Part shown: positions 1 to 64,000 of the stretch, in pieces | How positions within the stretch are numbered: the first letter of the stretch is position 1 | Layout: the number at the start of each line of letters is the position of its first letter | From: Klenkia soli | Lineage (GTDB): Bacteria > Actinomycetota > Actinomycetes > Mycobacteriales > Geodermatophilaceae | Reading direction: 5' to 3' | NCBI RefSeq assembly: GCF_900103975.1 | Contig: NZ_FNIR01000011.1 | Location: forward strand, 1 to 64,000 | Length of the DNA: 64,000 bases | The notes under the pieces: generated by a model | Database searches by the model: none | What the model was told of the DNA's origin: nothing | Seen by the model: the letters and a program-made list of their open reading frames with translations, nothing else | Made by a program: the position numbers and the translations under genes

Positions 1-342
1 TCAGTGGCCTGGTTCGCCGCCCGCGGGGTCACCGTCCAACGGGTGCTGTCCGACAACGGGTCTGCCTACCGGTCCTTCGCCTGGCGCGACGCCTGCGCCG
101 GCCTCGGGATCGTGCACAAGCGCACCCGCCCCTACCGGCCACAGACCAACGGCAAGATCGAACGGTTCCACCGCACCATGGCAGAGGGCTGGGCCTACGC
201 CCGCTTCTACGACTCCGAACAACAACGCCGCGACGCCCTGCCAGGATGGCTGCACTTCTACAACCACCACCGGCCCCACAGCGCCACCGGAGCCCTACCG
301 CCGATCACCCGGCTGGACAACCTGCCTGGACATCACAGCTAG
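1..342 (+). pseudogene. IS481-type transposase, C-terminal fragment cut by the window edge
   Basis: About 113 codons of the C-terminal part of a DDE integrase-core transposase. Visible family motifs are LSDNGSAYRS (second catalytic Asp region), then YRPQTNGKIERFHRT, which carries the catalytic Glu, and WLHFYNHHRPH near the end. This is the layout of IS481/IS3-type integrases. The reading frame is open to the left edge, so the rest of the element lies outside the window and I cannot say whether the full gene is intact. The last codons and the TAG stop run into the benE remnant, suggesting that the element's right end lies at about 337 and the stop codon is supplied by, or overlaps, flanking DNA. 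Mobile DNA assignment is firm; exact IS family is inferred. Confidence 0.85.
325..342 (+). mobile_element. Putative right end of the IS481-type element
   Basis: Read from the outside on the minus strand, the transposon edge would begin TGTGATGTCCAGGCAGG, starting at 337. IS481-family inverted repeats characteristically begin with TGT. Immediately beyond it, from about 343, the minus strand is readable as benE coding sequence, so the junction falls within 337-343. The left end and any target duplication are outside the window, so the boundary is inferred from one side only. Confidence 0.45.
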
Positions 343-935
343 GTGAGAGTCGGCGCGGTGAGCTCGACGGCGGGCGCCAGCGACCCCACCGCACCGTCCG
401 CGGTGGTCACGGTGACCACCGCGGCGGCCAGGAGGGCCAGCGGCACGGCCCAGCGCGGGGCGAACCGCAGCCCGAGCAGCCAGACGACGACCACCGGACC
501 GACCGCTGCAGCCCGGTGACCGTCTGCAGGCAGATCTGCAGCAGGGCCCCGGCCAGCACCGCCTGCGCCACCGACGCCGAGATCCGGGCCACCAGCGCCC
601 CGAGCTGCGGCACCAGGCCGGTCACCACCACCAGCACCCCGGTGACCAGGAAGGCCCCCACCGCCGCCGGCCAGCCCCGATCACACTCCCGGTGGTGACC
701 AGCAGTGCTGCCCGGGGGTGGACCAGGCCGCGGCGATCGGCATCCGGGTGGACACCGACAGCACGACGCACGCCACGCCCGGGGTCACGCTGGCCGCGAG
801 CAGCCCGCTGGACGCCTGGGCGGGGGTGGCCCCGACGGCGGCCAGCCCGGCCAGCAGGACGACGAACGAGCTGGTGAACCCGACCAGCGCGGAGACGACG
901 CCCGCGGTGACCGGCGCCGTCAGCCCCTGCCTCAC
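343..935 (-). pseudogene. benE-like benzoate/H+ symporter remnant, frameshifted and truncated
   Basis: The minus strand encodes successive pieces of a BenE-family membrane transporter in different frames. From 935 the first frame reads MRQGLTAPVTAGVVSALVGF and runs to STPGQ near 710. A second frame continues with AALLVTTG. A third carries the VGAFLVTGVLVVVTGLVPQL segment (about 660-530). A last frame carries RFAPRWAVPLALLAAVV and ends VELTAPTLT at the transposon junction. BenE proteins are about 390-400 residues; less than half remains. At least three frameshifts plus loss of the C-terminal half make this non-functional. The order of pieces matches BenE, so it is one decayed gene. The truncation coincides with the IS end, so the insertion probably caused or accompanied the decay. 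Confidence 0.8.
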
Positions 936-1100
936 CCCACGGAACGTACGGCGGCGACCGCCCGCCGGCCCAGTGCCGCGCGGAGGTCGCGCCGTCCTCG
1001 TCGGCCAGCGCCGCCGTCCGCAGCCGGGCGAGCCGGGCGGCGTCGCCGTTCGCCGGCCGTGCGCCTTCGTCCACAGCGACGAGCCCGGACCCGTGGGCCC
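936..1100. other. Short gene-free stretch upstream of the benE remnant
   Basis: No start codon with a ribosome binding site and no recognisable domain in either strand. On the minus strand a readable but unassignable segment (around LARLRTAALADEDG) could be the tail of another decayed gene, but I cannot identify it. Confidence 0.4.
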
Positions 1101-1922
1101 TCAGCCGCGCCGGGCGGCCATCGCCGTCTCGAGGAGCAGGCGCGCCACGGCCTCCGGGTCGTCGTACACCGGCATGTGCGCTGTGCCGGGCAGCACGACC
1201 AGCCGTGAGCCGCGGGCCAGCTCGTGGGTGGCGTGGCCGAACTCCTCGAGCGGCACGGCTCCGTCGTGCTCGCCCCACGCGACCACGGTCGGCACCGACC
1301 CGACGTCGAAGGGCTGCAGCCGGTGCCCGTCGAGCAGCCACGGCACCAGGTGCCGGCCGACATCGGCGAACGCCCCGTCGGCGAACAGCGACTCGAAGTC
1401 CGCCCGGGTCATCCGGTCCCCGTGGACGACGCCCCCGGTCAGCATCGTCCGGCGGACCCGGGCCGAACGGGCGCCGAGGAACACCATGGCCCTGGTCAGC
1501 CCGGGGACCCGGCCCAGCCGCGCGGCGGCCATGGCCCGCCCGTGGAAGGCGAGGAAGGACTCCGTCGACCCCCCGGACGGCCCGCAGAGGTTGACCGCCG
1601 AGCGGGCGCGGCCACGTCGCACGAGCTCCAGGGCGATGATGCCGCCCAACGAGTTGCCGGCGACGTGCACCGTGCCCAGTCCGGCCTCGTCGAGGTATGC
1701 CTCCAGGCAGTCGACGAACAGGTCGACGCCGACCGGGCCGGGCAGTGGCGGCCCACCGCGGTGCCCGGGGAGGGTGGGGACGAAGACCTCGTGGTGGGGC
1801 GTCAGCAGGTCCAGCACCGGGCGCCAGACGCGCCAGCTCGTCTCGGCCCCGTGCACCAGGACCAGTGGCTCGCCCGCACCGGCCCGGTAGGACGCCGCGG
1901 CCGCCACGACGCCGTCGCTCAT
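1101..1922 (-). CDS. Alpha/beta-fold hydrolase
   Basis: A 273-residue alpha/beta hydrolase. The oxyanion strand reads LVLVHGAETSWRVW, the nucleophile elbow is GNSLGG (Gly-x-Ser-x-Gly), an acid residue sits in AWGEHDG, and the catalytic His is in LPGTAHMPVYDDP. No signal peptide, so it is probably cytoplasmic. The ATG at 1922 is chosen because it overlaps the stop of the upstream esterase (ATGA); a longer in-frame extension reads as low-complexity sequence. It is the last gene of the oligopeptide-type ABC operon. The substrate is unknown; the operon suggests hydrolysis of an imported ester or amide. Confidence 0.85.
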   Translation of the reverse strand: MSDGVVAAAASYRAGAGEPLVLVHGAETSWRVWRPVLDLLTPHHEVFVPTLPGHRGGPPLPGPVGVDLFVDCLEAYLDEAGLGTVHVAGNSLGGIIALELVRRGRARSAVNLCGPSGGSTESFLAFHGRAMAAARLGRVPGLTRAMVFLGARSARVRRTMLTGGVVHGDRMTRADFESLFADGAFADVGRHLVPWLLDGHRLQPFDVGSVPTVVAWGEHDGAVPLEEFGHATHELARGSRLVVLPGTAHMPVYDDPEAVARLLLETAMAARRG

Positions 1923-2950
1923 GCCGTCTGCGCCAGGACGAGGCGGCTGTGCGTGATGACGTCGCGGACCCACTGCTCGGCGACCTCCGCCGTGGCGATG
2001 GAGTGCGTCATGTCGTAGCTGAGCAGCGTGCACTCGACACCACCCGCGGCCAGCGTCTCGGCGTGCAGGACGCCGTCGTCGTGCAGGGAGTCCCGGGTGC
2101 CCACGACGACGACCGTGGGCGGGAGCCCGGCGACGTCGGTGGCCAGCGCCGGGGACACCTCGGGGTCCTCGACCGCGGTGCCCGGTGCCAGGTAGAGCTC
2201 ACGCAGCACGTCGGTGGCCAGCGCCTCGGGGTCTGCCTTGATGGAGTCGGACACGAAGCGCAGGTCCAGCACCGGGACCTGGAGCACGGCCAGGCACAGG
2301 GCCCGCTCGGAGCCGCGCAGCCGGTGGGCGAGGGCGGCGGCCAGGTTGCCGCCGGAGGAGATGCCGTAGACGGCCAGCCGGTGCGGGTCGATGCCCAGGT
2401 CCTCGGCGTGGCGCACCATCCAGTCGACCGCGGACTCCGCGTCGTCCAGGCCGGCCGGGAAGCGGTGCTCGGGGGCGAGCCGGTAGTCGAAGTTGACCAC
2501 CACGACGTCCAGCTCCGCGGCCAGCCGGCGGCACAGCACGTCACCGATGGAGAACGCGGTCGCCCCGCCGCCCATCCACCAGGCGCCGCCGTGCAGCAGC
2601 AGCAGGCCCGGCCGGGCGCCCTCGCCGGCGGGCCGGTAGACCTTGGCGCCCTGCGCCCCCTCGCCGTCGGCGACCGGCACGACCGCCGCGCTGACACCCA
2701 CGCCGGCCGCGGCCGGGTCCTCGCTGGGCGCCACCGGGGGCACGAGGGTCGAGAAGCCGATGGCCATCGCGTCGTGGTGCGCGCGGTGCGCGGCGACCTC
2801 GGCCGCCCACTGCCGCTCCGACTGACCCGGGGCAGGCGAGGCCGGCGGCCACTGCACCGTGGCGTCCATCGCCTGCATCGCGAGGGCGAGACGGGCGGCG
2901 AGTGCGGGATCTGGCGCCGTTGCGGCATGCCGGTCGTCGACGGTGGTCAC
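1919..2950 (-). CDS. HSL-family esterase/lipase (alpha/beta hydrolase)
   Basis: A 343-residue hormone-sensitive-lipase-type carboxylesterase. It shows the family HGGAWW oxyanion motif (LLLLHGGAWWMGGG), the FDYRLAPEHRFP motif, the nucleophile elbow in VYGISSGGNLAAA, and the C-terminal acid and histidine in VVGTRDSLHDDG and YDMTHSIA. The GTG at 2950 is preferred because a strong AGGAGG lies about 8 nt upstream. A second GTG at 2998 overlaps the stop of the transporter gene and would add 16 residues. The gene sits between the ABC transporter and a second hydrolase and overlaps the latter. It probably acts on short acyl esters brought in by the transporter (inference). Confidence 0.88.
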   Translation of the reverse strand: MTTVDDRHAATAPDPALAARLALAMQAMDATVQWPPASPAPGQSERQWAAEVAAHRAHHDAMAIGFSTLVPPVAPSEDPAAAGVGVSAAVVPVADGEGAQGAKVYRPAGEGARPGLLLLHGGAWWMGGGATAFSIGDVLCRRLAAELDVVVVNFDYRLAPEHRFPAGLDDAESAVDWMVRHAEDLGIDPHRLAVYGISSGGNLAAALAHRLRGSERALCLAVLQVPVLDLRFVSDSIKADPEALATDVLRELYLAPGTAVEDPEVSPALATDVAGLPPTVVVVGTRDSLHDDGVLHAETLAAGGVECTLLSYDMTHSIATAEVAEQWVRDVITHSRLVLAQTA

Positions 2951-2994
2951 GGCGGGTTCTCCTCCTGGTACGGGTCGGGTGGTGGACGGTGCGG

Positions 2995-5868
2995 TCACAG
3001 GGCCGCCCCCGCTCGCAGGGCGCGGCGCTGCTCGCGCCGGCGGGCCTGCACGGCGGGGTCGGGCACGGGAGCGCTGGCCATGAGCGTGCGGGTGTACGGG
3101 TCGGCGCTGTCGGTGCAGACCTGCGCGGCCGGGCCGACCTCGCGCAGCGTGCCGTGCCGCAGGACGGCGACGTCGTCGGCCATGTGCCGGACCACCTCGA
3201 GGTCGTGGCTGACGAACAGGTAGGCCAGTCCGAGGTCGGCCTGCAGCTGCTGCAGCAGGTTGAGCACCTGGGCCTGCACCGAGAGGTCCAGCGCGCTGAC
3301 CGCCTCGTCGCACACGATCAGCCGGGGCTGCACGGCCAGCGCCCGGGCGATCGCGATGCGCTGCCGCTGACCGCCGGAGAACTGCGCCGGGTACCGGTCG
3401 GCGGCCTGGGCCGGGAGCCCGACCTGGCCCAGCAGCTCGGTCACCCGCGCGCAGGTGTCGGCTCTGGACAGGCCCAGGTTCAGCCGCAGCGGCTCCTCGA
3501 GGGTCTGCCGCACGGTGCGCACCGGGTTGAGGCTGTTGAAGGGGTCCTGGAAGACCACCTGGACCTCCCGGGTCAGCGCCCGCCGGTCGCGGCCGCCGAG
3601 GTGGGTGATGTCGCGGCCGTCGAACCGGATGGTCCCGGCACTGACCGGCACCAGCCCGAGGACCGCGGCCCCGATGGTGGACTTGCCGGCGCCGGACTCG
3701 CCCACCAGGCCCAACGTACGACCGGCGGCCAGCGAGAGGGAGACCCCCTCGACCGCGAGGTGGCCCGACCGGCCTGATCCGTAGCGGACGTCCAGACCCT
3801 CGATCTGCAGCAACGGCGCACCCGCCGGTGCCGCGACCCGGCCGGCGCGGATCGGCGTGGCTGGGGCTGCCTGCGCCGAGGCCAGCTCCGGGATCCGCAG
3901 GCAGCGGGCGCTGCGGGTGGGGCCCAGCTCCACCAGCGGGACGGGGCCCGCCGCGCAGTCAGCGGTGGCGAAGGCGCACCGGTCCTGGAACCGGCAGCCC
4001 ACCGGCCAGTCGGCCGGTGCGGGCACCGACCCGCCGATGGCCGGCAGGGTCGAGCCGGCAGGGACCCCCGCAGGGTTGGACCGCAGCAGGGCCGCCGAGT
4101 AGGGCATCCGGGGGGAGGTCAGCAGGTCGGCGACCGGCGCGGTCTCCACGACCTCGCCGGCGTACATGACCACCGCCCGGTCGCAGATGTCGGCCAGCAC
4201 GCCGAAGTCGTGGGTCACCAGCACCACGGCGAGGTCCTGGGTGCGGCGCAGCTCGTCGAGCAGGTCGAGGATCTCGGCCTGCACGGTGACGTCCAGTGCC
4301 GTCGTGGGCTCGTCGGCGACGAGCAGCCGCGGGTTCCCGGCCAACGCGGCGGCGATGCCGATGCGCTGGGCCATGCCGCCGGACAGCTCGTGCGGGTGCT
4401 TGCGGGCCACGGCGGCAGGGTCGGGGAGCCTGACGGACGCGAGCAGCTCCAGCACCCGCCGGCGGGCAGCCCGGCGGGACACCCCGGTGTGCCGCCGGAC
4501 GACCTCGCCGAGCTGCTGGCCCACCGAGAAGGCGGGGTCCAGGCTCGCGATCGGCTCCTGGGAGATGAACGCCATGCCGTGGCCGCGCAGCGCCCGGCGC
4601 CGGCGGGACGGCATCCCGACCAGCTCCTCGCCGGCGAAGGTGATGGACCCCGCCTCGACCGACAGCCCCTCCCGCAGCAGACCGAGCACGGCCATGCTGG
4701 TGACGGACTTGCCGCAGCCGGACTCGCCGACCAGACCGACGACCTCACCGGCCCGGACGTCGAAGGAGACCTCCTGGACGACCCGCACCGGGCCCAGCGG
4801 TCCCGGGGTGGCGACGGACAGCCCGCGCACGCTCAGCAGCGCCGTGGGGTCCGCAGGCAGCGGGCCGGACGACGGGGCAGCGACCGGCACCGTCCCCGGG
4901 CGCGGGGTCCGGCCGCCGGAGCGGCGCGCCGCCGTCAGGTCGCGGGCTGCGTCGCCGACCAGGCCCAGGGCCAGCACGGTCGTGATGATCGCGGCGCCGG
5001 TGGGCACCAGCAGCCAGGGCTGCGTGTTGATGGCCTGGGACGCGGTGGCGACCAGGTTGCCCCAGGACGGCGCCGGCGGCGGGGTGCCGAACCCGAGGAA
5101 GCCCAGGGCGGTCTCCACCAGGATCGCGCCACCGGCGAACAGCGACGTCTGCACGGTGATCGGCCCGGCCAGGCGGGGCAGCACGTGCCGGCGCAGGATC
5201 TGGGGCTCGGTGAGCCCGGACGTGCGGGCGGCCCGCACGTAGAGCTCCTGCTTGACGGCCATCGTGCTGCTGCGCAGCACCCGGATCAGACCGCCGCTGG
5301 CCAGCACGCCGAGGGTGGTCATCGCGATCACCACGCTGTTGCCGAACACGGCCAGCATGACCAGCAGCAGGATGATGCCCGGGATCGCGAACAGCAGCTC
5401 GGAGACGAGCACGACGACCCGGTCCACCCAGCCGCCGAAGTACCCGGCCAGCACCCCGGCGGGGACGGCGACGGCCAGGAAGACCGCGACCGCGAGCAGG
5501 ACGCCGGCCAGCGTGGGCCGACCGCCGACGAGCAGCCGGGCGAGCACGTCGCGGCCCAGCCCGTCGGTGCCGAGCCAGTGCTGGGCGGTCGGACCCGACA
5601 GCACGCTCGTCAGGTCCTGGTCCAGCGGGCCGTACGACAGCAGCGCCGGGCCCACGGTGACGCCGACCAGGACGACGGCCAACCAGCCCAGTGCCACCGC
5701 CGCGACCGGGTGGCTGCGCAGTCCGCGGAGGGAGCTGCGACCCCGGCCGCCGGCCGGCGGTGCCGGGTCGGCGATCACCGGGCCGGCGGGGAGCAGCCCG
5801 CCGGGGGTCCCGCCCGGGACGTCGTCGAGCGGCGCCGGGGCGGTCGTGCTGGTGCGGTGCGGGCTCAT
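2995..5868 (-). CDS. Fused oligopeptide-type ABC transporter: DppC permease + two ATPase domains
   Basis: A 957-residue three-part fusion. Residues about 50-315 are a DppC/OppC-type permease with the EAA-loop region around YVRAARTSGLTEPQILRRH. Residues about 345-660 are a DppD-type ATPase: Walker A GESGCGKS at 381-388, signature ELSGGMAQR near 494, Walker B LLVADEPT. They end in a cysteine motif with C625, C631, C638 and C656, the arrangement that binds a [4Fe-4S] cluster in mycobacterial DppD. Residues about 685-945 are a DppF-type ATPase with Walker A GESGAGKS at 723-730 and signature QFSGGQRQR. The ATG at 5868 overlaps the stop of the DppB-like gene. All key ATPase motifs are intact, so the fusion should be active. 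Substrate class (peptide, nickel, glycoside or opine) is not resolved. Confidence 0.93.
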   Translation of the reverse strand: MSPHRTSTTAPAPLDDVPGGTPGGLLPAGPVIADPAPPAGGRGRSSLRGLRSHPVAAVALGWLAVVLVGVTVGPALLSYGPLDQDLTSVLSGPTAQHWLGTDGLGRDVLARLLVGGRPTLAGVLLAVAVFLAVAVPAGVLAGYFGGWVDRVVVLVSELLFAIPGIILLLVMLAVFGNSVVIAMTTLGVLASGGLIRVLRSSTMAVKQELYVRAARTSGLTEPQILRRHVLPRLAGPITVQTSLFAGGAILVETALGFLGFGTPPPAPSWGNLVATASQAINTQPWLLVPTGAAIITTVLALGLVGDAARDLTAARRSGGRTPRPGTVPVAAPSSGPLPADPTALLSVRGLSVATPGPLGPVRVVQEVSFDVRAGEVVGLVGESGCGKSVTSMAVLGLLREGLSVEAGSITFAGEELVGMPSRRRRALRGHGMAFISQEPIASLDPAFSVGQQLGEVVRRHTGVSRRAARRRVLELLASVRLPDPAAVARKHPHELSGGMAQRIGIAAALAGNPRLLVADEPTTALDVTVQAEILDLLDELRRTQDLAVVLVTHDFGVLADICDRAVVMYAGEVVETAPVADLLTSPRMPYSAALLRSNPAGVPAGSTLPAIGGSVPAPADWPVGCRFQDRCAFATADCAAGPVPLVELGPTRSARCLRIPELASAQAAPATPIRAGRVAAPAGAPLLQIEGLDVRYGSGRSGHLAVEGVSLSLAAGRTLGLVGESGAGKSTIGAAVLGLVPVSAGTIRFDGRDITHLGGRDRRALTREVQVVFQDPFNSLNPVRTVRQTLEEPLRLNLGLSRADTCARVTELLGQVGLPAQAADRYPAQFSGGQRQRIAIARALAVQPRLIVCDEAVSALDLSVQAQVLNLLQQLQADLGLAYLFVSHDLEVVRHMADDVAVLRHGTLREVGPAAQVCTDSADPYTRTLMASAPVPDPAVQARRREQRRALRAGAAL

Positions 5869-6815
5869 GCGCTGACCTTCGGGTTGATCCAGGCGTTGAC
5901 GAGGTCGACGAGCAGGTTGACGGCGACCACGACGACGGCGAACAGGACGGTGACGCCCTGGATCACCGGCAGGTCGTGGCGCAGGGTGCTGGTCACGGCG
6001 AGCCCGCCCAGCCCGGGCAGGCTGAACACCGACTCGACCAGGACGGTGCCGCCGAGCAGACCGATGAGGAGGACGCCGAGGACGGTCACCACCGGCACGC
6101 CGGCGTTGCGCAGCGCGTGCTTGATCTGCACCGTCCACTCGGTGGCCCCGTGCGACCGGAGCACCAGCACGTAGTCCTTGCCGAGCTCGTCGCGCATGGC
6201 GTCCCGGGTCTGCTTGGCCACGATGGCGGTGCCGGCCAGCGCCAGGGTGGCCACCGGCAGCAGGATCGACAGGAACCAGGCGGCCGGGTCGACGGCCGGG
6301 GACGTGTAGCCCACCACCGGGACCAGCCGGAGGCCGACCGCGAAGACCGCGGAGAGCACCAGGCCCAGCCAGAACGGCGGGATGGCCGACCCGACGAGGG
6401 ACGCCACGTCGACCACCCGGGCCAGCACGCCGGTGCTGCGCGCGCTGACCACCCCGAGGGCGACCCCGAGCAGGCCCGCGGCGAGCACCCCGCCGACGAT
6501 GAGCGTCAGGGTCACCCCCAGCCGCTGGCCGATCAACGACGTGACCGCCTCGCCGGAGAACAGCGAGGCACCCAGGTCACCGTGCAGCGCGTCGGCCAGC
6601 CACGAGCCGTACCGGGTGAGCAGCGGTTCGTCCAGGCCCATCTGCAGGCGCAGGGCCTCGTACTGCTCCTGGGTGGCCGACTGGCCCAGGATCGTCCGGG
6701 CCGGGTCACCCGGGGTCAGCGACACCAGCACGAAGGTGAGGGCCGAGACCAGGAGGACCAGCAGGGTCGACCTCACCAGCCAGCGGGCGAGGAGCTTCGG
6801 GACCACGGTCGTCAC
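5865..6815 (-). CDS. DppB/OppB-type ABC transporter permease
   Basis: A 316-residue inner-membrane permease of the peptide/nickel class. It begins with the typical N-terminal membrane helix (LLVLLVSALTFVLVSLTPGDPA). The TPGDPA and LGLDEPLLTRY-like segment (LQMGLDEPLLTRYGSW) is family-specific, and the cytoplasmic loop that contacts the ATPase is near DYVLVLRSHGATEWTVQIKH. The GTG at 6815 is chosen because it lies 4 nt after the stop of the binding-protein gene and gives a family-like N-terminus. Its stop overlaps the start of the fused permease-ATPase. It forms the transmembrane pair with the DppC part of that fusion. Confidence 0.92.
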   Translation of the reverse strand: MTTVVPKLLARWLVRSTLLVLLVSALTFVLVSLTPGDPARTILGQSATQEQYEALRLQMGLDEPLLTRYGSWLADALHGDLGASLFSGEAVTSLIGQRLGVTLTLIVGGVLAAGLLGVALGVVSARSTGVLARVVDVASLVGSAIPPFWLGLVLSAVFAVGLRLVPVVGYTSPAVDPAAWFLSILLPVATLALAGTAIVAKQTRDAMRDELGKDYVLVLRSHGATEWTVQIKHALRNAGVPVVTVLGVLLIGLLGGTVLVESVFSLPGLGGLAVTSTLRHDLPVIQGVTVLFAVVVVAVNLLVDLVNAWINPKVSA

Positions 6816-6819
6816 CGCC

Positions 6820-8421
6820 TCAGCACTCGGTGCTGAACAGGTCGACGGGGTCCAGCAGCCGGTTCTTCTCGCTGACCACGAGGCCACCGGTGGTGGTGGA
6901 GCCGTAGTAGTAGACGGGGGTGAAGGTCACCGGGGCGAACCAGGCGAGCTCCTGGACCCGGGCGACGATCTGCTGGTTGAGCGCCGTCCGCTCCTCCGGC
7001 GCGGCGGCGGCGGCCTGGGTGTAGAGGTCCGCGAGCTCGGCGTCCTCGGTCCGGAAGGGGTTGAACGGACCGGTCGGGGCCACGGCCAGGGTGGCGCTGA
7101 TGTGCACCGGCGGGGAGCCCAGCCCGACGGCGGCCGCCGGGTAGGACGCGGAGAACAGGTCGGTGATGTAGGAGTTGACCTCCTCCTGGACCAGGTTGAC
7201 CGTGATGCCGACCTGCTCCAGCTGGCCGGCCACGGCCTGGCCCGCCGTCCCGATGCTGGCGAAGTCGGTGGACAGCACGTCCAGGGTGAAGCCGTCGGGG
7301 TAGCCGGCCTCGGCGAGCAGCCGGCGGGCCTCGTCGGGGTCGTAGGCGTAGCGGTCGGCGGTGTCCTCGTTGAAGTCATCGCTGCCCGGCAGCGCGATCT
7401 CCGACGTCGCGACGCCGTCGCCGGCGTAGAGCGCCGTGGTCACCGCCTCGCGGTCGATCGCGTAGTTGATGGCCTGGCGCACCCGCTGGTCGGCCAGCGG
7501 CGCCGAGATCGACCCGGCCCGGTCGAACAGGCCCAGGCCCTGCCAGACGGTGGGCTGCGCGGCGACCTGCAGGCCGGCGCCGCGGGCGGCCGAGGCCGTG
7601 GTGAAGTCACCGATGCCGGCGTCGACCTCGCCGGTCTGCATCGCGCTGAGCAGGCTGTTGGGGTTGGCGATCACCCGGATGGTCAGCTCGTCGTAGTGGA
7701 CCGCCGAGGGGTCCCAGTAGTCGGGGTTGGCCGTGTAGACGTAGGTGTCACCGGCCACGGTGCGGGCGGGGTCGAGCACGTACTGACCGGCGCCGGCGGT
7801 GGTCGTGCCCAGCTCGGAGGGGTCCTGCAGCGCCACCGGGCTGATGACCATGCCGATGACCCAGTCCTGGGAGAGCAGCTCCTCGAGGATCGGGTTGGGC
7901 GCGGCCATCTGGATGGTGAGCTGCATCGGGCCGTCGACGGTGAAGGTCCACCCGGCCAGCAGGGCCGACGACGACCCGCCGGCCTGCTGCAGGTAGGTGA
8001 AGTGGTCCACCACGCCCTGGGCGGTCAGCTCGCCGCCGTCGGCGAAGGTGACCCCGTCGCGCAGCGTGAGCTGGAACGTGGTGTTGCCCTCGCCGACGTA
8101 GCCCCACTCGGTGGCCAGGGCGGGCACGTACTCGCCGTCCTGGTCGCGGCGGATCAGCGGCTCGTAGGCGGGCTGGATGTAGGTCGACGCGCTCTGGTCG
8201 ATGGTGCCGGGGTCGAGGGTGGAGGGCCCGGCCCCGTTGGCGAAGACCAGGGAGTCGGCGACGCCGCACGGCTCGGCGGACGCATTCGGGGTGCCCTGCG
8301 GCTGACCGCCGTCCGCACCGCCCCCGCACCCGGCGAGGAGGACCGCCACGGCGGTCGTGGCCACGGCGGTGGCGGTCGTGCGGCCACGGGTCCTGAGCAG
8401 GTGTGCACGGCGCTTGGTCAT
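6820..8421 (-). CDS. Extracellular solute-binding lipoprotein, family 5 (peptide/nickel type)
   Basis: A 533-residue substrate-binding protein. The N-terminus is a lipoprotein signal with a basic start, a hydrophobic stretch and the lipobox LLAGC (Cys32). Family 5 hallmarks include STLDPGTIDQSASTYIQPAYE, LTLRDGVTFADG, and NYAIDREAVTTALYAGDG. The ATG at 8421 has GGAGGA upstream. It is the first gene of a minus-strand operon with two permease units, two ATPase domains and two hydrolases, and is divergent from a LacI regulator. Family 5 proteins bind oligopeptides, glycosides, nickel or opines. LacI control and neighbouring esterases argue for something sugar-linked or acylated, but this is inference. 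Confidence 0.92.
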   Translation of the reverse strand: MTKRRAHLLRTRGRTTATAVATTAVAVLLAGCGGGADGGQPQGTPNASAEPCGVADSLVFANGAGPSTLDPGTIDQSASTYIQPAYEPLIRRDQDGEYVPALATEWGYVGEGNTTFQLTLRDGVTFADGGELTAQGVVDHFTYLQQAGGSSSALLAGWTFTVDGPMQLTIQMAAPNPILEELLSQDWVIGMVISPVALQDPSELGTTTAGAGQYVLDPARTVAGDTYVYTANPDYWDPSAVHYDELTIRVIANPNSLLSAMQTGEVDAGIGDFTTASAARGAGLQVAAQPTVWQGLGLFDRAGSISAPLADQRVRQAINYAIDREAVTTALYAGDGVATSEIALPGSDDFNEDTADRYAYDPDEARRLLAEAGYPDGFTLDVLSTDFASIGTAGQAVAGQLEQVGITVNLVQEEVNSYITDLFSASYPAAAVGLGSPPVHISATLAVAPTGPFNPFRTEDAELADLYTQAAAAAPEERTALNQQIVARVQELAWFAPVTFTPVYYYGSTTTGGLVVSEKNRLLDPVDLFSTEC

Positions 8422-8478
8422 CGCGGGGTCCTCCGGTCGGTGGGTGTCGACCGGGACCGTACGGTGACGCCGGGCACA

Positions 8479-8506
8479 TGTAAAGCGATTCTGTAAAAGC
8501 ACTTCT
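8479..8506. promoter_or_regulatory. Tandem LacI-type operator-like repeats
   Basis: Two nearly identical units stand head to tail: TGTAAAGCGATTCT at 8479-8492 and TGTAAAAGCACTTCT at 8492-8506. Each has an AAGCG or AAGCAC core resembling half of a LacI-family operator. They lie between the binding-protein gene and the divergent LacI gene, upstream of the latter's ribosome binding site, where an autoregulatory operator would be expected. They are also conspicuously AT-rich in this sequence. Confidence 0.55.
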
Positions 8507-8524
8507 AAGTGTGCCGGAGGAGGC

Positions 8525-9562
8525 ATGATGAGTCGCATGGGCCGAGCGAGCGTGACGATCTACGACGTGGCCGATGCGGCCGGCGTCAGCATCTCGACGG
8601 TCTCCAACGCCCTGAACCGGCCCGACCGGGTGCGCGAGGACACCCGGCGCCGCGTGCTGCAGGCCGCCCAGTCGCTGGGCTTCACGCCCAAGTCGGAAGC
8701 GGTGAACCAGGCCCGCAAGGGGGTCGGCCGGATCGGCGTGATCGCCCCCTTCGTCGCCTACTCCTCCTACATGCGCCGCTTGGCCGGCCTGCTGGAGGTG
8801 CTGAACAAGGCCAACCTCGAGGTCTGCACCTACGACGAGGAGTCCGCGGCCTCCCGCACCTCCCTCCTGCTGTCCCGGCTCCCCCTGGGCAGCCGGCTCG
8901 ACGGGCTGGTGGTCATGGGCATCCCGCTGGACGACGAGGCCGCCGAGCGCCTGCTGGCCGCCTCCCTCCCGACCGTGCTCGTCGACTCCGAGGACGCCCG
9001 GTTCAGCTGCGTCGTCAGCGACAACGCACTCAGCGGCCGGCTGGTGGCCCGGCACCTGCTCGACGCCGGGCACACCCGCATCGGGTACCTGACCGAGGAG
9101 CACGAGGTGGCGGCACACCCCCAACAGGGGGTGCAGAGGTCCCAGGCGTTCGCCGCCGAGCTGGCTGCGGCCGGCCACCCGCTGGAGCTGCAGCGCGTCG
9201 TGTCGACCGCGCACTCCGTCGACGCCGCCCGGGTCGCCGCCGGCGGGTTGCTCGCCGACGGGTCGCTGACCGCGGTGGCCGCACACGACGACACGCTGGC
9301 CGTGGGGGTGCTGCACGCCGCCGCCGAGCGCGGGCTGCGCGTACCCACCGACCTGGCCGTGACCGGGTGCGACGACGGGGACGTCGCCGCCGCGGTCGGC
9401 CTGACCACCATCCGGCAGCCCTTCGAGGAGTCCGGTCGGCTGGCCGCGACCACCTTGCTCGAGCTCATGGGGGCCGAGCACCCCACCCGCCGGACCACGG
9501 TCCTCAGGCAGGATCTGGTCGTCCGGGGGTCGACCGGCGCCGCCCTCCCCGCGACCGTCTGA
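8525..9562 (+). CDS. LacI-family transcriptional regulator
   Basis: A 345-residue LacI/GalR regulator. The N-terminal helix-turn-helix and hinge read TIYDVADAAGVSISTVSNAL followed by the TRRRVLQAAQSLGFTP region. A periplasmic-binding-like effector domain follows (about residues 65-340), with the usual VTGCDDGDVAAAVGLTTIRQP segment near the end. GGAGGAGG lies 3-5 nt before the first ATG; ATGs at 8528 and 8537 are also possible starts. It is divergent from the oligopeptide-type ABC operon and precedes a plus-strand sugar ABC cluster, so it could control either or both. The effector is unknown. Confidence 0.92.
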   Translation: MMSRMGRASVTIYDVADAAGVSISTVSNALNRPDRVREDTRRRVLQAAQSLGFTPKSEAVNQARKGVGRIGVIAPFVAYSSYMRRLAGLLEVLNKANLEVCTYDEESAASRTSLLLSRLPLGSRLDGLVVMGIPLDDEAAERLLAASLPTVLVDSEDARFSCVVSDNALSGRLVARHLLDAGHTRIGYLTEEHEVAAHPQQGVQRSQAFAAELAAAGHPLELQRVVSTAHSVDAARVAAGGLLADGSLTAVAAHDDTLAVGVLHAAAERGLRVPTDLAVTGCDDGDVAAAVGLTTIRQPFEESGRLAATTLLELMGAEHPTRRTTVLRQDLVVRGSTGAALPATV

Positions 9563-9611
9563 TCCGCGGCGTCGCGGGCGGACGCCCTCGCTCGGTGGTT
9601 GCATCCGGCGG

Positions 9612-10625
9612 GTGACCACCGACGACGACCTGCTCGCTGCGGCCCGTGCGGTGGCCGCCGAGGACGAGGACCGGGCCGGCGTCGCGATGCTGGTCGCGCT
9701 GCTCGACCACACCGGGACGGCGACCACCGGCACACCCGACCCGGAGGACCGGGCGCTGGCCGGCCAGGTGCAGCGCGCATGGGAGGTGCTGCGCGACGCC
9801 GACCCCGACACGACCGTCCAGGACGCCCTCGCCGCGCTGGCCCACCTCCGGCTCCGCCCGACCCCCGACGTCCCGGTCAGCCCGGGTGCCGGGTCGTTGG
9901 CGGCGTGGCGGCCCGGCGACACCGACCGGCCCGACGCGGCCGCGCGCGACGCGGAGGCCAGCCGGGTGGTCGACGCCGTGCTGCACGGACGGCACCTGCG
10001 GGTCGTCAACTGGCACAACACCCCGGCCTCCCACGCCGCGGAGCTGCGCCGGGAGCTGGAGTGGTACGCCGAGCGCTTCTCCCCGGTCACCGAGGCCGCC
10101 CTGCACAGCGCGCTGGACACCGGCCGCTGGGCCGACCCGCGCCCGGGCGTCGTCCCCGCGTTCTTCGACGGGTTCGCCAGCGCCGCGCAGGTCGCGGCCC
10201 CGCTGTGCGAGGAGCTGGGCCTGGTCGGCTGGTTCTACCCGCCGACCGAGTTCCTGGACTGCCCGCCGGCGCAGCAGCGGGCCTTCGCGGCCGAGCACGA
10301 CCTCGGGGTGCTCGACGAGGACCTGCCCGGCGACGCACCGCTGGCCATGACCTGGGACGCCCTGGCCGACCTGGCCACCCGGCACGTCGTCTGCGGGCAC
10401 TCCGCCACCCACGCCAGCTCGGCGTCGGTGCGCACCCCGGCCGACGTCGAGCGCCAGGTGCACCGTCCGCTGGCCCGGCTGACCGAGGTGGTCGGGCGAC
10501 GTCCGGCCGGGTGGGCCTGGCTGGGTGGCACGCCGTTCGACCCGACCGCACCCGGGGACGCCGCGGTCGCCGCGGCCGGCATCCGGCTGTGGACGTCGAA
10601 CGCCGCGGTCGAGCGACTGGCCTGA
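9612..10625 (+). CDS. NodB-like polysaccharide deacetylase homologue with altered active site
   Basis: A 337-residue protein with no signal peptide. Residues about 1-120 are an unassigned Ala/Asp-rich region. From about residue 125 it resembles carbohydrate esterase family 4: VNWHNTP, then GVVPAFFDGFASAAQVAAPL, then CEELGLVGWFYPPTEFLD, then a metal-site-like CGHSATHASS. In family 4 the first motif is TFDDG, whose first Asp is the catalytic base and second Asp binds metal. Here it is AFFDG, so the base position is Phe while the metal Asp and both His remain. It may be a divergent or inactive member. It sits between the LacI gene and a sugar ABC importer. The GTG start is uncertain. Confidence 0.7.
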   Translation: MTTDDDLLAAARAVAAEDEDRAGVAMLVALLDHTGTATTGTPDPEDRALAGQVQRAWEVLRDADPDTTVQDALAALAHLRLRPTPDVPVSPGAGSLAAWRPGDTDRPDAAARDAEASRVVDAVLHGRHLRVVNWHNTPASHAAELRRELEWYAERFSPVTEAALHSALDTGRWADPRPGVVPAFFDGFASAAQVAAPLCEELGLVGWFYPPTEFLDCPPAQQRAFAAEHDLGVLDEDLPGDAPLAMTWDALADLATRHVVCGHSATHASSASVRTPADVERQVHRPLARLTEVVGRRPAGWAWLGGTPFDPTAPGDAAVAAAGIRLWTSNAAVERLA

Positions 10626-10684
10626 GGAAACCCGCCGCACAAGATCGACTGGTGCGGCGCACAGCCAACCCCCAAGGTCAGCCC

Positions 10685-11980
10685 GTGATCAGGTCACCGC
10701 TCTCCCGACGAGGGTTCCTCGGCGCCTCGGCGGTCGGCGCGCTGGCGCTGGCCGGCTGCGGCACGGGTTTTGCCCTGCAGCGCGGCGACGGCACCGCCAG
10801 CCGCGAGGGCCGGCTCAGCTTCACGCTGTGGGCCGGCGAGGCCGAGCTGGCCGCGTTCCGCACCGTGGCCGAGCGCTGGACGGCGACCAGCGGGGTCCCG
10901 GTGGTGTTCAACGTGGTCCCGTTCTCCGAGGCGCTGACCGGGGTCGACGCCAACCTGGCCAGCGACCGCGGGCCCGACCTGTTCCGGGTCACCTACCAGG
11001 ACATCGGCATCTACGCCGCCGGCGGCGCCCTGCTCGACCTCACCGACCTGCTGCCGGCGGGGTTCCTCGACGGGTTCGGCGACGCCTTCGTCTCGGCCGT
11101 CCGGAACGCGGACCGGGTGTACGGCGTGCCGCACCACACCGACACCTCGCTGGTGCTCTACGACACCGAGGCCCTCGCCGGTGCCCGCATCCCCACCAGC
11201 CTCGACGACGCCTGGAGCTGGGACGAGTTCCGGAGCATCGCCGCCGGACTGCCGACCGGCGACGCCCAGTTCGCCTTCGGGGTGAACTGGCAGCTGGCCG
11301 GGGCCTACCGCTGGCTGAACTGGGTCGACCAGCTCGGCGGCCGGCTGCTCACCGACGACCTCACCCAGCCCGCGGTCGACAGCCGCGCGGGCCGCGACGC
11401 GCTGGCCTTCACCCAGGGCTTCTTCACCGACGGGTTGGTCCCGCCCACGACGTCGACCAAGGGCTCCTACGTCGACGAGCTGTTCACCACCGGCACCATC
11501 GCGATGGTCTTCGCCGGGGACTTCCTGCTCCCGACCATCGACCCGGCGTTCGTGTCGGCCGGCCGGGAGTACGGCGCGACGTTCCTGCCGGCCGACGAGC
11601 GGGCCTCGGCCGACCTGGGCGGCAACGCCGTCGTGGCCACCGCGCAGTCGGTGAACCCCGAGGCGGCGGCGGACTTCCTGGCGTTCCTGTCCGACGACGA
11701 GCAGCAGGCGCTGTTCTGCGAGCAGGCCACCGTGCTGCCCACCCGCACCGCCCTGCTCGGCGAGCGGCTGGACTACGCCGTCCGCCCCGACCTCATGGAG
11801 CTGTTCGTGGAGCAGGCCACCACCATCACCCCCGAGCTGTCGGCCCAGGTGACCGTGCCGCAGTTCAACGCGGTCAACGCCTCGATGGTCGACCGGCTCG
11901 AGCAGGCCTTCCTGGCCGGCGACGACCCCGGCGAGGTGCTGGCCGCCCTGGCGGAGGACATCGCGGGGCGGCTCTCGTGA
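10685..11980 (+). CDS. Sugar ABC transporter substrate-binding lipoprotein (family 1)
   Basis: A 431-residue extracellular solute-binding protein. The N-terminus combines a twin-arginine motif (SRRGFLGA, Arg8-Arg9) with a lipobox LALAGC (Cys25), so it is probably exported folded through Tat and lipidated. The mature part begins RLSFTLWAGEAELAAF, typical of carbohydrate-binding family 1. The GTG at 10685 gives this signal directly; an upstream in-frame extension overlaps the preceding gene and lacks signal features. Its TGA overlaps the start of the first permease (GTGA). The import ATPase is missing nearby, as is common for such actinobacterial loci that share a MsiK-type ATPase. Confidence 0.92.
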   Translation: MIRSPLSRRGFLGASAVGALALAGCGTGFALQRGDGTASREGRLSFTLWAGEAELAAFRTVAERWTATSGVPVVFNVVPFSEALTGVDANLASDRGPDLFRVTYQDIGIYAAGGALLDLTDLLPAGFLDGFGDAFVSAVRNADRVYGVPHHTDTSLVLYDTEALAGARIPTSLDDAWSWDEFRSIAAGLPTGDAQFAFGVNWQLAGAYRWLNWVDQLGGRLLTDDLTQPAVDSRAGRDALAFTQGFFTDGLVPPTTSTKGSYVDELFTTGTIAMVFAGDFLLPTIDPAFVSAGREYGATFLPADERASADLGGNAVVATAQSVNPEAAADFLAFLSDDEQQALFCEQATVLPTRTALLGERLDYAVRPDLMELFVEQATTITPELSAQVTVPQFNAVNASMVDRLEQAFLAGDDPGEVLAALAEDIAGRLS

Positions 11981-12912
11981 CCACGGCGGCGCCCGCGGCC
12001 GTCACCGCCCCCGTGCCCGGGGACCCGCCGCCCCGCAGGCGCAGGGTCTCCCGGGACACGGTCGCCGCGTGGAGCCTGCTCTCCCCGAACCTGGTCGTCT
12101 TCGCCGTCTTCCTGTTCGTGCCGCTGCTGGCCACGGTGTGGCTGTCGCTGTACTCGTCGTCGGGCTTCGGGCCGCGGGAGTTCGTCGGCGCCGACAACTA
12201 CGCCGAGCTGTTCGGCGACTCCACCTTCTGGCGGGCCACCGCCAACACCGGCCTCTACGCGCTGCTCACCGTCCCCGTGTCGCTGGTCATCGGGTTGGGC
12301 ATCGCGCTGGCGATGAACCGGCCGCTGCGCGGGCGCGGGGTGCTGCGGGCGATCTACTACGTCCCCTACGTCATCAGCGGTGTCGTCGTCGCGGTCGCCG
12401 GCCGGTGGATCTTCAACGAGAACGTCGGCGTGGTGAACCGGCTGCTGCGCTCGTCCGGTCTGGACGGCGTCCCCTGGCAGTCCGACGCGGCCGGCGCGAT
12501 GGGCTCGCTGGTGCTCATCAGCATCTGGACCAAGGTCGGCTTCGTCATGGTGGTCTACCTGGCCGGCCTGCAGTCCATCCCCAAGGAGTACCTGGAGGCC
12601 GCGCAGACCGACGGCGCGGGGAGGTGGGCGCAGCTCTGGTACATCACCGTCCCGCTGCTCAAGCCGACGACGATCTTCCTCGTCGTGCTCGGGGTGATCG
12701 AGAGCTTCCAGGTCTTCGACATCGTCTACGTGCTCACCGGTGGCGGGCCGGGCAACGCCACCGAGATGCTGGTGACCTACGCCTACGCCGAGGGCTTCGA
12801 CGCCCGCCGGCAGGGCTACGCGGCGACCATCGGGGTGGTCACCTACCTGTTCATCGCCGTGCTCACCGCGCTCTGGTACCGCCGGCAGCGCGCCCAGGAG
12901 GCCGACCTGTGA
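11977..12912 (+). CDS. Sugar ABC transporter permease (MalF/UgpA type)
   Basis: A 311-residue membrane protein with about six helices. The first helix is LLSPNLVVFAVFLFVPLLAT. The EAA loop is recognisable as EYLEAAQTDGAGRWAQLWYITVP, which docks the ATPase. The C-terminal TGGGPGNATEMLVTYAYAEGF segment is typical of MalF-like permeases. The GTG start overlaps the stop of the binding-protein gene, and its own stop overlaps the next permease, so the three are translationally coupled. Confidence 0.94.
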   Translation: MTTAAPAAVTAPVPGDPPPRRRRVSRDTVAAWSLLSPNLVVFAVFLFVPLLATVWLSLYSSSGFGPREFVGADNYAELFGDSTFWRATANTGLYALLTVPVSLVIGLGIALAMNRPLRGRGVLRAIYYVPYVISGVVVAVAGRWIFNENVGVVNRLLRSSGLDGVPWQSDAAGAMGSLVLISIWTKVGFVMVVYLAGLQSIPKEYLEAAQTDGAGRWAQLWYITVPLLKPTTIFLVVLGVIESFQVFDIVYVLTGGGPGNATEMLVTYAYAEGFDARRQGYAATIGVVTYLFIAVLTALWYRRQRAQEADL

Positions 12913-13760
12913 CCGCCGCACGACGGACCGGCCGGTCCCTGCAGAGCGGGGCCGGCTGGGCCTCGTGGCGGGCGGTGGCCCTGGTGGCCGGCGCCCTGGT
13001 CATGGTCTTCCCGCTGTACTGGATGGTCATCACCGCGTTCAGCGACCAGGGCGCGCTGACCAGCGGGCCGCTGCGCTTCTTCCCCGAGAACCCCACGCTC
13101 GACGGGTTCCGGCGCGCCTTCGACCTGCTCCCCTTCGGCCAGTTCTTCCTCAACTCGACCGCGATCGCGCTGGTGGCCATGGCGCTGTCGGTGACGCTGA
13201 ACCTGCTGGCCGGGTACGTGCTGGCCAAGTACCGGTTCCGCGGCCAGCAGGTCGTGTTCGTGATGATCGTGTCGACGCTGATGATCCCGGTGCAGGTCGT
13301 GATGGTGCCGCAGTTCCAGCTGGTCGCCGGGCTGGGCTGGATCAACTCCTACTGGGCGGTGATCATCCCGCGGGCGGCCGAGGCGTTCGGCATCTTCCTG
13401 TGCCGGCAGTTCATGCTCGGCATCCCCGACGAGGTGCTCGAGGCCGCCCGGCTCGACGGTGCGGGCCACCTGCGGATCTTCTGGTCGATCGTCCTGCCCA
13501 TGAGCCGGCCGCTGATCGCCGTCCTGGTGATCCTCACGTTCATGTACCGGTGGAACGAGTTCGCCTGGCCGCTGATCGTGCTCAACGACCAGCAGCTGTT
13601 CACCGTGCCGATCGGGCTGGCGTTCCTGCAGGGCGAGTACGGCACCGACTACCCGGCGCTGATGGGCATGGCCCTGCTGTCGACCCTGCCGGTGCTGGTC
13701 GTGTTCGCGATCTTCCAGCGCCAGTTCGTGGAGGGCGTCGCCCGCAGCGGCCTGCGCTGA
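12909..13760 (+). CDS. Sugar ABC transporter permease (MalG/UgpE type)
   Basis: A 283-residue permease and partner of the upstream MalF-like protein. It starts with the typical FPLYWMVITAF helix. It also shows IPVQVVMVPQF and the EAA loop EVLEAARLDGAGHLRIFWSIVLP, and ends with the conserved QRQFVEGVARSGLR tail. Start GTG overlaps the preceding TGA. It closes the sugar-import operon; the convergent YcaO gene begins only 3 nt beyond its stop, leaving no room for a large terminator. Confidence 0.94.
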   Translation: MTAARRTGRSLQSGAGWASWRAVALVAGALVMVFPLYWMVITAFSDQGALTSGPLRFFPENPTLDGFRRAFDLLPFGQFFLNSTAIALVAMALSVTLNLLAGYVLAKYRFRGQQVVFVMIVSTLMIPVQVVMVPQFQLVAGLGWINSYWAVIIPRAAEAFGIFLCRQFMLGIPDEVLEAARLDGAGHLRIFWSIVLPMSRPLIAVLVILTFMYRWNEFAWPLIVLNDQQLFTVPIGLAFLQGEYGTDYPALMGMALLSTLPVLVVFAIFQRQFVEGVARSGLR

Positions 13761-13763
13761 GGC

Positions 13764-15185
13764 TCAGCCCAACCGCTGCGGGGCGTGCCGGCTGGGCTCG
13801 CGGTACAGCGGGTAGAGCGCACCGACCGTGCGCGCCACCGCGGCGACGTCCAGCCAGGCCGGGCCGCCGACCCGCTCGGTGGCCTCGGTCGTGAGCCGGA
13901 CCGGCCGCCGGTCCGGGGAGGTCGGGACGCCGAGCCCGACCAGCGGCGACCCGCGGTCGAGCAGCCGGCGCAGCACCCGCTCGCCGATGCGGCCGTACGA
14001 GAGCGTCTCGACCTCCAGGCCCGGGACCAGCACCTTGGCCACGTGCACGTCGCCGACCTGCACCGGCGCGACCAGCAGGTCGAACCCGGCGAGCCGCTCC
14101 CGGTGCAGGGCCAGGGTGCCGGCCGGCCCGACGACGTCCGACGTCGGCAGGTCGGTGCAGGCCACCTCGGTGGTACGTCGCCAGAGCGGGGCCAGCAGGT
14201 CGTCCAGCTGAGGCGTCGTCAGCCCTCCCCACGCCGTCATCGCGGCGAGGGCACGGTCCTCCTGCGGGCCGAGGGGGACGGCGAGCTCGGCGGCCAGGTA
14301 GCCCGGGTGCAGCTCGCGCACGCGGTCCAGCGGCCCGAACGCGAAGGCCCGCCGGGCGCGGGAGGAGGCCAGCTCCAGCACCGCCTTGCGCACCGCCTCG
14401 GCCCGGTCGGGGGCGGCGGCCTCGCCGATCGCGCTGAGCACGACGGGCGGGTCGGCCGCGGCGTCGCGGGCCACCGCGTGGACGACGACGGCGAACTCGG
14501 TGCTGTCCAGCTTGACCAGCACCTCCAGGCCCCGGGCCCGCAGGTCGGCGAGCAGGCGGACCGTCCCGGGGTCGTCGATGCCGGTGATGACCCGCCCGGT
14601 GTCCAGCGCCCGGAAGTCGACCGTGTCGCCGTCGCGCTGCAGCAGCTCGCCGATGCCGTGCGCCACCGCCCGCTCGGCCGTGTCGCCGGCGCCCATGCCG
14701 TTGGTGATGGGGGTGACCAACCAGCCCCCCGGTGGCGGGGGTGCGGCGATGCCACCGGCGTGCGGGGCGACGAACTCGGCGGGGACCAGCACCTCCTCAC
14801 CGGTGGCCCACCGGGTGGTCGGCAACCAGCGCAGCGGGCGGTCGGGGTCGACGTCCGCACCCGCCGGCAGCACCAGCGTGAGCGGATCGGCCACCCGGTC
14901 GGCGCCCCGCTCGCGCAGGAGCTCGCGGTGGGAGGCCGTGCGTGGTTCCACGTGGAGCAACGCGTCGTCGAGCAGCACCTGCTCGGCCAGCTCGCCCCAC
15001 GCGCCGATCGCCGCGGCGGCCTCGGTGGCGCCGTAGCCGACCCCGTGGCCCGAGCGGGCGCCGTCGGCCGAGCGCCACACGGTCGCGGTGACCGGCACCC
15101 CGGTGCGGTCGTACCCGCGGAGGTCCAGCTCGGTGGTCCACCCGTCGGGCAGGGCGGCTCGGTAGGCGGCAGCGGGGTCGCTCAC
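13764..15185 (-). CDS. Orphan YcaO-domain protein
   Basis: A 473-residue protein containing a YcaO ATP-binding cyclodehydratase-like domain. Diagnostic segments are GYGATEAAAAIGAWGELAEQ, PITNGMGAGDTAERAVAHGIGELLQRDG, EAVRKAVLELASSRAR, and near the C-terminus LVAPVQVGDVHVAKVLVPGLE. Positions corresponding to the ATP/Mg-binding SxxxExxER and ExxER motifs read AxxWGExxEQ and ExxQR, so some acidic residues are kept and others changed. The C-terminal PxPxP found in peptide-modifying members is absent. No precursor peptide, dehydrogenase or partner protein is visible nearby. YcaO proteins phosphorylate amide backbones to make azolines, thioamides or amidines; function here is open. A GTG at 15200 is an alternative start. 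Confidence 0.8.
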   Translation of the reverse strand: MSDPAAAYRAALPDGWTTELDLRGYDRTGVPVTATVWRSADGARSGHGVGYGATEAAAAIGAWGELAEQVLLDDALLHVEPRTASHRELLRERGADRVADPLTLVLPAGADVDPDRPLRWLPTTRWATGEEVLVPAEFVAPHAGGIAAPPPPGGWLVTPITNGMGAGDTAERAVAHGIGELLQRDGDTVDFRALDTGRVITGIDDPGTVRLLADLRARGLEVLVKLDSTEFAVVVHAVARDAAADPPVVLSAIGEAAAPDRAEAVRKAVLELASSRARRAFAFGPLDRVRELHPGYLAAELAVPLGPQEDRALAAMTAWGGLTTPQLDDLLAPLWRRTTEVACTDLPTSDVVGPAGTLALHRERLAGFDLLVAPVQVGDVHVAKVLVPGLEVETLSYGRIGERVLRRLLDRGSPLVGLGVPTSPDRRPVRLTTEATERVGGPAWLDVAAVARTVGALYPLYREPSRHAPQRLG

Positions 15186-15228
15186 CCGGCCACTGTGCAC
15201 CGCGCGCCGCGGGCCTGCAGTGCGCCGG

Positions 15229-15690
15229 TCAGCCGGGACCGCGGCCGCGGTCGTGCTCGAAGATCAGGCTGGTGTTGGTGGCCGCCACCATCGGCTGGGT
15301 GGAGATGCGGTCGGTGACGAAGTCGCGCAGGTGCGCGGTGTCGCGCGCCCGGACGTGCACGACGAAGTCCTCGGCCCCCGCGAGGTAGAAGAACTGCGTC
15401 ACCTCGGGCAGGGCGCGCAGGCCGTCGGCGAAGGCGGTCAGCTGGTGGCGAGCGCCGGTGCGGATCCGCACCGACACCAGCGCCTGCAGCGGCCGGCCGA
15501 GCAGCTCGGGGTCGACGTCGACGGTGAACCGGGTGATCACGCCGTCGGCGACCAGGGCCCGCACCCGGGCCAGGCAGGTGGACGGCGAGACGCCCACCGC
15601 GGCGGCGAGCTGGTTGTTCGGGCGGCGCCCGTCGGCCAGCAGCAGCTCGACCAGCCGGCGGTCGACGTCGTCCAACGTGCGGCCACTCAC
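15229..15690 (-). CDS. Lrp/AsnC-family transcriptional regulator
   Basis: A 153-residue Lrp-type regulator. The N-terminal winged helix-turn-helix is LDDVDRRLVELLLADGRR followed by NNQLAAAVGVSPSTCLARVRAL. The C-terminal RAM effector-binding domain covers about residues 65-145. The GTG at 15690 gives a canonical N-terminus. It is divergent from alanine dehydrogenase 133 bp away, the classic arrangement in which an AldR-type Lrp activates ald in response to alanine. That role is inferred from position and family. Confidence 0.92.
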   Translation of the reverse strand: MSGRTLDDVDRRLVELLLADGRRPNNQLAAAVGVSPSTCLARVRALVADGVITRFTVDVDPELLGRPLQALVSVRIRTGARHQLTAFADGLRALPEVTQFFYLAGAEDFVVHVRARDTAHLRDFVTDRISTQPMVAATNTSLIFEHDRGRGPG

Positions 15691-15822
15691 CGCGGCGACC
15701 GGCCAGGACCGCAGATCCTGCGGCTGGGCGGTGGTTCCTTGCGCACTTGTTCGACTCCTCTGGCCCCGGACCGCAGGTGATGGGTGGATGGTGGCACAGC
15801 TCACCGACCCCAGGAGACCCCC

Positions 15823-16944
15823 GTGCTGATCGGCATCCCCCGCGAGATCAAGGACAACGAGCAGCGGGTCTCCCTGCAGCCCGACGGCGCCGCCGAGCTG
15901 GTGCACCACGGCCACCAGGTGGTCGTCGAGACCGGCGCCGGGGCCGGCTCCCGGTTCCCCGACGAGGAGTACGTCGCGGCCGGCGCCCGCATCGTCGCCG
16001 ACGCCGACGCCGTGTTCGCCGAGGCCGACCTCGTCGTGAAGGTGAAGGAGCCGGTGCCCGCCGAGTACCACCGCTTCCGCGAGGGCCAGCAGCTGTTCAC
16101 CTACCTGCACGCCGCCGCCGACCGGTCGCTGACCGACTTCCTCGTCGAGCGGCGGATCGACTCCATCGCCTACGAGACGGTGCAGACCCCCGACGGCCGG
16201 CTGCCGCTGCTCACGCCGATGAGCGAGGTCGCCGGCCGCATGGCCGTGCAGGCCGCCGCCCACCACCTGGAGAGCCCCGCCGGCGGCGCCGGCATCCTCA
16301 TGGGCGGCGTGCCCGGCACCCCGGCGGCGAAGGTGACCATCATCGGTGGTGGCGTCTCCGGCACCGAGGCCGCCAAGATCGCCGTCGGCATGCGGGCCAT
16401 CGTCCGGGTCTTCGACACCAACCCCTCGCGGCTGGCCTACCTCTCCGACGTCTTCGACGGCCGCCTGGACCTCGTCCAGCCCAACCGCTCGCGGTTGGCC
16501 GCCTACGTCGCCGACTCCGACGTCGTCATCGGCGCGGTCCTGGTGCCCGGCACCAAGGCCCCCAAGCTCGTGAGCCGCGAGATGATCGCCTCCATGCGGC
16601 CGGGCAGCGTCGCCGTGGACATCGCCATCGACCAGGGCGGCTGCTTCGAGACCAGCCGGCCGACCACGCACTCGCACCCGACCTACGTCGAGGAGGGTGT
16701 CGTGCACTACTGCGTCGCCAACATCCCCGGGGCGGTGGCCCGCACCTCGACCCTGGCGCTGACCTCGGCCACCCTGCCCTACCTGGTGACCGTGGCCGAC
16801 CACGGCGTGCGCGGGGCCGCCCGCACCTCGCCGGTGCTGGCCAAGGGGCTGACCAGCCTGGGCGGGCAGCTCACCAGCGAGCCGGTCGCCGCCGCCCACG
16901 GCCTGCCCTGGACGCCGGGGGCGGAGCTGCTGGGCCGGTCCTGA
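15823..16944 (+). CDS. ald: Alanine dehydrogenase
   Basis: A 373-residue NAD-dependent alanine dehydrogenase, interconverting L-alanine with pyruvate and ammonium. Family residues are visible: MLIGIPREIKDNEQRVSL-like start with the substrate Arg, the catalytic Lys in VVKVKEPVP, the catalytic His in FTYLHAAAD, the nucleotide loop IIGGGVSGTEAA, and the Asp in DIAIDQGGCFETS. Length matches the family. GTG start with AGGAG 6 nt upstream. Its divergent Lrp neighbour is the probable regulator. It may serve nitrogen assimilation or redox balance under low oxygen. Confidence 0.96.
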   Translation: MLIGIPREIKDNEQRVSLQPDGAAELVHHGHQVVVETGAGAGSRFPDEEYVAAGARIVADADAVFAEADLVVKVKEPVPAEYHRFREGQQLFTYLHAAADRSLTDFLVERRIDSIAYETVQTPDGRLPLLTPMSEVAGRMAVQAAAHHLESPAGGAGILMGGVPGTPAAKVTIIGGGVSGTEAAKIAVGMRAIVRVFDTNPSRLAYLSDVFDGRLDLVQPNRSRLAAYVADSDVVIGAVLVPGTKAPKLVSREMIASMRPGSVAVDIAIDQGGCFETSRPTTHSHPTYVEEGVVHYCVANIPGAVARTSTLALTSATLPYLVTVADHGVRGAARTSPVLAKGLTSLGGQLTSEPVAAAHGLPWTPGAELLGRS

Positions 16945-16975
16945 TCGGTTGCCCACGACAGACCTTGACCTCGGA

Positions 16976-16992
16976 GAGTGGTTCTCCCACTC
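16976..16992 (+). terminator. Short stem-loop downstream of ald
   Basis: Arms GAGTGG and CCACTC pair perfectly around a TTCTC loop, 32 bp after the ald stop. There is no T-run, as usual in this GC-rich sequence. It could be a weak terminator or an mRNA-end structure. Confidence 0.35.
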
Positions 16993-17135
16993 CTCCGGGT
17001 GATCTCTTAGCCGTGAGGTATATCCACTCCATTGACGGGCACCAGGGCCCTGCCACACCGTGGATGCACACCCGTCCTCCCCCGGACGGCCAGCGACCCG
17101 GGTCGGCCGATGCCCCCGAGGAAGAGGAGTACCTG

Positions 17136-17459
17136 GTGGACAGCTTCGTGACCTGCGCGGTCGTGGAGACGACCGAGACGCACGCCTTCGAGCTCGGCCT
17201 CGCGCTGGAGCTGGACGTGCCGACCGGGGTCGTGGTCCGGGAGGACCCGCACGTCGCCGGGGTGTTCTACCTGGAGTCGGGCACCGAGGCCGAGGACGCC
17301 CAGCGGGCACTCGCCCTGGTCCTGCAGACCACCGCCGTGCTCGCGGCCCGGCTCGGCGTCCCGACCGAGGTCACCGAGGTCTCCGTCCTGAGCCTGGAGG
17401 GCGCGACCTGCTGGCTGGCCGGCGACGCCGTCCCGACCTCGGTCCTGCCCCCGCACTGA
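17136..17459 (+). CDS. Small hypothetical protein
   Basis: A 107-residue protein I do not recognise. The sequence is acidic, without signal peptide or membrane segment, and alternates strand-like (VVETTETHAFELGLALEL) and helix-like (EDAQRALALVLQTTAVLAARLG) stretches, suggesting a small alpha/beta fold. The GTG at 17136 is chosen because a GAAGAGGAG ribosome binding site ends 6-7 nt upstream; the frame stays open further upstream but without such a site. A strong hairpin follows the stop. No operon partner. Confidence 0.6.
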   Translation: MDSFVTCAVVETTETHAFELGLALELDVPTGVVVREDPHVAGVFYLESGTEAEDAQRALALVLQTTAVLAARLGVPTEVTEVSVLSLEGATCWLAGDAVPTSVLPPH

Positions 17460-17467
17460 CCCCGCAC

Positions 17468-17497
17468 CCGGCCCGGGCGGCGATCCGCCCGGGCCGG
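17468..17497. terminator. Bidirectional terminator hairpin
   Basis: A 13-bp perfect stem with arms CCGGCCCGGGCGG and CCGCCCGGGCCGG and a CGAT loop. It lies between the convergent ends of the small hypothetical gene (stop at 17459) and the aquaporin gene (stop at 17502), so it can serve both. Confidence 0.7.
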
Positions 17498-17501
17498 TCG
17501 G

Positions 17502-18281
17502 TCACCTGCGGGAACCGGGCGTGGTCGGGTCCGGGGTGGACGTCGACGCGACCGCGGCGTGGCCGTCGTCCGCGCTCCACAGCACCCGGTGCAGCAGCGC
17601 ACCGACCACGGCCCCGACCAGCGGGACCAGCACGAACAGCCACACCTGCGACAGCGCGGTGCCACCGGACAGCAGTGCCGGGCCGAGGCTCCGGGCGGGG
17701 TTGACCGACGTGCCGTCGACCGGGACCGCGACCAGGTGGGCCACCACCAGCGCCAGACCGATCGGGACCCCGGCCACCGCGGCGTTCGAGGTCCGCGCGG
17801 TGGCCGCGAGCACGACCATCACCAGGAGCGCGGTGAGCACGAGCTCGACCGTGATCGCGCCCCCGATGCCGTAGCCGCCCGACGACGCCTCGCCCCAGCC
17901 GTTCGTGCCCAGCCCGTCGGCGGCCAGGTCGAAGGACGGGTCCGAGCTGCGGAAGGCCAGCACGACACCGGCGCCGGCGATGCCGCCGAGCACCTGCGCG
18001 ACGACGTAGACACCGGCGGCGGCCGGGGCGATCCGCCGGGCGACCAGGGCACCCAGGGCACCCAGCGTCACGGCCGGGTTCACGTGGCACCCCGAGACCG
18101 GGCCGATCGTGTAGGCGAGCACCAGCAGGGACAGGCCGAACGCCAGGGCGATCCCGACGGTGCCGGTCTGGGGGGCGGCGACGGCGGTGCCCACACCGCC
18201 GATGACCAGCAGTGCCGTGCCCAGGAGCTCGGCGAGGGCCCGGATCTGCAGCGGTGGCTGCGCCGGGGCGTCTGCGCTCAT
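17502..18281 (-). CDS. MIP-family aquaporin/glycerol channel
   Basis: A 259-residue integral membrane channel with six helices and both pore half-helices. The two NPA boxes are present as CHVNPAVTLGALGAL and TSVNPARSLGPALLS. The first helix carries ELLGTALLVIGGVGTAVA. Length and motifs fit an AqpZ-like water channel, although the selectivity-filter residues cannot be assigned with certainty here. Start ATG overlaps the stop of a small membrane protein gene (ATGA), so the two are co-translated. Confidence 0.9.
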   Translation of the reverse strand: MSADAPAQPPLQIRALAELLGTALLVIGGVGTAVAAPQTGTVGIALAFGLSLLVLAYTIGPVSGCHVNPAVTLGALGALVARRIAPAAAGVYVVAQVLGGIAGAGVVLAFRSSDPSFDLAADGLGTNGWGEASSGGYGIGGAITVELVLTALLVMVVLAATARTSNAAVAGVPIGLALVVAHLVAVPVDGTSVNPARSLGPALLSGGTALSQVWLFVLVPLVGAVVGALLHRVLWSADDGHAAVASTSTPDPTTPGSRR

Positions 18282-18505
18282 GCCGCGCGCCGGGTGCCGG
18301 TTGCGGCGTCGGTGGCGGTCGCGGCGCCCGTGCGGGCCACCCGACCGGTCAGGTCACCGGCCTTGCGCAGACCGCGGGACAGACCGCTGGGACCGCGCTT
18401 GGCCTCCAGCCGCTGACCGGCGCCGCGGAGCAGCCGGGAGACGAGCGGGACGGCGACGGTCAGCAGCACCCAGGTGCGCAGTCGACGGGACAGCAGGGCC
18501 CACAC
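18278..18505 (-). CDS. Small membrane protein coupled to the aquaporin
   Basis: A 75-residue protein of unknown function. One hydrophobic segment near the N-terminus (LRTWVLLTVAVPLVSRLLRG) is followed by a basic, Ala/Thr-rich tail. The GTG at 18505 is chosen because GGAGGAAC lies 6 nt upstream; longer starts at 18523 or 18547 lack this. Its TGA overlaps the aquaporin start. It may assist the channel or be a membrane-anchored accessory, but no family is recognised. Confidence 0.65.
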   Translation of the reverse strand: MWALLSRRLRTWVLLTVAVPLVSRLLRGAGQRLEAKRGPSGLSRGLRKAGDLTGRVARTGAATATDAATGTRRAA

Positions 18506-18624
18506 GGGGTTCCTCCAGGGGACGGGGCCGCCCCGGGCGCAGGGCACGGTGACGGGTACGGGCAGGACGGCCCCGCGCCGTCGGTCGGCGGGGTGCCATC
18601 GGATCGCCCGTCACGGTTCCTACA

Positions 18625-18664
18625 CCGTAAGGCTCGCCGACCCGTGGTCACTACGCCGTAAGGC
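18625..18664. promoter_or_regulatory. Direct repeats upstream of the aquaporin operon
   Basis: The 9-mer CCGTAAGGC occurs at 18625-18633 and again at 18656-18664; including TAC[A/G] in front, 12 of 13 bases match. The spacing is 31 bp, about three helical turns. They lie 120-160 bp upstream of the small membrane protein/aquaporin operon and just past the end of the MarR gene. Probable protein-binding sites; the protein is unknown. Confidence 0.45.
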
Positions 18665-18699
18665 GGCCCCGCAAACCTCGGCCGATCGAGAACCCGACG

Positions 18700-19206
18700 T
18701 CAGGCCTCGGGCGGGGTGCGGCCCAGGGAGACCAGGAACCGGCGCAGCAGGTCGGCCAGCTGGGCCTGCTCGGCGGCGGTGAGCCCGGTCAGCATGCCGT
18801 GCTCGGTCTCGAGGTGGTCGGGCAGCGCGGCGTCCAGGGCCGCCCGCCCGGCGTCGGTCAGCGTGACCACGACGGCGCGGCCGTCGGACTCGCTGCGGCC
18901 CCGGGTGATCAGGCCGCGCTCCTCGAGCCGGTCCAGCCGCTGGGTGATCGCCCCGCTGGTGACCAGCGCCGTGCGCATGAGCGCGGTCGGGGTGAGCTGG
19001 TAGGGCGCACCGGCCCGGCGGAGCGCGGCGAGGACGTCGAAGGACGGGGCGTCCAGGTCGTGCCGGGCGAAGGTGGCCCGCTGGGCCAGGAACACCTCGC
19101 GCTGCAGCTGCGATATGCGCCCGATGACCCCCATCGGGGCGCAGTCCAGGTCGGGTCGCTCGCGCGCCCACTGGGCCAGGATCGTGTCCATCGCGTCACC
19201 GGTCAC
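18700..19206 (-). CDS. MarR-family transcriptional regulator
   Basis: A 168-residue winged-helix regulator. DNA-binding part: TPTALMRTALVTSGAITQRL then LEERGLITRGRSESDGRAVVVTLTDAGRA, the typical wing. The GTG at 19206 is used because AGGAG lies just upstream, although it overlaps the preceding gene by 11 nt; an ATG at 19191 is possible. It is downstream of and coupled to an NmrA-like reductase gene, which it may regulate in response to a small aromatic or oxidative ligand (inference). Confidence 0.9.
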   Translation of the reverse strand: MTGDAMDTILAQWARERPDLDCAPMGVIGRISQLQREVFLAQRATFARHDLDAPSFDVLAALRRAGAPYQLTPTALMRTALVTSGAITQRLDRLEERGLITRGRSESDGRAVVVTLTDAGRAALDAALPDHLETEHGMLTGLTAAEQAQLADLLRRFLVSLGRTPPEA

Positions 19207-20020
19207 GGGGCAGCTCCTCGAGGTGCTGGGCGTAGCTGCGCGGCGGGCGCCCCAGCAGGCCGGTGAGCACCCGGGGACTGCCGGTGAACCCGTGCGCCCG
19301 GTAGTGCTCGAACATCGTGCGCAGGCACCGCCCGGCGTAGCTGTCCTGCTCGGGGGCGCGGGTGTCGACGGCGGTCACGGGCCGCCCCAGGTGCTCGGCC
19401 ATCGCGGCCGCGAGGTCGGGAGCGGTCAGCGGCTGCGGCCCGACCGCCTCGAAGGTGCCGCCGTCCAGGCCGTCCTCGGTCAGCAGCACCGCGGCGGCCG
19501 CGGCGACGTCGCGCAGGTCGACCAGGGACTGGGCCTGCTTCAGCCCCCAGGCGCTGCGCAGCTCGCCGGTCTCGGCGGCGGCGGCGAGGGCGCCGTCCAG
19601 GTTGTCGGCGTAGGCACACGGCTGCAGCACCCGCCACGGCACCCCGGCGGCGTCCAGGGCCTCCTCGGTGCGGTCCTTCGCCGCGTGGTGCGGCATCGCG
19701 CGCAGCTGCGGGCGGAGCACCGAGTGGTAGACCACCCGGCCCACGCCGGCCTCGCGGGCGGCCCGGAACGCGGTCGGGGCACCGGCGGCCTCGGTCGGCT
19801 CGAAGTTGGGCCAGATCAGGTACAGCGCGTCGGCACCGGCCAGCGGCAGGCCGGCCGGGTCACCGACCAGGTCGCCGACCACGACCTCGGCCCCGAGCTC
19901 GTCGAGCTCCGGCCTCGGTCGGGCGCTGCCGACGACGGCGCGCACCTCCAGGCCGCGCGAGCGCAGCTCGCGGACCACCGCCGTCCCCGTGCTGCCCCCG
20001 GCAGCCGTCACCACGATCAC
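19196..20020 (-). CDS. NmrA-like NAD(P)-binding protein
   Basis: A 274-residue Rossmann-fold protein of the atypical SDR/NmrA group. The dinucleotide loop is VVTAAGGSTGTAVVREL at the N-terminus, with Arg positions after strand 2 (VGSARPRPE) that would favour NADP. It has YHSVLRPQ and PWRVLQPCAYADNL segments characteristic of quinone-reductase or azoreductase-like NmrA members. No catalytic Tyr-x3-Lys is evident. It overlaps the MarR gene, so probably one transcript. Confidence 0.85.
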   Translation of the reverse strand: MIVVTAAGGSTGTAVVRELRSRGLEVRAVVGSARPRPELDELGAEVVVGDLVGDPAGLPLAGADALYLIWPNFEPTEAAGAPTAFRAAREAGVGRVVYHSVLRPQLRAMPHHAAKDRTEEALDAAGVPWRVLQPCAYADNLDGALAAAAETGELRSAWGLKQAQSLVDLRDVAAAAAVLLTEDGLDGGTFEAVGPQPLTAPDLAAAMAEHLGRPVTAVDTRAPEQDSYAGRCLRTMFEHYRAHGFTGSPRVLTGLLGRPPRSYAQHLEELPRDR

Positions 20021-20079
20021 ACCACTACCTCAGCGGTGAGCTACCCCGGAGTCAAGCCGCCCCGCGAACTGCCGGCCCG

Positions 20080-21009
20080 TCAGCTGCGGACGGCGGTGGT
20101 CAACCGGACCGTGAACCCCTCGGGCCCTCGCCAGGTGTCGACGTGGTCGCACAGCTTGCGGGCCAACCACAGGCCCATGCCGCCGCGGGAGAGGTCCGCC
20201 CCGTGCGCCGGTGCGAACCCGGACAGGCAGCCGTCGAAGCGGGTGCCGGAGTCGGAGATGGTGACGACGACGCGTTCCCCGTCGGCCCACACCCTCGCCG
20301 AGATGAGGTCCCCGCCGTGGCGGAACGCGTTCGCGGCGATCTCGCTGGCCGCCAGGTGGACGTCCTCGTCGAGATCGGGGCTGCCCAACCGGCCGGCCAG
20401 CGCCGCCTGCAGGGCGTGCCGCAGCTCCGGCAGCGACCGGGCGCCGTCCACCGCGAGCACCGGGGTGGTCTGCTGGACCGGCTCCGCGGGGACCGGCAGC
20501 GCGGCCATGAGCTCGGCCGGGGGCCGGTGGGCGTCGTTGACCCGCACCGCACCGTCGACGAGCACCTCCGGGTGCGCGAGCAGGGCTGTGGCCAGCACCT
20601 CGGGCGGGGTGACCCGCCGGTCGTACACGCACAACGAGGCCATCGCGGCGTCGGCCCACAGGTGCTGGTGGGCGATCTCGCCGCGCAGCCGCTCGTCCCA
20701 CGCCCGGGGCTGCCGCTCGCGGACCTGACCGAGCAGCCGGAGCCGGCGGCCCTCGGCCGTGGCCTGGGCCAGCAGCTCGGTGTGCGCGGCCACCGTCTCG
20801 GGCTCCCGCGGGGTGGCGGCCGGGTAGTCCACGACCAGCACGCCCGGCAGCTGGTCGCGCACGTGGGCGGCCGGGGCGGGGGCGAGCAGGGCGACCACCA
20901 GGTCACCGGCGGCCAGGCCCTCGCGCAGGTAGGGGAGGCAGACGGCGATCAGCTCGTCGTCGGTCCGGACGACGGCGATCCGGTGCGTGCGCACGGCGGT
21001 GTCGGGCAC
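20080..21009 (-). CDS. MEDS-domain sensor fused to an anti-sigma-type HATPase
   Basis: A 309-residue two-domain regulator. Residues about 10-170 match the MEDS sensory domain (VRTDDELIAVCLPYLREGL, VLVVDYPA and HQHLWADAAMASLCVYDRRV). Residues about 190-305 are an RsbW-like histidine-kinase ATPase with N-box SEIAANAFRHGG, D-box ISDSGTRFDG and G-box GGMGLWLARKLCDHVD. No phosphoacceptor His domain, so it fits a serine kinase/anti-sigma switch rather than a two-component kinase. The GTG at 21009 follows GGGAGGACGTGGA. No sigma or anti-anti-sigma gene is adjacent. Confidence 0.85.
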   Translation of the reverse strand: MPDTAVRTHRIAVVRTDDELIAVCLPYLREGLAAGDLVVALLAPAPAAHVRDQLPGVLVVDYPAATPREPETVAAHTELLAQATAEGRRLRLLGQVRERQPRAWDERLRGEIAHQHLWADAAMASLCVYDRRVTPPEVLATALLAHPEVLVDGAVRVNDAHRPPAELMAALPVPAEPVQQTTPVLAVDGARSLPELRHALQAALAGRLGSPDLDEDVHLAASEIAANAFRHGGDLISARVWADGERVVVTISDSGTRFDGCLSGFAPAHGADLSRGGMGLWLARKLCDHVDTWRGPEGFTVRLTTAVRS

Positions 21010-21178
21010 TCCACGTCCTCCCGCCGTCCGGGGCCAGCCGGACTGACCGTTCCGGGACATCATGGAGGATCCGGCCGCGCACAACGCATCAGGGCCGTGC
21101 GCGCGCACAGGTCGACCGCCCGACCCGTCGCTGAGCAGCGGTTTCGCTGCTGCGGGCGGTCCGGTCGGCGTGTCGGGA

Positions 21179-22372
21179 TCAGGCGCGACCGGCCAGTGCG
21201 TCCAGGGCGGGGCGCCGCAGCCCGCTCGCGGCCTCGACCTCGGCGACGTCCAACGCCCCGCAGTCCAGCCCGCGCAGCACCACCGTGGCCAACGCCCGCG
21301 CCGTGGCCGGCTCGTCCAGCACCCCGCCGTCCACCCGGGAGACGTAGGCGGCCAACCGTGCTCCGGCGGCCGGCAGCGCGGCCCGGAAGAAGGCGTAGGT
21401 GGCGGTGTAGCGGGTGACCAGCTGGGCCGGGTGCAGGTCCCAGCCCTGGTAGAAGCCGCGCTCCAGGGCCCGGCGGACCAGCCCGGCGTGCAGCTGCCAG
21501 CCGTGGTGCACCTGGTCGCGCGGACCCACCGGCAGCACGTTGGTCGAGCCGTCGACCGCCCGCGCCCCGGTGCCGGCGACCGCGACCTGCATCGTCGCCT
21601 TGGCGTGGTCGGCGGCAGGGTGGTCGCTGGCCTGGTGCGCAGCGGCGATGCCCAGGGACGCCGAGTAGTCGTAGGTGCCGTAGTGCAGCCCGGTGACCCG
21701 GCCCTGCCCGGCGTGCAGCATCGCCGCCAGGGTGGCCGTGCCGTCGGCCCCGAGCACCGCCTGGGGTGTCTCGACCTGCAGCTCGAGGTCCAGGCCCAGG
21801 CCGTGCGCCTGCTCCAGTGCGTCGAGCACCGGCAGGAAGGCGGCGACCTGCTCGACCGCGGTCACCTTCGGCAGCGTGACGACCGCCCGGCCGCGGGCGG
21901 CCAGCCCGCCGAGGAACAGGTCGAGGGACCGGACGCCGCGGCGCCGCGTCGGGCCCTCCAGCGACTTGGCCCGGGTGCCCCAGAACGGCGGCAGGGTCTG
22001 CTCGGCGGCCAGCACCTGCGCCGCCGTCCGCACGTCGTCGTCCTCGCGGTCGAGCGGGCCGCGGTAGCCGTCCTCGGAGTCGACCCGCAGGTCCTCGACC
22101 GGCTCGCGGGTCAGCTTCTCGCGGACCCGCGGCAGCACCTGCTCGACCAGCGCCGGGTCGAGCCCCAGGTCGGGCAGGCCGTGCTCGTCGAGGGCGGCCA
22201 GCGCCTGCTCGCCCCACGACGCGACCAGCCCGGGGACGACGGCGTCGGCGGGCACGTAGCAGGTGTGCACCGGCTGCCGGGTCGACCGCTCCCCCGGGTA
22301 GGCCGCCAGGCGCGCGTCGTCCACCGGCCCGAGCCTGCGGTCCAGCTCGGCGAGGACTGCCTCGGGGATCAC
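21179..22372 (-). CDS. DUF6986-type aldolase/citrate-lyase-like protein
   Basis: A 397-residue protein related to the HpcH/HpaI aldolase and malate synthase/citrate lyase beta superfamily (TIM barrel). Segments include RVDSEDGYRGPLDREDDDVRT, LPKVTAVEQVAAFLPVL, LELQVETPQAVLGADG and GLHYGTYDYSASLGI, with acidic residues placed as in metal-binding sites of that fold. The GTG at 22372 has GGAG 7 nt upstream. It lies 83 bp downstream of malate synthase on the same strand and opposite the urate genes, suggesting a role in glyoxylate or ureide carbon handling. The reaction is unknown. Confidence 0.8.
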   Translation of the reverse strand: MIPEAVLAELDRRLGPVDDARLAAYPGERSTRQPVHTCYVPADAVVPGLVASWGEQALAALDEHGLPDLGLDPALVEQVLPRVREKLTREPVEDLRVDSEDGYRGPLDREDDDVRTAAQVLAAEQTLPPFWGTRAKSLEGPTRRRGVRSLDLFLGGLAARGRAVVTLPKVTAVEQVAAFLPVLDALEQAHGLGLDLELQVETPQAVLGADGTATLAAMLHAGQGRVTGLHYGTYDYSASLGIAAAHQASDHPAADHAKATMQVAVAGTGARAVDGSTNVLPVGPRDQVHHGWQLHAGLVRRALERGFYQGWDLHPAQLVTRYTATYAFFRAALPAAGARLAAYVSRVDGGVLDEPATARALATVVLRGLDCGALDVAEVEAASGLRRPALDALAGRA

Positions 22373-22455
22373 CGCGCAGCTCCGTCGTGCAGGTCGGCCC
22401 CCGCGCAGGGGCCCGCGGCGAGCGTGCAAGTCGTGGGGGGCACGGGGGTCCTTCC

Positions 22456-24042
22456 TCAGTCGACGAGGGAGTAGGCGGGGAGGGTGAGGAAGTCGGGGAA
22501 CTCGTCGGCCAGCGCCACCTGCTCGAACAGCCGGCGGGCGTCGTCGACCCGGTCGAGCTCGCCGATCCCGGCGACCTCGTCGGCGATGATCCGGTGCACG
22601 AGCTCCGCGGTGACCGTCTCGCCGGTGTCGTCGAGCACGACGCCGGTGCGCAGCCACTGCCAGACCTGGGAGCGGCTGATCTCGGCGGTGGCGGCGTCCT
22701 CCATCAGGCCGTGGATGCCGACCGCGCCGTTGCCGGCCAACCAGGCGGCCAGGTAGCGGATGCCGACCTCGACGTTGGCCCGCAGCCCCGCCTCGGTGCG
22801 GTCGCCGGGGACACCGGCGACGTCGAGCAGCTGCTCCCGGGTCACGTGGACGTCGTCCCGCTGCTTGGTCAGCTGGTTGTCGGCGTCGCCGAGCACGCCC
22901 TCGAACACCTCGCGGCAGATGCCGACCAGGTCGGGATGGGCGACCCAGGAGCCGTCGAAGCCGTCGCCGACCTCGCGGGTCTTGTCCTCGCGCACCTTGG
23001 CCAGCGCCTTCTCGTTGGCCTCGGCGTCGCGCCGGCTGGGGATCGCCGCCGCCATGCCGCCGATGGCCATCGCGCCGCGGCGGTGGCAGGTGGCCACCAG
23101 CTGCTCGGTGTAGGCCCGCATCATCGGGGCGGTCATGGTGACGGCGGAGCGGTCGGGGAGCACGAACTCGGCCCCGGCGTCGCGGAAGACCTTGACCACG
23201 CTGAACAGGTAGTCCCAGCGGCCGGCGTTCAGCCCGGTGGCGTGCTCGCGCAGCTCGTAGAGCATCTCCTCCATCTCGAACGCGGCCGGGATGGTCTCGA
23301 TCAGCATCGTGCAGCGGATCGAGCCGCGCGGGAGCCCGAGCTCGCGCTCGCAGTGCACGAAGACGTCGGCCCACAGCCGCGCCTCGAGGTGGGACTCCAT
23401 CTTCGGCAGGTAGAAGTAGGGTCCGCTGCCCCGGCTCAGCTGCTCGGCCGCGTTGTGGAACAGGTAGAGGCCGGCGTCGACGAAGGCGCCCACCACCGGG
23501 TCGCCGTCCACGAGCACGTGCCGCTCGTCCAGGTGCCAGCCGCGGGGGCGCGGGACGATCGTGGGCAGCACGGCGTCGGGCCGGACGGCGTACTGCTTGC
23601 CCTCGGGGCTGGTGAACTCGAGGCTGCCGCGGACGGCGTCCTTGAGCACCAGCTGCCCGGTGACCACGTTGCGCCAGTGCGGGGTGTTGGCGTCCTCGAG
23701 GTCGGCCAGCCAGACGTCGGCACCGCAGTTCAGCGCGTTGATCGCCATCTTGGGCTCGGTGGGCCCGGTGATCTCGACCCGCCGCCGGGTCAGCCCGGGC
23801 GGGGGCGGCGGGACGGACCAGTCACCCTCGCGGACGTCGGCCGTCTCGGGCCGGAAGTCCAGCGGCTCGCCGTCGGCGATTGCCTGCCGGCGCAGCGCTC
23901 GGGTGGCGATCAGCTCGTCGCGGCTCGCGCCGAACAGGTGCTGCAGCCCGGCCACGAACTGCAGGGCCTCGGGCGTCAGCACCTCCGCCGACCGCTCGAC
24001 CTCGGGTCCGACCACCTGCACATCTACACCGACGTCGACCAT
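22456..24042 (-). CDS. aceB: Malate synthase A
   Basis: A 528-residue malate synthase of the short (A) type, condensing glyoxylate with acetyl-CoA to malate. Characteristic pieces are GPTEPKMAINALNCGADVWLAD, LEDANTPHW, the LPKMESHLEARLW region with a metal Glu, IRCTMLIETIPAAFEMEEML, and GLNAGRWDYLFSVVK. The ATG at 24042 follows GGAGGA. It is divergent, 43 bp away, from the urate degradation genes; allantoin breakdown yields glyoxylate, which gives this placement metabolic sense. No isocitrate lyase gene is present in the window. Confidence 0.95.
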   Translation of the reverse strand: MVDVGVDVQVVGPEVERSAEVLTPEALQFVAGLQHLFGASRDELIATRALRRQAIADGEPLDFRPETADVREGDWSVPPPPPGLTRRRVEITGPTEPKMAINALNCGADVWLADLEDANTPHWRNVVTGQLVLKDAVRGSLEFTSPEGKQYAVRPDAVLPTIVPRPRGWHLDERHVLVDGDPVVGAFVDAGLYLFHNAAEQLSRGSGPYFYLPKMESHLEARLWADVFVHCERELGLPRGSIRCTMLIETIPAAFEMEEMLYELREHATGLNAGRWDYLFSVVKVFRDAGAEFVLPDRSAVTMTAPMMRAYTEQLVATCHRRGAMAIGGMAAAIPSRRDAEANEKALAKVREDKTREVGDGFDGSWVAHPDLVGICREVFEGVLGDADNQLTKQRDDVHVTREQLLDVAGVPGDRTEAGLRANVEVGIRYLAAWLAGNGAVGIHGLMEDAATAEISRSQVWQWLRTGVVLDDTGETVTAELVHRIIADEVAGIGELDRVDDARRLFEQVALADEFPDFLTLPAYSLVD

Positions 24043-24085
24043 GCGCACTCCTCCGGACGGGGCTGGTCCTGGCATCCTCGCAGCC

Positions 24086-24580
24086 GTGGACCTCCAGAGC
24101 TTCAACAGCACGGCCCCCGAGGACGTGACGCCCGCCGTGCACGCCTGCAACGCGGCCGAGTCCTTCGCCCCGGCCGTGGTCTCGGGCCGGCCCTACGAAT
24201 CGGTGGACTCCCTGGTCGCGTGGGCGGGAGAGGTCTCCCGGGCGCTGCCCTGGCCCGAGGTCGAGCAGGCGCTGGCCGCGCACCCGCGGATCGGCGACCG
24301 GGTGTCCGGGGACTCGGCGGAGGCGTCGTCGTCCCGTCGGGAGCAGGCGGCGATGTCCACCGCGGCCGACGACGTCCGCGTCGCCCTGGCCCAGGGCAAC
24401 CGGGACTACGAGGACCGCTTCGACCACGTCTTCCTGATCCGGGCCGCCGGGCGCACGCCTGCGGAGATGCTCGCCGAGCTGCAGCGCCGGCTGACCCACT
24501 CCCCGGAGCAGGAACGGCCCGAGGTGCTGGAGCAGCTGGCCCAGATCACCGAGCTCCGGGTGCGGGGGCTCATCGCATGA
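24086..24580 (+). CDS. uraD: OHCU decarboxylase (ureidoimidazoline decarboxylase)
   Basis: A 164-residue 2-oxo-4-hydroxy-4-carboxy-5-ureidoimidazoline decarboxylase, third step of urate oxidation to S-allantoin. The catalytic His lies in [10 protein letters not shown], and the family segment [19 protein letters not shown] and the helix [14 protein letters not shown] are clear. The N-terminal [13 protein letters not shown] fits the family. GTG start, no obvious ribosome binding site. Its stop overlaps the start of uraH (ATGA). Confidence 0.93.
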
Positions 24581-24894
24581 GCGTCTCCACGCACGTGCTG
24601 GACGCCGTCCTGGGGCGGCCGGCCGCCGGGATGGTGGTCCAGCTCCTCGCCGGCGACGAGCTGCTCGCCGAGGGCGTGACGGACGCCGACGGCCGGTTCC
24701 GGCTGGCCGACCGGGACACCGCCACCGGCACGCACCGGGTGGTGTTCGGCACCGGGGCCTGGTTCGCCGAGCAGGGCCGCGAGACCTTCTACCCGTCGGT
24801 GACCCTGGAGTTCAGCGTGGTCGACGGCGCCGCGCACCACCACGTGCCGCTGCTGCTGTCGCCGTTCGCGTTCAGCACCTACCGCGGAAGCTGA
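24577..24894 (+). CDS. uraH: 5-hydroxyisourate hydrolase (transthyretin-like)
   Basis: A 105-residue transthyretin-fold hydrolase, second step of urate oxidation. It begins with the diagnostic [16 protein letters not shown] and ends with the YRGS tail used in the active site. The His near the N-terminus and the [11 protein letters not shown] strand also fit. ATG overlaps uraD's stop. Full length for the family (about 105-120 residues). Confidence 0.95.
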
Positions 24895-24905
24895 GAGGAC
24901 CACCC

Positions 24906-25367
24906 GTGGACGAACCCCGCCCGCCGTTCCCGCCCTTCGACGCGCAGACCGCGGCCACCAAGGTGCAGGCCGCCGAGGACGCCTGGAACAGCCGCGACCC
25001 GCAGCGGGTCAGCCTGGCCTACACCGAGGACACCGTGTGGCGGAACCGCGACCGGTTCCTCACCGGCCGGGCCGAGGTGGTCGCGTTCCTCGCCGACAAG
25101 TGGGCCCGTGAGCTCGACTACGCCCTGCGCAAGAGCCTCTGGTCGTTCACCGACGACCGGATCGCGGTGCGGTTCCAGTACGAGTGGCACGACGCCGACG
25201 GCCAGTGGTGGCGCAGCTACGGCAACGAGCTGTGGGAGTTCGACGAGCAGGGCCTCATGCGGCGCCGCGAGGCGAGCATCGACGATGCGGCGATCGCCGA
25301 GGCCGACCGGCGGATCACCGGCCCGCGGCCCGAGGCCGAGCGGGGCCGGGACATCCCGCTGCACTGA
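24906..25367 (+). CDS. DUF1348 / NTF2-like protein in the urate cluster
   Basis: A 153-residue protein of the DUF1348 family, a SnoaL/NTF2-like cone fold. Recognisable segments are [43 protein letters not shown] and the aromatic [23 protein letters not shown] start with AGAGGA 6 nt upstream, 11 bp after uraH. Members are small ligand-binding or enzyme-like proteins of unknown function; here it stands inside the urate operon between uraH and uricase, so it may have an accessory role. Confidence 0.82.
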
Positions 25368-25415
25368 CGTTCCACGTGCAACACCGCTGACACACCGATC
25401 GGAGAGGGTGCGCCC

Positions 25416-26306
25416 ATGGCGATCGTGCTCGGACCCAACCAGTACGGGAAGGCCGAGGTGCGGGTGGTCGCGGTCGACCGCTCCACCCCGCAGCACTCCC
25501 TCGTGGACCTCAACGTCAGCTCGGCGCTGCGCGGTGACTTCTCCGCCGCGCACCTGACCGGCGACAACGCGCACGTGCTGACCACCGACGCGCAGAAGAA
25601 CACCGTGTTCGCCTTCGCCCGCGACGGCATCAGCAGCCCCGAGGCGTTCGGGCTGCGGCTGGCCACCCACTTCGCCGGCTCGTACGACTGGATCAGCGGC
25701 GCCCGGGTCGAGCTGGAGTCCTACGGCTGGGACCGGATCGCCGTCGGCGGCGCCCCGCACGACCACGCGTTCCGCCGGGCCGGGGGCGAGGTGCGCACCG
25801 CCGTCGTCACCGCCGACGGCGACGACCTCCACGTGGTCGCCGGGCTGACCGACCTCGTCGTCCTCAAGTCCACCGGGTCCGAGTTCTGGGGCTTCCCGCG
25901 CGACGCCTACACGACCCTGGCCGAGACCCGGGAGCGGATCCTCGCGACCGCGGTGACCGCCCGCTGGCGCTACGTCGGCAGCGACCTGGACTGGCACGCC
26001 ACCTACGACACCGTGCGGACGACGATGCTCGAGGCCTTCGCGTCGACGCACTCGCTCGCGCTGCAGCAGACCCTCTTCGCGATGGGCACCGCCGTCCTGG
26101 AGACCGTGCCCGAGGTGGCCGAGGTCCGGCTGTCCATGCCGAACAAGCACCACTTCCTGCAGGACCTCACCGCGTTCGGCCTGGACAACCCGGACGTCGT
26201 CTACCACGCCGACGACCGCCCCTACGGCCTCATCGAGGGCACCGTGCTGCGCGACGACGTCGCCCCCGCCGAGGTCGCCTGGCAGGGGACGCCAGGCTTC
26301 GTCTGA
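25416..26306 (+). CDS. pucL: Urate oxidase (uricase)
   Basis: A 296-residue cofactor-independent urate oxidase producing 5-hydroxyisourate and hydrogen peroxide. It shows tandem tunnelling-fold halves and family motifs: LTTDAQKNTVFAFARDG, VLKSTGSEFWGFPRDAYT, RYVGSDLDWHATYDTVR, and the C-terminal MPNKHHFLQDLTAFGLDNP. ATG with GGAGAGGG upstream. Last gene of a four-gene plus-strand cluster; together with uraH and uraD it converts urate to S-allantoin. Confidence 0.95.
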   Translation: MAIVLGPNQYGKAEVRVVAVDRSTPQHSLVDLNVSSALRGDFSAAHLTGDNAHVLTTDAQKNTVFAFARDGISSPEAFGLRLATHFAGSYDWISGARVELESYGWDRIAVGGAPHDHAFRRAGGEVRTAVVTADGDDLHVVAGLTDLVVLKSTGSEFWGFPRDAYTTLAETRERILATAVTARWRYVGSDLDWHATYDTVRTTMLEAFASTHSLALQQTLFAMGTAVLETVPEVAEVRLSMPNKHHFLQDLTAFGLDNPDVVYHADDRPYGLIEGTVLRDDVAPAEVAWQGTPGFV

Positions 26307-26326
26307 GTCCCCGGCGGTACGAGCCC

Positions 26327-26701
26327 TCAGCCGACGTAGCGCGACTCGACGAGCGGCAGTCGAGCCTGCCGCTCGTCGGCGGTCACCAGCACGAGGCCGT
26401 GGGCCAACGCCGTGGCCGCGATCCAGAGGTCGTTGCTCGCCATGCGTGACACCGATTGCCGCAGCTCTGCGTACGCGCTGGCCACCTGCCGGTCGACAGG
26501 GAGCACGAGCGGTCCTCTGGCGAGCGCGACGAGACGGCGGAGACGCTGCGATCGGGTTCGACCGTCGGGGGCCAGCAGCACGCCGGCCTCGAGCTCGCCC
26601 GAGGTCACCGCACTCATCGCCCACCCCTCGTCCAGGGTCCCCGGGGGGAGCGGACGCGGCTCGGCGTCGGCGAGCAGGCTGGTGTCCAGCAGCGCCCTCA
26701 T
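26327..26701 (-). CDS. vapC: PIN-domain ribonuclease toxin (VapC type)
   Basis: A 124-residue PIN-domain protein. Acidic catalytic residues are visible in MRALLDTSLLADAE (Asp6), in SAVTSGELEAGVLLA (Glu) and in ASNDLWIAATALAHGL (Asp), the usual VapC trio or quartet. ATG overlaps the stop of the upstream antitoxin (ATGA). Family members cleave tRNA or rRNA. Neutralised by the adjacent antitoxin. Confidence 0.9.
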   Translation of the reverse strand: MRALLDTSLLADAEPRPLPPGTLDEGWAMSAVTSGELEAGVLLAPDGRTRSQRLRRLVALARGPLVLPVDRQVASAYAELRQSVSRMASNDLWIAATALAHGLVLVTADERQARLPLVESRYVG

Positions 26702-26946
26702 CGCCAGGGGTCGACAGCGGCCTCGTCGTCCTCGGCCCGCATCGCGGCCAGGTCGCGGGCCCAGGCATCGTCGACCGGCGGCAACGCGGCGAAATCGGCC
26801 GCAGTACCCCACCGGTCATCGCCCCGGGGCGACAACTCCGCGACAGGCCGGCCGTCGACGGTGATGGTGAACCGCTCACCGGCCTCGGCACGCCGCAGGA
26901 CGTCGCTGACGTTGTTGCGCAGTTCGCGCTGCGGGATGGTCGTCAC
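26698..26946 (-). CDS. vapB: Phd/YefM-family antitoxin (VapB type)
   Basis: An 82-residue antitoxin. The N-terminal DNA-binding part reads TIPQRELRNNVSDVLRRAEAGERFTITV followed by DGRPVAELSP, the Phd/YefM fold; the C-terminal acidic tail (WARDLAAMRAEDDEAA) would bind the toxin. It probably autoregulates the pair. GTG start at 26946; a TACCCT -10-like element lies only about 6-11 nt upstream, so the transcript could be leaderless (inference). Confidence 0.88.
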   Translation of the reverse strand: MTTIPQRELRNNVSDVLRRAEAGERFTITVDGRPVAELSPRGDDRWGTAADFAALPPVDDAWARDLAAMRAEDDEAAVDPWR

Positions 26947-26965
26947 GAACCCAGGGTAGGCGTGG

Positions 26966-26983
26966 CGTAGACAATGCGCTACG
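26966..26983. promoter_or_regulatory. Candidate vapBC autoregulatory operator
   Basis: Inverted arms CGTAG and CTACG around 8 bp, just upstream of the antitoxin start. Phd/YefM antitoxins bind short palindromes at this location. Weak but well-placed. Confidence 0.3.
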
Positions 26984-27162
26984 GCTTGCGACCCCCTGCT
27001 GGGCGACTTCCGCCTCCCTCGAAGGCCGTCCTCGCACAGGAGGTCTGGTGGAGGGGGACCGGCTTCTGTGCACCCCCTGATCAACGCCGCGACGGCCGGA
27101 CCGGCGTGCTGGACTACGTTCCGACACGCACCCGGCACCTGGTGCGACGACGAGGGGGCCCG

Positions 27163-28191
27163 ATGAGCAGACCGTTGCGGCGCGCCCGGGCCGTCGACGT
27201 CGCCGCGCGGGCCGGGGTCTCGGTGGCCACGGTCTCCTTCGTGGTCAACGGCAAGGCCGAGGGCCGGGTCTCCCCCGCCACCCGCCTGCGGGTGCTCGAC
27301 GCCATCGCGGCCCTGGGCTACGTCACCGACGCGTCGGCGCGGGCCCTGGCCACCGGACGCCGCCGGCAGGTCGCCCTCCTCGCCCACGACATGACCAACC
27401 CGTTCACCGCCCAGGTCGCCGCGGGTGCCGCCGCCGGGATCGCCGAGGCGACCGAGGGCACCGGCCACCTGCTGCTCCTGCTCGCGGCGGGGCTGGCCGA
27501 GCCCGACGTCGAGCCGGTCGGCGCGGCCACCGTGGACGGCGTCCTCATCAACTACCCGGGCACCCTCCCGGCGGGCCGGCCGGATCTCCCGGTGGTCCAC
27601 CTCGACGACCCCGCCGCCGGTGGGCACCAGGTCTCGCTGGACGTCGCGGTCGGGGCGCGCGAGCTGGCCGGCCACCTCGCGGACCTCGGCCACCGGCACG
27701 TGCTCTACCTCGACGGCAACCGACCCTGGTCCACCTTCGTCGAGCGCCGCGCCGCCTTCGCCGCCGAGTTCGCCGCCCGCGTCCCCGGCGCGGTGGTCGC
27801 CGACGACCGCTGCGACATCGACCTGGGCTCGGCGCTGGACCTCGCGACCCGGCGGTCGGCGGACTGGCGGCGGTCCGGGGCCACCGTGGTGGTGGCCGCG
27901 ACCGACGTCCAGGCGCTCGGGGTGCTGGCCGGCCTGCACGCGGCCGGCGTGGCGGTGCCCGCCCAGCTGTCCGTGGCCGGGTTCGACGACATCCCGTTCG
28001 CCGCGGTCTCCGCGCCACCGCTGACCACCGTGGCGCTGCCCGCACGCGAGCTGGGTCACCGCGGTGCGGTGCTGCTGGCCGGCGTGATCGAGGACCCCGA
28101 CGCACCCGTGGGCGCCCCGACCGTGCTGCCCGCCCGGCTCGTGGTCCGGGGTAGCACCGGCCCACCTGCTACGGTGACGTTAAGCGCTTAA
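27163..28191 (+). CDS. LacI-family regulator of the pseudouridine operon
   Basis: A 342-residue LacI/GalR protein. Helix-turn-helix: AVDVAARAGVSVATVSFVVNG, hinge ALGYVTDASARALATGR; effector domain with VDGVLINYPG and LSVAGFDDIPFAAVSAPPLTTV. ATG with AGGGGG upstream. It immediately precedes psuK-psuG, and its stop codon lies inside a perfect LacI-type operator, so it probably represses the downstream catabolic genes and responds to a pseudouridine-derived ligand (inference). Confidence 0.92.
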   Translation: MSRPLRRARAVDVAARAGVSVATVSFVVNGKAEGRVSPATRLRVLDAIAALGYVTDASARALATGRRRQVALLAHDMTNPFTAQVAAGAAAGIAEATEGTGHLLLLLAAGLAEPDVEPVGAATVDGVLINYPGTLPAGRPDLPVVHLDDPAAGGHQVSLDVAVGARELAGHLADLGHRHVLYLDGNRPWSTFVERRAAFAAEFAARVPGAVVADDRCDIDLGSALDLATRRSADWRRSGATVVVAATDVQALGVLAGLHAAGVAVPAQLSVAGFDDIPFAAVSAPPLTTVALPARELGHRGAVLLAGVIEDPDAPVGAPTVLPARLVVRGSTGPPATVTLSA

Positions 28192-28192
28192 C
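28179..28192. promoter_or_regulatory. Perfect LacI-type operator before psuK
   Basis: GTTAAGCGCTTAAC is a 14-bp perfect palindrome with the AAGCGCTT core typical of LacI-family operators. It overlaps the TAA stop of the LacI gene and lies 18 bp before the psuK start, next to its GGAGG ribosome binding site. Binding there could block transcription or initiation of the psuK operon. Confidence 0.75.
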
Positions 28193-28209
28193 CCACCCCG
28201 GAGGTCCGT

Positions 28210-29084
28210 GTGCTGGTCTGCATCGGCGACGTCGTCGAGGACGTCGTCGTCTGGACCGAGGCCCCGCTGCGCGCCGGCACCGACAACCCCGGCCGGGTCG
28301 TGCGCACCCGCGGGGGCAGCGCGGCCAACGTCGCGGTGTTCGCCGCGGCCACCGGGTCGGCCAGCCGGTTCGTCGGCCGGGTCGGCGACGACGCCCTGGG
28401 CGCCGTCCTCACCGCCGACCTCGAGCGGGCCGGCGTCGAGGTCCGGGTGCAGCGGGCCGGGCGCACCGGCAGCATCGTCGTCCTGGTCGACCCGGCCGGT
28501 GAGCGCACGATGGTCCCCGACCGCGGCGCCGCTGCCGACCTCGCCGACCCGCCGCCGTCCTGGGTGGCCGGTGCCGCCGTCGTGCACGCCCCCGCCTACG
28601 CCCTGGCCACGCCCGGCCCGGCCACCGCGGTGCGCACCCTGTTCGCCGCCGCCCGCGACACCGGGGCGCTGACCAGCATCGACGTCTCCTCCGTCGACCT
28701 GGTCACCCGGCTGGGCGCCGAGGTGCTGCGTGCCGCGATCGCCCGGCTGGCCCCCGACGTGCTCATCGCCAACGCCGAGGAGGCCGCCGCGCTGGGCCCG
28801 GTGCCCGGCGCCCGGACGACGGTGGTCAAGGCCGGTTCCGCCCCCACCACGGTCACCGGCCCCGACGGCGCCGTCGTCCGCGTCCCGGTGGCCCCGGTCG
28901 ACGCCGTCCGCGACACCACCGGGGCCGGCGACGCCTTCGCCGCCGGCTTCCTCACCGCCTTCGCCACCGGCCGCGACCCGGTCGCGGCCTGCCTGGCCGG
29001 TCACGCCCTCGCCGCCCGCGTCCTGCAGCAGCCGGGCGCGAACCTCTCCGCCGACCCCACCCTCGAACCCACGGGAGCACCCGC

Positions 29085-29088
<4 letters not shown>
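28210..29088 (+). CDS. psuK: PfkB-family sugar kinase, probable pseudouridine kinase
   Basis: A 292-residue ribokinase-fold enzyme, proposed to phosphorylate pseudouridine to pseudouridine 5'-phosphate. N-terminal substrate motif RTRGGSAANVAVFAA and the C-terminal PfkB signature DTTGAGDAFAAGFL, with the catalytic Asp, are intact. GTG at 28210 with GGAGG upstream. The assignment as PsuK rather than another PfkB kinase rests mainly on overlap with psuG (ATGA). Confidence 0.88.
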
Positions 29089-30008
<920 letters not shown>

Positions 30009-30012
30009 CAGC

Positions 30013-30519
30013 ATGTCCGGTGTGACGGCACCGGTGCGCGAGACGCTGACCTACGAGATGTTCGGGACCGCGGGGCGGGAGCTCGCCCAGCAGGTGGCCG
30101 ACGACGGCTACGAGCCCGACCTGATCCTGGCCATCGCCCGCGGTGGCCTGTTCCTGGGCGGCGCGCTGGGCTACGCGCTGGACGTGAAGAACCTCTTCGT
30201 GATGAACGTGGAGTTCTACACCGGCGTCGACGAGCGGCTCGAGCTGCCGGTGATGCTGCCGCCGAACCTGGACCGGGTCGACCTGACCGGCGCGAACGTG
30301 CTCATCGCCGACGACGTCGCCGACACCGGGAAGACCCTCGAGCTGGTGCGCGACTTCTGCGCCGGCTACGTCGCCGAGGTCCGGTCGGCGGTGGTCTACG
30401 AGAAGCCGCGCTCGGTCGTGAAGTGCGACTACGTCTGGAAGCGCACCGACGACTGGATCGACTTCCCCTGGTCGGTGCAGCCCCCGGTCGTGAACCGGCG
30501 CGGGGGTCTCGCGCACTAG
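30013..30519 (+). CDS. Type I phosphoribosyltransferase
   Basis: A 168-residue purine-type phosphoribosyltransferase. The PRPP-binding loop is NVLIADDVADTGKTLEL (about residues 95-111), and the hood and flexible loop fit xanthine/guanine-type members (LILAIARGGLFLGGALGYAL). It starts 4 bp after psuG, so it may be co-transcribed and use a base or PRPP product of the operon, but substrate cannot be assigned. Its TAG stop overlaps the opposing methyltransferase stop in a CTAG. Confidence 0.88.
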   Translation: MSGVTAPVRETLTYEMFGTAGRELAQQVADDGYEPDLILAIARGGLFLGGALGYALDVKNLFVMNVEFYTGVDERLELPVMLPPNLDRVDLTGANVLIADDVADTGKTLELVRDFCAGYVAEVRSAVVYEKPRSVVKCDYVWKRTDDWIDFPWSVQPPVVNRRGGLAH

Positions 30520-31613
30520 AGCTTCGTGGACGCCGTCACGGTGAACTTCGGGTCGCGGGACACCTGCCGGGTGGGGCCGACGACCCGCCGCAGGGCGTCG
30601 CGGTGCGGCAGGTGCGAGTTGTAGACGGTGAGCAGCTGGCCACCCGGTCGCAGCACCCGCGCCGCGGCCTCGAACAGGCGGTCGGCGATGCCGGCGTGCA
30701 CCGTCGTCCCCTGGTGGAAGGGCGGGTTGCAGGCGACCAGGTCGACGCTGCCCGGCTCGACGCCGGCCAGGGCGTCGTCCCGCACGACGGTCACCCGGTC
30801 GGCCACCCCGTTGCGCTCCGCGGTCGCCCGTGCCGAGAGCACCGCGGCGGCCGAGGCGTCCGACGCCAGCACGGCGTAGCCCGCCCGGGCCAGGGCCACG
30901 GCCAGCACGCCGGTGCCGCAGCCCAGGTCCACCGCCGCGCCGCTGCCCTGCGCGGGGAGGGCCCGCAGCAGCGCCCGGGTGCCGATGTCGACCTTGGTGC
31001 CGGCGAACGCGGCGCCGTGCGCGGCGACGGTGATGCCGAGGTCGGGGTGCTCGACGACCCGCGGGAAGGACGACGCCCCCGGGCGCGGGCCGGTGGCGAC
31101 CAGCACCCGGGACTTCTGCCGGGCCAAGGTGGCGTGCACGTGCTCGAAGGAGTCGCCGAGGACGCCGTTCATCGCGTGCGTCATGTGCTTGACCCGCCCG
31201 CCGACGTAGAGCGTGACGGAGCGGTCCGCACCCGCGGCCACGGTCTCGGCGATCTCCCGCAGCGCGTCCAGCGACTTGGGCGCCTGCACCAGCACCACGC
31301 GGGCGCCGGCGGCGTCCAGCTCCGGCAGCACCGTGAACCCGGCGGTGCCGGTGCGCTCGGCGTTGGCGGCCAGGGCCAGCTCGGCGAGCCGCAGGTCGGT
31401 GTACGCCCGCACCCCGCTCGCGCCGTGCAGTGCGACTGCGCCGAGGGTGAGCGCGCCGTGCGTGTCGTCCACGGTGAGGACGCCGTCCGGGTGGGCCGCG
31501 ATGCCGGCCGCCGCCTCGTCGAGCAGCAGCCGGTCGGTGGCGTCGACCGCGACCAGGTCGGGCGCCTCGACGTCGGGGAACCTGCTCAGCTGGTCGAGGA
31601 AGGGATCAGGCAC
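30516..31613 (-). CDS. RlmG/RsmC-like rRNA guanine methyltransferase
   Basis: A 365-residue class I SAM methyltransferase with duplicated Rossmann-like halves as in RsmC and RlmG. The C-terminal catalytic half has motif I AVDLGCGTGVLAVAL and the catalytic NPPF in VACNPPFHQGTTVHAG, which acts on N2 of guanine. The degenerate N-terminal half probably binds RNA. GTG at 31613 gives a family-like PDPFLDQLSRFPDVEAPDL start; a GTG at 31631 is possible. Confidence 0.85.
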   Translation of the reverse strand: MPDPFLDQLSRFPDVEAPDLVAVDATDRLLLDEAAAGIAAHPDGVLTVDDTHGALTLGAVALHGASGVRAYTDLRLAELALAANAERTGTAGFTVLPELDAAGARVVLVQAPKSLDALREIAETVAAGADRSVTLYVGGRVKHMTHAMNGVLGDSFEHVHATLARQKSRVLVATGPRPGASSFPRVVEHPDLGITVAAHGAAFAGTKVDIGTRALLRALPAQGSGAAVDLGCGTGVLAVALARAGYAVLASDASAAAVLSARATAERNGVADRVTVVRDDALAGVEPGSVDLVACNPPFHQGTTVHAGIADRLFEAAARVLRPGGQLLTVYNSHLPHRDALRRVVGPTRQVSRDPKFTVTASTKL

Positions 31614-31687
31614 CGGACCACTGTCCCCCACGGCCGTCGGGCATGATCTGGTCCCCCGCGGCGGGCGCTGCGGGGAGGAGGGACGAC

Positions 31688-32110
31688 GTGGACGCAGGAG
31701 TCAGTGCCCGGCCCAGTGTGCCGCTGTTCGTGCTGGCCGCCGCCGGTGTGGCCTTCGCCCTCGCGCTGGGCACCGGGGCGGTGGACTGCGGCGGCCTGAC
31801 GATGTCACCGGGCGACAGCTGCTTGGTCAACGGCACCGAGCAGAGCTACGGCGACCGGGTGTCGATCATGCACAACCAGCTGGTGGGGGGCCTCGTCGTC
31901 GGCGTCCTGGCCTTCGTCGGCGCCTTCGTCGTCGGCGTCCTGCGCCGCCGGCGCGCCGACCCGAAGCGGCGCATGCAGTTCGAGGCCGCGGCGGCGGAGC
32001 GCCGGGCGACCTTCACCGACCCGATGACGCTGGAGGCCTACGACGCCCGGATCGCCAAGGAGCGCCGCAAGCAGTTCTTCCTGCCCCCGGACGCCGTCCC
32101 CCCGGTCTGA
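31688..32110 (+). CDS. Two-helix membrane protein of unknown function
   Basis: A 140-residue protein with two predicted membrane helices (VPLFVLAAAGVAFALALG and LVVGVLAFVGAFVVGVL) separated by an extracytoplasmic loop holding two cysteines (VDCGGL and DSCLVNG). The basic C-terminal tail includes FTDPMTLEAYDARIAKERRK. GTG start chosen for the strong GGGAGGAGG ribosome binding site. I do not recognise the family. Confidence 0.7.
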   Translation: MDAGVSARPSVPLFVLAAAGVAFALALGTGAVDCGGLTMSPGDSCLVNGTEQSYGDRVSIMHNQLVGGLVVGVLAFVGAFVVGVLRRRRADPKRRMQFEAAAAERRATFTDPMTLEAYDARIAKERRKQFFLPPDAVPPV

Positions 32111-32129
32111 GGGGACGGCCTCCGGGCCC

Positions 32130-32786
<657 letters not shown>

Positions 32787-32859
32787 GCCCCGAATGTAGG
32801 ACGACGCCGCAACCGCGGCGGTCGGGAACATCCGGCCGCCCGGGGGCACTGCACCGGGC

Positions 32860-33867
32860 ATGCCGATCACCACCCGCGAGGTCCAGCTGGCCGCCCGCCC
32901 GCACGGCGTGCCCACCCCCGACGACTTCCGCACCGTCGAGCTGCAGCGCCCCGACCCGGCCCCGGGCGAGGTGGTGGTGCAGAACCTGGCGATGTCGGTC
33001 GACCCGTACATGCGCGGGCGGATGAACGCCGGCCCCTCGTACGCCCCGGCCTGGGAGATCGGCGAGACGATGCAGGGCGGCGCCGTCGGCCGGGTCACCG
33101 CCTCCCGGTCCGACCGGGTCCCCGAGGGCGCCCTGGTGCTGTCCAACGCCGCCTGGCGGGACGTCGCGGTGCTGGCCGACTCCGCCGTCTCGGTGCTGCC
33201 GGAGGCCGACGACGTCCCGGTCACCTGGCACCTCGGCGTGCTGGGCATGCCCGGGCTGACCGCCTGGGCCGGGTTGATGCGGCTGGCCGACTTCCGGGCC
33301 GGGGACGACGTCTTCGTCTCCGGCGCCGCCGGGGCGGTCGGCAGCCTGGTCGGCCAGTTCGCCCGGTTGTCGGGCGCCGGGTCGGTCGTGGGCAGCGCCG
33401 GGACACCGGAGAAGGTGCGCTGGCTGACCGACGAGCTGGGCTTCACCGCGGCCTTCGACTACCACGACGGCCCGGTCGCCGACCTGCTCGCCGCGGCCGT
33501 ACCCGGCGGCATCGACGTCTTCTTCGACAACGTCGGCGGCGACCACCTGGAGGCCGCCCTGGGTGCGTTCCGCGAGCAGGGCCGGGCCGCGCTGTGCGGC
33601 GCCATCTCCGGCTACAACGCCGTCGAGCCGCCGCCGGGGCCGCGGAACATGTTCCTGGTCGTGGGCAAGCGGCTGAGCCTGCGCGGGTTCATCGTGGGCG
33701 ACCACGCCGACCTGCGCCCGCAGTTCCGCGAGAGGGTCACCGGCTGGCTGCGCTCGGGCGAGCTCACCGCCCGCGAGACCGTGCGCGAGGGTCTGGACGC
33801 CGCCGTCCCCGCCTTCCTCGACCTCCTCGGCGGCGCGAACACCGGGAAGATGGTCGTCACGCTGTGA
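32860..33867 (+). CDS. NADP-dependent MDR oxidoreductase (leukotriene B4 dehydrogenase/curcumin-reductase type)
   Basis: A 335-residue zinc-free medium-chain reductase. Family pieces: [43 protein letters not shown], the nucleotide loop [18 protein letters not shown], and [12 protein letters not shown]. It would reduce alkenals or alkenones with NADPH. The last 11 bp overlap the convergent GGDEF-EAL gene. Confidence 0.9.
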
Positions 33868-35641
33868 CGGTCGGGGCCCCCTGCGGCACCGGGTCGGCGA
33901 CCCGTGGGGCGGGGCGGCCGAACAGGTAGCCCTGGGCGTAGGCGCAGCCCAGGTCGGTCAGCACGTCGCGCTGCGCGTCGGTCTCGACGCCCTCGGCGAC
34001 GACGTCGAGGGCCAGGCTGCGGGACAGCTCGACGATCGAGGCGACCAGTGTGGTGGCCGATCCGCCGCGGGCGAGGTCGGTGACGAAGCTGCGGTCGATC
34101 TTCACGATGTCGGCGGGCAGCCGCCGCAGGTAGGCCAGGCTCGAGTAGCCCGTGCCGAAGTCGTCGATGGCGATCTTGACCCCGAGGTCGCGGATGGCCT
34201 GCAACCGGTCGCAGGCGGCGTCCAGGTCGTCGGCCAGCAGGCTCTCGGTCACCTCGAGCACCAGCCGGTCCGCGGGCAGCCCGCTGTCGGCCAGGGCCGC
34301 GCGCACCTCGCCGACGAACCCCTCGTCGGCCAGCTGGACGGCGGAGACGTTGACCGCCACCTTGCTGGGACCGGGCTCGCCGCCCAGCCCGGCCACGGCG
34401 TCACGGGTCGCCCGGCGCAGCACCCAGGTGCCCAGCGCCACCACGGCCCCGGTCTGCTCGGCGATGGGGATGAACTGCATCGGCGGGACCGCCCCCCGCG
34501 TGGGGTGCGTCCACCGCAGCAGGGCCTCGTGCCCGTGCACCACGCCGTCGGGCAGGGTCACGACCGGCTGGTAGTGCACGGCCAGCTGGTCGCCGGCGGC
34601 CATCGCCGCGGTCAGGTCCTCGGCCAGGGCCGCCCGGTCGGCGACGGCGTCGGCCATCCCCGCGACGAACTCGACCACGCGGTTGCGACCGGTGGTCTTG
34701 GCCCGGTGCATGGCCACGTCGGCGTTGCGCAGCAGCTCCTCGGCGTCCCGGCGGGCCGCCGTCCCCGTGGTCGCCACCCCGATGCTCGCGGTCACCGTGA
34801 CCGGTCGACCGGTGAGCGGCACGGGCACCTGCATCGCGGCCTGCAGCCGGCGGGCGACCTCGGCGGTCTGCGCGGGCCCACCGGGCACCAGCACGGCGAA
34901 CTCGTCCCCGCCGAGCCGGATGACCAGGTCACCGGTGCGGACACCGGCGCGCAGCCGGTCCGCCACCTCGACCAGCAGCTGGTCGCCGGCCAGGTGGCCG
35001 CGCCCGTCGTTGACCGCCTGGAACCCGTCGAGGTCCAGCAGGAGCACGCCCAGCGGCTCGCCCTGGCGCAGCAGCCGCGCCGCGGCCTCGGCCAGCCGGC
35101 GGCGGTTGCCCAGCCCGGTCAGCGGGTCGGTGCGCGCCTCGTCCTCGGCCAGCTGCCAGGAGCGGTGGTGCACGAGGCAGACCAGCAGGGTGGCCACCAC
35201 GGGGAGGAGGTCGTAGGGGTCGGTCGCGCCCGGCCGGTAGACCACCACCGCGAAGTCGACGACGGCGACCACCACGGCGGTGGGCACGATCACCCGGTCC
35301 CGGTAGAGGGCGCACACCGCGATGGCCAGCAGCATCCAGCTGAACGCCTCGCCCTGGCCGGTGACCGGCACCAGGGCCGCGGCCCCGCCGGTGAGGCTCA
35401 GCGTGGCCAGCACGGTGCGCAGCCGGGCGGGCCAACCGGCCCGGAGGGCGAGGACGGCAGGCAGCCCGACCAGCAGCAGCACCAGGACGGTGCGAGCCGG
35501 CCCGTGGCCCAGCACCGCGGTCAGCGCCCCGACCGCGAGCGCCTGCACCAGGGCAGCGCGGACGACCCACCGGTGCCGCAGCTGCCACTCGGCGGTGGCC
35601 AGCGACGTCCCGGTGAGCCGGCCGCCCAGCCACGAGGTCAT
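33857..35641 (-). CDS. Membrane GGDEF-EAL cyclic-di-GMP protein
   Basis: A 594-residue bifunctional c-di-GMP enzyme. Residues about 25-155 hold five or six membrane helices. The GGDEF domain (about 165-330) has an intact RLGGDEFAVLV site. The EAL domain (about 345-585) has HEALLRW, NVSAVQLAD, DDFGTGYSSLAYL and AEGVET, so metal and catalytic residues appear present. Both synthesis and hydrolysis are therefore possible. No sensory domain beyond the membrane part. ATG with a well-formed N-terminus. Confidence 0.93.
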   Translation of the reverse strand: MTSWLGGRLTGTSLATAEWQLRHRWVVRAALVQALAVGALTAVLGHGPARTVLVLLLVGLPAVLALRAGWPARLRTVLATLSLTGGAAALVPVTGQGEAFSWMLLAIAVCALYRDRVIVPTAVVVAVVDFAVVVYRPGATDPYDLLPVVATLLVCLVHHRSWQLAEDEARTDPLTGLGNRRRLAEAAARLLRQGEPLGVLLLDLDGFQAVNDGRGHLAGDQLLVEVADRLRAGVRTGDLVIRLGGDEFAVLVPGGPAQTAEVARRLQAAMQVPVPLTGRPVTVTASIGVATTGTAARRDAEELLRNADVAMHRAKTTGRNRVVEFVAGMADAVADRAALAEDLTAAMAAGDQLAVHYQPVVTLPDGVVHGHEALLRWTHPTRGAVPPMQFIPIAEQTGAVVALGTWVLRRATRDAVAGLGGEPGPSKVAVNVSAVQLADEGFVGEVRAALADSGLPADRLVLEVTESLLADDLDAACDRLQAIRDLGVKIAIDDFGTGYSSLAYLRRLPADIVKIDRSFVTDLARGGSATTLVASIVELSRSLALDVVAEGVETDAQRDVLTDLGCAYAQGYLFGRPAPRVADPVPQGAPTVTA

Positions 35642-35739
35642 GACTCCTCCTCGGCAGCGCGACGCGGATCACACAGCCCACCGAGGACACGATCACCCTT
35701 CGGGGTGCAGCCGAACCGGTTCCGGCCGACGATCGAACG

Positions 35740-36435
35740 GTGCCCGTGACCGACCCCCAGCTCGAACGCCACCCCGTCGACGGCGAGACCCGCGGGGTCG
35801 CCCTGTTCTGCCACGGCGGCACCGCCGCGAGCGAGGCCCCGCCGAAGGACCGGGCGCTGTCGCTGGTGCGCATGCGGGCCTTCGAACGCTTCGTCCGCGA
35901 CGACCTCGGCGGCCGTGGCGTCGCGACGGCGCTGGTGCGCTACCGGGTGGCCGGGTGGAACGGCGAGGCCGCCGACGCCTACCAGGACGTGCAGTGGTCG
36001 ATCGAGCAGCTGCGCGCCGACCTGGGCAAGGACGTGCCGGTCGTGCTGGTCGGGCACTCGATGGGCGGCCGGGCCGCCCTCAAGGCCGGGGGCGACCCGC
36101 AGGTCACCGCCGTCTGCGCGCTGGCCCCGTGGACGCCGCCGGGCGAGCCGGTGATGCAGCTGCGCGGCCAGACCGTGGCGATCCTGCACGGCTCGGGTGA
36201 CCGCTGGGTGCCGGCCAAGCTCTCGGCGGACTTCGCCGTGCGCGCCCGCCGGGCCGGGGCCCGGGTGGCCCGCTTCACCACCCCGGGCGGGCACAGCATG
36301 CTGCGCCGGGCCGGCCGGTGGCACGAGTTCGCCCGGGACATCGTGCTGGCCGGCACCGGTCTCGAACCGATGCGGGCCGACGTGGCGAACGCTCTCCAGC
36401 TGCCGAGCCCGGAAGGACTCGCCGTCCGGCTGTAG
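35740..36435 (+). CDS. Alpha/beta hydrolase
   Basis: A 231-residue dienelactone-hydrolase-like alpha/beta protein. Visible: VALFCHGGTAAS oxyanion strand, nucleophile elbow LVGHSMGGRAAL, acid in ILHGSGDRWVP and catalytic His in TTPGGHSMLRRAG. No signal peptide. Substrate unknown. Followed 23 bp later by the FAD oxidoreductase of the lipid cluster; possibly part of it. GTG starts at 35740 and 35746 are both plausible. Confidence 0.85.
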   Translation: MPVTDPQLERHPVDGETRGVALFCHGGTAASEAPPKDRALSLVRMRAFERFVRDDLGGRGVATALVRYRVAGWNGEAADAYQDVQWSIEQLRADLGKDVPVVLVGHSMGGRAALKAGGDPQVTAVCALAPWTPPGEPVMQLRGQTVAILHGSGDRWVPAKLSADFAVRARRAGARVARFTTPGGHSMLRRAGRWHEFARDIVLAGTGLEPMRADVANALQLPSPEGLAVRL

Positions 36436-36458
36436 GCGCTGTCCGTCGAGGGGAAACA

Positions 36459-37763
36459 ATGTCCGCCGTGCGCAACCGACCGACCGCCGCCGTCGTGGGA
36501 TCCGGGGTCTCCGGCCTCACCGCCGCGCACCTCCTGCAGCGCACCCACGACGTGACGCTGTTCGAGACCGACGGCCGCCTCGGCGGCCACGCGCACACCC
36601 ACGACGTCGAGACCCCCGACGACCGGGTCATCCCCATCGACACCGGGTTCATCGTGCACAACGAGCGCACCTACCCGAACCTGCTCAAGCTCTTCGCCGA
36701 GCTCGGGGTGGCCACGCAGCCCACCGAGATGAGCATGTCCATCGTCTGCGAGGGCTGCGGGCTGGAGTACGCCGGTGCCCGCGGGCTGCCCGGCGTCTTC
36801 GCGCAGAAGAAGCAGCTGGCCAACCCGGCCTACCTGCGCATGCTGGTCGAGGTGAAGAAGTTCCACCGGCAGGCCCTGCGGCTGGTCGAGCTGGCCGGCG
36901 GCGACAGCCGCGGCGGGGGCACCACCGAGCTCGACGGCCTGACCCTGGGGGCGTTCCTGGCCATCGGCGGCTACTCGGACTACTTCGTCCGGCACTTCAT
37001 GGTCCCGGTGGTCTCGTGCGTGTGGTCCTCGGGCACCGGGACGTCGCTGCAGTACCCCGCCGTCTACCTGTTCCGGTTCCTGGCCAACCACGGGATGCTC
37101 TCGGTCAGCGGCTCCCCGCAGTGGCGCACCGTCACCGGTGGCTCCCGTGCCTACGTCGAGAAGGCCGCCAAGGGCCTGACCAACGTGCAGACCGCGACCG
37201 GCATCCGGTCGCTGACCCGGCACGTGGACGGCGTCGAGCTGACCGACGTCGACGGCGAGCGGCACGCGGCCGACGTCGTCGTCGTGGCCACCCACCCCGA
37301 CCAGGCCCTGCAGCTGCTCGGCGACCCGACCGACGACGAGCGCGCCGTCCTCGGGGCCTTCTCCTACTCGCGCAACGAGACCCTGCTGCACACCGACAGC
37401 TCGATCATGCCGGCGGCGCAGGCGGCGAGGGCCTCCTGGAACTACCGCATGCCCGGCTGCGCCACCGACACCTCCGCCGTCCAGGTCACCTACTGGATGA
37501 ACAAGCTGCACGCGATCGACGAGCCGGTCGACTACCTGGTGTCGCTGAACGCCACCGACCGGATCGACGAGGCGACCGTGCTGCGCCGCATGGTCTACGA
37601 CCACCCGGAGTACACCCCCACCTCGGTCGCCGCCCAGCGCCGGCTGCCGGCGCTGAACACCGGTCGGACGGCGTTCGCCGGCGCCTACCACGGGTGGGGC
37701 TTCCACGAGGACGGCTGCGCCTCGGGCGTCCGGGCGGCGGAGTCGCTGGGCAGCGGATGGTGA
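36459..37763 (+). CDS. FAD-dependent amine-oxidase-like oxidoreductase of the Cfa cluster
   Basis: A 434-residue NAD(P)/FAD-binding protein. The dinucleotide motif is AAVVGSGVSGLTAAHLL at the N-terminus, followed by GRLGGHAHTHDV and a C-terminal FAD segment AFAGAYHGWGFHEDGCASGVRAA. This family accompanies DUF1365 and cyclopropane synthase in many bacteria and is implicated in fatty acyl desaturation or modification. The ATG overlap with the next gene (ATGGTGA) indicates coupling. Confidence 0.9.
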   Translation: MSAVRNRPTAAVVGSGVSGLTAAHLLQRTHDVTLFETDGRLGGHAHTHDVETPDDRVIPIDTGFIVHNERTYPNLLKLFAELGVATQPTEMSMSIVCEGCGLEYAGARGLPGVFAQKKQLANPAYLRMLVEVKKFHRQALRLVELAGGDSRGGGTTELDGLTLGAFLAIGGYSDYFVRHFMVPVVSCVWSSGTGTSLQYPAVYLFRFLANHGMLSVSGSPQWRTVTGGSRAYVEKAAKGLTNVQTATGIRSLTRHVDGVELTDVDGERHAADVVVVATHPDQALQLLGDPTDDERAVLGAFSYSRNETLLHTDSSIMPAAQAARASWNYRMPGCATDTSAVQVTYWMNKLHAIDEPVDYLVSLNATDRIDEATVLRRMVYDHPEYTPTSVAAQRRLPALNTGRTAFAGAYHGWGFHEDGCASGVRAAESLGSGW

Positions 37764-38560
37764 CCACGGCGGTGCAGGACTGGACGGCGACCACCCTGCC
37801 CGCGCTGTACGACGTCCGGGTCGGGCACCGCCGCTCGCACCCGCTGGAGAACGCCTTCGAGTACGGCGGCTACCTCTGGGCGGTCGACCTGGACGACCTG
37901 CCGCAGCTCCCCCGCGGCCTGCGCTGGGCGGCCCGGTTCGACGCCGCCGACCACCTCGGCGACCCGGCGTCGACGATCAAGGACAACGTCGTGCGGTTCG
38001 CCGCGCTGAACGGTGTGGACGACGTCGCCCGGGTCGTGATGATGGCCAACGCCCGCAGCGGCCCGCACGTGTTCAACCCGCTGTCCACGCACTGGTGCTA
38101 CCGGGCCGACGGGTCGCTGGCCTGCATCGTCGCCGAGGTGCACAACACCTACGGCGAGCGGCACGCCTACCTCCTGCACCCCGACGACGCCGGGCGCGCG
38201 GAGGCCGAGAAGGACTTCTACGTCTCGCCGTTCAACACCGTCGACGGCCGGTACCTCATGCGGTTCTCCGGCCCCGGCGAGCAGCTGCACGTCACGATGG
38301 CGCTGCAGGTGGGCGGCCGGACGCCGTTCGTGGCCACCCTCCGCGGACGGGCCCGCGCGGCGAGCGCAGGTGCCGTCGTCCGTACCCTTCTGCGCTGGCC
38401 GTTCATGAGCCTGTGGGTGGCCACCCTCATCCGGTGGCAGGGCATCCGGCTCTGGGCGCGGAAGTTGCCGGTCGTGCCCCGACCGACACATGATCCGCTG
38501 CCGGGGGTCGCTGCGAACACCTCCCGGAACGCAACGGACCGGACGAAGGACGGGTCATGA
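37757..38560 (+). CDS. DUF1365 protein
   Basis: A 267-residue DUF1365 protein. Typical segments: LYDVRVGHRRSHPLENAFEY, FNPLSTHWCYRADGSLACIVAEVHNTYGE is the conserved core (given here in outline), and EKDFYVSPFNTVDGRY. Biochemical role is unknown; it is almost always found between an FAD oxidoreductase and a cyclopropane-type methyltransferase, as here, and overlaps both neighbours. Confidence 0.9.
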   Translation: MVTTAVQDWTATTLPALYDVRVGHRRSHPLENAFEYGGYLWAVDLDDLPQLPRGLRWAARFDAADHLGDPASTIKDNVVRFAALNGVDDVARVVMMANARSGPHVFNPLSTHWCYRADGSLACIVAEVHNTYGERHAYLLHPDDAGRAEAEKDFYVSPFNTVDGRYLMRFSGPGEQLHVTMALQVGGRTPFVATLRGRARAASAGAVVRTLLRWPFMSLWVATLIRWQGIRLWARKLPVVPRPTHDPLPGVAANTSRNATDRTKDGS

Positions 38561-39840
38561 CCACGGTGCACCACAACGCCAGCCGGACCGAGGACGCACG
38601 GTTCCCCGTGCCCCGCCCGGACGAGGCGCACTGGCCGGGCCTGGCCACCCCGCCCCGCTCGCCCGTCCGCGCGGCGGTCGCCGAGCGGCTCTTCCGGCAC
38701 GCGGTGTCGACCCTGCCCGTGCGGGCGGTCTTCCCCGACGGCACGGTGCTGGGTGCCGGCGACCGGCACGCCCCGGTGATGCGCCTGGTCCGCCCGGCCA
38801 ACTTCTTCCACCGCCTGGGCGCCGACGCCAAGATCGGCTTCGGCGAGGCCTACATGACCGGCGACTGGACGACGGGCCCGGGCACCGACCTGGCCGACCT
38901 GCTCAGCCCGTTCGCCGCCCGCATGTCCTCGCTGATCCACCCGGCGCTGCAGCGCATGCGGCACCTGGTCGAGCGCACCCAGCCGATGGGCGAGGAGAAC
39001 ACCAAGGAGAACAGCCGGCACAACATCAGCCGGCACTACGACCTCTCCAACCAGCTCTTCGAGGCCTTCCTCGACGAGACCATGAGCTACTCCTCGGCCT
39101 GGTTCGAGCCCGGTGACTCCCTGGTCGACGCGCAGCTGCGCAAGGTCGACGGCGTGCTGGACCTCGCCCGCGTGGGCGAGGGCATGAGCGTGCTGGAGAT
39201 CGGCTCCGGCTGGGGCGCGCTGGCCATCCGCGCCGCCCAGCGCGGCGCCCGGGTGACCACGCTGACGCTGTCGTCGGAGCAGCAGGCGCTGGCCCGGGTG
39301 CGGGCCGCCGACGCCGGGGTCGCCGACCTGGTCGACGTCCAGCTGTGCGACTACCGCGACGCCCGCGGCCGGTACGACGCCGTCGTCTCGGTCGAGATGA
39401 TCGAGGCGGTCGGCGAGAAGTTCTGGGCCACCTACTTCTCCGCGCTGGACTCCCTGCTGGCGCCCGGCGGGCGGGTCGGCCTGCAGTCGATCACCATGCC
39501 GCACGACCGCATGATGGCCACCCGGCGCAGCTACACCTGGATCCACAAGTACGTCTTCCCGGGCGGGATCATCCCCTCGATCCGCTCCATCGAGGACAAC
39601 CTGACCGCCCACACCACGCTGTCGGTCGTCGAGCGGCGCGACCTCGGCCCGCACTACGCCGTCACCCTGCAGATGTGGCGCGAGCGCTTCATCGCGGAGT
39701 GGCCCTCGCTGGAGGGCGCCTTCGACGGCACCTTCCGCCGCATGTGGGAGTTCTACCTGGCCTACTGCGAGGCCGGCTTCCGCTCGGGCTACCTCGGCGT
39801 CAGCCAGCTCGGCCTCGCCCGGGACCCCTTCCCCCGCTGA
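38557..39840 (+). CDS. Cyclopropane-fatty-acyl-phospholipid synthase-type methyltransferase
   Basis: A 427-residue SAM-dependent lipid methyltransferase. Motif I is VLEIGSGWGALAIRAA, with the conserved SRHYDLSNQLFEAFLDETMSYS region that forms the active site and YTWIHKYVFPGG. An N-terminal domain of about 120 residues is as in CFA synthases. It would transfer a methyl or methylene to unsaturated acyl chains. Coupled to DUF1365 and the FAD enzyme, it may take part in a further step such as methyl-branch or furan fatty acid formation (inference). Confidence 0.93.
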   Translation: MTTVHHNASRTEDARFPVPRPDEAHWPGLATPPRSPVRAAVAERLFRHAVSTLPVRAVFPDGTVLGAGDRHAPVMRLVRPANFFHRLGADAKIGFGEAYMTGDWTTGPGTDLADLLSPFAARMSSLIHPALQRMRHLVERTQPMGEENTKENSRHNISRHYDLSNQLFEAFLDETMSYSSAWFEPGDSLVDAQLRKVDGVLDLARVGEGMSVLEIGSGWGALAIRAAQRGARVTTLTLSSEQQALARVRAADAGVADLVDVQLCDYRDARGRYDAVVSVEMIEAVGEKFWATYFSALDSLLAPGGRVGLQSITMPHDRMMATRRSYTWIHKYVFPGGIIPSIRSIEDNLTAHTTLSVVERRDLGPHYAVTLQMWRERFIAEWPSLEGAFDGTFRRMWEFYLAYCEAGFRSGYLGVSQLGLARDPFPR

Positions 39841-39846
39841 CCCGGG

Positions 39847-40416
39847 TCAGGCGGCGGCTGCTGCTGCTGCGACCTTGGGGCCGTGGACCTGGAGGGAGTA
39901 GTAGGTCTGCACGTCCTGGGGCTGCATGCTGATGTCGCACGCGGCGCTCATCGAGCGCTCGATGCCGCGGCTGAGGTGCCGCACCGTGTCGTTGTGCGCG
40001 CAGATGTCGAAGGCGACGACGCCGCGGGCGGCCACCATGCGGTCGACGATCGGCTGCAGCGTGGCCCGGAAGACCCGTCCCCGCTGGGCCCGCGGGTCGG
40101 TGAGGGTGAAGCCCAGGTAGAAGATCGCGTCCCGCGCGGCGTGCTCGGGGTGCCGGGCGGCGAAGTAGGCCGGCTCGATCCACGGCACCGCGGTGAGGTC
40201 GCCGGTGAACGTGGTCAGCCCGACCGCCGTCCCGTCGTCGTCGAAGGCCACGTACTTGTCGATGCGCTCGTCGGCCATCTCCTCGGCGAACTCGGCCGGG
40301 GTGAGCACGTGCCGCGCCGCGGCGAGCGTGCGGAGCGGTTCGAAGGCGTCGGCGTAGAGCACGTAGAAGCCGTCGACGAGGTGCTCGGGGACCGTCTGCA
40401 GCCGCTCGACCCTCAT
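39847..40416 (-). CDS. GNAT-like protein coupled to arginine decarboxylase
   Basis: A 189-residue protein with a GNAT-like layout: strand pair KYVAFDDDGTAVGLTTFTG, then AIFYLGFTLTDPRAQRGRVF, a helix (ATLQPIVDRMVAARG), strand VVAFDICAHND and a final helix with LSRGIERSM. The acetyl-CoA loop Q/RxxGxG/A is not clearly conserved. Ala-rich tail. ATG overlaps the stop of the pyruvoyl-dependent arginine decarboxylase, so the two are one unit; acyl transfer to agmatine or a polyamine is a reasonable guess, not shown. Confidence 0.7.
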   Translation of the reverse strand: MRVERLQTVPEHLVDGFYVLYADAFEPLRTLAAARHVLTPAEFAEEMADERIDKYVAFDDDGTAVGLTTFTGDLTAVPWIEPAYFAARHPEHAARDAIFYLGFTLTDPRAQRGRVFRATLQPIVDRMVAARGVVAFDICAHNDTVRHLSRGIERSMSAACDISMQPQDVQTYYSLQVHGPKVAAAAAAA

Positions 40417-40913
40417 CGGGTGAACCCCCAGCCCGCGGTCTCGTAGGCCGCCACGACCATCGCGCAGACCGGTTCCTCGGTGCAGGTGACCCCGGTGCGC
40501 ACCTGCTGCACCGGCCCGAACTCCTCGGGCCGCCCGGCGACGAGGTCGGCCAGGCTGAGGTCGATCAGCTTGGTGACGATCTCCTCGGAGTCGCCCTCGT
40601 GCTCGACGAACAGCCCGCCGGCGCCGTCGACGCGCTGCACCCAGCCGACCCCGGCCCACGCCTGCTCGCCCGGCACCGACGCCCGCTGCTCGGCGTACAC
40701 GCAGTAGAGCCGGTCGCCCCAGGCCCCGTCGGGGATCGGCGTCGCCCCGGTGGTGTCGACGACGGTGTGCGGCGGGACCACCGACGACAACCGGACCAGG
40801 TTGAAGTTGGCCACCCCGGCGTCGCGCAGGGCGGCGTCGAACGCCGACAGCTCCGTGCTGCCGGTACCGGTGCCGGTGACCACCGGGATGGTCGGGGACT
40901 GCCGCTGGTTCAT
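40413..40913 (-). CDS. pdaD: Pyruvoyl-dependent arginine decarboxylase
   Basis: A 166-residue PvlArgDC homologue that would convert arginine to agmatine. The self-cleavage site is recognisable as NFNLVRLSSVVPP; family members cleave between Ser and Ser (here Ser43-Ser44) to create the pyruvoyl group. Also present are the VTGTGTGSTELSAFDAAL start and YCVYAEQRAS with the GWVQRVDGAGGLFVEHEGDS region. ATG with GGAG upstream. Mostly archaeal and scattered bacterial family. First gene of a two-gene operon. Confidence 0.88.
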   Translation of the reverse strand: MNQRQSPTIPVVTGTGTGSTELSAFDAALRDAGVANFNLVRLSSVVPPHTVVDTTGATPIPDGAWGDRLYCVYAEQRASVPGEQAWAGVGWVQRVDGAGGLFVEHEGDSEEIVTKLIDLSLADLVAGRPEEFGPVQQVRTGVTCTEEPVCAMVVAAYETAGWGFTR

Positions 40914-41125
40914 GACGCTCCGTACTGGCTCGTGGCGCCGGTGGGCCCCGAACGGGGCGGTGGCGACCTCTGCAGCTACCGATCGTGATGAGACCTGCGG
41001 TTCTCGCCCAGGCCTGCGCCCGATGGTGTGAACGACGTCCGCCGTCCGTGGCGGACCCCCCACCCCGGGAGGAGGAGCGGGACCGGCGACGCGCCCACCA
41101 TCGGGCGCGACCGCCGTCACCCGGC
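40914..41125. other. Intergenic region between pdaD and an MDR oxidoreductase
   Basis: About 210 bp without a convincing gene; it should hold the pdaD promoter on the minus strand and the end of the next minus-strand gene. I see no strong palindrome or RNA. Confidence 0.4.
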
Positions 41126-42127
41126 TCACCCGCGCGAGAGGACCACCTTGCCGACCACGGTGCCGGCGTCGACCAGCCGGTGGGCCTCGCGCAGGTTCTC
41201 CTCGGTGATGCCGTCGAACCGCACGGTCGCCGTCGTCCGCAGCTGCCCCGCGTCGACCAGCCGGGCGACCTCGGCGAGCAGCTCGTGCTGCGAGGAGTCC
41301 TCGGGCAGGTGCAGCGGCCGGGCGAACATGAACTCCCAGTGCCACGTCTGCGCCTTGGACTTCAGCGGCATCAGGTCCAGCCCCACCGGGTCGTCGATGG
41401 CCACGACCGCCCCGTGCACCGGCAGCAGCTCGGCGTAGGCCTCGACGTTGCCCGCGGAGAAGGCGGAGAAGACGTGGTCGACGCCGTCGGGGGCCACCGC
41501 GCGGACGGCGGCGACCAGGTCGTGGTGGTCGACCACGTGGTGCGCGCCCATCCGGGTCGCCCACGCCACCGACTCGGGACGGGCGCCGGTGGCCACCACG
41601 GTCAGCTGCGTCCGGGCCCGGGCCAGCTGGGCGATCATCGAACCGACCCCGCCGGCGCCGCCGACGACGAGGATCGTGCCGGTGCTCCCGGCACCCAGGC
41701 CGAGGCGGTCGAACAGGGTCTCCCAGGCGGTGATCGTGGTCAGCGGCAGCGCCGCGGCGTCGGCGTGCGACAGCGAGGCCGGCTTCGGGCCGACCACCCG
41801 CTCGTCGACGACGTGCAGCTGCGCGTTCGTGCCGGGTCGGGCGATGGAGCCGGCGTAGAAGACGTCGTCGCCGACGGCGAACCGTGTCACGGCCCCGCCC
41901 ACCGCGGTCACCGTGCCCGAGGCGTCGAAGCCCAGCACCTTCGGCGCCTGGTCGGGGTCGAAGGAGGACCGCACCTTGCCGTCGACCGGGTTCACCGACA
42001 CCGCCCGGACGTCGACCAGCAGGTCGTGCGGGCCCAGCGGCGGGAGGTCCAGCTGCACCGTGGCGAACGAGTCGGGGGCGTCGGCGTCCCCCGGTCGCAG
42101 GGAGGCGATGGCGGTCGTGGAGGTCAT
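41126..42127 (-). CDS. Zinc-free quinone-oxidoreductase-type MDR protein
   Basis: A 333-residue medium-chain dehydrogenase/reductase. GroES-like N-terminal domain with VRAVSVNPVDGKVRS and APKVLGFDASGTV, nucleotide loop ILVVGGAGGVGSMIAQLA, and ALPLTTITAWETLFDRLGL. It lacks the zinc ligands of classical alcohol dehydrogenases. The C-terminal FDGITEENLREAHRLVDAG is typical of the ZADH subgroup. ATG at 42127; divergent from the MFS gene. Confidence 0.9.
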   Translation of the reverse strand: MTSTTAIASLRPGDADAPDSFATVQLDLPPLGPHDLLVDVRAVSVNPVDGKVRSSFDPDQAPKVLGFDASGTVTAVGGAVTRFAVGDDVFYAGSIARPGTNAQLHVVDERVVGPKPASLSHADAAALPLTTITAWETLFDRLGLGAGSTGTILVVGGAGGVGSMIAQLARARTQLTVVATGARPESVAWATRMGAHHVVDHHDLVAAVRAVAPDGVDHVFSAFSAGNVEAYAELLPVHGAVVAIDDPVGLDLMPLKSKAQTWHWEFMFARPLHLPEDSSQHELLAEVARLVDAGQLRTTATVRFDGITEENLREAHRLVDAGTVVGKVVLSRG

Positions 42128-42182
42128 GCGGGATGCCAACCCGGGTCGGGGTCGACGGCTTCCCCGGGTCTAGCGTCGCGCC

Positions 42183-43373
42183 GTGCGGGGACGGGTGTCG
42201 GTCGGGCTGGTCGTGTGGGTCTTCACCGCCGTCATGCTGGGCGGGACGGTTCCGGCCCCGCTCTACCCGTTCTACGTCCGGTCCCTCGGCCTCTCCGAGC
42301 TGCAGGTGACGCTGGTCTTCGCCGCGTACGCGGTCGGCACGCTGACCGCGCTGCTGCTCGGCGGCGGGCTCTCCGACCGGGTGGGCCGGCGTCCGGTGCT
42401 CGCCCTGGCGGTCGGCATCGCCGTCGCCTCGACGGCGGTCTTCCTGCTCGCCCCCACCCTCCCGGGGCTCCTCGTCGCCCGGGTGCTGTCCGGGTTGTCG
42501 GTCGGGCTCACCACGGGGACGGCGACCGCGGCGATCGCCGAGCTGCACGACGACCGCCGGACGGCGACGACCCTGGCCACCGTGGCCAACATGGGCGGCC
42601 TCGGCCTGGGACCGGTGGTGTCCGGCGTCGTCGCCCAGCACCTGCCCGGGCCGACCGTCGCGCCCTACCTCGCCTTCCTGGTGCTCCTGCTGCCGGTGCT
42701 GGCGCTCGGGCTGGTCCCCGAGACCCGCCCGCGCACCCGCACCCTGGCCGGCGCCGTCCGGCCGCAACGGCTCGCCGTCCCCCGGGCGACCCGGGCCCGG
42801 TTCGTCGCCGCGGCCGTCGGCGGGTTCGCCGCGTTCGCCGTCCTGGGGCTGTTCACCTCGCTGACGTCCTCGTTCCTGGGGCAGGAGCTCGGCGACCCGG
42901 GGCCGCAGCTGGTCGGGCTGTCGGTGGCGGTCATGTTCGCCGCGGCGGTGGCCTGCCAGCTGCTGGCGCAGCGGTGGGACCCCGACCGGGCCGCCCTGGT
43001 CGGCGCGCTCCTGCTGCCGGTGGGCACCGCGTCGGTCGTCGGCGCGCTGGCGGCCGGGTCGCTGCCGGTGTTCCTGCTCGCCGCGGTGGTCGGCGGCTCG
43101 GGCGTCGGGTTCTCCTTCCAGTCCGCCGTGGCGCGGGTCGGCGGGCTGGCCTCCGCCGACGAGCGGGCGGCGGTGACGTCGAGCTTCTTCGTGGTCGCCT
43201 ACCTCGGCATCACCGTGCCGGTCGTCGGCGTCGGCGAGATCGCCACCGCGACCTCGCTGACGGCCGCCGCGGCCGCCCTCGCCGTCCTGGTGCTGGTGCT
43301 CTCGGCGGCTGCCGCCGTGCTGACCCGGCGGCACCCCACCCCGGCGCAGCGCCCGGCGCCCAGCTCGGCCTAG
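42183..43373 (+). CDS. MFS efflux transporter
   Basis: A 396-residue, about 12-helix major facilitator. The loop 2-3 motif A is present as GGGLSDRVGRRPVLAL. N-terminal half has the antiporter-like LSGLSVGLTTGTATAAI. It resembles drug or sugar exporters; substrate unknown. GTG start. Its TAG stop shares a CTAG with the opposing AraC stop, so the pair is convergent with no gap. Confidence 0.88.
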   Translation: MRGRVSVGLVVWVFTAVMLGGTVPAPLYPFYVRSLGLSELQVTLVFAAYAVGTLTALLLGGGLSDRVGRRPVLALAVGIAVASTAVFLLAPTLPGLLVARVLSGLSVGLTTGTATAAIAELHDDRRTATTLATVANMGGLGLGPVVSGVVAQHLPGPTVAPYLAFLVLLLPVLALGLVPETRPRTRTLAGAVRPQRLAVPRATRARFVAAAVGGFAAFAVLGLFTSLTSSFLGQELGDPGPQLVGLSVAVMFAAAVACQLLAQRWDPDRAALVGALLLPVGTASVVGALAAGSLPVFLLAAVVGGSGVGFSFQSAVARVGGLASADERAAVTSSFFVVAYLGITVPVVGVGEIATATSLTAAAAALAVLVLVLSAAAAVLTRRHPTPAQRPAPSSA

Positions 43374-44137
43374 GTGCGCCAGGCCCCGGGGCTGGTGCCG
43401 TAGCGGCGGCGGAACGCGGTGCCGAAGCCGTGCACCGATCCGTACCCCACCCGGCCGGCGACCGCGGCGACCGGCAGGCCGCGCTCGAGCAGCGGGAGGG
43501 CGGTCTGCAGCCGGGCGCAGCTGCGCCACTCGGTGAACGTCAGGCCGGTGCCGGTGACGAACGCGCGGCGCAGCGTGCTCTCGCCGACCCGCAGCCGCGC
43601 CGCCCAGTCGGCCAGCGGGGTGTCGTCACCGGGGTCGGCGAGCAGCCGGGCGGCGACGGCGGCGGCCCGCGCATCGGCCGGCAGCACCAGGCCGTCGTCG
43701 GCGACCACGGCACCGGCCACCTCGTGCAGCACGAGCGCCAGGGTGGGTCCGCCCACCGGACCCTCCCCGCCGCCCTGGCCCAACGACAGCAGCAGCTCCC
43801 GGAGCAGCCCGGACACCGCCAGCACGGTGGGTCGGGTCCACGGCAGCCCGCAGGCCCGGGGCCAGACGTAGAGGCAGTGCAGCGCGGCGGGCGGACGGAG
43901 GGCCACGTCGTGGGGCGTCCCGCCCGGCACGAACAGGGCCCGCGACGGCGGCAGCACCCAGGACCGACCGCCCGCCTCGGCCCGCGCCGACCCGACCGCC
44001 GTCCAGACCAGCTGGTGCTGGTCGTGCCGGTGCATCCCCCACGCCCCCGGTTCGGCGGGGTCGAACGCGCAGGTCCAGGCGTCCCGCTCCGCCGAGTCGT
44101 GGTGGTCGACGGTGCGGACGGCGTCGAGGGCGGTCAC
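43370..44137 (-). CDS. AraC-family regulator
   Basis: A 255-residue regulator with an N-terminal cupin domain (GMHRHDQHQLVW, ALFVPGGTPHDVAL) and C-terminal double helix-turn-helix: LADWAARLRVGESTLRRAF and LPVAAVAGRVGYGSVHGFGTAFRRRYGTSP in outline. GTG start with AGGAGG 4-5 nt upstream. Convergent with the MFS gene and divergent from the siderophore-binding lipoprotein; either could be its target. Confidence 0.9.
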   Translation of the reverse strand: MTALDAVRTVDHHDSAERDAWTCAFDPAEPGAWGMHRHDQHQLVWTAVGSARAEAGGRSWVLPPSRALFVPGGTPHDVALRPPAALHCLYVWPRACGLPWTRPTVLAVSGLLRELLLSLGQGGGEGPVGGPTLALVLHEVAGAVVADDGLVLPADARAAAVAARLLADPGDDTPLADWAARLRVGESTLRRAFVTGTGLTFTEWRSCARLQTALPLLERGLPVAAVAGRVGYGSVHGFGTAFRRRYGTSPGAWRT

Positions 44138-44191
44138 CGGGCCTCCTGAGCGCTGGGCGTCGTCGTCGGGACGCTGACGGACTGGGCAGCG

Positions 44192-44212
44192 TGGATAGGG
44201 CAGCCTAACCTC
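44192..44212. promoter_or_regulatory. DtxR/IdeR-like iron box
   Basis: The sequence TGGATAGGGCAGCCTAACCTC resembles the actinobacterial iron box TTAGGTTAGGCTAACCTAA: the inner TAGG and CCTA are inverted and the right half CCTAACCT is close to consensus. It lies 36-56 bp before the siderophore-binding protein start, so iron-replete repression is likely. Confidence 0.6.
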
Positions 44213-44247
44213 AGCGAGCCATCCCGTCGTCGTCCCCTGGAGTCCCC

Positions 44248-45258
44248 GTGCGCCCGTCCCCGTCCCGCCTCGCCGTCGTCGCCCTCGCCGGGCTGCTGCT
44301 CGCCGGCTGCGGCTCGCCGGCCGACGACCCCGCCGCCGACGGGCCGGCCGACGGCGGCGGAGTCTTCCCCGTGACGGTGGAGCACGCCTTCGGCAGCACG
44401 ACGGTGGAGTCCGAGCCCACCCGGGTGGTCAGCGTCGGGTACACCGAGCAGGACACCCTGCTGGCCCTCGGCGTCGTGCCCGTCGGGGTGACCGAGTGGT
44501 ACGGCGAGCAGCCCTACGCCACCTGGCCGTGGGCCCAGGACGAGCTCGGGGACGCCGAGCCGACGGTGCTGACCACCGACGACGGCCTCCAGTTCGAGGC
44601 CATCGCGGCGCTGGACCCCGACCTCATCGTGGCCACCAACGCCGGGCTCGACCAGGAGGACTACGACACCCTCTCGGGGATCGCGCCGGTCGTCGCGCAC
44701 TCGGCCGAGGCCTACTTCGAGCCGTGGGACGTGCAGACCCTCGCCATCGGCACCGCCCTCGGCAAGGCCGACGAGGCGCAGGAGCTGGTCGACGGCATCG
44801 AGGCGCAGTTCGCCGAGGCCGCGGCCGAGCACCCCGAGTTCGCCGGCACCCCGGCGGTGTTCCTGCAGAACGCGGTCTACGAGGGCGACCTGATCGCCTA
44901 CCAGGAAGGGTTGTCGACGGCGTTCCTCACCGACCTCGGGTTCACGGTCCCGGCCGTGCTCGACCAGTTCGCCACCGAGGGGCAGGCCTACATCCCGCTC
45001 GAGCAGGCGCCGGTGCTGGACGAGGCCGAGGTGCTCATCTGGGGCACCGAGGCGCCGGCCGACCGGGCCGCCCTGGAGTCGCTCGGGGTGTACCGGTCGC
45101 TGTCCGCGGTGCAGGGCGGGCACCTCGTCTTCACCGACGGCACGCTGGCGGGGGCCATCTACTTCACCAGCCCGCTGTCGCTGCCGTACGTGCTCGACCA
45201 GCTGGTGCCCGCCCTGGCCACCGCCGTCGCCGGGGATCCCTCCACCGTCCCGGCCTGA
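44248..45258 (+). CDS. Iron-siderophore ABC transporter binding lipoprotein
   Basis: A 336-residue FecB/FepB-type binding protein. Lipobox LLLAGC (Cys21). Family segments: PTRVVSVGYTEQDTLLALGV, VTEWYGEQPYATWPWA and EAIAALDPDLIVATNAGL. It would deliver a ferric siderophore to a FecCD-type importer, but no permease or ATPase is adjacent, so it may serve a system elsewhere. GTG start with TGGAG. Preceded by an iron box. Confidence 0.92.
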   Translation: MRPSPSRLAVVALAGLLLAGCGSPADDPAADGPADGGGVFPVTVEHAFGSTTVESEPTRVVSVGYTEQDTLLALGVVPVGVTEWYGEQPYATWPWAQDELGDAEPTVLTTDDGLQFEAIAALDPDLIVATNAGLDQEDYDTLSGIAPVVAHSAEAYFEPWDVQTLAIGTALGKADEAQELVDGIEAQFAEAAAEHPEFAGTPAVFLQNAVYEGDLIAYQEGLSTAFLTDLGFTVPAVLDQFATEGQAYIPLEQAPVLDEAEVLIWGTEAPADRAALESLGVYRSLSAVQGGHLVFTDGTLAGAIYFTSPLSLPYVLDQLVPALATAVAGDPSTVPA

Positions 45259-45259
45259 C

Positions 45260-45337
45260 GGAACGTGACCGTCCGGTCACCTTCTCCACCCATCGAGGGA
45301 CCCTGCCCGGCCCACACGGAACGTCGCCGTCCGGTTG
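45260..45337. repeat. Repeated GGAACGT...CCGTCCGGT element with an inverted repeat
   Basis: GGAACGTGACCGTCCGGTCA at 45260-45279 and GGAACGTCGCCGTCCGGTTG at 45318-45337 match at 16 of 20 bases. The first copy contains the perfect inverted repeat GTGACCG-TC-CGGTCAC (45265-45280), 7 bp after the lipoprotein gene. It may be a terminator for that gene, an operator for the secreted repeat-protein locus, or both. Confidence 0.45.
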
Positions 45338-45380
45338 ACTGTTCGTAGTCACCCGATGACCATGCGTGGAGGTGAGCAGG

Positions 45381-46319
45381 ATGTCCGCATCCCGTCCTCC
45401 TGCCCGCCTGTGCCGCATCGCCGGCCGTGCGCTCACCGTCGCCGGCCTCGGGGTCGGGGTGTGGTTGGCCGGTCAGGCCGCTGCGTCCGCCTCGGCCGAG
45501 GAGCCCGCCGCCGGTTCGCTGCTGTCGGGCGTCACGGCCCCGGTCGCCGACCTGGTGGGCGAGGTCGCGGCGCCGGTCTCGCAGGTGGTCGCCCCGGTCT
45601 CACAGGTGGCAGCCCCGGTCGTCGCGCCGGTGGCGCACACCGCGGCGCCCGTGGTGCAGGCCGTCGCGGCACCGGTCGCACCGGTCATCGCACCGGTGGC
45701 GCAGGCCGTGGCGCCCGTGGTCCGCGCGGCGACCCCTGTGGTCGCCCCGGTGGTGGCCCCGGTGGTCTCGGCCGTGCAGCCCGTGGTGGCCGCCGTGACC
45801 CCGCTGACCAGCGCTCTCGCCCCCGTGACCAGCGCCCTGAGCCCGATCACGCACGCACTGACCCCCGTCACCGACGCCCTCGCCCCGGTCGCCGAGGCGT
45901 TGGCGCCGGTCGTCGGCACCCCGGGTCCGGTCGCCGGCCCCCTGCTCGCATCGCCCTCCGCCGGTCCCGTCGCCCCCGGCGAACCCACGGCCACCTCGTC
46001 CGATGTGGCGGCCGGTGGCAGCTCGGCCGCCACGGGCACCGCCCGCGGGTCCGGCGTCACCGCCGGCCCGGACCCGGTCACCGCCGTCCCGACCGTGCCC
46101 ACCGACGGCCCGGCCTCCCCCGCCGCCCCGGCCCCGGCCTTCCCCGGCGCGGGCGGGTCGACCGGCAGCGCCTCCGGTGGCCTTGACGCCGACCAGACCG
46201 CGGCCGACCTCGCCGCTGCCGTCCTGGCCGCCGACGCCTCCGGGCTCGCCGCGGCCGCGCACACCGCCCGCGACGCCGCGGGCAACACCGCCTTCGACCC
46301 CTCCTTCTCGCCCGACTGA
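45381..46319 (+). CDS. Secreted Ala-Pro-Val repeat protein, locus 1
   Basis: A 312-residue exported protein of no family known to me. Residues 1-39 are a signal peptide (RRNA-like basic start, TVAGLGVGVWLAGQAAASA, then AEEP). Residues about 51-180 are a degenerate repeat of the kind APVxxVxAPV, where Pro-Val pairs recur every 4-7 residues. The rest is Pro/Ala/Gly/Thr-rich with an Ala-rich helix-like patch, and the C-terminus is AFDPSFSPD. A paralogue at 55194 ends in AEPSFSPD. ATG with GGAGGTGA upstream. Followed by the chaplin-like gene. Likely cell-surface or matrix protein. Confidence 0.8.
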   Translation: MSASRPPARLCRIAGRALTVAGLGVGVWLAGQAAASASAEEPAAGSLLSGVTAPVADLVGEVAAPVSQVVAPVSQVAAPVVAPVAHTAAPVVQAVAAPVAPVIAPVAQAVAPVVRAATPVVAPVVAPVVSAVQPVVAAVTPLTSALAPVTSALSPITHALTPVTDALAPVAEALAPVVGTPGPVAGPLLASPSAGPVAPGEPTATSSDVAAGGSSAATGTARGSGVTAGPDPVTAVPTVPTDGPASPAAPAPAFPGAGGSTGSASGGLDADQTAADLAAAVLAADASGLAAAAHTARDAAGNTAFDPSFSPD

Positions 46320-46426
46320 CGGACGCCCGCTCAGCCTCTGCGCGCTGAGCACGGCCCGACCCGGCCCGCCCGCTGTGCGGGACCGGTCCCCCTCAGTCCG
46401 GCACCACTCCCGAGAAGGACCTCGTC

Positions 46427-47443
46427 ATGAACATCTGGATCACGCGCGGCCTGCAGACGGCGCTGCTCACCGGTGGCCTCCTGGCCGTCGGCAGCGGCAT
46501 CGCCTCCGCCGACGACAGCATCGACCTGACCGTCCCGGTCACCGTCTCCGACAACGCGATCGCGCTGCTCGGCACCGCGACCACCGCACCGACGGCCCCG
46601 GCCGCACCCGCGGCCGACCTGTCCGTGGACCTGGGCGCGATCAGCGTCTCGGTGCCGGTCACCGTCAGCGGCAACGCCGTCGGCGTCCTGGGCGACACCG
46701 CCACCACCGGCAGCGCCACCCCGACGCCGGCACCCACGTCCGCGGACGGCGGCGGCACCGACGTCGACCTGCCGATCACCGTCACGGGCAACACGGTCGG
46801 CGTGCTCGGCGACGCCACCGCCCAGGGCACCGCCCCGGCCGGCACGACCGGTGACGACGGCGGCGGCATCGACGTCACCGCACCGGTCCTGGTCGGCGGC
46901 AACGCCGTCGGGGTCCTGGGCGACGCCACCGCCGGCACCACCACCCCGGCCGACACCGGCACGGGCACCGGCACCGGCACCGGCGCCGGCAGCAGCGGCG
47001 GCGGCGTCGACGTCACCGCACCGATCACCGCCTGCGGCAACGCCGTCGGGGTCCTCGGCGACGCCGCCGGCACCTGCACCCTCCCCGCCGGCACCCCCGG
47101 TGGTGGCGGTGGCATCGACGTCGACGTCCCCGTGACCGCCTGCGGCAACGGCATCGCCCTGCTGGGCGACGCCTCGGCCACCTGCGGCACCCCCGGTACG
47201 CCGACCACCCCGGTCCCGCCGATCACCGGTGACCCCCAGGGTCCCCGGACCGACGGCCCGCTGGGGATCACCCCGGTCGCCCTCCAGGGCACGCCGACGG
47301 CCACCGGCACCCCGGTGACCGGCACGACCGACGCCGGCTCGCTGGCCTACACCGGCAGCGACCTCGGCACCCCGCTGCTGGCCGGTCTGCTCGCCCTGCT
47401 GCTCGGGGCCGCGCTCAGCACGGTGCGGCGCCGCACCAGCTGA
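46427..47443 (+). CDS. Chaplin-like six-repeat surface protein with LAYTG sorting signal
   Basis: A 338-residue secreted protein. Signal peptide residues 1-28 (GIASA then DDS). Six repeats of about 20 residues follow the pattern VPVTVSGNAVGVLGDAT: near 32-51, 72-92, 112-131, 148-167, 194-217 and 230-253. The last two carry a Cys pair (ACGN...GTC and ACGN...ATC), as in chaplin domains, whose core is also VxVCGNxVxVxG. Linkers are Thr/Gly/Pro-rich. The C-terminus has LAYTG (306-310), a hydrophobic helix and RRR, a class E sortase (LAxTG) anchor. Probable wall-anchored amyloid-like surface protein. ATG with AAGGA. Confidence 0.85.
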   Translation: MNIWITRGLQTALLTGGLLAVGSGIASADDSIDLTVPVTVSDNAIALLGTATTAPTAPAAPAADLSVDLGAISVSVPVTVSGNAVGVLGDTATTGSATPTPAPTSADGGGTDVDLPITVTGNTVGVLGDATAQGTAPAGTTGDDGGGIDVTAPVLVGGNAVGVLGDATAGTTTPADTGTGTGTGTGAGSSGGGVDVTAPITACGNAVGVLGDAAGTCTLPAGTPGGGGGIDVDVPVTACGNGIALLGDASATCGTPGTPTTPVPPITGDPQGPRTDGPLGITPVALQGTPTATGTPVTGTTDAGSLAYTGSDLGTPLLAGLLALLLGAALSTVRRRTS

Positions 47444-47456
47444 CCGGCACCGCCCC

Positions 47457-47485
47457 GGCCCGGCCGTCCTCGCGACGGCCGGGCC
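47457..47485. terminator. Bidirectional terminator hairpin
   Basis: Perfect 12-bp stem, arms GGCCCGGCCGTC and GACGGCCGGGCC, loop CTCGC. It lies between the convergent stops of the chaplin-like gene (47443) and the GntR gene (47514). Confidence 0.7.
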
Positions 47486-47513
47486 GTCGGCATGCCCGGA
47501 TGTTCCACGTGGA

Positions 47514-48248
47514 TCAGGTGCCGAGCTCGACCGTCATCTGCACCTCGTACCGCTCGCCGTGGTAGGTCGAGATGTCGTGCTCGACCGGCCGTCCCCGGCT
47601 CCACGAGATGCGGTCGAAGACCAGCACCGACCGGCCCGCGGCCAGGCCCAGGTGCACCCCGGTCGCCCGGTCCACCTCGGCGGCGCGGACGGTCTGCTCC
47701 GCGCGGTCGATCGGGCAGCCGTACTCCTCGGCCAGCAACGTGTACAGCGACCCGCTGAGGTCGCGCTCGCCCAGGCCGGGCAGCAGGTCGGCGACGTACC
47801 AGCCGTCGTCCACCGACATCGGCTGGCCGTCGGCCAGCCGCACCCGGCGGACGTGCCAGGCCGGGGCCCCGGCCGGCAGCTCCAGCGCCCGCCGGGTCGC
47901 GGCCGGCGGCACGGCGCGCTCGACGTCGAGCACCACCGTGGACGGCGTGAGCCCCAGCCGGCGCATGTCCTCGTGGAAGGAGGCCAGGTGGAGCTTCGAC
48001 CGCGCCTTGCGCTCGGCCACGAACGTGCCCTTGCCGCGCACCCGCACCAGCACGCCCTCGCTGACCAGCTGGCCGATGGCCTCGCGCACGGTGATCCGGC
48101 TGACCCCGTGCTCCACGCACAGCTGCCGCTCGCCCGGCAGCGGGGTGCCCGCCGGCAACCGGGCGGCCAGCTCGGTCAGCCGTCCGCGCAGCTGCTCGTG
48201 CTTGGGCACCAGGCCGTCGACGATCAGCGGCTCGGTCACGGCGCTCAT
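47514..48248 (-). CDS. GntR/HutC-family regulator of GlcNAc genes (DasR/NagR type)
   Basis: A 244-residue regulator. Winged helix-turn-helix: PGERQLCVEHGVSRITVREAI then GVLVRVRGKGTFVAE. The C-terminal UTRA domain (about 95-240) would bind a phosphorylated amino sugar. It is the last gene of the EIIC-nagA-nagB-gntR operon (4 nt after nagB), and a dre-like site lies upstream of that operon, so autoregulation and control of both strands of the PTS are probable. Confidence 0.92.
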   Translation of the reverse strand: MSAVTEPLIVDGLVPKHEQLRGRLTELAARLPAGTPLPGERQLCVEHGVSRITVREAIGQLVSEGVLVRVRGKGTFVAERKARSKLHLASFHEDMRRLGLTPSTVVLDVERAVPPAATRRALELPAGAPAWHVRRVRLADGQPMSVDDGWYVADLLPGLGERDLSGSLYTLLAEEYGCPIDRAEQTVRAAEVDRATGVHLGLAAGRSVLVFDRISWSRGRPVEHDISTYHGERYEVQMTVELGT

Positions 48249-48252
48249 CGTG

Positions 48253-49041
48253 TCACCAGCCCTGCGTCGCCAGCTTGTGCGCCAGCACGTACCGGTAGTA
48301 CTCGGCCCGGGCCAGCCGGGACGCCGCCGCGTCGTCGACGACCACCGTGACGTGCGGGTGCAGCTGCAGCACCGAGCCGGGGCACGACGCGCTCACCGGG
48401 CCCTCGACGGCGTCGGCCACCGCGGCGGCCTTGGCCTCGCCGGTGGCCACCAGCACCAGGTGCCGCGCCTCCCGGATCGTGGCCAGGCCCTGGGTGATGA
48501 CGTGCCGCGGCACGGCCTCGACGTCGTCGCCGAAGAAGCGGGCGTTGTCGAGGCGGGTGCGCTCGGTGAGCGTCTTGACCCGGGTGCGGCTGGCCAGCGA
48601 CGAGCCCGGCTCGTTGAACCCGACGTGCCCGTTGCCGCCGATGCCCAGCACCTGCACGGCGACCGGCCCGGCCGCCTGCAGCTGCGCCTCGTAGTCGACG
48701 GCGGCCTGCACCGGGTCGGCCGCGGAGCCGTCGGGACCGTGCACCTCCAGGCCGAGCTCGTCGGTGCACTCGCGCCGGATCACCTCGCGGTAGGACTCCG
48801 GGTGCCCCGCCGGCAGGCCCACGTACTCGTCGAGCAGGAACGCCCGGACGCCGTCGGCCGTCCACTCCCCCGCACGGTGCCGGGCCTGCATCTCGCGGTA
48901 GGCCAGCAGCGGCGAGGACCCGGTGGCCAACCCCAGCGCCACCGGACCGCCCCCCGCCTGGGCCGCGGTCACCGAGGCGATCACCGCGTCGGCGACGACG
49001 CGCCCGCAGTCCTCGGGGGTGGGCAGCAGCACGAGCTCCAA
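48253..49041 (-). CDS. nagB: Glucosamine-6-phosphate deaminase
   Basis: A 262-residue NagB that converts glucosamine 6-phosphate to fructose 6-phosphate and ammonia. Motifs: GLATGSSPLLAYREM (phosphate loop), FLLDEYVGLP (catalytic Asp), VLGIGGNGHVGFNEPGSSL, and FGDDVEAVPRHVITQGLA. The start is TTG at 49041, supported by GGAGG 8 nt upstream and a family-like MELVLLPTPEDCGRV N-terminus; a GTG at 49032 is less likely. 3 nt after nagA. Confidence 0.95.
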   Translation of the reverse strand: MELVLLPTPEDCGRVVADAVIASVTAAQAGGGPVALGLATGSSPLLAYREMQARHRAGEWTADGVRAFLLDEYVGLPAGHPESYREVIRRECTDELGLEVHGPDGSAADPVQAAVDYEAQLQAAGPVAVQVLGIGGNGHVGFNEPGSSLASRTRVKTLTERTRLDNARFFGDDVEAVPRHVITQGLATIREARHLVLVATGEAKAAAVADAVEGPVSASCPGSVLQLHPHVTVVVDDAAASRLARAEYYRYVLAHKLATQGW

Positions 49042-49044
49042 CGG

Positions 49045-50186
49045 TCAGTCCTCCATCAGGGGGTGACCCGCGGCGAGGACCGCCACGGGCACGAGGTCGG
49101 CATCGGTGACGAGCACGTCGGCCCGGGCGCCGGGGGTCAGCCGGCCGACGTCGGTGCGGCCCAGCAGGTCGGCCGGGGTCTGCGTGGCGGCGAGGACGGC
49201 GTCGGCCAGCGGGACTCCGGCGGCCACCGTGCAGCGGACGACGTCCAGCAGCCGGGCGGTGCCGCCGGCGATGGCCCCGCCGTCGGACAACCGGGCCACA
49301 CCGGCGGCGACGGTGACCGGCAGCCCGCCCAGCTGGTAGCCGCCGTCGGGCATCCCGGCCGCGGCCATCGCATCGCTGACCAGCGCGACCTGAGCCGGCC
49401 CGACCAGGTCGAAGACCATGGCCACGGTCTCGGGGGCGAGGTGCACGCCGTCGGCCACCAGCTCGAGCACCAGCTCGCCGCGACCGGCGGCGGCGAGGCA
49501 GGCACCCACCGGGCCGGGCGCCCGGGACAGCAGCGGCGGCATGCCGTTGAACAGGTGGGTGGCCGACACCCGACCGGTCGCCGCCGCGGACCGGACGGCC
49601 GCGGTCGTCACCGCCGCGGTCGCGTCGGTGTGCCCGAAGCTCGGCAGCGCACCGTGCTCCCGGAGGACGGCGACCAGCTCGTCGGCGTGCGCGGTCTCCG
49701 GCGCCAGGGTCGTGGAGACCACCACGCCGGCGGCCAGCAGCTCGCGCAGCAGCGCCGGGTCGCCGGGCAGCAGCGCGGCCGGGTCCTGCGCGCCGCACCG
49801 GGCGGTGGACAGGAACGGCCCCTCGAGGTGCACCCCGGCCAGCTCGCCGGACCGCACCAGCGGGGCCAGCAGCGCGATCCGCTCGTGCAGCGTCGCCGGC
49901 GGGGCCGAGACCAGGCTCGCGACCAGGGTCGTCGTCCCGTGCCGGCGGTGGTGGTCCGCCGCGGCACGCACCCCGGCGACGTCGCCGTCCGGGAAGCCGT
50001 GCCCGCCGCCGCCGTGGCAGTGCAGGTCGACCAGGCCGGGCAGCAGCAGCCGGTCCGGCGCCGCCGGGGGCAGGGCGCCGGGGAACCCGGCGGCCGGTCC
50101 GGCGTACCCGACCCGGCCGTCGACGACGGTGACCACACCGTCGTCGACGACCGAGCCGCCGGTGACCAGCCGGCCGCGGAGAACGG

Positions 50187-50190
<4 letters not shown>
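49045..50190 (-). CDS. nagA: N-acetylglucosamine-6-phosphate deacetylase, probable CTG start
   Basis: A 381-residue amidohydrolase giving glucosamine 6-phosphate and acetate. Metal and active-site motifs: LPGLVDLHCHGGGGHGF, GVHLEGPFLS, SFGHTDATAA, THLFNGMPPL and ALVSDAMAAAG. A family-like N-terminus (TVLRGRLVTGGSVVDDG) lies upstream of the first ATG, GTG or TTG that could be used, and the only fitting start is CTG at 50190. That CTG overlaps the TGA of the EIIC gene as CTGA, mirroring the ATGA/GTGA couplings elsewhere. A GTG near 50136 would delete the N-terminal strand. Confidence 0.88.
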
Positions 50191-51485
<1,295 letters not shown>

Positions 51486-51526
51486 CTCGATCTCCGGGTT
51501 CTCTTCGCGGGTGCCGGCCGGTACGG

Positions 51527-51542
51527 TCCGGTCATGACCAGT
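51527..51542. promoter_or_regulatory. dre-like operator for DasR/NagR-type GntR
   Basis: On the minus strand the site reads ACTGGTCATGACCGGA. The dre consensus is ACTGGTCTAGACCACT, so the TGGTC-NN-GACC core is perfect. The central GGTCATGACC is a 10-bp palindrome. It lies 42 bp upstream of the EIIC start and 68 bp upstream of EIIB, where it could control both directions. Confidence 0.72.
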
Positions 51543-51556
51543 TGACGGGGAGAATG

Positions 51557-51570
51557 GCGAACCTGTTCGC
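51557..51570. promoter_or_regulatory. Second palindrome in the PTS divergent region
   Basis: GCGAAC-CT-GTTCGC, a 6+2+6 perfect inverted repeat 40 bp before the EIIB start. A TTGACG -35-like hexamer precedes it at 51542-51547. Could be an operator for another regulator. Confidence 0.4.
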
Positions 51571-51609
51571 TCCCTGTCAACCACCCGTCCAGATCCCCGG
51601 AGGAATTTC

Positions 51610-51840
51610 GTGAGCAAGGCCGAGCAGATCGTCGCCGGACTGGGCGGGGCCCAGAACATCGAAGAGGTCGAGGGGTGCATCACCCGGCTGCGCACCGAGG
51701 TGCGTGACCCCTCCCTGGTCGACCAGGTGGCGCTCAAGGCCGCCGGTGCGCACGGCGTGCTGGTCGCCGGTTCGGTGGTCCAGGTCGTCGTCGGGCCCGA
51801 GGCCGACAGCCTCGCCGACGACGTCAACGACCTGCTGTGA
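51610..51840 (+). CDS. PTS EIIB, glucose/GlcNAc type
   Basis: A 76-residue stand-alone EIIB. The phosphorylated Cys23 is in the motif EGCITRLRTEV; LKAAGAHGVLVAGSVVQVVVGPEAD fits the rest of the domain. GTG start with GGAGGAATTTC upstream. It transfers phosphate from EIIA to the sugar bound by EIIC, the divergent gene. Its TGA overlaps EIIA's GTG. Confidence 0.94.
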   Translation: MSKAEQIVAGLGGAQNIEEVEGCITRLRTEVRDPSLVDQVALKAAGAHGVLVAGSVVQVVVGPEADSLADDVNDLL

Positions 51841-52298
51841 GCCTGCTGGTCGGCGCCCCGTTCGCCGGCACGCTGCTGGCGATCGAGGACGTCCCCGACC
51901 CGGTGTTCGCCGCGTCGATGGTCGGCGCGGGGGTGGGGGTCGAGCCGGGTCCGGACGCCGGGCTGGTCGATGTCGTCGCGCCGGTGACCGGGCGGCTGCT
52001 CAAGGTGCACCCGCACGCGTTCATCGTGCTCACGCCCGAGGGGCGCGGCGTGCTGGTGCACGTCGGCATCGACACCGTGAAGCTCGACGGCGCCCCGTTC
52101 ACGCTGCACGTCACCGAGGGCGACGAGGTGGCCGCCGGCGACCGCGTGGTGACCGTGGACGTGACCGCGGTGCGCGCGGCGGGGATGTCCCCGGTCAGCC
52201 CGGTGGTGGTCATGGACGCCGCCGCCGACACCATGCCCGAGGTCGCCGCAGGCACGCAGGTCGAGCCGGGCGCCGAGCTCTTCACCTGGCCCCGCTGA
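51837..52298 (+). CDS. crr: PTS EIIA, glucose type
   Basis: A 153-residue EIIA(Glc). The two active-site histidines are His60 (KVHPHAFIV) and the phosphorylated His75 (GVLVHVGIDTVKLDG). Beta-sandwich pattern and the FTLHVTEGDEVAAGD segment are typical. Overlaps EIIB (GTGA), so the two are co-translated. It receives phosphate from HPr, whose gene is not in the window. Confidence 0.94.
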   Translation: MSLLVGAPFAGTLLAIEDVPDPVFAASMVGAGVGVEPGPDAGLVDVVAPVTGRLLKVHPHAFIVLTPEGRGVLVHVGIDTVKLDGAPFTLHVTEGDEVAAGDRVVTVDVTAVRAAGMSPVSPVVVMDAAADTMPEVAAGTQVEPGAELFTWPR

Positions 52299-52318
52299 GG
52301 CCCAGCTCTCCGGACGGC

Positions 52319-52374
52319 GAGTGTGCAGTTGTCGGGGTCGGCGGGCCCCGACGCGGCCCGACAACTGCACACTC
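52319..52374. repeat. Long perfect inverted repeat between crr and a DUF559 gene
   Basis: Perfect 18-bp arms: GAGTGTGCAGTTGTCGGG at 52319-52336 and its complement at 52357-52374, around a 20-nt GC-rich spacer that itself can pair (GTCGG with CCGAC). It lies between convergent genes, so it may be a bidirectional terminator, but the arm sequence is unlike the GC-only terminators elsewhere in the window. Confidence 0.7.
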
Positions 52375-52394
52375 GACCCCGTGGCCGTAGGTGG

Positions 52395-53240
52395 TCAGCC
52401 CAGCAGGCGGGCGAGGCGGGTCAGGAGTGCGGTCGGGTCGCGACGGTCGGCGGCGGTCGCGAAGGTGACCCGCCACCCCGCGTCGGCGAGGGCGTCCAGC
52501 CGCCGTCGGTCGCGGGCGAGCTGACCGGGTTCACCGTGCCAGGCGCCGTCGTACTCCAGGGCGACCCTGCGCTCCGGCCAGGCGAAGTCGACCCGGGCGA
52601 CGAACCGCCCGCCGGCCTGCCGCACCACGAACTGGGCCACCGGCGCGGGTAGCCCGGAGCGCAGCACGAGGAGTCGCAACCAGGTCTCCGGCGGCGACTC
52701 GGCCAGCCCGTCGGCCAGGTCCAGGGCCTCGCGGGCCCGGGCGCAGCCCCGACCCGTGCGCCCGGCAGCGGCCGCGCGCAGGGCGTCCAACCGCAGCGAC
52801 CCCGACGACGTCCACCGGTCGGCGAAGGTCACGCCCTCGTCCAGCGACAGCCGGCCGAGCACCTCGAGGGCCGCGGCGTCGGCGCTGAGGAACCGCAGGC
52901 CGAGACCGGACACGACGTCGTCCGGGTGCAGGACCGCACGGCGGACCCGACACCCGGCCGCCCGGACCGGGTGCGTGCCCGGTGGCCGGGTCAGCTCCAG
53001 CAGGTCCTGGTCCCGGTCCGGGACGGGCAGCCGCCAGATCTGCAGCGCGGACGAGCCGGTCACCACGGCGTCGGGCCAGCGCACCAGGGCGGCCCGGGAC
53101 CGCAGGAGCGGGTCCTCGGGGACGTCCGCGGCGACGTGCACCCCGCGCAGGAGCACACGGACACGGGGGCCGCGGAGCACGTCCGTGGTCAGCCAGCCGG
53201 CTCGCACGGCGTCGGCACCGCGGAAGGGTTCGTCGAGCAC
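52395..53240 (-). CDS. DUF559-type endonuclease-like protein with AbiEi-like N-terminus
   Basis: A 281-residue protein. The N-terminal part (VLDEPFRGADAVRAGWLTTD through VLLRGVHVAAD) resembles AbiEi-type winged-helix proteins. The C-terminal about 100 residues are a Vsr/DUF559 PD-(D/E)xK-like domain: PETWLRLLVL, then RVDFAWPERRVALEYDGAWHG, holding the acidic residues expected of that fold. Common as solitary genes in actinobacteria; function uncertain. GTG at 53240 preferred for the family-like start; a GTG at 53285 is possible. Confidence 0.78.
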   Translation of the reverse strand: MLDEPFRGADAVRAGWLTTDVLRGPRVRVLLRGVHVAADVPEDPLLRSRAALVRWPDAVVTGSSALQIWRLPVPDRDQDLLELTRPPGTHPVRAAGCRVRRAVLHPDDVVSGLGLRFLSADAAALEVLGRLSLDEGVTFADRWTSSGSLRLDALRAAAAGRTGRGCARAREALDLADGLAESPPETWLRLLVLRSGLPAPVAQFVVRQAGGRFVARVDFAWPERRVALEYDGAWHGEPGQLARDRRRLDALADAGWRVTFATAADRRDPTALLTRLARLLG

Positions 53241-53337
53241 CCGGGCAGCCTCACCCACCGAATGGCCCGCACCGGGGTTGCCCACAGGTCCCGGCCCCCG
53301 GAGAGGACCGCGGACCCGCCGCGGCAGGCGCCCCTGG

Positions 53338-54384
53338 TCAGCTGAAGAGGGCTGAGTAGCCGTTCAGCGCCGGCTGGCCGCCGAGGTGGGCGTAGAGCAC
53401 CGTCGCGTCCCTCGCGATCTCGCCCGTGCGCACCAGCTCGATGGTCGCGGCCATCGACTTCCCCTCGTACACGGGGTCGGTGACCATGCCCTCGGTGCGG
53501 GCGGCGGTCTCCATCGCGCGCAGGGTGGTGTCGTCCGGGATGCCGTAGATGCCGGCGTGGAAGCGCTCGTCGAGCTCGACGTCGTCCAGCGTCAACGAGC
53601 GCTGGAGCCCGATCGCGGCGGCGGTGCGCTGGGCGATGCGCAGCACCTGGTCGCGGGTCTCGGCGGGCTTGGCCGAGGCGTCGACGCCCAGCACCCGGCG
53701 CGGGCGGCCGCCGTCCTCCTCGAGCTTGGCGAACCCGGCCACCATGCCGGCCTGCGTCGACCCGGTCACCGAGCAGACGACGACGGTGTCGAAGAAGACG
53801 CCGAGCGCGGCCTCCTGCTCGGCCACCTCGTAGGCCCAGCCGGCGAAGCCGTGGCCGCCGAGCGGGTGGTCCGACGCCCCGGCCGGGATGGCGTAGGGCT
53901 TGCCGCCGCGGGCCTCGATCTCGGCCAGCGCGGTCTCCCACGACTCCTTGAACCCGATGCCGAACCCGGCCTTCACCAGCCGGACGTCGGCGCCGGCCAG
54001 CCGGCTGATGAGGATGTTGCCGACCTTGTCGTAGACCGCGTCGGGCCAGTCGACCCAGCTCTCCTGCACGAGCACGCACGCAAGGCCCAGGTGCGCGGCG
54101 ACCGCGGCGACCTGCCGCGTGTGGTTGCTCTGCACCCCGCCGATCGAGACCAGGGTGTCGCAGCCCTGGGCGAGGGCGTCGGCGACCAGGTACTCGAGCT
54201 TGCGGGTCTTGTTCCCGCCGTAGGCGATGCCGGAGTTGCAGTCCTCGCGCTTGGCCCAGACCGCGGCGCCGCCCAGGTGCTCGGTCAGCCGGTCGAGGCG
54301 GTGCACGGGCGAGGGCCCGAACAGCAGCTTCGTGCGGGGGAAGTCGGCCAGCGTGGTCGGTGCAGTGGTCGATGCAGTGGTCAC
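53338..54384 (-). CDS. acdS: 1-aminocyclopropane-1-carboxylate deaminase
   Basis: A 348-residue PLP enzyme that opens ACC to 2-oxobutyrate and ammonia, lowering plant ethylene. The PLP lysine is Lys59 ([11 protein letters not shown]). Other diagnostic residues separate it from D-cysteine desulfhydrase: the Glu in DPVYEGKSM and the Leu in [15 protein letters not shown]. Also [18 protein letters not shown] start overlaps the stop of the upstream GntR gene, so the pair is co-translated. Points to a plant- or soil-associated life. Confidence 0.93.
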
Positions 54385-55031
54385 TCGGTCTCCTCGGTCA
54401 GCTCGGACAGCAGCGCCGTCCAGATGGCGGTCGTGGTGGCGACGGCGACGGCCACGTCGCCGTCCTGGCAGGCGGTGATCAACTGGTCGTGCAGCTCGAC
54501 CGAGGCGGCTCCGTGCGCCGCCGCGAAGCGTTGCCGCTCCAGCCGCCGCACGAGCGGGGTGAAGCGGTCGATCGTGGCCCGCACGGCACCGTTGCCGGCC
54601 CGGACGACGAGCACGTCGTGCAGCGCGTCGTCGCTGGTCAGCGCGTCGTCCACGGCTCCAGTGCGGACGGCGCGCGCGAACGCCGCGTTGGCGTCGCGCA
54701 TGGCCGCGACGTCGTCGGCGGTGACGTGCGGGACGGCGGTCCGCACGGCCAGTTCGTGCATGGCCGCGACCACCGCGGCGGCGTCCCGCACGATCCCGGG
54801 GACGACGGCGGTGACCCGGGTGTGGCTCTGGGGGACCGACTCCACGAGGCCTTCGTCCGCGAGCCGGGCGAGCGCCGCCCGCACCGGTGCGACCGACAGG
54901 TCGAGCCGGGTCGCCAGCTCGGCGTCCTTGACCACCCCACCGGGCGGCAGCTCACCGGTGACGATCGCCTCGCGCAGCCGCGCGAGCGCGACGTCGCGGA
55001 GCAGGAGACGGGGCGCGGGCACAACTGACAT
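54381..55031 (-). CDS. GntR/FCD-family regulator of acdS
   Basis: A 216-residue FadR-type regulator. Helix-turn-helix: [18 protein letters not shown], then [16 protein letters not shown]; the C-terminal FCD domain (about 85-205) has helix patterns and His/Asp positions for metal-ligand binding ([18 protein letters not shown]). ATG at 55031 lies inside a 19-bp palindrome. With TTGACA and TGAGAT elements upstream, a leaderless start at GTG 55022 is also possible. Control of acdS is inferred from coupling; acdS is more often Lrp-controlled. Confidence 0.88.
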
Positions 55032-55043
55032 CTCAGATGTCAG
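55025..55043. promoter_or_regulatory. 19-bp perfect palindrome at the GntR start
   Basis: CTGACATCTCAGATGTCAG is perfectly symmetrical about position 55034. It overlaps the ATG of the GntR gene and a possible -10 element, with a TTGACA -35 on the minus strand about 17 bp upstream. This is the size and place of an FCD-type autoregulatory operator. Confidence 0.65.
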
Positions 55044-55117
55044 AAGCGGTCCTGTCAAGACCGGACAGTGTTCGCAACCACCCCCGATACCGGTTCACCT
55101 CGACCGCGTGTCGAACG

Positions 55118-55151
55118 GAACTGGACGTTACCCATGGGTAATGTCCAGTTC
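55118..55151. promoter_or_regulatory. 34-bp near-perfect palindrome upstream of the locus 2 repeat-protein genes
   Basis: The arms GAACTGGACGTTACCCA and TGGGTAATGTCCAGTTC pair at 16 of 17 positions; the one mismatch is a G-T pair. Centre between 55134 and 55135. It lies 43 bp before the Ala-Pro-Val repeat gene and 87 bp from the divergent GntR start. It is too long for a simple operator and has no loop, so it may bind a dimer of dimers or form a cruciform or RNA hairpin. Confidence 0.65.
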
Positions 55152-55193
55152 TGGGTAGCGCGCTCTCCGAGCTCGCACCTACCGTCGAGTGCG

Positions 55194-56294
55194 ATGGCGA
55201 TCACACGGGGGTGTGCGAGCGACCAGCAGGCCGAGCGCCGCTGGTCGTGGACCCGCCGTGCGCTGGCCACCCTCGGCATGGGGGTGGGTGCCTACGCAGC
55301 CATCGCCCTCGGCGCCGGTGCGGCCTCGGCCGACGAACCCCCGCCCGACGGCGGCGCGGTGGCCCAGGTCGTGGCCGGCGTCGGCGACACCGCCGCCGAG
55401 CTCGTCGCCCCGGTGACCGATGCCGCGGGGGCTCCGGCGCTCGACCCCGTCGCACAGCCCGTCGTCGCGGCCGTCGACCCGGTCGTGGCACCGGTCCTCG
55501 AGGCCGTCGAGCCGGTGACCCAGCCGGTGGTCGCCGCGGCGGAACCCGTCGTCGACCCGGTCGTGCACGACGTCGCCCAGCCGGTCGCGCAGGCCGTGGC
55601 AGCACCCGTCGTCGCCGACGTCGCGGCACCCGTGGCGGATGCGGTCCTCACGCCGGTCGTGTCGGCCGCGGCACCCGTGGTCGCCTCCGTCGTCGACGAC
55701 GTCATCGCCCCCGTGACCACCCCGGTGGTCGACGCGGTCGTGGCTCCGGTGGTCGCCGAGGTGGTGGCCCCGGTGACCACCCCGGTCGTCCGCGACGTCG
55801 TCGCCCCCGTCGTGGCCGGCGTCGTCGCACCGGTCACCACCCCAGTGGTCGACGAGGTCGTCGCACCGGTCGTCGACGCGCTCGTCCCGACCGTCGCACC
55901 CCCGGCCCAGGCGGCGCCGGTCCCGACGTCCCCGACCGGGACGACCCCGGCTGCGGACCCCGCGGCTGCCGCCCGGACCGCCGTCGTCGGGTCCGCCCCG
56001 GCCGCGCCGGCGAACGGGACCTCGGCGGACGTCGCCACCGCGGCCGCATCCGGCACCACGACCCCGGCCGCGCCCACCACCCCGGCCGGCTCCCCGCTGC
56101 CGGCCGTCCCTGCGGCACCGGCCGGTCAGGGCGGGTCGACCCCGGGCTCCGGCGGCGCCGGCCCGAACACCCTCGCCGACGCCACCTCCGCGGCGGGCCT
56201 CCAGCTCCCGGCCACGGCCGGTTCCCCGGCGACCTCGCCGGTGGCCCTGCTCGTCGACGGCACCGTCGCCGAGCCCTCGTTCTCCCCCGACTGA
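55194..56294 (+). CDS. Secreted Ala-Pro-Val repeat protein, locus 2
   Basis: A 366-residue exported protein paralogous to that at 45381. Signal peptide about residues 1-46 (RRALATLGMGVGAYAAIALG, cleaved after GAASA, then DEPP). Residues 70-235 are Val/Pro/Ala repeats, including three nearly exact 20-residue units at about 171-190, 191-210 and 211-230 built on VAPVTTPVVxxVVAPVV. A Pro/Thr/Ala/Gly-rich region follows, and the C-terminus is AEPSFSPD. No membrane anchor or sorting motif seen. Followed by the Gly/Asn repeat gene. Function unknown; matrix or envelope structural role is inferred. Confidence 0.8.
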   Translation: MAITRGCASDQQAERRWSWTRRALATLGMGVGAYAAIALGAGAASADEPPPDGGAVAQVVAGVGDTAAELVAPVTDAAGAPALDPVAQPVVAAVDPVVAPVLEAVEPVTQPVVAAAEPVVDPVVHDVAQPVAQAVAAPVVADVAAPVADAVLTPVVSAAAPVVASVVDDVIAPVTTPVVDAVVAPVVAEVVAPVTTPVVRDVVAPVVAGVVAPVTTPVVDEVVAPVVDALVPTVAPPAQAAPVPTSPTGTTPAADPAAAARTAVVGSAPAAPANGTSADVATAAASGTTTPAAPTTPAGSPLPAVPAAPAGQGGSTPGSGGAGPNTLADATSAAGLQLPATAGSPATSPVALLVDGTVAEPSFSPD

Positions 56295-56430
56295 CCTCCC
56301 CGCGGCCAGGCACCGGCGTCCGTCCAGGACCCGCCCCGGTCGTGACCCGTCCGCACCACCGCGTCCGGTCACCGACGACCGCCCGCGACCACACGGACAC
56401 CGCGCAGCAGCGCGGACGGAAGGACAGATC

Positions 56431-58782
56431 GTGAACCGACACATCCGCAACGGACTCACCGTTGCGACCATGACCGGCGGGATGTTCCTGCTGGGCCAGG
56501 CAGTGGCCAGCGCCGACGAGGGCAGCCATGCCCTCTCCCCGGTGACCGACGCAGTCTCCTCGGTGGTCGGTGGTGACGCCGCGGCCAACTCGGGCAACGA
56601 CGTCGACTCCGGTACGGCCACGGCCAACTCGGGCAACACGGCCGACGGCCAGGGCGGCGACGCCTCCGCCCAGGGCGGGAACGCCACCAACAACGGGGAC
56701 GCCACCGCCGGCAACGGCGGCAACGCCGCCAACAACGGCTCCACCGGGGGCAACGAGGCGACCGCCGACGCCGCCCCGCAGGAGCAGCAGACGACCTACG
56801 CGACCTCGTCCCACGAGGGCGGCCAGCAGGGCGGCGACTCCGCCGCCCACGCCGACGGCTCCTCCGGGGACGTCGACCAGGGCGCCGAGGCCGGCGACGG
56901 CGGATCGGTGGTCGGGTCGAACAACCCGACCGGCGGCTCCCCGCAGGGCGGCGACGCCTCCGGCACCGGCGGCAGCAACGACTCCGCCACGGGGGCGAAC
57001 TCCGGCAACGCGACCGGCTCCTCGTCCCAGGCCGAGGGCGGAGCGGCCGACTCGACCGCGAGCTCCGACAGCCAGGGCCAGGACGGCGGTCAGCAGTCCG
57101 CCGACAGCTCGGCCGAGGGCGGCGACGGGACGGCGAACTCGGGCAACACCGTCGACTCCGGTGACGCCACGGCCAACTCCAGCAACACCGCCGACGGCCG
57201 AGGTGGCGATGCCTCCGCCCAGGGCGGCAGCGCCACCAACGACGGGAACGCCACCGCCGGCGACGGCGGCAGCGCCACCAACAACGGCAGCACCGGCGGC
57301 AACGAGTCCCACGCCTACGCCTTCTCGCTGTTCGGTGATTCGAACGCCACCTCCGACGCCTCCTCAGGCGACGTCAACCAGGGCGCGCAGGGCGGCGACG
57401 GGGGCTCGGTCGAGCACTCGAACAACCCGCAGGGCGGCTCCCCGCAGGGTGGTGACGCCTCCGGCACCGGTGGTGGCAACCACTCCTCCACCGGCGCGAA
57501 CTCGGGCAACCTGACCGGGTCCGACTCGCAGGCCTCCGGCGGTGACGCCGACGGTTCGGCCGAGTCGGCCGACAGCTACGGCCGGCACGCCTCGGACGAG
57601 GGCAGCTCCTCGGCCGGGACCACCTCCCAGGGCGGTGACGGAACGGCGAACTCCGGCAACGACGTCGACTCCGGGGACGCCACAGCCAACTCCGGCAACA
57701 CCGCCGACGGCCGGGGTGGCAACGCCTCGGCCACCGGCGGCAACGCCACCAACAACGGCGACGCGGACGCCGGGGACGCCGGGAGTGCCACCAACAACGG
57801 CAGCACCGGCGGCAACCGGTCCTACTCGCTGTCCCTCGCGGTGTTCGGGGACTCGACCGCGAACTCCGACGCCTCGTCCGGGGACGTCAACCAGGGCGCT
57901 CGCGGTGGGGACGGCGGATCCGTCTCCGGATCCAACAACCCGACCGCCGGCTCGCCGCGCGGTGGGGACGCCTCGGGCACCGGGGGGCACAACTCCTCGA
58001 CCACCGGCGCCAACTCCGGCAACGCGACGGGCTCCTCGTCCGATGCGCACGGCGGCGACAGCACCGGCACCTCGAGCTCGACCAGCTCGCACCCCCGTGG
58101 GTGGGACAGCTGGGAAGCCCTGGGCGGCGGCGGATCCGACGACTGGTTCACCGGCGGCTCGTCCACCGGTGACGCCACCAGCACCGTGACCGGTGGGGAT
58201 GCCACGTCGAACTCCGGCAACGACGTCGACTCCGGTGACGCCACGGCCAACTCCGGCAACACCGCCGACGGCCAGGGCGGCGACGCCTCCGCCCAGGGCG
58301 GCAACGCCACCAACGACGGGAACGCCACCGCCGGCAACGGCGGCAGCGCCACCAACAACGGCACCAACGGTGGCAACACCGCTGAGTCCGAGGCCCGCAC
58401 CGAGTCCGACGAGGGCAACGGCGACCGGTCCGGCTGGGGTCACGACACCTGGGGTCACGACACCTGGGGCCACGACACCTGGGGTCACGACACCTGGGGC
58501 CACGACCAGGGCTCCGGGGACCAGCACAGCACCTCGGACGCCTCGTCCGGGGATGTGAACCAGGGCGCCGCCGGCGGCGACGCCGGCGCCGTCGAGCACA
58601 GCAACAACCCGATGGGCGGTTCGCCCCAGGGCGGGGACGCCTCCGGCACCGGTGGCAGCAACCACTCCGCCACCGGCGCGAACTCGGGCAACCTGACCGG
58701 CTCGAGCTCCGAGGCCACCGGCGGCGACGCCGACGGCTCGGCGTCGAGCTGGCTCGGCGAGCTGGTCGGGTCGCACCACTGA
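56431..58782 (+). CDS. Giant secreted Gly/Asn/Ser repeat protein
   Basis: A 783-residue exported low-complexity protein. Signal peptide about residues 1-28 (MNRHIRNGLTVATMTGG, cleaved after AVASA), related to that of the chaplin-like protein. Four long repeats of about 170-190 residues start near nucleotides 56571, 57120, 57630 and 58185. Each contains ANSGNDVDSGDATANSGN, then GGDASAQGGNATNNGDATAG, SSGDVNQGA, NNPxGGSPQGGDASGTGG and TGANSGN. A short WGHDT motif is repeated five times (58435-58506). No cysteines, no sorting signal. The regular Asn/Gly spacing suggests a beta-solenoid or a disordered, possibly glycosylated matrix. GTG start with GGAAGGA. Confidence 0.8.
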   Translation: MNRHIRNGLTVATMTGGMFLLGQAVASADEGSHALSPVTDAVSSVVGGDAAANSGNDVDSGTATANSGNTADGQGGDASAQGGNATNNGDATAGNGGNAANNGSTGGNEATADAAPQEQQTTYATSSHEGGQQGGDSAAHADGSSGDVDQGAEAGDGGSVVGSNNPTGGSPQGGDASGTGGSNDSATGANSGNATGSSSQAEGGAADSTASSDSQGQDGGQQSADSSAEGGDGTANSGNTVDSGDATANSSNTADGRGGDASAQGGSATNDGNATAGDGGSATNNGSTGGNESHAYAFSLFGDSNATSDASSGDVNQGAQGGDGGSVEHSNNPQGGSPQGGDASGTGGGNHSSTGANSGNLTGSDSQASGGDADGSAESADSYGRHASDEGSSSAGTTSQGGDGTANSGNDVDSGDATANSGNTADGRGGNASATGGNATNNGDADAGDAGSATNNGSTGGNRSYSLSLAVFGDSTANSDASSGDVNQGARGGDGGSVSGSNNPTAGSPRGGDASGTGGHNSSTTGANSGNATGSSSDAHGGDSTGTSSSTSSHPRGWDSWEALGGGGSDDWFTGGSSTGDATSTVTGGDATSNSGNDVDSGDATANSGNTADGQGGDASAQGGNATNDGNATAGNGGSATNNGTNGGNTAESEARTESDEGNGDRSGWGHDTWGHDTWGHDTWGHDTWGHDQGSGDQHSTSDASSGDVNQGAAGGDAGAVEHSNNPMGGSPQGGDASGTGGSNHSATGANSGNLTGSSSEATGGDADGSASSWLGELVGSHH
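58435..58506 (+). repeat. WGHDT pentapeptide tandem repeat in the giant repeat protein
   Basis: Five near-identical 15-bp units, GGTCACGACACCTGG with alternating GGT/GGC, encode WGHDT. The alternating third base shows that the array grew partly by duplication of a 30-bp pair. Confidence 0.8.
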
Positions 58783-58798
58783 TCCGGTAGCGCGCGCC

Positions 58799-58834
58799 AC
58801 GGTCGGGGCCCGTCACGGGGCGGACCCCGGCCGT
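58799..58834 (+). terminator. Terminator hairpin after the giant repeat gene
   Basis: Arms ACGGTCGGGG and CCCCGGCCGT pair at 9 of 10 positions with one wobble, and an inner CCG/CGG extends the stem. Seventeen bp after the stop. Confidence 0.6.
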
Positions 58835-58859
58835 CGGCGTGCCCGGTTACCGTGCCGGT

Positions 58860-59375
58860 GTGGCTGCCGAACCGACCCGTGAGCGCACCTACACGTGGGG
58901 CGACCCCTCGATCTCCGCCGCGGAGGTGATGACCAGCGCGGGCATCGACGTGCTGCGCGGCATCGCCGAGGGCCGTCTGCCGGCCGCCCCCATCGCGATG
59001 ACGCTGGGCATGGGGCTGGAGTCGGTCGAGCCGGGCAAGGTCGTGTTCACCCTCGAGCCGGCCGAGTTCCACTACAACCCCATCGGCTCGGTGCACGGCG
59101 GGGTCTACGCCACGATCCTGGACTCCGCGACCGGTTGCGCCGTCCACTCGATGCTCCCGGCCGGGGTCGGCTACACCAGCCTCGACCTCACGGTGAAGTT
59201 CCTCCGCGCGATGACCACCCGCACCGGCCTGGCCCGCTGCACCGGCACGGTCACCCACCTGGGCGGTCGCACGGCGCTGGCCGAGGCCCGGCTGACCGAC
59301 GCCGACGACCGGCTGCTGGCCACCGCCACGAGCTCGATCCTCGTCATGCGGCCCGAGCCCCGGGTGGTGCAGTGA
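58860..59375 (+). CDS. PaaI-type hotdog-fold thioesterase
   Basis: A 171-residue hotdog thioesterase. The conserved central helix region is NPIGSVHGGVYATILDSATG, with the HGG motif and acidic residue of the PaaI/4HBT group; YTSLDLTVKFLRAM and GRTALAEARL follow. Would hydrolyse acyl-CoA. GTG at 58860 chosen; GTG at 58839 possible. Its stop overlaps the next gene (GTGA). Confidence 0.9.
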   Translation: MAAEPTRERTYTWGDPSISAAEVMTSAGIDVLRGIAEGRLPAAPIAMTLGMGLESVEPGKVVFTLEPAEFHYNPIGSVHGGVYATILDSATGCAVHSMLPAGVGYTSLDLTVKFLRAMTTRTGLARCTGTVTHLGGRTALAEARLTDADDRLLATATSSILVMRPEPRVVQ

Positions 59376-59971
59376 CCGACGTCCGCCCGGCCCGCCGTCC
59401 CGACGTCCCCCGCATCTCGGCCACCCTGGCCCGCGCCTGGGCCGACTACCGGTGGTCGTCCTGGGCGCTGCCCGAGGACGGCCGGGCGCAGCGGCTGCAC
59501 CGGTGGTGCGAGCTGGCCGTGCTGCAGGGCCTCGACCAGGGCACCGACTCGGTCTGGACGACGGAGGACGGCGGCTGCGTGGCGGTCTGGGCCCCGCCGT
59601 CCCCACCTCCGGTCCCCGCCGACCTGCAGGCCGTGCTCGACCGCGACCTGCCCCGCATGCTGGGCAGCCGGCAGCCGGTGGTGCTGGCCAGCGAGCGGCT
59701 GGCCGAGCAGGGGCTGCCCGACGAGCCGCACTGGCGGCTGGTCGCGCTCGGCACCCTGGCCGAGCAGCGGCACGCGGGCCTGGCCGCCGCGGTCTGCCGG
59801 CCGGTGCTGGACCGGTGCGACGCCGAGGGGGTGCCGGCGGCGCTGACCGCCTACACCCGGCTGGCCGTCGAGTGGGGCCAGCGGCAGGGCTTCGCGGTCA
59901 CCCACGCCACCCGGACGGCGGTCGACCACGAGCTGCCCGCGTGGTGCATGGTCCGCCGTCCGGCTGGGTGA
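59372..59971 (+). CDS. GNAT-family N-acetyltransferase
   Basis: A 199-residue GNAT protein. It has the N-terminal RPARRPDVPRISATLARAW, the central WRLVALGTLAEQRHAGLAAAVCRPVL containing a degenerate acetyl-CoA loop (QRHAGLA), and the C-terminal GFAVTHATRT strand. Overlaps the thioesterase, suggesting a shared transcript. Substrate unknown. Confidence 0.85.
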   Translation: MTDVRPARRPDVPRISATLARAWADYRWSSWALPEDGRAQRLHRWCELAVLQGLDQGTDSVWTTEDGGCVAVWAPPSPPPVPADLQAVLDRDLPRMLGSRQPVVLASERLAEQGLPDEPHWRLVALGTLAEQRHAGLAAAVCRPVLDRCDAEGVPAALTAYTRLAVEWGQRQGFAVTHATRTAVDHELPAWCMVRRPAG

Positions 59972-59974
59972 CCC

Positions 59975-60733
59975 TCAGGCCCGCGGGCCGCCGGCGACGT
60001 AGATGACCTGGCCGGAGACGAAGCCGGCGCCCTCGCTGGTCAGGAACGACACGGTGTGCGCGATGTCCTCGGGCTGGCCGACCCGGGCCACCGGGATCTG
60101 CGACGCGGCGGCCTTCTTGAAGTCCTCGAACGGCATGCCCACGCGCTCGGCCGTGGCCGCGGTCATCTCGGTCTCGATGAACCCGGGGGCGATCGCGTTC
60201 GCGGTGACGTTGTAGCGGCCCAGCTCGATCGCCAGGGTCTTGGTGAAGCCCTGCATGCCGGCCTTGGCCGCGGAGTAGTTGACCTGGCCGCGGTTGCCCA
60301 GCGCCGAGACGCTGGACAGGTTCACGATCCGGCCCCACTCGGCGGTGACCATGTGCTTCTGGGCGGCCTTGCTCATGAGGAAGGCCCCGCGCAGGTGCAC
60401 GCCCATGACGGCGTCCCAGTCGGCGACGCTCATCTTGAACAGCAGGTTGTCCCGGGTGATGCCGGCGTTGTTGACCAGCACGGTCGGCCCGCCGAGCGCC
60501 TCGGCGACCCGGTCGACGGCCGCGGTCACGCTGGCCTCGTCGGACACGTCGGCGCCGACGGCGATCGCGTCGCCCCCGGCGGCCTTGATCGCGTCGACGG
60601 TGGCCCCGCAGGCGCCCTCGTCCAGGTCGAGCACCGCCACCGACATGCCGTCGGCGGCGAGCCGGGAGGCGATCGCCGCCCCGATCCCCCGGGCCGCGCC
60701 CGTCACGATCGCCGTCCGCTGTGCCTGCGCCAT
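59975..60733 (-). CDS. 3-oxoacyl-[ACP] reductase-type SDR (FabG-like)
   Basis: A 252-residue classical short-chain dehydrogenase. Cofactor loop TGAARGIGAAIASRL, NNAG motif in VLVNNAGITRDN, catalytic Ser in VNLSSVSALG and Tyr-x3-Lys in NYSAAKAGMQG. High similarity in pattern to FabG and PhaB reductases. ATG with AAGGAG. Divergent from the thiamine-type riboswitch unit. In acyl-CoA metabolism by family, exact substrate open. Confidence 0.92.
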   Translation of the reverse strand: MAQAQRTAIVTGAARGIGAAIASRLAADGMSVAVLDLDEGACGATVDAIKAAGGDAIAVGADVSDEASVTAAVDRVAEALGGPTVLVNNAGITRDNLLFKMSVADWDAVMGVHLRGAFLMSKAAQKHMVTAEWGRIVNLSSVSALGNRGQVNYSAAKAGMQGFTKTLAIELGRYNVTANAIAPGFIETEMTAATAERVGMPFEDFKKAAASQIPVARVGQPEDIAHTVSFLTSEGAGFVSGQVIYVAGGPRA

Positions 60734-60847
60734 CGCTGTGCTCCTTCGTTACCGATGAGTAGAACGTCTGCGGTGATCTCTACCAGCCGGGCCGCAGGAC
60801 GGCGCGGCGCGGGCGTGCGTACGATCTGCCGCACAACCGAACACACC

Positions 60848-60931
60848 GACAGGGGAGCGCCTCGGCGCTGAGAGTGCGGGCAACCGCAGACCCTCGAACC
60901 TGAACCGGGTCATGCCGGCGTAGGGAGTCTG
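60848..60931 (+). ncRNA. TPP riboswitch (THI element)
   Basis: The conserved core is readable in order: AGGGGAGC, GCTGAGAGTGCGG, CCGCAGACCCTCGAACCTG, AACCGGGTCATGCCGGCG and TAGGGAGTCTGGAG, ending 10 bp before the ykoE-like start. These are the CUGAGA and GACCCUU-AACCUG landmarks of TPP aptamers. It overlaps the ribosome binding region, so TPP probably blocks translation or transcription. A TACGAT -10-like element lies at 60820-60825. Confidence 0.93.
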
Positions 60932-60941
60932 GAGCAGCACC

Positions 60942-61523
60942 ATGTCCGTGCAGGACCGTTCCGCCACGACCACCCGGTGGCGCACCGTCGACATCGTCAC
61001 CACCGCCGTCCTCGGCGTGGCCTTCGGCGTCGTCTTCATCGTCTGGAACCTGGTCAACTCCGCCGTGGCGCTGGTGCCCCCGGTCGGCGGCATCATGAAC
61101 GGGGTCTACCTGCTGCCCGCGGTGGTCGCCGGCCTCCTGGTGCGCAAGCCCGGGGCAGCCACCTTCGCCTCGACGCTGGCCGCGGCGGTGAGCCTGCTGG
61201 CCTCGCCGTACGGCGGCATCATCGTGGTCTACGGCGTGGTGCAGGGCCTGGGCGGCGAGCTGGGCTTCGCCCTGACCCGCTACCGCAGCTTCGGCTGGGT
61301 CACCGCGGTGCTGGCCGCGGTCACCGCGGGGCTCGCCACCACGGTGCTGGACATGACGATCTACTACCCCGCGGTCGCCTTCTGGTCGGTGAAGGTGCCC
61401 TACGGGGTGCTCACCGTGCTGAGCAGCGTGCTGGTCGCCGGGGTGCTCGGCCTGCTCCTGGTGCGTGCGCTGGCCCGCACCGGTGCGCTCAGCGCCTTCG
61501 CGTCGGGGCGCAGCCGCGTCTGA
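60942..61523 (+). CDS. ykoE: ECF transporter S component, thiamine/HMP type (YkoE-like)
   Basis: A 193-residue substrate-binding membrane subunit of a group I ECF importer. Five or six helices; the family signature region is VFIVWNLVNSAVALVPPVGG, IMNGVYLLPAVVAGLLVRKPGAA and YGVVQGLGGELGFALTRYRSF. ATG directly after the TPP riboswitch, which implies a thiamine precursor (hydroxymethylpyrimidine) or thiamine as substrate. Overlaps the ATPase gene. Confidence 0.92.
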   Translation: MSVQDRSATTTRWRTVDIVTTAVLGVAFGVVFIVWNLVNSAVALVPPVGGIMNGVYLLPAVVAGLLVRKPGAATFASTLAAAVSLLASPYGGIIVVYGVVQGLGGELGFALTRYRSFGWVTAVLAAVTAGLATTVLDMTIYYPAVAFWSVKVPYGVLTVLSSVLVAGVLGLLLVRALARTGALSAFASGRSRV

Positions 61524-62994
61524 GCACGTCGGCCCGGCCCGGGTCACCGCGCGCGGGCTCGCCGTCCGGCACGCCTCGCGGCTGGCCTGGGCGCTGACCG
61601 CCGTCGACCTGGTGGTCGAGCCCGGCGAGCGGGTGCTGGTGACCGGTGCGTCGGGGGCCGGCAAGTCCACGCTGTTCGCCGTCCTCGCGGGCCTGCTGGA
61701 CCCCGAGGCCGCCGAGGTCACCGGCGAGCTCGCGGTCGACGGTGCCGACCCGCGGGCCGCCCGCGACCGCCTGGGCCTGCTCATGCAGGACCCCGACGCC
61801 CAGCTGGTGATGACCCGCGCCGGCGACGACGTCGCCTTCGGCCTGGAGAACGCCGGCCTGCCGCCCGCGGAGATCTGGCCCCGGGTCGACGCCGCGCTGG
61901 CCGCGGTCGGCTGGCGGTACGGCCGCGACCGGGCCACCCAGGCGCTGTCGGGCGGGGAGAAGCAGCGGCTGGTGCTGGCCGGGGCGCTGGCCAGGCGGCC
62001 GGGGTTGCTGCTGCTGGACGAGCCGACCGCCCAGCTCGACCCGGCCGGCGGGGACGTCGTCCGGGAGGCGGTCACCCGGGCCGTCGCCGGTCGGCGCACC
62101 ACGCTGCTGGTCGTCGACCACGACGCGGCGCCGTGGCTGCCGCTGGTCGACCGGGTGGTGGAGGTGCGCGACGGCGGGCTGGTCGAGCACCCGTCCGGCT
62201 GGCGCCCCACCCCCCGCACCGCCGGCCTGGCCCTCCCGGGCGGCTCCTCGCTGATCAGGTCACCTGATCACCGGGGTTCCGACCTCACCAACGGTGGTGC
62301 GGGTGGCGCACCGCTGATCAGGTCACCTGATCACCGTGGGGCGGCGGTCGTCGCCGACGGGGCCGGGTTCACCTACCGGGGGACGACGACGCCGGCGCTC
62401 GCCCCGGTGGACGTCGCCCTGCCGGCGGGCCGGGTGACCGCGGTGACCGGGTCCAACGGCACCGGGAAGTCCACGCTCGCCCTGCTGCTGGCCGGGCTGC
62501 GCGCCCCGGGCACCGGCACCGTGCTGGCGTCGGCCGAGCTCGCCGCGCGCGGGGAGCGCCGGCCGCACCGGTGGCGGGCCGGGGAGCTGGTCACCCGGAT
62601 CGGCAGCGTGTTCCAGCAGCCCGAGCACCAGTTCCTCACCGGCCGGCTGCGCGACGAGCTGGAGCTGGGCCCGCTGCGCAGCGGCAGCGGGTCGGCGGCG
62701 GCGCGGGCCGGGGCGGAGGAGCTGCTCGAGCGGCTGGGGCTGACCCCGTTCGCCGACGCCAACCCGTTCACGCTCTCGGGCGGCCAGCAGCGCCGGCTGT
62801 CGGTGGCCACGGCCCTGGCCACCGCGCCGCGGGTGCTCGTGCTGGACGAACCCACCTTCGGCCAGGACGCCGGCACCTGGCGCGAGCTGGTCACCCTGCT
62901 GGCCGAGCAGCGGGCCGCCGGGTGCGCGGTCTGCACGGTCACCCACGACCGCGACCTGGTCGCGGTGCTGGCAGATGCGGAGATCGCGCTGTGA
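61483..62994 (+). CDS. ykoD: ECF transporter fused double ATPase (YkoD-like)
   Basis: A protein of about 503 residues with two ATPase domains. Domain 1: Walker A GASGAGKS, signature ALSGGEKQR, Walker B LLLLDEPTAQLDP. Domain 2: Walker A GSNGTGKS, signature TLSGGQQRR, Walker B VLVLDEPTFGQD. The linker (about residues 250-290) contains LIRSPDHRG twice, encoded by two perfect 19-bp palindromes. No ideal start exists: GTG at 61483 or 61465, both inside ykoE. The stop overlaps the next gene (GTGA). Confidence 0.92.
   Translation: MRSAPSRRGAAASEHVGPARVTARGLAVRHASRLAWALTAVDLVVEPGERVLVTGASGAGKSTLFAVLAGLLDPEAAEVTGELAVDGADPRAARDRLGLLMQDPDAQLVMTRAGDDVAFGLENAGLPPAEIWPRVDAALAAVGWRYGRDRATQALSGGEKQRLVLAGALARRPGLLLLDEPTAQLDPAGGDVVREAVTRAVAGRRTTLLVVDHDAAPWLPLVDRVVEVRDGGLVEHPSGWRPTPRTAGLALPGGSSLIRSPDHRGSDLTNGGAGGAPLIRSPDHRGAAVVADGAGFTYRGTTTPALAPVDVALPAGRVTAVTGSNGTGKSTLALLLAGLRAPGTGTVLASAELAARGERRPHRWRAGELVTRIGSVFQQPEHQFLTGRLRDELELGPLRSGSGSAAARAGAEELLERLGLTPFADANPFTLSGGQQRRLSVATALATAPRVLVLDEPTFGQDAGTWRELVTLLAEQRAAGCAVCTVTHDRDLVAVLADAEIAL
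62252..62333. repeat. Duplicated 19-bp palindrome inside ykoD
   Basis: TGATCAGGTCACCTGATCA occurs perfectly at 62252-62270 and 62315-62333. Each is fully self-complementary about its centre. The spacing of 63 bp is 21 codons, so both copies read in the same frame as LIRSPDHR. The bases between differ. GTGATCAGGTCACC, close to one half plus the centre, also occurs at the start of the sugar-binding protein gene (10685-10698). Looks like a REP/BIME-like repeat tolerated in a linker. Confidence 0.8.
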
Positions 62995-63752
62995 CGGCGT
63001 CCCTGGCGCTGGGGCCGACCCCCGACGTCCCGCTGTCGCGGATCAACCCGTGCGCCCAGATCCTGGCCGCGGTGGTGGTCAGCGTCGTGCTGCTGGCCAC
63101 CCTGGACGTCGTCACCCCGGCCGTGGTCGTGGCCGCCGAGCTGTGCCTGCTGCCGGCGGCGGGGCTGACCGCGCCGCGCACGCTGCTGCTGCGCACCTGG
63201 CCGCTGCTGGTCGGCGGCGGCACGCTGGCCGTGGTCAACCTGGTGCTGGGCGACGCCGGGGCGCTGGGCGCGCTGGGCATCGCGCTGCGGGTGGTCGGGC
63301 TGGCCCTGCCCGGGGTGCTGCTGGTGGCCTCGACCGACCCGGTGCGGCTGGCCGACGCGCTCACCGTGCACTGGCGCTTCCCGCCGCGGGTGGCCGTCGG
63401 GTCGCTGGCCGCGCTGCGGCTGGTGCCGCTGCTGGTGACCGAGTTCGAGACCGTCCGGCTGGCCCGGCGCACCCGCGGGGTGGAGGCCGGGCGCAACCCG
63501 GTCGCCCGGGCCCGGTTGCTGGGCGGGGTGGCGTTCACCCTGCTGGTGGGCGCGGTGCGCCGGGCCGGCCGGCTGGCCACGGCGATGGATGCCCGCGGCT
63601 TCGACTCCGGGGTGCGCCGGACGAACGCCCGGGGCTCGGTGCTGCGGCGGCGGGACCACCTGTTCGTGGCCGGGTCGGTCGTCGTCGCCGCGGTGGCGGT
63701 GACCGCCAGCGTGCTGGCCGGCACCTGGGCCCCGCTCTTCGTCGGGGGCTGA
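62991..63752 (+). CDS. ykoC: ECF transporter T component (YkoC-like)
   Basis: A 253-residue EcfT membrane subunit coupling the ATPases to YkoE. Signature LSRINPCAQILAAVVVSV at the N-terminus, the coupling-helix motifs AMDARGFDSGVRRT and a preceding ARRTRGVEAGR, which dock into the ATPases. GTG overlaps the ATPase gene stop. Completes the YkoEDC importer. Confidence 0.92.
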   Translation: MTASLALGPTPDVPLSRINPCAQILAAVVVSVVLLATLDVVTPAVVVAAELCLLPAAGLTAPRTLLLRTWPLLVGGGTLAVVNLVLGDAGALGALGIALRVVGLALPGVLLVASTDPVRLADALTVHWRFPPRVAVGSLAALRLVPLLVTEFETVRLARRTRGVEAGRNPVARARLLGGVAFTLLVGAVRRAGRLATAMDARGFDSGVRRTNARGSVLRRRDHLFVAGSVVVAAVAVTASVLAGTWAPLFVGG

Positions 63753-63768
63753 CCCGGGCGCCGCCGGG
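63753..63768. terminator. Short stem-loop between convergent genes
   Basis: CCCGG and CCGGG arms around GCGCCG, immediately after the YkoC stop and just before the opposing stop at 63770. Weak bidirectional terminator candidate. Confidence 0.35.
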
Positions 63769-63769
63769 A

Positions 63770-64000
63770 TCAGCCCTTCTTCTGGGCGGTCTCCACGCTG
63801 ATCAGCCCCAGCAGCAGCGACCAGCCCAGGGCGATGCCCAGCAGCAGGTCGGGCACCTCGCCCAGCAGCAGCCCGATGACCAGCGGCACCGTGCCCAGGA
63901 CGCCGAGGTCCAGACCCCGGACGAGGGTCACGCCCACGCCGGTGGGCACGGCGCCCATCGGGGAGGAGAGCACGGGTCCGGACCAGTCCAGCTCGGGCCG
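63770..64000 (-). CDS. Hypothetical membrane protein, C-terminal part (cut by window edge)
   Basis: The minus strand is open from the right edge to 63770. The readable part (at least 67 residues after a possible GTG at 63973, with the frame continuing upstream) has two hydrophobic segments (LGVLGTVPLVIGLLLG and LLLGIALGWSLLLGLISV) and a basic end (QKKG). The start may lie outside the window. Family not recognised. Confidence 0.5.
   Translation of the reverse strand, partial: RPELDWSGPVLSSPMGAVPTGVGVTLVRGLDLGVLGTVPLVIGLLLGEVPDLLLGIALGWSLLLGLISVETAQKKG

Follow-up and report, generated by a model that had tools for sequence, protein, structure and literature searches.

In many actinobacteria outside Streptomyces, chaplin-like proteins usually have as their neighbour a member of one family of low-complexity, exported-looking proteins. 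The members of this family end in a conserved C-terminal peptide, of which PSFSPD is the commonest form in the samples analysed. The chances that this peptide docks in the surface layer are, in our judgement, about even. The textbook coat of aerial hyphae in Streptomyces consists of chaplins. The builders of a chaplin coat in other actinobacteria are poorly known, and the recurring partner gene bears on this question. Six to seven residues long and separable from the rest of the protein, the end opens the coat question to direct tests. Should the tail bind the chaplin-like protein, it would also be a ready-made peptide handle with which to decorate bacterial surfaces.

Two tail proteins in Klenkia soli

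The window, i.e., the whole stretch of DNA analysed, comprises positions 1 to 64,000 of the forward strand of the Klenkia soli contig NZ_FNIR01000011.1 (GCF_900103975.1). It holds two tail genes, A and B, each with a partner gene.

45381..46319, + strand: protein A, 312 aa (open reading frame and translation)
45381..45497, + strand: hydrophobic N-terminal segment of A that contains the GxW motif AGLGVGVWLAG and an AxA site (translation)
46299..46319, + strand: C-terminal tail PSFSPD and stop codon of A, within NTAFDPSFSPD (pattern search)
46427..47443, + strand: partner of A, 338 aa, secreted-looking chaplin-like repeat protein with a LAYTG-type C-terminal sorting region (Pfam, NCBIfam)
55194..56294, + strand: protein B, 366 aa, second tail protein in the window (open reading frame and translation)
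56274..56294, + strand: C-terminal tail PSFSPD and stop codon of B, within TVAEPSFSPD (pattern search)
56431..58782, + strand: partner of B, 783 aa, secreted-looking, with NSGN/GGDA-type repeats (N-terminus matches the partner profile)

Protein A consists of an N-terminal secretion-type segment, an Ala-Pro-Val repeat region, a Pro/Gly/Ser-rich linker and the C-terminal tail. The N-terminal segment is likely a signal peptide, which may be cleaved. An earlier note on this DNA had claimed that two otherwise divergent Ala-Pro-Val proteins end in PSFSPD directly at the stop codon. Both ends were confirmed, at 46319 and 56294, and "otherwise divergent" is a fair description for local alignment, as BLASTP of A against B aligns just the last 10 residues (7/10 identical, E 0.15). 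The DNA pattern for PSFSPD plus stop matches exactly twice in the window and never in 100 shuffles; in the whole genome it also has exactly two matches, and the reversed pattern has none. Beyond the tail, A and B have in common the type of N-terminal hydrophobic segment and the gene order, in which a larger secreted-looking repeat protein comes next. The genome contains a third strong partner match, on contig 18, and the gene upstream of it ends in DPGSRPD.

The partner of A scores 17.4 bits against the chaplin model PF03777 (ChpA-C), under the 21-bit cut-off, and 21.6 bits against the NCBIfam LAVTG model, under the 27-bit cut-off. For the partner of B, no Pfam match was obtained and LxxTG was not seen at the C-terminal end.

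Both pairs lie next to regulator genes. A palindrome was found upstream of B:

55118..55151, + strand: near-perfect palindrome with 17-bp arms, 94% complementary (palindrome search)

It separates tail gene B from a divergent regulator gene of the GntR/FCD type (54381-55058, minus strand; Pfam), and is a possible operator. Pair A adjoins, within 47514-50544, a gene for a GntR/UTRA regulator (47514-48248), a glucosamine-6-phosphate-isomerase-family gene (48253-49041) and an amidohydrolase-family gene (from 49045 on), all on the minus strand. These neighbours look like amino-sugar genes. A DasR-type site was sought and none was found near them; a single match with three mismatches lies 16 kb off, at 63972, and such a match occurred in 9 of 100 shuffles. 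A matching frame after the pair is also present at three other loci (L067, L073, L074).

The C-terminal peptide across genomes

Among 112 genomes of the same family, the tail pattern gave 26 matches, spread over 22 genomes and 5 of the 12 genera, against two for the reversed pattern. Each of the 26 matches closes a long Ala/Pro/Val-rich frame; a contig start truncates two of the frames, and one tail reads PCFSPD. The tail is therefore not a product of chance. Order-wide (397 genomes), 49 matches were obtained against 21 for the reversed pattern. Outside the family, 14 of the 27 matches are proteins of the tail kind, one ending in PSFCPD. The other 13 include nine with TGG in place of the stop codon (L029, L031-L033, L035, L037, L050, L054, L056), the short frames L034 and L036, and an unrelated complete protein ending in PPTFTPD (L030); G295 was left out.

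With the narrower pattern [DE]P[ST]FSPD-TGA, a scan over 84,980 species gave at least 116 matches. By eye, 112 of the 116 listed are actinobacterial proteins of the tail kind, some of them truncated where the stretch ends, and four unrelated ones (L111, L135, L137, L149) were dropped. The genera among the matches listed are Nonomuraea, Microbispora, Planotetraspora, Streptosporangium, Herbidospora, Acrocarpospora, Sphaerisporangium, Planomonospora, Lentzea, Geodermatophilus, Klenkia, Modestobacter, Nocardiopsis and Nocardioides, together with one Actinoallomurus metagenome genome. The earlier note had named two outcomes that would speak against a terminal signal. The first, a motif at random positions, is contradicted by the 26 family matches at frame ends. 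The second was a motif restricted to these two proteins through recent duplication. A and B do lie only 10 kb apart in one genome, but the tail recurs in many genera on proteins with divergent middles; the cross-genus scans refute this explanation, and that duplication or chance alone keeps the tail is next to impossible.

Judged from the collected sequences, the near-constant unit is [D/E]-P-x-x-x-P-D-stop, not PSFSPD. DPSFAPD, DPATSPD, DPSSSPD, DPGSRPD, QPGVTPD and others occupy the same slot. In the 71 tails found through their partners (see below), which were chosen for Pro-Asp, Pro is found at -6 in 68, and Asp or Glu at -7 in 66 (61 Asp, five Glu). A set of 29 non-redundant tails gives Pro at -6 in 26, Asp at -7 in 23 (Asp or Glu in 24), Ser at -3 in 17, Arg at -3 in six and Phe at -4 in 11. 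Pro-Asp is the part that changes least, and the residues in between vary. A second set of paralogues, which includes the contig 18 pair of this genome, ends in DPGSRPD, DPATRPD and similar. Tails of family f15 read QPGVTPD or QPGVIPD, and those of family f51 TDTTPD or TDVSPD. At all three loci of family f41 (L283, L284, L285), the upstream proteins end in HLRPDTSPG or HLRPDVSPG, with Gly replacing Asp as the last residue. A co-variation of Arg at -3 with "RNG"-type partners (10/10 versus 1/61 for other partners) was considered and is weakened by counterexamples: Ser stands at -3 in window B and L081, which have "RNG"-type partners, and in L079, whose partner is close to the type. All three were found through the tail.

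The frequency of Asp at -7 and Pro at -6 could suggest self-cleavage at the Asp-Pro bond or a covalent attachment, in which the new Asp end would be joined to the wall or the partner and PSFSPD would be the leaving group. One would not expect a leaving group to be conserved best, however, and members with Glu, Arg, Gln, Ala or Ser at -7, or Thr at -6, occur. Such cleavage is disfavoured as a general mechanism by members without Asp at -7 or without Pro at -6, and we regard it as improbable.

The conservation is at the protein level. Over 127 tails, all four Pro codons are used, as are all four TCN codons at -3; since the third codon positions are free to vary, selection acts on the peptide. 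A DNA- or RNA-level element (a terminator, an overlapping gene or a regulatory site) which happens to encode the tail would fit a sequence that abuts the stop codon and, in the window, lies about 100 bp ahead of the linked gene. The free synonymous variation speaks against it, no terminator-like site was found at 45200-47600, and the region 44000-60000 gave no Rfam match. This explanation was rejected as very improbable.

Pairing with chaplin-like proteins

The gene pair of the window recurs. Out of 135 distinct tail genes, 10 with less than 400 bp of downstream sequence were set aside. By a loose rule, 115 of the remaining 125 are followed on the same strand by a gene for a secreted-looking protein, a number that contains false partners (L042, L059, L062, L079). 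The downstream gene starts 50-1021 bp past the tail (median 197). In three of the nine failures (L041, L071, window B), the rule missed a real partner. At L041, two transposase-type frames lie 46-972 bp past the tail gene, between it and the chaplin-like partner, with both genes of the pair still there. The first of these frames matches Pfam DUF4096 (IS4/5 family). At L081, a further secreted-looking protein, ending in EPAVSPD, is encoded 2041-3391 bp past the tail gene, after the partner of a B-type pair, so that tail proteins can also sit downstream.

The pairing was also approached from the partner side. Profiles of the first 65 residues of the partners match 46 of the 112 family genomes and 103 of 394 genomes of the class. 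As they were built from tail-adjacent partners, the search is independent of the tail sequence, not of the pairing. The 79 loci taken (the best 30 per profile search and 19 chosen ones, namely seven strong and 12 weaker matches) are best matches and not a random sample. L203 has no upstream open reading frame and stands outside the count. At 71 of the other 78 loci, the nearest upstream frame ends in Pro-Asp-stop (70 of 77 distinct loci, window A being present twice, as L204 and L262). As a background, 462 open reading frames (100 aa or more) were called in the window and L038-L081, and 28 of them end in Pro-Asp; 25 of these are tail proteins, leaving three among 437 others.

The seven misses are of different kinds. 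At four loci of family f31 (L266, L267, L269, L270), the tail gene is located one gene further upstream and ends in DDPSFSPD, DDPSYSPD, DDPSFAPD and DDPSFSPD, respectively, with a second chaplin-type or unread frame between partner and tail gene. The remaining three are L237 (contig end), L238 (an anchored protein upstream, on a short contig) and L274 (genus taken to be Streptomyces). At five further partner loci outside Streptomyces, Pro-Asp was found at the end once and Pro-Gly three times; the fifth end is unread. No tail gene was seen at the L287 partner locus.

Many of the partners are recognisable chaplins. At E 0.01, PF03777 matches 19 of 25 sampled partners (best E 7.6e-57) and is absent from six. 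Among 95 complete candidate partners, 84 end in a hydrophobic run with basic residues, and 33 of these carry LxxTG near the end.

In some families, the resemblance extends to the locus. An M20 peptidase (Pfam PF01546) is encoded upstream of the tail gene at 33 of the 64 named-species loci with room to see it. The same peptidase precedes chaplin genes at six of 11 loci of g105 (genus taken to be Streptomyces from its chaplin set and large number of genomes), with 69-74% identity between tail-gene loci and chaplin loci. At five of these six (L293-L297), a short chaplin occupies the slot of the tail gene, with PF03777 confirmed for L293. The tail gene itself is absent from all 11 g105 chaplin loci. 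The [DE]PSFSPD-type pattern, which does not cover variant tails, gave one match in 150 g105 genomes, with TGG in place of the stop. The M20-flanked locus is presumably chpH-chpC. In S. coelicolor, short ChpH and long ChpC are reported to give a ChpE-only strain robust aerial growth (PMC3079736).

Possible role of the tail in a surface coat

An N-terminal hydrophobic segment is conserved in the family as well. It is recognisable in 64 of the 71 partner-anchored tail proteins by a looser rule (a stricter rule gave 46/71), with Trp in 62 and Tyr in two, and an AxA site is present in 59 of the 64. Such a segment suggests export. In L250-L252, a conserved GWLLG or GWLFG hydrophobic segment has no clear AxA site directly after it, and tail proteins of this type may therefore remain membrane-held.

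No domain accounts for the rest of the protein. Protein A has no match in Pfam or NCBIfam at E 1, and a set of 36 diverse tail proteins shares no domain of either library, each giving one stray match. PF03777 at E 0.01 matches none of these 36, A and B included. AlphaFold2 modelled A with low overall confidence (mean pLDDT 64, pTM 0.23). The model contains a signal helix (12-36), one long helix that spans the Ala-Pro-Val region (52-177, with pLDDT climbing from about 50 to 91), an unstructured part (178-276, about 40-60), a helix at 277-301 (about 81-89) and an extended tail (63-70). For the Nonomuraea jabiensis homologue (mean pLDDT 61, likewise low), the N-terminal helix alone is confident (78-98), and the rest lies at about 50-60. 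The spacer is low in complexity and variable; its disorder is not certain in A.

The earlier note had proposed a recognition, retention or sorting tail. Recognition is the natural reading of a motif which occurs only at the very end, has been kept over great distance and is under protein-level constraint. The idea of a usual sorting signal did not hold up as well, because the tail is found on one family with a conserved N-terminal segment, mostly in one gene neighbourhood, and not on assorted cargo. As a sorting or retention signal, the free C-terminus would be read by an export, anchoring or retention machine which fixes the protein at the surface. The strictly terminal position, the conservation over several families and the protein-level constraint are what such a signal would require. 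Known examples differ in their build, though. Sortase (LPXTG/LAXTG) and PEP-CTERM-type signals are likewise short conserved motifs near the C-terminus of secreted proteins, but they need a hydrophobic membrane segment and basic residues after the motif, whereas the tail motif ends at the stop codon with neither. Type VII secretion substrates have a YxxxD/E tail, and the absence of a Sec-type N-terminus by which they are recognised does not apply here, given the hydrophobic segment in the 64 tail proteins mentioned above. Moreover, the middle residues of the motif vary much, and the 36 diverse members, devoid of unrelated domain content, represent a single protein kind. Overall, a sorting signal seems unlikely.

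Alternatively, the penultimate Pro might act as a cap which shields an unstructured secreted protein from carboxypeptidases, with no binder involved. The constancy of Pro-Asp, the variation of the residues in between and the predicted disorder of parts of the protein agree with this. It leaves unexplained why the inner Asp-Pro and, in many lineages, Phe-Ser are kept as well, and why the pairing with chaplin-like proteins is constant, and we rate it slightly below the sorting signal.

The preferred reading, docking of the tail within a chaplin coat, would work as follows. The two genes form one unit, with the tail protein first and the chaplin-like protein second. The tail protein would be exported through its N-terminal segment, and the middle, variable in length, would be a spacer giving reach. 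The free C-terminal peptide would then dock on a conserved surface of the coat, provided most likely by the chaplin-like partner or by a shared wall component. The docked end would give specificity, and the coat would be placed or nucleated. The model for this is the combination of free short chaplins with anchored long chaplins in Streptomyces, with the tail protein taking the slot of the free component. A tethered docking peptide would be the simplest mechanism for a drifting middle with a fixed free end.

Some observations speak against docking. Six Geodermatophilus genomes (L059-L063, L066) encode a DPSFSPD protein of about 650-850 aa with no chaplin adjoining, and have their chaplin pair elsewhere, with the tail DPATSPD or DPASSPD. 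These long proteins would be better explained by a sorting signal than by docking to a partner. Furthermore, the partner of B is not recognisable as a chaplin, six of the 25 sampled partners lack a PF03777 match, the f41 loci end in SPG, and L287 showed no tail gene. The helix predicted over the Ala-Pro-Val region of A means that the spacer may not be disordered. Shared ancestry could also keep both ends and the gene order while the tail has a function unrelated to the chaplin. After several of the long Geodermatophilus genes come small Gly-rich frames with GGGDGGGG-type runs at their ends.

More tentatively, and with clearly less confidence than in docking as such, the pair may be an unnamed module of surface biogenesis. 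It would consist of an exported tether in which a conserved N-terminal segment, membrane-held or cleaved, and the Pro-Asp peptide bracket a free spacer, this peptide being read by the neighbouring chaplin-like protein. Standing where Streptomyces has a short chaplin, it would represent an older and more widespread route to a chaplin coat, including that of Klenkia and Geodermatophilus.

In the literature searched, which had most subscription papers outside its scope, no description of the tail was found, and "PSFSPD" gave no match. The closest known arrangement is that of the Streptomyces chaplins, with short ChpD-H and long, sortase-anchored ChpA-C. The partner gene resembles a long chaplin, and in both cases an unanchored secreted-looking protein and then a chaplin follow the same M20 peptidase. 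The tail protein differs in having no chaplin domain and in ending with [D/E]PxxxPD. Comparison through the Pfam and NCBIfam libraries gave no match linking the 36 tail proteins to rodlins. The rodlins RdlA and RdlB of Streptomyces are secreted surface proteins which function alongside chaplins (PMC5618241, PMC4255298), as the tail proteins may do; obvious rodlins are, by the account of one review, reported from streptomycetes only (PMC4255298). The nearest two-gene unit for surface proteins found outside Streptomyces is CwpA/CwpB of Actinoplanes missouriensis, an operon described as linked to a class E sortase (PMC13251363). By that description, each of the two proteins carries a sorting signal and lacks a chaplin domain, whereas an unanchored tail protein is combined here with a chaplin-like one. 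Chaplin-like genes as such have been noted in Streptosporangium roseum, Nocardiopsis dassonvillei and others (PMC4255298).
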